Below are positions 1-18,925 of a stretch of 18,925 nucleotides of DNA, one piece after another (position 1 is the first letter of the stretch; every line of letters begins with the position of its first letter). The position numbers were made by a program, and so were the translations under genes. The stretch comes from Pseudomonadota bacterium (GTDB lineage: Bacteria > Pseudomonadota > Alphaproteobacteria > Parvibaculales > Parvibaculaceae). The notes below the pieces were generated by a model that saw only the letters and a list, made by a program, of their open reading frames with translations, had not been told where the DNA came from and ran no database searches. The DNA is taken from the NCBI GenBank assembly GCA_021780275.1, contig JAJXZC010000107.1:1-18925 (forward strand), written 5' to 3'.

Positions 1-67
1 GTTATCCTTGGCTTAACTTGACCAAAAACACGAAACCAAAACCACCACTAACATATTGATTTTACGG

Positions 68-122
68 TGGTGAGCGCGCTGGGACTCGAACCCAGGACCC
101 TCTGATTAAAAGTCAGATGCTC
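68..122 (-). tRNA. tRNA-Lys(UUU) 3' fragment, probable attachment site (att)
   Basis: Read on the minus strand this is the 3' part of a tRNA-Lys gene: anticodon stem-loop with loop CTTTTAA (anticodon TTT at 110-108), variable region, T-arm with GGTTCGAGTCC, half of the acceptor stem and an encoded CCA (70-68). The 5' acceptor strand and nearly all of the D-arm are missing: past base 122 the tRNA similarity stops and unrelated sequence begins. A 3' tRNA piece ending just before an integrase gene is the standard signature of a tRNA-targeting island, where the element carries its own copy of the 3' half and leaves the displaced host copy at one end. The intact tRNA would then lie at the far end, outside the window. 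The fragment itself should not give a working tRNA. Confidence 0.85.
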
Positions 123-148
123 CACAAAAATCATGGGGTCTGATGGGG

Positions 149-178
149 TTGCGCAAATCACCAAAAATCCTATATATT
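149..178 (+). promoter_or_regulatory. Possible integrase promoter (-35/-10)
   Basis: TTGCGC (149-154) and TATATT (173-178) are separated by 18 bases in an AT-rich stretch between the att fragment and the integrase start. The fit to a sigma-70 type promoter is moderate. It would give a 5' leader of roughly 90 bases. Confidence 0.35.
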
Positions 179-200
179 CCGCCATACACAGGCGACTTTT

Positions 201-212
201 GTCAAAATTGAC
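201..212. repeat. Short inverted repeat upstream of integrase
   Basis: GTCAA (201-205) and TTGAC (208-212) are exact inverted copies separated by AA. The site lies downstream of the candidate -10 box, within the presumed leader, so it could be an operator for a regulator or for the integrase itself. It is short enough to be chance. Confidence 0.25.
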
Positions 213-244
213 GGATTCGCCTTTTGAGCACAAATTTCGGGGCA

Positions 245-265
245 ATCGCCCGAGTATCGCCCGAG
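245..265. repeat. Tandem 10-bp direct repeat ahead of the integrase
   Basis: ATCGCCCGAG occurs twice, at 245-254 and 256-265, one base apart (period 11, about one helical turn). The second copy ends 10 bases before the integrase ATG. Helically phased short direct repeats close to an att site are typical of arm-type integrase or excisionase binding sites, but the function here is inferred. Confidence 0.45.
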
Positions 266-275
266 AAAAAATGGC

Positions 276-1985
276 ATGAAGGCTAGGATAACCAAGGCAA
301 CCATCGCTTCCGCAGTGAAGGATTCTGCCGAAAAGAAGACCTACGACCGGTCCGATCTGGAGACACAAGGCCTCATTCTGCGCGTCGGCCCGCGTGGGGT
401 CCGCTGGTCCCTTCGGGTCAATCTGCGCGGTAAACCGACACGCTGGGACCTCGGTGTGGCGACCCTTCATGACCCGGACTTCTACAGGGCGATAGCGCGC
501 GAGGCGCGCGAGCTTTGCCGGCACGGAACCGATCCGACCGAACACATCGAGCGCAGGACCGGGGTCGCCATTGATCCGGTAATGCCACTTGCCAAGCCCG
601 CGTCGACTTGGACCTTCGATCAGGCGGTCGACGCCTTTCTTGAGGAAAAGAGCAAGACGCGCGCGATCGCGACCGTCGACGACTATTCCTGGAAGCTGAA
701 GGACGAGAAGGAATGGAAGAAGCTGCGCGATCGCCCCATCTGCGAAATCGATGATAGCGACGTTCAAAGGGTCCTGAACAAGATCGGGGACCGGGGCGCT
801 TACACGTCGGCGGAAGGCATTCACCGCGTCGTCCGGGCATTGTTCAACTGGTGCGCCAAGCCGGGCCAGAAAAAGCTGTCAGGCGTCGCAAAAGGGCAGA
901 TCGCCGACGTGCAACCGCCCGACCGCCCTCGCCTCACCGCCGCGAGGGCTCAGGAGATCGAGGATAGCGCCACCTCTTTGCCGACGCCGGAAGAGCTTGG
1001 CCGGATCGCAGCCATTGTCGATATGCAGGTCTTCCCTCTGCCACTCAATACAGCGGTGGATTTGCTCTTGCGGACCGCGCAGCGGCGGTCGACGGTGGTC
1101 GCGATCGCTCAGTCGAACATGGAGTTGATCCGACAAGCCGAAATACCGAACGTTCCGATCGATGGCGACTGGATCGCGTGGGTCGTGCCGCCTTATTTCA
1201 TGAAAGGCCGCAAAGCCGTCCACCACAGCCCTTCAACGATGCCGCATCTTGTTCCGATCCCGGAAAGGTTGCTTGGGCAACTGGAGAGATGCAAACGCGC
1301 CTCGACCGTCGTATCCGATTACTATTTTGCGGCAACGCGCGTGCGCCGGGCTGGCCAGGAGCCAAAATACCCTCATATGCATCCGTCGACGTTGAGCCAC
1401 GCGCTCCTGAACTTGCCCGGCATTCTTTGCTCTTTGCACGATGTCCGGCGCGCATTTTTCACCTATGGTAAGGACGTTCTCGGTTTCGCCGACGAGGAGC
1501 CTGAAATCATCCTCGATCACGCCGAAGGCCGTGCGGACACGGTCGGTGGCCGTCATTACGACCGCCGCACGCATCTCGCCAGAAAGGTCGAGATGATGAA
1601 AGCCTGGAACGAGTGGATCGACAAACTCGCTGTGGCAGCGATCAAGGCTGATCCTCTCCTTCGGGATCGGGACAAGTTGCGAGCCGAGATCGAAAGATTA
1701 GGTGGCCCCAAGGTCAAGCCGGAACCGAAAAATCCGAAAAAACCCAAAGTGGCGAAGGCGACTTCCAAAGAAATTGGCGCATCGCTGAGAGACCTCGGGC
1801 GTGCAGCGGCTGCGCGCGGCTTTCATCCAGACATGTCGGATCCTGATCGACCTAAGCCATTTCAGGGCATTATCGACATGATGAAGGCGGATATCGATCA
1901 GATGGACGCCGACGAGGACAAGCGCAAAGCTGTGGCGCGCTCCGAGCGCGTCGCCGCGCGGCGGGGCCGGAAAAAGCGTGTATAG
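276..1985 (+). CDS. Tyrosine-type site-specific recombinase/integrase with long C-terminal extension
   Basis: Predicted to catalyse integration and excision of the island at the tRNA-Lys site. The N-terminal part (about 1-100) resembles the arm-binding domain of island integrases, 110-200 is an SAM-like core-binding region, and about 235-445 is the catalytic domain. The tyrosine-recombinase set is visible: R270 in TAQRR, H388-x-x-R391 in LHDVRR, H415 in LDHAEG and the nucleophile Y428 in RHYDRR. Residues after about 450 form an unusual charged tail of about 120 aa, with a Lys/Pro-rich linker (about 479-497) and a basic C-terminus ending RRGRKKRV. ATG at 276 is used because the nearby ATG at 271 meets a stop after two codons; only a weak GAGAAA stands in front. 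The frame is intact and all catalytic residues are present, so the enzyme is probably active. Confidence 0.93.
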   Translation: MKARITKATIASAVKDSAEKKTYDRSDLETQGLILRVGPRGVRWSLRVNLRGKPTRWDLGVATLHDPDFYRAIAREARELCRHGTDPTEHIERRTGVAIDPVMPLAKPASTWTFDQAVDAFLEEKSKTRAIATVDDYSWKLKDEKEWKKLRDRPICEIDDSDVQRVLNKIGDRGAYTSAEGIHRVVRALFNWCAKPGQKKLSGVAKGQIADVQPPDRPRLTAARAQEIEDSATSLPTPEELGRIAAIVDMQVFPLPLNTAVDLLLRTAQRRSTVVAIAQSNMELIRQAEIPNVPIDGDWIAWVVPPYFMKGRKAVHHSPSTMPHLVPIPERLLGQLERCKRASTVVSDYYFAATRVRRAGQEPKYPHMHPSTLSHALLNLPGILCSLHDVRRAFFTYGKDVLGFADEEPEIILDHAEGRADTVGGRHYDRRTHLARKVEMMKAWNEWIDKLAVAAIKADPLLRDRDKLRAEIERLGGPKVKPEPKNPKKPKVAKATSKEIGASLRDLGRAAAARGFHPDMSDPDRPKPFQGIIDMMKADIDQMDADEDKRKAVARSERVAARRGRKKRV

Positions 1986-2021
1986 CGGACGATCGCTGGA
2001 ATAAATGTAATCTTCGTGCTA

Positions 2022-2038
2022 CATATTATGACGATATG
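2022..2038. promoter_or_regulatory. Candidate HipB operator / promoter region
   Basis: CATAT (2022-2026) and ATATG (2034-2038) form an inverted repeat with a 7-base spacer, in a locally AT-rich patch 18 bases upstream of the antitoxin ATG. It overlaps a TATTAT hexamer (2024-2029) that could be a -10 box. HipB-type antitoxins repress their own operon through palindromes at the promoter, so position and form fit. The arms are short and binding is untested. Confidence 0.35.
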
Positions 2039-2055
2039 AAGTGCGAAGGTTGCAA

Positions 2056-2391
2056 ATGCCTACTCCTCACAATCCCCCAGCCGCAGTTCGGCGCGCGTTG
2101 CGCAAACTCGGCGCTGACATTCACGATGCCCGCCGCCGTCGGCGTCTACCGATGGCCGTTGTGGCCGAGCGCGCCTTCACCTCTCGCTCCACGCTTCAAA
2201 AAGTTGAAGCTGGCGACGCCAATGTCGGCATTGGCATTTACGCTGGCGTCTTGCTTGCGCTTGGCCTGCTCGACGGTCTGAGCCAGATCGCCGACATCGG
2301 CAACGATAGCGTTGGACAGGCCCTCGCCAGCGCCGATCTGCCCAAACACGTCCATCTCAAGCGGCCGGCGGGATCGTCTCGCGATGACTGA
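2056..2391 (+). CDS. hipB: XRE-family (HipB-like) antitoxin / transcriptional regulator
   Basis: A 111-aa protein with a Cro/C1-type helix-turn-helix: residues about 14-72 include DIHDARRRRRLPMAVVAERA and SRSTLQKVEAGD, the usual HTH_3 pattern, followed by the VGIGIYAGVLLALGL segment typical of HipB-like proteins. Expected to bind and neutralise the downstream HipA-like kinase and to repress the operon. ATG at 2056 is preferred over the in-frame GTG at 2041 because GAAGG (2045-2049) sits 6 bases before it and the homologous region starts later. The gene overlaps the kinase gene by 8 bases (ATGACTGA), which fits translational coupling. The Ser/Asp-ending tail after about residue 95 is not conserved in any way I recognise. 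Confidence 0.85.
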   Translation: MPTPHNPPAAVRRALRKLGADIHDARRRRRLPMAVVAERAFTSRSTLQKVEAGDANVGIGIYAGVLLALGLLDGLSQIADIGNDSVGQALASADLPKHVHLKRPAGSSRDD

Positions 2392-3631
2392 CTTCGAGGT
2401 TCACATCGATCTGGCCGGCCGCACGCGGCGGATCGGGCTGGCGCGGAGCAATCGCGTTCGCGGCACGGAGTCCATTCTCTTCGAATATGGCGACGCATGG
2501 TTGAAGGACGCTGACCGGTTCTCGCTGGAGCCAGCCCTTGCATTGGGGCGTGGCGCCTTCGCACCCCCAGCCAGTCTCGCGACGTTCGGTTCGATCGGCG
2601 ATTCAGCGCCTGACACGTGGGGCCGCCGTTTGATGCAGCGAGCTGAGCGCCGCCTTGCCGAACGCGAAGGCCGCGCCGTTCGCACACTCGCGGAAAGCGA
2701 CTACCTGCTGGGCGTTGCCGACGAGACCCGGCTCGGCGCGCTGCGTTTCCGCTGGGTCGGAAATGAGGAATTCCAGGCGCCAATCCGCGCGGGCGTGCCC
2801 GCATTGATCGAGCTTGGCCGCCTGCTCCAGATCACCGAGCGAATTCTTCGCGACGAAGAATCCGACGAAGACCTCCAACTCATTTTCGCTCCCGGCTCCT
2901 CTCTGGGTGGCGCGCGCCCGAAGGCGTCGGTGATCGACCAGCACGGCTGCCTCTCGATCGCCAAGTTCCCGAAGGAGACCGACGACTACAGCATGGAAAC
3001 CTGGGAAGAAATCGCGCTGCGTCTCGCGGGCCAGGCCGGCATCGCCACGCCCACGCATAAGCTGATTGATGTCGCCGGGAAGAAGGTCATGCTGTCGCGC
3101 CGTTTCGATCGCCACGGCGCCATCCGCATCCCGTTCTTGTCGGCCATGGCGATGATGGGCGCCAAGGACGGCGAGCGCGGCAGCTACCCCGAAATCGTTG
3201 ACGCTCTCGCGGAACATGGCGCCCAAGGAAAATCAGACGCCCATGCGCTCTACCGCCGCGTCGTCTTCAATGTGCTGATCTCAAATGTGGACGACCACCT
3301 GCGTAACCACGGCTTCCTGTGGCTAGGCAAAGCCGGATGGTCGCTCTCCCCAGCCTACGACCTCAATCCTGTCCCGTCCGATCTCAAAGCGCGGGTGTTG
3401 ACGACCAATATCGATCTCGATGAGGGCACCTGCTCCCTCGACCTGTTGGAGGCCGCGTCCGAGTTCTTCGCCTTGACGCTGGCCCAAGCCCGCGCGGTCA
3501 TCAAGGAAGTTGCGACCGTTACAGCGACCTGGCGCGATACCGCTCGATCCGTCGGCGCGCGCGCGGTCGAGATCAATCGCATGGCCAGCGCGTTTGAGCA
3601 TGACGACTTAAAACGAGCGACGGCCCTGTAA
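2384..3631 (+). CDS. hipA: HipA-family serine/threonine kinase toxin
   Basis: A 415-aa protein with HipA architecture: an N-terminal subdomain (about 1-100), a Gly-rich SSLGGARPK loop (172-180), the SIAKFPK strand (191-197) with the ATP-binding Lys, the catalytic segment NVDDHLRNH (301-309; D303 matches the catalytic Asp and N308 the metal ligand of E. coli HipA) and the metal-binding AYDLNP (324-329). The family phosphorylates cytoplasmic targets; E. coli HipA modifies glutamyl-tRNA synthetase and halts growth. The target here is unknown. ATG at 2384 overlaps the antitoxin stop; an in-frame start at 2312 would add 24 residues lying wholly inside hipB and lacking family features. All kinase motifs are intact, so it should be an active toxin. 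Likely role: stabilising the island, growth control, or abortive response. Confidence 0.9.
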   Translation: MTDFEVHIDLAGRTRRIGLARSNRVRGTESILFEYGDAWLKDADRFSLEPALALGRGAFAPPASLATFGSIGDSAPDTWGRRLMQRAERRLAEREGRAVRTLAESDYLLGVADETRLGALRFRWVGNEEFQAPIRAGVPALIELGRLLQITERILRDEESDEDLQLIFAPGSSLGGARPKASVIDQHGCLSIAKFPKETDDYSMETWEEIALRLAGQAGIATPTHKLIDVAGKKVMLSRRFDRHGAIRIPFLSAMAMMGAKDGERGSYPEIVDALAEHGAQGKSDAHALYRRVVFNVLISNVDDHLRNHGFLWLGKAGWSLSPAYDLNPVPSDLKARVLTTNIDLDEGTCSLDLLEAASEFFALTLAQARAVIKEVATVTATWRDTARSVGARAVEINRMASAFEHDDLKRATAL

Positions 3632-3817
3632 CGCCAGCCGCTAGCGCGCGGAGCGGATATGGTTGTCGGCGCCGTTGAGCGGGAAGGAAAAGCCAGTCGT
3701 TATTGCTTCCGCTTGGCTAGAGAATGTGCTGAATATGCCCACGTCCGCAATTGACGCCCTCGCCGTTTAGCCTCCCGTTCGCTCCTTTTTCGATTACTTA
3801 GCCCATAGGTCGCCGCC
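3632..3817. other. Intergenic region between hipA and the AddB-like gene
   Basis: About 186 bases with no convincing gene. It contains a weak inverted repeat (CCGCT/AGCGG near 3648-3655) without a following T-tract and a pyrimidine-rich run (3781-3790) that makes the local base composition distinct. A promoter for the AddB/AddA-like pair is expected here, but no clear -35/-10 pair is visible. Confidence 0.4.
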
Positions 3818-6487
3818 ATGCCGCTTCGCCTAGTTTTTTCCTGGTTCGCCGATGCCAGCGCCTGGCCAGAGCATCCCGGCATGGACTCTGCCTGCGTTGA
3901 TGCAGCGGTGGTCGGTCCCATGCGGCTGCTCGATCATGTGGAGACCATACTCGGCCTCGGCGTTCCTGCGGTTGCAGGAGTCAAGCGCATCGCTGTCTAC
4001 CGGCGCAAGCTGGAAGCCGCAGGCGAGAGGTTCTGGTCTAAGTCTTTTGAGAAGGACTCATGGGCGACCGCGCGCGAATTGTTGACCTGGCGCGACGAGT
4101 TGGTTGAAGCGGGCTGGCTCCCCGGGAAGGCTGGGCTGGTTCGGCGGATCGCCGATCTTGCCGCCGCCGAAACCAGTGGACCGCCACTGCCGGCCGGTAT
4201 TGCCGATCGTTTGAATGCGGCTGCCGCCGCGCTGGCGGACAGGCCAAAACTTCCGCTCGTTTCCATCGAACTCATCGACGCCCGCGCAGACCTGCCGGCT
4301 GGCTGGCGGCGGCTTTTGCAGGCGCTGGAATCCTGCGGGGTCGCGATCGTCGTCAGGACGGAGACTCCGATTTCGGGCGACAACGATCTTGCGCGCCTGC
4401 TGGCGCTTTTCAATGGCGAAGACCTCCGACCGGAGCTTTCTGGCGATGGCTCGGTCTGCCTGCTGACCGCCGACACAGAAATGGTCGCCGCCGAAGCGCT
4501 CGCCGGTTGGCTGGCCGCCGCTCCCGACCAAAACGACGGATTGGTTTTTGTGCTCGGTGGCGATACGACGCTGCTTGACCACACCTTGCATCGCGCCGGC
4601 CTGCCGCGCCTCGGACAATCGGCAATATCGCCCCACCGCGCCTTGTTGCAGGTGCTGCCTCTCGCCTTCGCGCTGGCGTGGGATCCTCCCGATCCCAGGA
4701 GCCTCCTGGACTTCCTGCTGCTGCCGGTCAGCCCTTTGCCGCGCTGGGCCGCAAACATGCTGGCGTCCTGCATTGCCGAAAGCCCCGGCGTCGGCGGCCC
4801 ACGCTGGCTGGAGACTTTTGGGGACATCGAAAAGCGCCTCGCGGAAAAGGAGCCGGAAGAACCTGCCGGCAAGCGCGCGAAAACCATCGAAACCTGGCGC
4901 CGTTTCATCGCGCCGGATCGCCACGATCCCAATGTCGGCATGCCGCGCGCGGCCGCCCGCGACATCGCCAATCGTGTCGGCGCCTGGGCCGCAACACGCT
5001 ATGGCGCATCGCACGACGAACTCTTCATGGCGCTTTCGACAGCCGCCAGCGACTTCGTTACCGCCATCGACGCGACGGAACTTGAAAAGCTCGACCGACT
5101 GCTGATCGAGCGCATGATCGAACAGATCGTCGGCGCTGGAGTCAACGATCCCTCGGCTTGCGCAGAAGCCGCGCCGTGGCGCGCAGTCAAACATCCTGGC
5201 GCGGTCTGGGGCGCGGCGCAAACCATCGTGTGGTGGCGTTTCGCCGACAGCGGCGAAACGTTCGCGCGCACGATCTGGGATTTTGATGAGCGCGAGGAGA
5301 TGAAAGCGGCCGGATGCCCGCTCGATGATCCCGCCCTGGCAATCCGCCGCACCGCCACTGCGTGGGAGCGGCCCATCCGCAATGCACAGCAGCGTCTGCT
5401 TCTGGTGCGGCCAACCTCGGCAGGCGGTGAGGACCTGAAGGCGCACCCACTTTGGCACTCCCTTGTCGCGGGTCGTTCAGGCGTCGAAGAACGCATCGGC
5501 GTTCGCGCGGAAAAGATCTTGCGCGAGGCGACGCCACACCTTGCTGATCGCGTGTTGTCACGGCAAAAAATTCATGCTGCCTCAGCGCCGCAGCCACGCA
5601 CGGAATGGCTCGCGCCGAAGGATGCGATCGGCGCGCGCGATTTCGAGTCGGCGAGTTCGCTGGCTTCGCTCTTGAGCTGTCCCGCCAGATGGACGCTGCA
5701 ATATGCGGCGCGGCTGCGGCGCAGCGACCGCCAGTCCTTGCCAACCGAGGACGCCCTGTTCGGCACATTGGCGCATAAGCTTGCCGAAGACCTGTTCAAG
5801 CCGGGCGCGCCGCCTGATTCCGACGACACGGTGAAGGCGGCGAAGACCCGGCTGGAAGACGTTTTGCCGCAAATGGCGGCGACCCTGTTGCTGCCCGGCG
5901 CCGCGCGCGATCTCGCCGCGGCGCGACAGACCATTCCTGAGGCCCTTGGAGAACTGGCCCGCTTCCTTCGAGCGAACGGGCTGGAGGTCGTCGAGATGGA
6001 GCAGGATTTTCACGATGCCGGCAGCCTCGATCCCGTCTCCGGGATCACTGGCGCCATCGATCTTCTCGCGCGGGATCAGGCGGGACGCGCTGTCGTCATC
6101 GATCTCAAATGGCAGAAGCGCGACAAGTACCGCCGCGCCGAAATCACCGACGGCGTCGCCATCCAGCTCGCCGTCTACGCCAGGCACGTTGACGCCGCCG
6201 CCCAGGACGTCGCCACCGGCTATTTCATGCTGCGCCAAAAACGCTTCGTCACCAACGCGACCCATTTCACGGGGTCGGTGGTCGCCGTCAACGGAGAGAG
6301 CCCGCGCGACACCTGGAGCAAGGTCAGCGGCGCCTGGCGGCAGGCGATGGACGAAATTTCCAGCGGAAAAATTCGCGCCACATTCGAAAACAACGGGATC
6401 GCGCAAGGCAAGTTCGCGGACGACATCCTGCTGACGCCACCGAAATGCGATTATTGCGATTACCAAGTTCTGTGCGCGAGGGCATGA
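3818..6487 (+). CDS. AddB-like PD-(D/E)XK nuclease subunit with 4Fe-4S cysteines
   Basis: An 889-aa protein resembling AddB of AddAB helicase-nucleases, which process double-strand DNA ends. The C-terminal nuclease domain shows H653 (LAHKL), D748 (GAIDLL), D762-L-K764 and Q783-x3-Y787, the RecB-type PD-(D/E)XK set. Four cysteines frame it: C621 (LLSCPARW) and C877-x2-C880-x5-C886 at the extreme C-terminus, the AddB/Cas4-type 4Fe-4S arrangement. No Walker A motif was found in the N-terminal 600 residues, as expected of the inactivated helicase half of AddB, though the protein is shorter than typical AddB (about 1000-1150 aa). The stop overlaps the helicase start (ATGATGA at 6484-6490), so the two are coupled. 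The start is chosen at 3818 with a weak AGG (3807-3809) in front. Likely an accessory paralogue rather than the housekeeping gene, because it is island cargo. Confidence 0.85.
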   Translation: MPLRLVFSWFADASAWPEHPGMDSACVDAAVVGPMRLLDHVETILGLGVPAVAGVKRIAVYRRKLEAAGERFWSKSFEKDSWATARELLTWRDELVEAGWLPGKAGLVRRIADLAAAETSGPPLPAGIADRLNAAAAALADRPKLPLVSIELIDARADLPAGWRRLLQALESCGVAIVVRTETPISGDNDLARLLALFNGEDLRPELSGDGSVCLLTADTEMVAAEALAGWLAAAPDQNDGLVFVLGGDTTLLDHTLHRAGLPRLGQSAISPHRALLQVLPLAFALAWDPPDPRSLLDFLLLPVSPLPRWAANMLASCIAESPGVGGPRWLETFGDIEKRLAEKEPEEPAGKRAKTIETWRRFIAPDRHDPNVGMPRAAARDIANRVGAWAATRYGASHDELFMALSTAASDFVTAIDATELEKLDRLLIERMIEQIVGAGVNDPSACAEAAPWRAVKHPGAVWGAAQTIVWWRFADSGETFARTIWDFDEREEMKAAGCPLDDPALAIRRTATAWERPIRNAQQRLLLVRPTSAGGEDLKAHPLWHSLVAGRSGVEERIGVRAEKILREATPHLADRVLSRQKIHAASAPQPRTEWLAPKDAIGARDFESASSLASLLSCPARWTLQYAARLRRSDRQSLPTEDALFGTLAHKLAEDLFKPGAPPDSDDTVKAAKTRLEDVLPQMAATLLLPGAARDLAAARQTIPEALGELARFLRANGLEVVEMEQDFHDAGSLDPVSGITGAIDLLARDQAGRAVVIDLKWQKRDKYRRAEITDGVAIQLAVYARHVDAAAQDVATGYFMLRQKRFVTNATHFTGSVVAVNGESPRDTWSKVSGAWRQAMDEISSGKIRATFENNGIAQGKFADDILLTPPKCDYCDYQVLCARA

Positions 6488-9400
6488 TGACCGAGAGCAA
6501 AACCCTTCACGGCGTAGACATCGTCACCGCCTCCGCCGGGACCGGCAAGACCTACAAACTCACCTCGATGATCGAGGCAGACGTAGTCGCCGGCCGCAAT
6601 CCCGAAAATATCCTGGCGACCACCTTCACCGTCAAGGCGGCCGAAGAGCTGCGTCAGCGCATCCGTGAACGCCTCTTGAAGAGCGGCCTTGCGCCCCAGG
6701 CCGTGCGCCTGCTCGGAGCGCGCATCGGCACCGTCAACGGCGTCTGCGGCGGCTTGATCAAGGAGTTCGCGCTCGGGCTCGGCCTCTCGCCGGTAGCGGA
6801 CGTCATCAGCGAAGACGCGCAAAAGAAAACCTTCAACAAGGCGGCGGACGAGGCGATCGCGCGCCATGCGTCCCGGCTCGACGACCTCGCGCGTCGTCTC
6901 GGGCAGTTCGAAGGAAAAGCCCAGACCGACTGGCGCAACGACGTCAACAACATCGTCGCCAAGGCGCGCGCCAACGACATGGCCCCGGAGATGTTCCGAG
7001 ATTTCGCGCGCCGCTCGATCGAGGGTATTTGCCGGATTGCGCCCAAGCCATACGGCGGCGAGACGGAAGCAAGCCTCGACGCGGCGCTGGACGCCGCCGC
7101 AGCCAATTTGCTCGCTCGCTTTCCCAACAACGACGGGCTGACCAAAGGCACGGCCGGAGCGCTCGACTACCTGCGAGAAGCCTTGCGCGGCAAGTCGGCC
7201 GCCGATCTGATCTGGTGTGACTGGGTGCGAATGGCGAAGCTTGGCGGCACGAAGGCTGACGATGCGCATTTCGAGCCGCTTCGTCAGGCTGCCGGCGTCT
7301 TCGCGCGCCATCCGCGCCTGATCGGCGATGTTAGCGCCTACATCGAGACGATTTTCGCTTGCGCCGAGGACGCCATGCTCGCCTACGAGGCGCACAAGCG
7401 CAAATGGGGCCTGATTGATTTTGTCGATCAGGAGCGGCTCGCGCTCGGGCTGTTGAAGAACCCGGAGCTTGCAGCCGCGCTCTCAGAGCGGATCGACAGT
7501 GTCTACGTCGACGAGTTCCAGGACACCAGCCCGCTGCAACTCGCGCTGTTTGTAGCGATGTCGCAAATCGCGCGAACCAGCGCCTGGGTAGGCGATCCCA
7601 AACAAGCCATCTATGGGTTTCGCGGGACCGATCCCGAACTGATCTCGCGCGTCGCGCCAAAAATCCGTGAGGCCATGGGCGGAACCGGAGACACGCTTGA
7701 TGAGAGTTTCCGCAGCCGAAAGGGCGTGGTGGATTTCGTCAACGACGCCTTTGTCGAAACCTTTGTGGCCATGGGCTTGCCGAAAAAGGCGGTGAGGGTT
7801 GAAAAGGTCCGACGCGCCGATTTGCCCGACCAAAGGGCGGCGCTCAATGTCTGGCGCGTTGAGGGCAAGACGATCGATGCGCGTGCGAATGCGCTCGCCA
7901 ATGGGATCAAGCAACGGCTCGACCAGGCGGAGGAATGGCCGGTCGAGCAAAATGGCCAGTCCCGTCCGTTGGCGCCGGGCGACATCGCCATTCTCTGCGC
8001 TACCAACGACCGCTGCGAAAAACTCGCCGGCGCCTTGTCGCAGTTCGGCCTGAAGGTGGCGCTGGAGCGAGGGGGCTTGTTCGGCGCGCCCGAGGTCCGG
8101 CTCGCGCTTGCAGCATTGCGCTGGTGCGCCGACCAGCGCGACACCCTGGCGCTGGCTGAGATCGCCAACCTGCTGCACGTCGGCGACTGCCAACCCGAAT
8201 GGTTTGAGGCCGCGCTGGAAGACGACGCCAAGGAGAGCCTCGCCGCGCTCGTGCCCATGGCTGAGGAATTGCGCTTGATCGCCAAAGGCGGCGCGCACAA
8301 GAGCCCGCAGGAGTTCGCCGACGCGGTGCTAGTCGCCGGCGGCATCGCCGACGCCATCCGCCGCTGGGGCAATGCGCCGGATCGCCTGCTCAACCTCGAC
8401 GCCCTGCGCGCGCTCGTGGGGACTTACGAAGAGGAACGCAAGCAGTCGCGCGCCCCCGCGACTGTCACAGACCTCTGCGCCTGGCTGGCCGAACAGGATG
8501 GCAAGCAGCCGGCGAGTCAGGCGACCGATGCGATCATCATCGCAACCTATCACCGCTCCAAAGGCCTGGAATGGCCGCTGGTGATCCTGACCGATCTCGA
8601 CCGCGAGCCCAAGGCCGACGCCTTCGGCCTGCATGTGATGAGCGACCTGGCGCCTGATGACATCGACTGGCGCGATCCGCTCGCCGATCGCTGGCTGCGG
8701 CTGTGGCCGTGGCCGTTCGGACCGCAGGAGAAGGATGTCGTTCTTGACGCCACCGCGCAAAACGCGCCGGAGGGGCAGGAGGCCGTCCGGATCGAGCTTG
8801 AGGAGCGCGCCCGCGTCCTCTACGTCGGCGCGACCCGCGCCCGCGACTATCTCGTGCTTGCGCTGCCGGTGAAAACAGGCTGGGCATGGCCTGATGAACT
8901 GAAGGGAGCGGACGGCGGCCTTGCGATTCTCGCACCGCCATCGGACGCGACCACGATGCGCGTCAACGGAGTCGAGCACGAGGTCTGCGTCGCAACCGTG
9001 GCGCCTGCCGAGCCGACCCGTGTTGATGACGCTTCAGAGGATTACGTCAGCGCACTGGCGCCTGCGCCCGTCTTCCCGCCGCTCGCCGTGCGGCCCAGCG
9101 GCGCCGAAAGGGTCGAAGGCACGGTCATCGCAGAACAGGTCAGCTTGGGCGGACGCTTGCCCTTCGCCGGAACGCCCGCCATGGACAAGGTCGGCGAGGC
9201 GCTGCACCGCTTCCTCGCCGCTGACGATCTCGCGTTTGCGCCGGAAAAGCGTATCGCGCTGGCAAAATGTCTGTTGGACGCCTGGGGCGTCACCGGCCTC
9301 GACCCGCGCGACGTCGTCATCATGGGGGATCGCTTCCGCATCTTCATCAACACGCGTTGGCCGAAAGGCGTCCTGCGCCGCGAGGCTCCGATCACGCGCC

Positions 9401-9666
9401 GGATCGACCGCCGGACGTTGTCGGGCCGCATCGACGCTGTGGTGGAGACGGAGGATGAGATCGTCGTCATAGACCACAAGAGTTTTCCGGGCGGCGCCAG
9501 CCAATGGCAGGCGCAGGCGGAGAAATACCTAGGTCAGCTGCAACTCTATGGCGAGGCTTTGCAGGCGGCGGCTGAGGCGCCGAAGCGCGTGCGCATGGCC
9601 TTGCACCTGCCGATCTCTGGCGAAGTGCTGATCATCGAACAGGAGACTGCGCCTGCGGTCACGTAA
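6484..9666 (+). CDS. AddA-like UvrD/Rep-family helicase with RecB-type nuclease domain
   Basis: A 1060-aa superfamily 1 helicase fused to a nuclease. Motifs in order: Walker A ASAGTGKT (16-23), Ia ATTFTVKAAEELRQRI (about 46-61), II DEFQDTSP (343-350), III WVGDPKQAIYGFRG (368-381), IV DESFRS (from 406), V YHRSKGLEWPLV (about 688-699), VI VLYVGATRAR (778-787). The C-terminal PD-(D/E)XK domain has GEALHRF (H908), SGRID (D984), D997-H-K999 and QLQLY (about 1018-1022), so nuclease activity is expected. With the upstream AddB-like protein it should form a motor that unwinds and degrades duplex ends. Start: ATG at 6484 overlaps the upstream TGA; ATG at 6487 is the alternative, with GAGGG (6478-6482) better placed for it. 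An in-frame GTG/ATG further upstream at 6445 lies inside the preceding gene and is rejected. Confidence 0.93.
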   Translation: MMTESKTLHGVDIVTASAGTGKTYKLTSMIEADVVAGRNPENILATTFTVKAAEELRQRIRERLLKSGLAPQAVRLLGARIGTVNGVCGGLIKEFALGLGLSPVADVISEDAQKKTFNKAADEAIARHASRLDDLARRLGQFEGKAQTDWRNDVNNIVAKARANDMAPEMFRDFARRSIEGICRIAPKPYGGETEASLDAALDAAAANLLARFPNNDGLTKGTAGALDYLREALRGKSAADLIWCDWVRMAKLGGTKADDAHFEPLRQAAGVFARHPRLIGDVSAYIETIFACAEDAMLAYEAHKRKWGLIDFVDQERLALGLLKNPELAAALSERIDSVYVDEFQDTSPLQLALFVAMSQIARTSAWVGDPKQAIYGFRGTDPELISRVAPKIREAMGGTGDTLDESFRSRKGVVDFVNDAFVETFVAMGLPKKAVRVEKVRRADLPDQRAALNVWRVEGKTIDARANALANGIKQRLDQAEEWPVEQNGQSRPLAPGDIAILCATNDRCEKLAGALSQFGLKVALERGGLFGAPEVRLALAALRWCADQRDTLALAEIANLLHVGDCQPEWFEAALEDDAKESLAALVPMAEELRLIAKGGAHKSPQEFADAVLVAGGIADAIRRWGNAPDRLLNLDALRALVGTYEEERKQSRAPATVTDLCAWLAEQDGKQPASQATDAIIIATYHRSKGLEWPLVILTDLDREPKADAFGLHVMSDLAPDDIDWRDPLADRWLRLWPWPFGPQEKDVVLDATAQNAPEGQEAVRIELEERARVLYVGATRARDYLVLALPVKTGWAWPDELKGADGGLAILAPPSDATTMRVNGVEHEVCVATVAPAEPTRVDDASEDYVSALAPAPVFPPLAVRPSGAERVEGTVIAEQVSLGGRLPFAGTPAMDKVGEALHRFLAADDLAFAPEKRIALAKCLLDAWGVTGLDPRDVVIMGDRFRIFINTRWPKGVLRREAPITRRIDRRTLSGRIDAVVETEDEIVVIDHKSFPGGASQWQAQAEKYLGQLQLYGEALQAAAEAPKRVRMALHLPISGEVLIIEQETAPAVT

Positions 9667-9686
9667 CAGGAGCGAACCTGCGCGGC

Positions 9687-9708
9687 GGCGCGCCAGGAGG
9701 ATCGCGCC
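9687..9708. terminator. Hairpin between convergent genes, possible terminator
   Basis: GGCGCG (9687-9692) and CGCGCC (9703-9708) can pair with a 10-base loop, in the 56-base gap between the helicase stop and the oppositely facing nuclease stop. No T-tract follows on either strand, so intrinsic termination is uncertain. Confidence 0.25.
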
Positions 9709-9722
9709 TTGACCATGCGCGC

Positions 9723-10958
9723 TCAGGCAGGCGTCACGCAGAGCGCTTTGAGGCGCGGTCTGACCGCGGATACAAAACGGTCTGCGGCCGCCTTGATCCA
9801 GGCCAATTCTTCTTCGTCGCCCCCAAGGTCCGCGCGCATCACATAGACCTGAACCAGCGCGAGGAACGGCTCTTCGCGCTTGAGATCGAACCTTATGTTC
9901 AGTCCGCTCTCTGCTCGCATGGCGACGCTTTCGGCCTCCAGTTGCGAAAATACCAACCGTCCCTGTTCGCCGGTCAAGCGAAGGAACAGGCCTATCTCGC
10001 CGCCGGCGAGCCGATAGGCGGTGATCCACGGCGCAACGCCCGGCATAGCCAAACGGGCGCTGTTGTTTCCTCCGTGGCGCGGCGCAGGCTGATCCGCGTG
10101 CTCGAACCGCGCCTCGTCTATGAAACGCTGCCAGAAGGCCCGGTTGTCCGCCATTCTTACTGGGTCTCTTGGCGAGGTTGCGCCGCCTTGGTCTCCCGCT
10201 TCCTCGTCCATGTTTGTCAATGGCTCCGGGGCGACGACGACCGGTTGGCCGGTCTCGGAGAGCAGCACCCGATGGGTCACCACTTCTGTCCGCAAGGCCG
10301 CGCGGGGGAGCACCACGGTTCGGCCCGCGCCGTCGCTCCATAACAATATTTCCACCAGCCCCAACCGGGCAAGACCGGCATGGCTGCCCGCCATGTGTTC
10401 AACCAGCGCTACAAGATCCGAGCGTATTCCATCTCCGACGATGAGCAGGTGAAAATCGCCGCTAGCCAATGAGCGTGTCACGCCATCAACGAAGCGGGCT
10501 TCGCTCAGATCAGGCCACATAGCACGGGCGCGCTCGTAAAGCGGGTGGATGCCCGACCAGCGCTCCTTCTGCTTCAACCGCTCGGTGAGATCGGTGTAGC
10601 TCCACCGGCGCAGCAATGCGGCGTATTCAGTAATTTGCGCGACGACCTCGCGACGGGCCTGCGGGTTCCGCCACAGCTTACATTCGATGATGACCAGCCG
10701 TCCCGAACGCGTCACGCCCAAAAGGTCGGGGAAGACCGAGCCACCCGCGCGGGGCAGAGGCAGTTCGCGGCAGAGCGGCAAGATCGCCCCGGCGTCTGGG
10801 TCTATTTCGTCGAGGGGCAATAGTTCAGGGTGCCTAAACAACAGATCTTGCAGCCACTTCTCGTCGCGACTGTCGTCGCCTCCGGCACGCAGAGTGCGGC
10901 GGTGAAGGGCGGTGGCGATTGAGGCGTCGGAAGCGTCTTCGAGGAGCAGTGCGGTCAT
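9723..10958 (-). CDS. PD-(D/E)XK nuclease-fold protein with DUF4268-like C-terminal region
   Basis: A 411-aa protein. Residues about 30-115 form a PD-(D/E)XK core: E33 in RDEKWLQDLL, P77-D78 in VFPDLL, the E92-C-K94 signature in LVIIECKLW, and Q108-x3-Y112 (QITEY). This layout is seen in uncharacterised endonuclease-like proteins often located near helicases and restriction genes. The C-terminal third (about 273-365; FWQRFIDEARF, IGLFLRLTG, VFSQLEAE) resembles DUF4268, a domain often fused to such nucleases; that assignment is from memory of the pattern. Residues 245-272 look like a flexible linker. The gene converges on the helicase gene and lies 254 bases after the OGG-fold gene, so it may form the end of the minus-strand operon or be separately transcribed. 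No strong ribosome binding site precedes the ATG. Substrate and role unknown; defence-associated nuclease is a guess. Confidence 0.75.
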   Translation of the reverse strand: MTALLLEDASDASIATALHRRTLRAGGDDSRDEKWLQDLLFRHPELLPLDEIDPDAGAILPLCRELPLPRAGGSVFPDLLGVTRSGRLVIIECKLWRNPQARREVVAQITEYAALLRRWSYTDLTERLKQKERWSGIHPLYERARAMWPDLSEARFVDGVTRSLASGDFHLLIVGDGIRSDLVALVEHMAGSHAGLARLGLVEILLWSDGAGRTVVLPRAALRTEVVTHRVLLSETGQPVVVAPEPLTNMDEEAGDQGGATSPRDPVRMADNRAFWQRFIDEARFEHADQPAPRHGGNNSARLAMPGVAPWITAYRLAGGEIGLFLRLTGEQGRLVFSQLEAESVAMRAESGLNIRFDLKREEPFLALVQVYVMRADLGGDEEELAWIKAAADRFVSAVRPRLKALCVTPA

Positions 10959-11212
10959 GATGAGGCGATCAACCAGATTCTCTGTTTATATCTGCGCGAT
11001 AACTCGGCTGGAATATTCCGCCGGTCAATCGGAAAGCGGATGCGGCTTTCCAAATGGATCAAATCATGTCTGTGCTCCGATAATGTGTGTCGCCTTCGAC
11101 AGAAACGCGATGTCAGGCGCCCCCTCCCGAATTGTGGGCGCCGCTTTCGCGTCAGGTTCAGGTGATAAAAATTCTCGGACAACTTCGATCGTGCGGCTCT
11201 GACAAGCTGCGC
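10959..11212. other. Intergenic region between OGG-fold and PD-(D/E)XK genes
   Basis: About 254 bases, more AT-rich than the nuclease gene next to it. I see no convincing coding frame, terminator or RNA structure. It could carry a promoter for the minus-strand nuclease gene, but no clear hexamer pair stands out. Confidence 0.4.
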
Positions 11213-12331
11213 TCAAGTCAACTGCTTGATGAGATTTCTCCACCTGCCGCGGCCGCGCCCTTCTGAAAACATGCGAAGCTCGACCAACTCAGCTGTCGTA
11301 TTCATCTTTTTGGCGATGTATTCTAGGAAAGCGCAGAACTGTTCATAGGTCGCGCCAGTGTTCAGGTCGGAGACTGCGTAAGCGTTCTCACCGGCGTCAT
11401 TCAAATCGACAAGGTTTTTCCCGGACAGAAAATTTGCTGAACGCGCAGTCCACTGATCCATAATCAAGCCAGGACGCCCCGAGCGGGCGCTTAGAAAATA
11501 GAGCAGCTTGGTGAAGTATGCAGGACCCATTCCCGGCAATTTTCTTTGGCGTCGGAGTCCGACAAAGTGATTATATGCTTCGGCGCGATCGAACTCCCTG
11601 CATCTCAGATCGTCGGCCAATCCGAGCCAATCAGATCTGCATGCGAAAAAGCTTCGGGCGTGATCTCTGCGCATGCCGCCCCAAGCGATAATGGCGAGGC
11701 AGCAATTAAGTGTGCTCACATTTAAATTTTTGACCAAAGCGAAAACACCCGCCCGATTCAGGTTTCCTACAGGCAAGTGCAATTCGATTTCGCTAGCCAA
11801 ACCCGGATCACTGACGATTGGACGCAAATATGCTCTAACATCGCATCCAAGCCACACCTCCTCGTCATTAGAAAGTTCGACAAAAAGGTTAAACCTCTGA
11901 TCAATTGGAACTTCAGTTTCACTAGCTACTATTGTAGCGTCGCTTTCTGTTGTTGCAGCTGCACCCGGCGCGGCGCGCCCCTTTAGCTGGACTGCCCTTA
12001 CCATCCGCCTAGTCGCCGGGTTTTCCACTTCAGTAATCGCGAAAAACTTCTTATTGATTTCGAAAAACTCGTTCGATGCCTGCATGACATTCATGTATGC
12101 CCTGGGCACAATCAAACGGCAAAGTGCATCAAACCCCCGGTCACAATTCTGTTCAATGAGATCGTCGAAGCTGCATTTTCGATTCAGAATTGGCAACACC
12201 TCTTCGAGTTCAAGTCTATGCGCCGGTCGCCCTGGGCCGACCCAACCTTTCCAGTGGTGTTCAAAATCGTCGAGAGAAGCTTCGAATCCGTTGGCGTGAG
12301 GGAATTTAACATTTTGTACTTCGGTCGACAT
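11213..12331 (-). CDS. 8-oxoguanine DNA glycosylase-like OGG-fold protein
   Basis: A 372-aa protein of the OGG-fold group. A helix-hairpin-helix LPGMGPAYFTKLLYF (about 265-279) is followed by LIMDQWTARS, whose D292 occupies the place of the catalytic Asp of HhH-GPD glycosylases, and AIIAWGGMR (about 214-221) lies before it. In human OGG1 the Schiff-base Lys comes right after the hairpin; at that point here is Ala, with K275 four residues later, so classical bifunctional lyase activity is doubtful. The N-terminal 200 residues are unlike OGG1 and unassigned. ATG at 12331 is chosen over GTG at 12337 because AAGGGG (12342-12337) lies 5 bases before it. The gene is visibly more AT-rich than its neighbours, suggesting separate acquisition. 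Members of this group lie in defence-type neighbourhoods; recognition of modified bases is inference. Confidence 0.72.
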   Translation of the reverse strand: MSTEVQNVKFPHANGFEASLDDFEHHWKGWVGPGRPAHRLELEEVLPILNRKCSFDDLIEQNCDRGFDALCRLIVPRAYMNVMQASNEFFEINKKFFAITEVENPATRRMVRAVQLKGRAAPGAAATTESDATIVASETEVPIDQRFNLFVELSNDEEVWLGCDVRAYLRPIVSDPGLASEIELHLPVGNLNRAGVFALVKNLNVSTLNCCLAIIAWGGMRRDHARSFFACRSDWLGLADDLRCREFDRAEAYNHFVGLRRQRKLPGMGPAYFTKLLYFLSARSGRPGLIMDQWTARSANFLSGKNLVDLNDAGENAYAVSDLNTGATYEQFCAFLEYIAKKMNTTAELVELRMFSEGRGRGRWRNLIKQLT

Positions 12332-12349
12332 TAACACCCCTTGTGCAAT

Positions 12350-12377
12350 TCTATAATTTAACCTTTATCTGCCGCAA
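12350..12377 (-). promoter_or_regulatory. Possible promoter of the OGG-fold gene
   Basis: Reading on the minus strand, TTGCGG (12377-12372) and TATAGA (12355-12350) are 16 bases apart in an AT-rich patch just before the gene. Transcription would start about at 12343, only a few bases before the ribosome binding site, so the leader would be very short. Weak support. Confidence 0.3.
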
Positions 12378-12560
12378 ACGTTTCCGAAGGCCGGTTGACG
12401 TGGAAGAGTATAGGCATTCTACGGTACGCGCATCTGGGACGATGTCTCCGCGTTCGCCGAGCCGCCAACGCGCAAGAACCTGAGGCGAACACTGGTTCTA
12501 TGACGCGCATCGACCTTCAAAGTACGACCGATCGTCAGACCGGAAATTTGCGGCTTTGGC

Positions 12561-13487
12561 TCAATCTTTTTCGGTGAATGCGAAATGATCGCTTCGCAAC
12601 TCGCTCTCGCCGTCCCAACGATAAGCAACCAGTGGTCCGCCCTTGCCGGCGCTGTAATCGACGCAGGCAAATCGACTACCCGCCCGAGTTGGCGTCCCAG
12701 TGAGCCAATAGTGGCCAAAGAAGACGGGAGGGCCGACATACGGCGACAGCCGAGGGTCATGTGGCAATGGAATATCGGGCATATTCGCCAGCACGCTTTC
12801 CGGCGCTAACGTCGAATTTCGCAGCGAGGAGAAATCGGGCGCCCACCATTTGACGCGCGCCGAGCGGCGCACGTGTCCGTCCTTGTCGTGAAAACTTGCC
12901 CCTTCGGGCAGGTCGATTTCCAAGCCCTTGCACAAAGCCTCTACAGCTTCAAAGACCCAATGGCCGTCGCGGCTGGCCAAAACGATCATCTCGTCAGTCA
13001 GTGTGTTGTTGGGGCCGAGGGCTGGCCTTAACTGCTCGATATACGCGTCATTCCAGCAGGCGTGAACGACGCGGATGTCTCCGAGATCCAGCCACAGCGG
13101 CAACATCTTGAACCAGGCGATAATTTCGTTGTGCAGCGGCTGGCCTTCGACCTCCGATAAAAAGGCCTCGTGCTGCGCCCGATTGCCCGCGCGTCCTCTC
13201 CGCCGCAAGTGTTCGCCAGGCGAGTCCGGGTCGGGCGTCGCCCAGGCGATGGCGTTGAATTCGTGATTGCCGAGGATGGAGCGCGCCGAGCCCGCGTCGA
13301 CCATCCTTCGCACGAGATCGACCGTCGCGACCTGGTTGGGGCCGCGATCGATGAGGTCGCCGACGAAAATCGCCGATCGCTCTGGATGGCGCCAGGCGCC
13401 GTTCGTTTCACGATAGCCAAGCTTTTTGAGCAGGCTGATGAGCTTATCTGCCTGCCCGTGGACATCGCCAATGATATCGTAGCCCAT
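12561..13487 (-). CDS. PPP-type metallophosphoesterase (PrpE/ApaH-like)
   Basis: A 308-aa calcineurin-like phosphoesterase. The metal-site motifs are all present: GDVHG (7-11), GDLIDRG (43-49), GNHE (73-76), then VVHACW and VFFGHYWLTG with the later metal-binding His residues. These enzymes remove phosphate from proteins, dinucleoside polyphosphates or RNA 5' ends; the sequence does not tell which. The length is a little above PrpE (about 245 aa), with an insert of about 20 residues after GNHE that is rich in Arg. The preceding nuclease gene ends at 13493. ATG at 13487 starts the conserved strand (MGYDIIGDVHG); an in-frame TTG at 13496 would make a TTGA overlap with the upstream stop and add three residues. 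It is the last gene of a compact operon with the PD-(D/E)XK and MBL genes. Confidence 0.88.
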   Translation of the reverse strand: MGYDIIGDVHGQADKLISLLKKLGYRETNGAWRHPERSAIFVGDLIDRGPNQVATVDLVRRMVDAGSARSILGNHEFNAIAWATPDPDSPGEHLRRRGRAGNRAQHEAFLSEVEGQPLHNEIIAWFKMLPLWLDLGDIRVVHACWNDAYIEQLRPALGPNNTLTDEMIVLASRDGHWVFEAVEALCKGLEIDLPEGASFHDKDGHVRRSARVKWWAPDFSSLRNSTLAPESVLANMPDIPLPHDPRLSPYVGPPVFFGHYWLTGTPTRAGSRFACVDYSAGKGGPLVAYRWDGESELRSDHFAFTEKD

Positions 13488-13492
13488 GCCGA

Positions 13493-14881
13493 TCAAGCGC
13501 TTGCCCGCGCCAATTTATCGGCTCGGCGCATCATTGCCGTCAAGAAACCGGCGTCGGCGGCTTCCGATAAAGTTCCTTCGGAAAACCGATCGCCGCGCAC
13601 AAAGGTCGTGAGCAGTTTGGCAATCTGTTCGCCGGAAGCCTCCTTCAGGTTCTGAGGCGATGAGCGATAGAACAGCCCCTCGTCGCTCGTCATCCAGTCC
13701 GACCAGTTGAAACCGGCGAGCACCCAGCCAGAATCGTAAGCGAAATGCACGAATCGCTCAGCGTCGACCGTGAGCAATTCCTCGCCCAAGGTGATGACGC
13801 CATCATCAGCCTTCGACGATTCTTCGAATTTCGAAAAGACGAAATCCGGGGACGAAAATGTATCTTCGAACGCCGCCAACGCAGCGCATTGAGCTGACGT
13901 AAACTGCCAGATAGGAAGGGTGATCTGGCCGGCGCTGTCTTTCACGAGGAGTTCTATGCCTGTGCTCGTCAGTTTGTCGCGATGACGCCGCCAATAATGA
14001 TCCGCATCGATGTTCTCGCGAGTTCCATTGTCGAAAATAACCAGACGAGGTTTTTCGTCGATTTTCAGATCGCCTAGCCGTGCGGCGTCCACGAGCGGGT
14101 GAAGCGGCCCACGTTCCCCGCGCATGGACCAGAACTCCTTCAAGAGTTCGCAGGTCTCGCGATAGGCTCTGATAATAGCGACCTGCCAAGCGCTGTTCGC
14201 GAGGTATTTGCCGTAAGTTTTCAACTGACCGACCACCTCGGCGTCGGCGTCGCCATCAATGCGAAGTCTCGGATCATCGAAAGTCTTCGCTTCCCAAAAC
14301 ACGATGCGAATTTCTTTGCCGTGCCTTTCCAGCGCTACGAGGTCCATGCGAGGCGCGCCGACGCTACCAGGGATGGCAGCATCAAGTGGAAGCGCCATTT
14401 CCAGATCAATGACAGCGGCATTCGATCCCACGATTGTGTCGACGCCAACCTTTTCCATGCCTTTCCGCTCGGAGCCACCATCGCGAACGCCCTTCATTCG
14501 CGCGTCAATGTTCTCCTTGATCGCGCCAAACGAAGTCAGCGCACCGCCGTCGCTCCAATTCCAGCCGTCGGCGCCCTGCATCAACTTGACGTAGCTATCG
14601 CCGGCGCTTTCGCCCCGAAGGTATTTCACGTGGGTTTTCACGTAGGCAGGTGCGCATTCGCCCTTCTTGCATCTTCCAAAGCCGACATGCGCAACCACAT
14701 TGCCCTGCCGGTAAAAGTCGAGCGTATTTTCCCGAACCGCCAGTCGCAGACCGTCGCCGCGTCCCGAAGGCGTCCAAAGCCTTAAGAGCTCCTTCCACCA
14801 GTTTTCTTCAGTGGCTTCCGCCATTGCGCGCAGCGTCGAAAGCGCCTCGGAGCGGAGACCTCTTCGAAATATCTTTTGCAT
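13493..14881 (-). CDS. PD-(D/E)XK nuclease-fold protein with DUF6508-like C-terminus
   Basis: A 462-aa protein without a named family that I can vouch for. Its centre carries a PD-(D/E)XK signature: E161 (VIDLEMAL), D180 in PRMDLVAL, E197-A-K199 in IVFWEAK, and Q219-x3-Y223 (QLKTYGKY), suggesting a metal-dependent nuclease. The C-terminal 90 residues (WVLAGFNWSDW; AKLLTTFVRGDRFSEG; GFLTAMMRR) match the pattern of DUF6508, a domain of unknown role. The N-terminal 130 residues are unassigned and contain two Cys in GRCKKGEC (69-76). ATG at 14881 has an excellent GGGAGG (14893-14888) 6 bases upstream and begins 2 bases after the MBL stop; a longer frame from 14956 would run into the MBL gene and is rejected. 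Strong coupling to the MBL and phosphoesterase genes indicates a joint function. Confidence 0.78.
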   Translation of the reverse strand: MQKIFRRGLRSEALSTLRAMAEATEENWWKELLRLWTPSGRGDGLRLAVRENTLDFYRQGNVVAHVGFGRCKKGECAPAYVKTHVKYLRGESAGDSYVKLMQGADGWNWSDGGALTSFGAIKENIDARMKGVRDGGSERKGMEKVGVDTIVGSNAAVIDLEMALPLDAAIPGSVGAPRMDLVALERHGKEIRIVFWEAKTFDDPRLRIDGDADAEVVGQLKTYGKYLANSAWQVAIIRAYRETCELLKEFWSMRGERGPLHPLVDAARLGDLKIDEKPRLVIFDNGTRENIDADHYWRRHRDKLTSTGIELLVKDSAGQITLPIWQFTSAQCAALAAFEDTFSSPDFVFSKFEESSKADDGVITLGEELLTVDAERFVHFAYDSGWVLAGFNWSDWMTSDEGLFYRSSPQNLKEASGEQIAKLLTTFVRGDRFSEGTLSEAADAGFLTAMMRRADKLARASA

Positions 14882-14882
14882 T

Positions 14883-16148
14883 TCAAACCTCCCACCACTC
14901 GCCGTCCTTGCGGCGAACGACATTTGCGAAAAACTCGGCGAAGCGGTCGCCGTCAAACGTATGGATCGGAACCAGCCTCTTGGGAGAAACCGCTTCCGAC
15001 AGGCGCTTCAAGTCAGCGATGTCCGCGTGCCCGGACGTGTGAATCCGCTCCAGCGGCACCCCTCGCGCCTTGAGTTCGCTGACGAGCTTCGAGCCCGCTC
15101 CTTCTTTGAGATAGCCTTCCCATTGCGACCATATTGCCCTGGCGCCATTCCACAGTTGCGCTTCGTCAACATCCGCCAGCATGGCTGGGCGAAACAGCAT
15201 GACGGCCCTGTCGCGCATGTCTGCAATGGCAGCGCGATAGATTCTTGCAGGCTTGTAAATCGGCAGCAGGTCGAACATTTCGTTACGGGCGATTTGCCGG
15301 CGCTGATACTCGGGAATGTAAACCGCGAGATTGGGCCAGCCGACTTGCGGCAAATGTTCGTTCTGCGTGGCGCGCAAAATCTCCATGGCGTAAGCGTCGA
15401 GGATCAGCGTTCGCCCCGTTCGCTTGCAGGCCCGGTAAAGGCTGACGATCCGGTCGATATTCTGGGCGGACGCCGAGACCGCCACAAAGCCCGGCGCCGA
15501 AAACGCCGCAATGAAACGCTGTTCGATCTCCACTTCCGTCGGAAACCGCGTCTCTAGCGTGAGCCGGCCGAGGCTCGATCCCTCCATCAGCATGGAGTCG
15601 ATCGCCTTGGGCGGTTGGCGCACCATGGCCTCAAACAGCTTGGCCTTCCGCCCGTGTCCGCGAATATCGCCGGAATAGAACAGCCGCTTGTCACCCGCTT
15701 CGATCGTCAACGCATAAGCGTCATAGGCTGAATGATCGACCAGGAGAGGCGTGACGCTGAATGGGCCGATCTGGATCGTCCGGCGGTCGGCCAATTCAAT
15801 CGTGTTCTCCGGCGCGTAGCCCTGCGGCAGAAACGGCGCGGCAGCCCGAAGAATGCGTTGCGTGGCGGCGCCCATCGCTACGGGGATCTGCCTTTCGACC
15901 AGCGGCGTCAAACCCCAGTGATCGACGTGGCCGTGCGAGATGACGATCGCCAGCAGGCCTTTGTCGGGCGACGCGCCGAGGCCTTCGATCTTCGGCAGAA
16001 GATCCGGGCTTGTTTCATCAGCGTCGAGCGGTTTGCCGAGATCGAGCAGAATACGCGCGCCGTCATAGGCCAGCTCGACACACGTGCCTCCAATCTGGTC
16101 TGCGCCGCGATGAATGCGTGCTCGAAATGAGTCAGAACAGGAAATCAC
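14883..16148 (-). CDS. MBL-fold/beta-CASP metallo-hydrolase, RNase J-like
   Basis: A 421-aa metallo-beta-lactamase-fold protein of the beta-CASP group, predicted to cut RNA or DNA. Metal ligands visible: H72-x-H74-x-D76-H77 in SHGHVDHWG, H139 in LLVDHSAYD, D161 in FYSGDIRGHG, and the late H396 in LVPIHTFDG. Beta-CASP motifs include E189 (LMEGSS), the SAQNIDRI segment with LILDAY (D251), and IHTSGHA (H370, H374), all as in RNase J. It lacks the C-terminal domain of RNase J (about 555 aa) and so contains only the catalytic lobes. The start is GTG at 16148, preceded by AAGGA (16160-16156) at 7 bases. It leads the three-gene unit with the PD-(D/E)XK and phosphoesterase genes. A DNA-repair exonuclease role (Pso2/SNM1-like) or RNA processing are both open; the RNase J-like end of the range fits better. 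Confidence 0.88.
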   Translation of the reverse strand: MISCSDSFRARIHRGADQIGGTCVELAYDGARILLDLGKPLDADETSPDLLPKIEGLGASPDKGLLAIVISHGHVDHWGLTPLVERQIPVAMGAATQRILRAAAPFLPQGYAPENTIELADRRTIQIGPFSVTPLLVDHSAYDAYALTIEAGDKRLFYSGDIRGHGRKAKLFEAMVRQPPKAIDSMLMEGSSLGRLTLETRFPTEVEIEQRFIAAFSAPGFVAVSASAQNIDRIVSLYRACKRTGRTLILDAYAMEILRATQNEHLPQVGWPNLAVYIPEYQRRQIARNEMFDLLPIYKPARIYRAAIADMRDRAVMLFRPAMLADVDEAQLWNGARAIWSQWEGYLKEGAGSKLVSELKARGVPLERIHTSGHADIADLKRLSEAVSPKRLVPIHTFDGDRFAEFFANVVRRKDGEWWEV

Positions 16149-16165
16149 GCTGACGTCCTTGTTTG

Positions 16166-16190
16166 TCGAGCGTCCATCGGGAACGCTCGA
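16166..16190. repeat. Perfect 8-bp inverted repeat (hairpin) in the MBL leader
   Basis: TCGAGCGT (16166-16173) and ACGCTCGA (16183-16190) are exact inverted copies with a 9-base loop. On the minus strand the hairpin ends 5 bases before the AAGGA ribosome binding site of the MBL gene. It lacks a T-tract, so it is not a classical terminator; a processing site, translation-control hairpin or protein-binding site is possible. Confidence 0.55.
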
Positions 16191-16225
16191 ATTGCAACTT
16201 CAAATTGTTTTCTCGTGATTATTCT

Positions 16226-16819
16226 TCAGTATGACTGCGCCAGAATCGGTCGCAGACGACGGCGCCAGGAACGCGGCGCGCTCTGGCAGGCGTGGAAATG
16301 GCAAGCGAGGATGCCCAAGATTGGCCAGAGCGCCCGCGCAACATCGCAAAAGCAGCCGAGGAGAGTCGGCGACAGATCGAACAACCATCGTGCCTCTTGC
16401 GCCGCGATCACGATCAGGAAAAGCGATTGTGCGCGATGAAACGGATGCTCGCGCATGCTGTTACCGAGGGGCGTCGATCCGCATTCCGCCTTGTCGGCGA
16501 GGCGACCGCATTCGACGACCCAGCGGTCGACGAATATTTTCGCGAGGAAACAAAAGGCGAGAAAAAGCCCGTCCTTGATGAGGCGGGGAGCAAAGACCCA
16601 CGGGTTGGCGCCGAGCTGAACCAACCCTGCGATGAAAACGATACGGCGGCTCGCACCGATCAATGCCGAGCCTGCCATGAAAAAAATGCAGGCGCGATAG
16701 AGAAATGCAGCCAGACGATAGGCGGACAGGCTGGTCGCCCGCTCAAATTCGCTGGCGATCGGTTGCAATAAGGCGACCAGCCGGTCGGACGCCGCGACCA
16801 ACGCATCAAGTGGATTCAA
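16226..16819 (-). CDS. Small membrane protein of unknown function, coupled to ADP-ribosylglycohydrolase
   Basis: A 197-aa protein I do not recognise. It has hydrophobic segments at about 34-55 (AAFLYRACIFFMAGSALIG), 58-75, 82-96 (DGLFLAFCFLAKIFV) and two near the C-terminus (about 130-142 and 160-178), so it is probably a polytopic inner-membrane protein with a basic tail (APRSWRRRLRP). The start is TTG at 16819, whose TTGA overlaps the TGA of the upstream hydrolase; GAGGG (16830-16826) lies 6 bases ahead, which decides this start. An opposing plus-strand frame (16292-16771) is likely a shadow. Tight coupling suggests that the two proteins act together, for example by holding the hydrolase at the membrane, but this is inference. 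Confidence 0.6.
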   Translation of the reverse strand: MNPLDALVAASDRLVALLQPIASEFERATSLSAYRLAAFLYRACIFFMAGSALIGASRRIVFIAGLVQLGANPWVFAPRLIKDGLFLAFCFLAKIFVDRWVVECGRLADKAECGSTPLGNSMREHPFHRAQSLFLIVIAAQEARWLFDLSPTLLGCFCDVARALWPILGILACHFHACQSAPRSWRRRLRPILAQSY

Positions 16820-17772
16820 TTGCGGCCCTCGCTACGGCGGACGCTGGCGCCAGCGCAGAGCAGTGAAATCGCGCGCTGCTCGATTTCTTCTCGCCACGCC
16901 AGGACATCGAGCCAACGCGCGGGAATGCCGCTCTGACCATAGAGCGCTCCGGCCAACTGACCAGTCACGGCGCCAACCGTATCGGAATCGTCTCCTAGGT
17001 TGACCGCCAGCACCAATGCATCGGCAAAATTGCTCGTGCGCGCGACACACCAAAGCGCCGCCTCCAGCGTATGGACCACATAACCACTCGAAGAAATGGC
17101 TTCACGCGGTTTGTGACGCCAGGTTCCGGCCGCCACCTCTTCGAGATCCGCATGCGCCGCAGAACGGGTTCGCAGAACTTCGTGTTTTCCATGACCGACC
17201 ATCGCCTCGACGAGCATCGCGGCGAACAGGCCGCAGGCTTCCGCAGCCACCCTATTGGCGTGGGTCGTGAGGCTCTGGCGTTCGGCAAGGCGAGTGGCGG
17301 CGCCCATGTCAGGCGCCGCGAAAATGGCGACGGGAGCCAGGCGCATGAGCGAGCCGTTTCCCGCCAGGTATCTGTCGTCCGGCCCAACTCCGATTGGCTG
17401 GCCGTGCCTCACATAGTGGGACAGCGCTTGCGACGTCGTTCCGCCAATATCGAAGCAACGGCCGTTGACGCTGTTCTCGCCCTGACGCCACCAACGGACA
17501 AAGCGATCGAGGAGGTCGCGCTCTTCCAAGCCGGAATTGGCGAGCAACGAATCCGCGAGACAGAGCGCCATGCTGGTGTCGTCGGTCCATTCGCCCGGTT
17601 TGAGGCGAAACGGGCCGCCGCCAACAATGTCGATCACGGGAGAATGGGCGTCGCGGCGAGAAAACTCCAACGTCGTCCCCAGCGCGTCGCCGACGGCAAG
17701 GCCAACCAATGCGCCAATGGCGCGGTCTTCGATGCCGGCATCAGCCACATTCGATGCATGACAATCTGACAC
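16816..17772 (-). CDS. ADP-ribosylglycohydrolase (DraG/ARH family)
   Basis: A 318-aa protein with the full ARH signature: GLAVGDALG near the N-terminus, WTDDTSM (62-68) with the paired metal-binding Asp, GNGSLMRLAP (about 138-147), and GDDSDTVGAVTGQLAGA (260-276) supplying the remaining Mg ligands. The family removes ADP-ribose from proteins or nucleic acids using two Mg ions. No ADP-ribosyltransferase gene was recognised in the window. Start choice: GTG at 17772 is favoured by GGAG (17785-17782) 9 bases before it; TTG at 17793 gives seven more residues but lacks a ribosome binding site. Next to it upstream is the 68-aa repeat protein (42 bases between); downstream is the TTGA-coupled membrane protein. 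Target unknown; DraG control of nitrogenase is one known role but no nif genes are visible. Confidence 0.88.
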   Translation of the reverse strand: MSDCHASNVADAGIEDRAIGALVGLAVGDALGTTLEFSRRDAHSPVIDIVGGGPFRLKPGEWTDDTSMALCLADSLLANSGLEERDLLDRFVRWWRQGENSVNGRCFDIGGTTSQALSHYVRHGQPIGVGPDDRYLAGNGSLMRLAPVAIFAAPDMGAATRLAERQSLTTHANRVAAEACGLFAAMLVEAMVGHGKHEVLRTRSAAHADLEEVAAGTWRHKPREAISSSGYVVHTLEAALWCVARTSNFADALVLAVNLGDDSDTVGAVTGQLAGALYGQSGIPARWLDVLAWREEIEQRAISLLCAGASVRRSEGRN

Positions 17773-17813
17773 GTTCAGACGCTCCAATTTCAAGGGATTT
17801 TCAACGCGTACGG

Positions 17814-18020
17814 TCAGCGCGCAGGTGTCGACGAAATCTGCCGCCCGTGTTGGTCATAGCTGTAGATGAACGATCCCCGGCGAACGTTCACGGTCGACGA
17901 GGTGTACCCGGTCAATCCATCCTTCGGGCCGCTGCCCGCGCCGACGGAAGCGATCTGCCGCCCCTTCTCATCGTAAATGTAGACAAACGAACCGCGCTGT
18001 ACCGCATTGCCAATGGCCAT
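17814..18020 (-). CDS. Small two-repeat protein (RGSFxYxYDxxGRQI repeats)
   Basis: A 68-aa protein built from two copies of one motif: RGSFVYIYDEKGRQIAS (9-25) and RGSFIYSYDQHGRQISS (48-64), 39 residues apart, joined by a Gly/Ser-rich linker. ATG at 18020 is chosen because AGAGGAA lies 7 bases upstream; the same frame stays open to 18278, but that part has no coding character. Such short proteins with tyrosine-rich beta-hairpin-like repeats are known in many alphaproteobacteria as hypothetical proteins; the role is unknown to me. It stands at the head of the minus-strand gene row, 42 bases before the ADP-ribosylglycohydrolase, so co-transcription is likely. Confidence 0.72.
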   Translation of the reverse strand: MAIGNAVQRGSFVYIYDEKGRQIASVGAGSGPKDGLTGYTSSTVNVRRGSFIYSYDQHGRQISSTPAR

Positions 18021-18223
18021 GATGAAATTCCTCTGCAAATCTTGCGGCTCTCGTTCGCTTTTGACCGGGGATGCCGCGTCGTACTCAACAAAATCGAGAT
18101 TGCGCCATCGGCCCGACAATTTCGGACGTAGCTTCTTACGGCGAGAAAAATATTCGGATAGAAGTACTGCAAATGATCCACGACCGTCATTGACGCATTG
18201 CGACCTGAAATTCGGGGCAATCC
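18021..18223. other. Divergent intergenic region
   Basis: About 200 bases, lower in GC than the genes on both sides, between the minus-strand 68-aa gene and the plus-strand frame that leaves the window. It must hold promoters for both directions. I see AT-rich patches (18145-18160) but no hexamer pair that I would defend. Confidence 0.35.
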
Positions 18224-18925
18224 ATGTTTCGAGATCACCACATGAATTTCGTTTGCGACACCAGACAAGCTCCAACATCCGACGCCCATGCCGGCATCCT
18301 GGCCATCAGGACATTTGGCGGAGCTTGCCCTGAATGGGCGCAAAGCTTTCAACCACTTACCGAGGCGCCGACCGCTGAAATAATCATTGTGCGCGACGCG
18401 CCCAACGAGTTCGCTGCGGCATTGTCCTTATCAGACACGCCGGAGACCGCGCCACCGCTGCGCATAGTCGTCGTCGACGAAGCACTGCCCGCCGGGGACT
18501 TCAAGTGCCCGGACGCCATTTGGATTGTAAGCGCGCCAGCAGGTGATCTCGATGCGATTGCCGAAGCGAACATGAGATTTGTCCGCGGGCCGATATTTAT
18601 TGGTCTTGCATTGGCCGACGTCATGGAACTCGCAGGAACGCGCGAAAATGCTGTGCCGCGCGGTCGCGGCGCTGTCGTATTGGGAATGTATGGTGATGAA
18701 GCGCTGCTAGAAGTGAGGCGGGCGTTGCAAGCCTTCGCCGAAGCCGGGTTTGAGAACGTTGCGCTGATTCACGCCATCGCCACAGGCGACGATGCAGAAA
18801 TCGACCTTTACAAGATGGACAAATTCGCCTCCGAGCTTCTCGGCGATGCCCCCGAAAGGGAAACCGGGAATTTCCAGGACCAAGGAAACGCTCTGCGGAA
18901 TAAAGCGGCGCAAGGCGATCAGCGC
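18224..18925 (+). CDS. Unknown protein, 3'-truncated by the window edge
   Basis: An open frame of 234 codons with no stop up to the last base. Starts: ATG at 18224 (GGGG at 18214-18217) or in-frame ATG at 18242 (GAGA at 18231-18234); an in-frame TGA at 18206 limits it upstream. Visible segments: ILAIRTFGGACPEW near the N-terminus, LRIVVVDE, DAIWIVSAPAGD, GPIFIGLALADVMEL and, in the last part, GRGAVVLGMYGDEALLEV followed by ENVALIHAIATGDD and EIDLYKMDKF. These alternating beta-strand and helix patterns suggest a cytoplasmic alpha/beta protein. The last part faintly recalls the C-terminal domain of FtsZ/tubulin-like proteins, but no tubulin GGGTGTG loop is visible, so I do not assign it. Codon use looks like coding DNA. 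Confidence 0.65.
   Translation, partial: MFRDHHMNFVCDTRQAPTSDAHAGILAIRTFGGACPEWAQSFQPLTEAPTAEIIIVRDAPNEFAAALSLSDTPETAPPLRIVVVDEALPAGDFKCPDAIWIVSAPAGDLDAIAEANMRFVRGPIFIGLALADVMELAGTRENAVPRGRGAVVLGMYGDEALLEVRRALQAFAEAGFENVALIHAIATGDDAEIDLYKMDKFASELLGDAPERETGNFQDQGNALRNKAAQGDQR

Follow-up and report, generated by a model that had tools for sequence, protein, structure and literature searches.

A beta-CASP and PD-(D/E)XK-type gene pair as the core of a candidate mobile defence module in bacteria

Several described bacterial systems use enzymes resembling those considered here. In the available portions of the respective reports, the LigB/Lhr helicase/phosphodiesterase (PdeM)/MBL repair operon pairs a protein of the metallo-beta-lactamase (MBL) fold with a phosphodiesterase (PMC10140301), the trypsin-MBL nuclease-protease pairs of Hachiman, AVAST, Lamassu and DRT contain ComEC-type-like nucleases that are activated by the protease (PMC12799240), and DS-8/DS-9 bring a metallophosphatase and a HAD phosphatase into validated anti-phage defence (PMC13092281). 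Similarly partial text on RNA ends describes decapping of Np4-RNA by ApaH and protection of RNA from RNase J1 by the NAD cap (PMC9283932).

We analysed a stretch of 18,925 nucleotides of Pseudomonadota DNA, hereafter the window, in which a first-pass annotation had proposed a new three-gene system. The three genes, with the second domain of the middle protein, are as follows.

14883..16148, minus strand: MBL, core gene 1, a short (421-aa) RNase J-like beta-CASP metallo-hydrolase
13493..14881, minus strand: MID, core gene 2, 462 aa, a predicted N-terminal PD-(D/E)XK-type domain (about residues 1-330) and a C-terminal DUF6508
13505..13900, minus strand: DUF6508 part of MID (Pfam PF20118, 6.8e-29)
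12561..13496, minus strand: PPP-type metallophosphoesterase, ATG start at 13487

The tight packing on one strand that had been described holds for all three genes: a single base separates the MBL stop from the MID start, and the phosphatase ATG (13487) lies 5 bases past the MID stop, which its listed TTG start overlaps. Strong ribosome binding sites had also been claimed; MID has GGGAGG upstream, but the claim does not hold for the phosphatase, before which no strong site was seen. The integrase reported in the surroundings is encoded at 276-1985(+), some 10.6 kb away from the three genes.

The assignment of MBL draws on Pfam, residue conservation and the NCBIfam RNase J score. Its Pfam domains are Lactamase_B_2 (PF12706) and RMMBL (PF07521). 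Across 165 aligned sequences (the window, the best 119 other matches of 4938, and 45 from loci), H72, H74, D76, H77 and H139 are invariant and D161, E189, H374 and H396 are kept in 98-99%, bearing out the complete metal motifs reported for this protein. The beta-CASP residue set (HxHxDH, then H, D, E, H, H) is thereby present in MBL and 98-100% kept. The protein also retains an HTSGHA segment, the 5'-phosphate pocket of RNase J. RNase J is the nearest NCBIfam kin, but MBL scores 43.9 bits where that model's cut-off is 400, which rules out that it is RNase J itself. In the PDB, the uncharacterised protein EF2904 matched first and RNase J after it, and no ligase-associated MBL model was listed for MBL in NCBIfam. 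We also rejected MBL as a phage-borne gene, the phage collection containing just four matches at ~24% identity; three stretches of viral contigs fit a pattern and none encodes a relative, in a single-protein scan that detects close relatives only.

The open reading frame listed for the middle gene spans 13493-14956(-), and the ATG at 14881 is most likely the start of MID; a 462-aa copy exists (P0001). In an alignment of 73 sequences (the window and 72 of 79 matches, omitting P0001, P0057, P0063 and P0071-P0074), E161, R178, D180, E197, K199 and Q219 are invariant, so the residues D180, E197 and K199 previously named as a nuclease signature were the right ones. The PD-(D/E)XK signature E ... 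D ... E-x-K ... Q occurs in the right order and is conserved throughout these sequences. Among the 36 same-strand MID places described below, E, D, E and K are retained in 33 of the 35 locus copies besides the window; four of the 36 matches are weak (21-32 bits), including frames L040 and L086, which lack the E-x-K part. MID matched no nuclease or PDDEXK family in Pfam and had no sequence relative in the PDB, where the only match was an unrelated one at E 0.6. Judging from its conserved residues, MID is a probable PD-(D/E)XK-type nuclease, a class whose usual substrate is DNA. Most of its relatives are listed at ~300-360 aa and lack DUF6508, and in locus L002 an unrelated domain, labelled GIFW, is fused in the DUF6508 position.

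The third protein was placed using Pfam, NCBIfam and the PDB. It matches PF00149 (Metallophos) at 3.1e-11 and contains the full motif set that had been claimed for it (GDVHG, GDLIDRG, GNH, HACW and GHYW), making it a member of the PPP/calcineurin group. Its nearest relatives are the phosphatase part of bacterial Pnkp and PrpE/ApaH. It scores 71.4 bits against NCBIfam TIGR04075 (cut-off 750), covering only profile positions 182-264 of 851, and matches PDB 4j6o at 1e-11. It is not a bacterial Pnkp, which would have kinase and ligase parts and a full score, and its PrpE/ApaH match is below cut-off. Among 30 listed places (of 49) of its plasmid relatives, none had an MBL match within 40 kb. The trio comprises, as originally read, two nuclease-type proteins with conserved D/ExK residues and a phosphatase.

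As a conserved unit, however, the trio was ruled out. Of 46 MBL places, only the window and its close relative L029 have the phosphatase directly after MID on the same strand, contrary to the proposed three-gene system. The conserved unit is MBL plus MID: MID is on the MBL strand in 36 of the 46 places, in either gene order and within 100 nt in 34, although these counts are not independent because several of L070-L077 are near-copies. When the same 297 genomes were searched reciprocally, MBL was found in five and MID in six, with the same five genomes containing both genes, adjacent every time. This reciprocal result implies that the association exceeds chance. The sixth MID is broken and solitary, with no MBL-profile match in the surrounding 18 kb. 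The 46 places exclude L010 (24% identity), a duplicate R. phaseoli record, L044, which coincides with L002, the short fragments L057 and L064-L066, and distant plasmid matches, those of RNase J type among them.

A different D...E-x-K protein lies beside MBL in 7 of the 10 places that lack MID, and no adjacent nuclease was found for MBL in L009 and L011. We rejected a single superfamily for all partner nucleases, as MID aligned with each of ALTN, ALT2 and the L013 protein at an hhalign probability below 1. At the D...ELK region, weak alignments link ALTN to ALT2 (probability 42) and to the L013 protein (49).

In the window, the pair belongs to a cassette larger than the trio, with the order SMALL-ADPRH-MBL-MID-PPP. 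The additional features are as follows.

12595..18130, minus strand: cassette common with locus L029 (82% and 79% DNA identity by blastn), broken by a window-only stretch at 16239-16811
16816..17793, minus strand: ADPRH, an ADP-ribosylglycohydrolase (PF03747, 1.6e-74) with TDDT and GDDSDT motifs present
17814..18020, minus strand: SMALL, a 68-aa protein with two YD-repeat-like stretches
16226..16819, minus strand: 197-aa open reading frame within the window-only stretch, no family match
3818..9666, plus strand: AddAB-like pair, a PDDEXK_1 protein and a UvrD helicase-nuclease

ADPRH is upstream of MBL in L029 and L002 as well. SMALL, whose RHS_repeat match is below cut-off (18.7 versus 22 bits), is found near MBL in 5 of the 46 places and also in Thermus thermophilus plasmids. 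An OGG-like neighbour and a HipA-like pair are also in the window. In L003, MBL-MID is followed by a UvrD gene that shares 28% identity with the one in the window and has an annotated PD-(D/E)XK gene before it; no match to the window's PDDEXK_1 protein was found there. The AddAB-like pair is a possible associate of the module.

Such neighbours could indicate a nucleic-acid repair cluster in which two nucleases and a phosphatase clean damaged ends, like the LigB/Lhr helicase/phosphodiesterase/MBL operon, and the UvrD arrangement of L003, the AddAB-like and OGG-like genes of the window and the affinity of the window's PPP protein to the Pnkp phosphatase are all consistent with it. So are the coupling of an MBL-fold protein with a phosphodiesterase in that operon (PMC10140301) and the weak PdeM score (14.9 bits versus 150) of the metallophosphatase adjoining MBL in L009. 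We nevertheless regard repair as unlikely. The annotated plasmid loci name neither a ligase nor an Lhr-type helicase next to the pair, the MBL matches include no ligase-associated NCBIfam model, and the sparse, partly plasmid-borne presence is not that of a housekeeping function.

Accessory genes vary among loci. Of the 46 places, 13 have a detected phosphatase (PPP, calcineurin-like, or HAD by motif) and 33 do not, where absence means only that small profiles (the calcineurin one derived from a single sequence) or annotation did not show one. Two cases were not counted as partners: in L007 a PP2C gene is divergent from MID, and in L033 the ADPRH and PPP genes lie over 8 kb away from MBL. On an MBL tree omitting L071, L072, L074, L075, L083 and L043, as well as L013 (match <300 aa), phosphatase presence changed at least six times. 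WYL regulators occur in 12 of the 46 places.

Another reading is an RNA-decay or RNA-end system. An ApaH/PrpE-like phosphatase would yield 5'-monophosphate RNA, the RNase J-like enzyme would degrade it and MID would supply entry cuts, on host or invader RNA and perhaps as an abortive response. The proximity of MBL to RNase J in NCBIfam and, after EF2904, in the PDB fits this scheme, as do the sub-threshold PrpE/ApaH match and the part of the literature reporting ApaH decapping and NAD-cap protection from RNase J1 (PMC9283932). The 33 places without a detected phosphatase argue against it. PD-(D/E)XK enzymes, moreover, mostly cut DNA, and RNA decay seems to us improbable.

The module is sparse, occurring in 5 of 297, 9 of 398, 18 of 296, 5 of 78, 3 of 195 and 1 of 200 genomes in overlapping samples, and it is partly plasmid-borne. 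A plasmid or island maintenance element resembling a toxin-antitoxin, whose nucleases hit cells that lose it, could account for the partial plasmid location and for the HipA-like pair nearby in the window. This is very unlikely given that no small antitoxin-like protein was found to recur as a partner, SMALL being near MBL in just 5 of 46 places.

We compared six neighbouring proteins from each of 17 MBL places with six from each of 17 other places on the same contigs (102 versus 102), after removing the module's own families; the ORFs came from a simple caller whose output includes false ones. Among the matches listed, neighbours included Lamassu LmuA/LmuB, PDC-M16B and MkoA, three DNA methylases, three integrases, two resolvases and three terminases, whereas no such mobile or methylase family had more than one member among the controls; the comparison covers the first 25 families of 89 and 49 (PADLOC) and of 87 and 115 (Pfam) and is not an enrichment measure. 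Control neighbours matched PADLOC models too, of generic kinds (mad3/mad8, UvrD), and many neighbour matches were metabolic.

On balance, we give roughly even credence to the trio being one version of an undescribed mobile nuclease-pair module, most likely for defence against phages or plasmids; judging from sequence, the module probably acts against invaders. MID, directed by its variable C-terminal domain (in the window, DUF6508), would cut the nucleic acid of invaders, and MBL would then degrade from the new ends. The phosphatase may prepare or clear terminal phosphates or caps, ADPRH may strip ADP-ribose from a substrate or partner, and in other loci control of the module probably lies with WYL regulators or an AAA ATPase. 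Somewhat more tentatively, we propose a defence system, so far undescribed, that spreads horizontally and whose engine is an obligatory pair of beta-CASP and PD-(D/E)XK nucleases. Around this pair, phosphatases of unrelated kinds (PPP, calcineurin-like, HAD) would be exchanged, as would unrelated nuclease and recognition domains (DUF6508, GIFW), and the system would have reduced relatives (MBL with SMALL, no nuclease found adjoining) in Prevotella and Thermus thermophilus. If true, bacterial immunity would gain a new engine of two mutually dependent nucleases of unrelated folds with attached end-processing enzymes, and DUF6508 and the GIFW domain would gain a role. The different folds in the phosphatase slot would then raise the question of whether removal of a terminal or capping phosphate limits an RNase J-like nuclease acting on invaders.

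The earlier statement that no named defence system has this composition agrees with our searches: PADLOC 2023 returned no families for any of the three trio proteins at E 0.1, no NCBIfam model fits the trio, and no such composition appeared among the literature matches listed. DS-8/DS-9 share with the present loci two phosphatase kinds, metallophosphatase and HAD, but the available part of their description includes no MBL or PD-(D/E)XK partner (PMC13092281), and the L009 metallophosphatase scores 9.5 bits against the DS-9 model (cut-off 420). The trypsin-MBL pairs likewise place an MBL-fold nuclease inside defence loci, as far as the available text describes them (PMC12799240), whereas a Pfam scan of 10 window proteins found no protease domain. 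Cas14, the beta-CASP protein of type VII CRISPR, weakly resembles the N-terminal part of MBL at 15.5 and 33.2 bits, far from the model cut-off of 800, and no cas family reached cut-off among the window proteins scanned. The LigB/Lhr/PdeM/MBL operon, as partly described, also sets an MBL-fold protein beside a phosphoesterase; the module differs in its PD-(D/E)XK-type partner and in an MBL that has no ligase-associated NCBIfam match. RNase J is among the best family and PDB matches of MBL and shares its metallo-beta-lactamase and beta-CASP motifs, but an RNase J annotated on an Azospirillum plasmid has no PD-(D/E)XK-type neighbour within 3 kb. MBL, in contrast, is patchily distributed and paired with a PD-(D/E)XK-type protein, and at 421 aa it is shorter than RNase J models and most of the chains solved (546-561 aa).

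Inspection of open reading frames and start codons in the window bore out the three genes and the tight spacing proposed in the first-pass annotation. The MID start was assigned to ATG 14881, leaving a gap of 1 base to the MBL stop, and the PPP ATG lies at 13487, 5 bases from the MID stop. The genes considered here are:

12561-13496 (-): PPP, phosphatase
13493-14881 (-): MID, 462-aa putative PD-(D/E)XK-type protein with C-terminal DUF6508
14883-16148 (-): MBL, short (421 aa) RNase J-like beta-CASP metallo-hydrolase
16816-17793 (-): ADPRH, ADP-ribosylglycohydrolase
17814-18020 (-): SMALL, 68-aa protein with two YD-repeat-like stretches and 366 homologues

Pfam searches assigned a beta-lactamase fold and an RMMBL part to MBL, DUF6508 to the C-terminus of MID, and a calcineurin-like phosphoesterase to PPP, while no nuclease family in Pfam matched MID. 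The nuclease assignment of MID rests on residue conservation. PD-(D/E)XK enzymes carry residues in the order E ... D ... E-x-K ... Q, and because MID conserves residues in this order, it is probably of that type. E161, R178, D180, E197, K199 and Q219 were invariant in an alignment of 73 sequences, namely that of the window and 72 of the 79 homologues found, so the D/ExK signature (D180/E197/K199) previously noted in the middle protein stood.

MBL and MID are paired across loci. We compared 46 MBL-family places: the window, a genome-contig match (L002), nine plasmid records and 35 stretches from sampled genomes, four of them from two genomes reached via L001 and L002 and 31 from other genomes. 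A same-strand MID-family gene was present at 36 of the 46, at a distance of ≤ 100 nt in 34, with MBL first at 27 and MID first at eight. The 36th place, L040, is a single frame that runs from MBL into the N-terminal part of MID alone and ends before the D/ExK part, near the contig end. MID matches were weak (21-32 bits) at four of the 36 (L035, L036, L040 and L086), and the weaker reading of L040 removes the sole clean MBL-MID fusion. Catalytic residues are intact: when every copy was fitted to the MID alignment, 33 of the 35 non-window copies kept E, D, E and K, and the two others, L040 and L086, are partial frames. MID is fused in another way in the homologue P0073, whose 775 aa combine a MID-like part with PF20796 and PF22558 domains.

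Partners are also swapped. Among the ten places lacking MID, three (L034, L041, L082) carry ALTN, a D...ELK protein, three (L084, L085, L088) carry ALT2, from a second D...ELK family, and one (L013) carries a third replacement family; by motif, these replacements are putative nucleases. MBL is broken at L043, and searches next to MBL at L009 and L011 gave neither MID nor a replacement nuclease. On the MBL tree, five partner labels including the outgroup required 6 changes versus 11.8 in shuffles, with ALTN at two separate positions. In a single Bradyrhizobium genome (G002), MBL is found at four places (L002, L041, L042, L043) that differ in partner, and one of the four is broken.

A reciprocal search used the identical 297 genomes in one order, with MBL at E 1e-45 and the MID profile at E 1e-8. 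All five MBL-positive genomes fell within the six MID-positive genomes, and the genes were adjacent in 5/5. In the remaining genome (G255), MID is split into two pieces, and the MBL profile matched nothing in the surrounding 18 kb. Every one of seven plasmid records matching the nuclease part of MID was also an MBL record, two of the seven representing one R. phaseoli locus.

The spread of MBL is patchy, with occurrences of 5/297, 9/398 and 18/296 genomes at an E limit of 1e-45 and 5/78, 3/195 and 1/200 at 1e-40, in samples that overlap and contain the centre genome. We compared 102 proteins encoded near MBL at 17 places with 102 controls drawn from elsewhere on those contigs. Among the matches listed, neighbours included LmuA, LmuB, PDC-M16B, MkoA, three DNA methylases, three integrases, two resolvases and three terminases, as well as metabolic families; controls included transporter ATPases (also matching PADLOC mad3/mad8), UvrD and metabolic families. 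Since the tables rank families by member number, none of the integrase, resolvase, terminase and methylase families can exceed one member among the controls, and single matches may be hidden. Mobile and defence-type genes near MBL are a leaning rather than a measured enrichment. Beside the MBL + ALT2 pairs at L084 (5404-8659) and L085 (10419-13637) lie genes that we read as terminase-like and ParB/DNA-methylase-like, and terminase and methylase families also turned up in the neighbour scan, which suggests that these pairs travel on a prophage-like element. The L010 record (OL539428.1), an E. coli plasmid encoding a distant MBL-family member, contains an annotated block resembling a Gram-positive chromosome (LiaFSR, KtrC) and is possibly a misassembly.

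A close relative locus with the trio, L029, shares DNA with the window by blastn at 12595-16238 (82%) and 16812-18130 (79%), implying a common SMALL-ADPRH-MBL-MID-PPP cassette. The 573 bases at 16239-16811 are present in the window and not in L029; outside the shared block nothing further matched, the L029 contig ending 520 bases after PPP. Loci with SMALL close to MBL come from Alphaproteobacteria, Prevotella and Thermus thermophilus; in the last of these, SMALL immediately precedes an MBL gene on one plasmid and, judged by position, lies near an MBL match in two more records. The gene at the corresponding place in T. brockianus did not match the MBL profile, and SMALL is also found on plasmids without nearby MBL, e.g. 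small Komagataeibacter and Psychrobacter plasmids. Elsewhere, the window encodes an HTH + HipA-like pair adjoining the integrase (2041-3631, +), a 411-aa protein convergent with an AddAB-like pair and weakly matching PDC-S11 at residues 77-132 (9723-10958, -), and an OGG-like protein (PF21790) matched only in its C-terminal half (11213-12337, -), in a stretch of GC about 0.50-0.52 versus about 0.58-0.65 across much of the window.

The search for the three families in conserved order did not bear out the trio as the unit that is kept: of the 46 places, the window and L029 alone have PPP after MID on one strand. A phosphatase was detected at 13 places and, with the small profiles used, not at the other 33; its presence requires at least 6 changes on the MBL tree. 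L002 has a 102-aa PPP piece 87 nt past MID, L041, L042, L043 and L082 have PrpE-like PPP genes divergent upstream of MBL, and L008 and L009 have calcineurin-like genes after MBL. At L035-L038, MID is followed by a 130-aa DxDGT protein, read as HAD-type from its motif, for which family and PDB searches returned no match. Within 4.5 kb of MBL we found a domain we labelled GIFW at 15 of 46 places, a WYL regulator at 12, an AAA protein at eight (tandem AAA in both scanned, L032 and L037), and ADPRH and SMALL at five each. Makarova and colleagues tied WYL proteins to control of defence systems (PMC4012209). At the position of the window's DUF6508, the L002 MID carries a C-terminal GIFW fusion. DUF6508 is also C-terminal in an annotated GIY-YIG nuclease-family protein of Mesorhizobium (L107, 4188-5441), and at L012 it follows a HEPN gene.

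Beta-CASP and PD-(D/E)XK enzymes are nucleases. In a possible mechanism, MID would make the cut, MBL would then degrade from the ends, the phosphatase would determine the end state, and the variable domains may aim or gate the cut; the substrate of MBL and MID could be either DNA or RNA. PMC9283932 describes ApaH as removing Np4 caps from RNA and the NAD cap as shielding RNA from RNase J1. According to PMC13092281, two validated E. coli anti-phage systems need metallophosphatases to protect the cell, and one of the two has a HAD phosphatase as well, making a phosphatase slot plausible for defence.

In line with the first-pass annotation, the searches found no named defence system with the composition of the trio: its proteins had no match in PADLOC and none at cut-off in NCBIfam, and the composition is unnamed among the literature matches listed. 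The literature covered was open-licence, excluding preprints outside PubMed Central, and yielded no paper on DUF6508. Because none of these sources gave a match, and given this limited coverage, there is a fair chance that the MBL-MID module is a system separate from those already named, and the recount of predicted catalytic residues (33/35 copies) supports the odds assigned.
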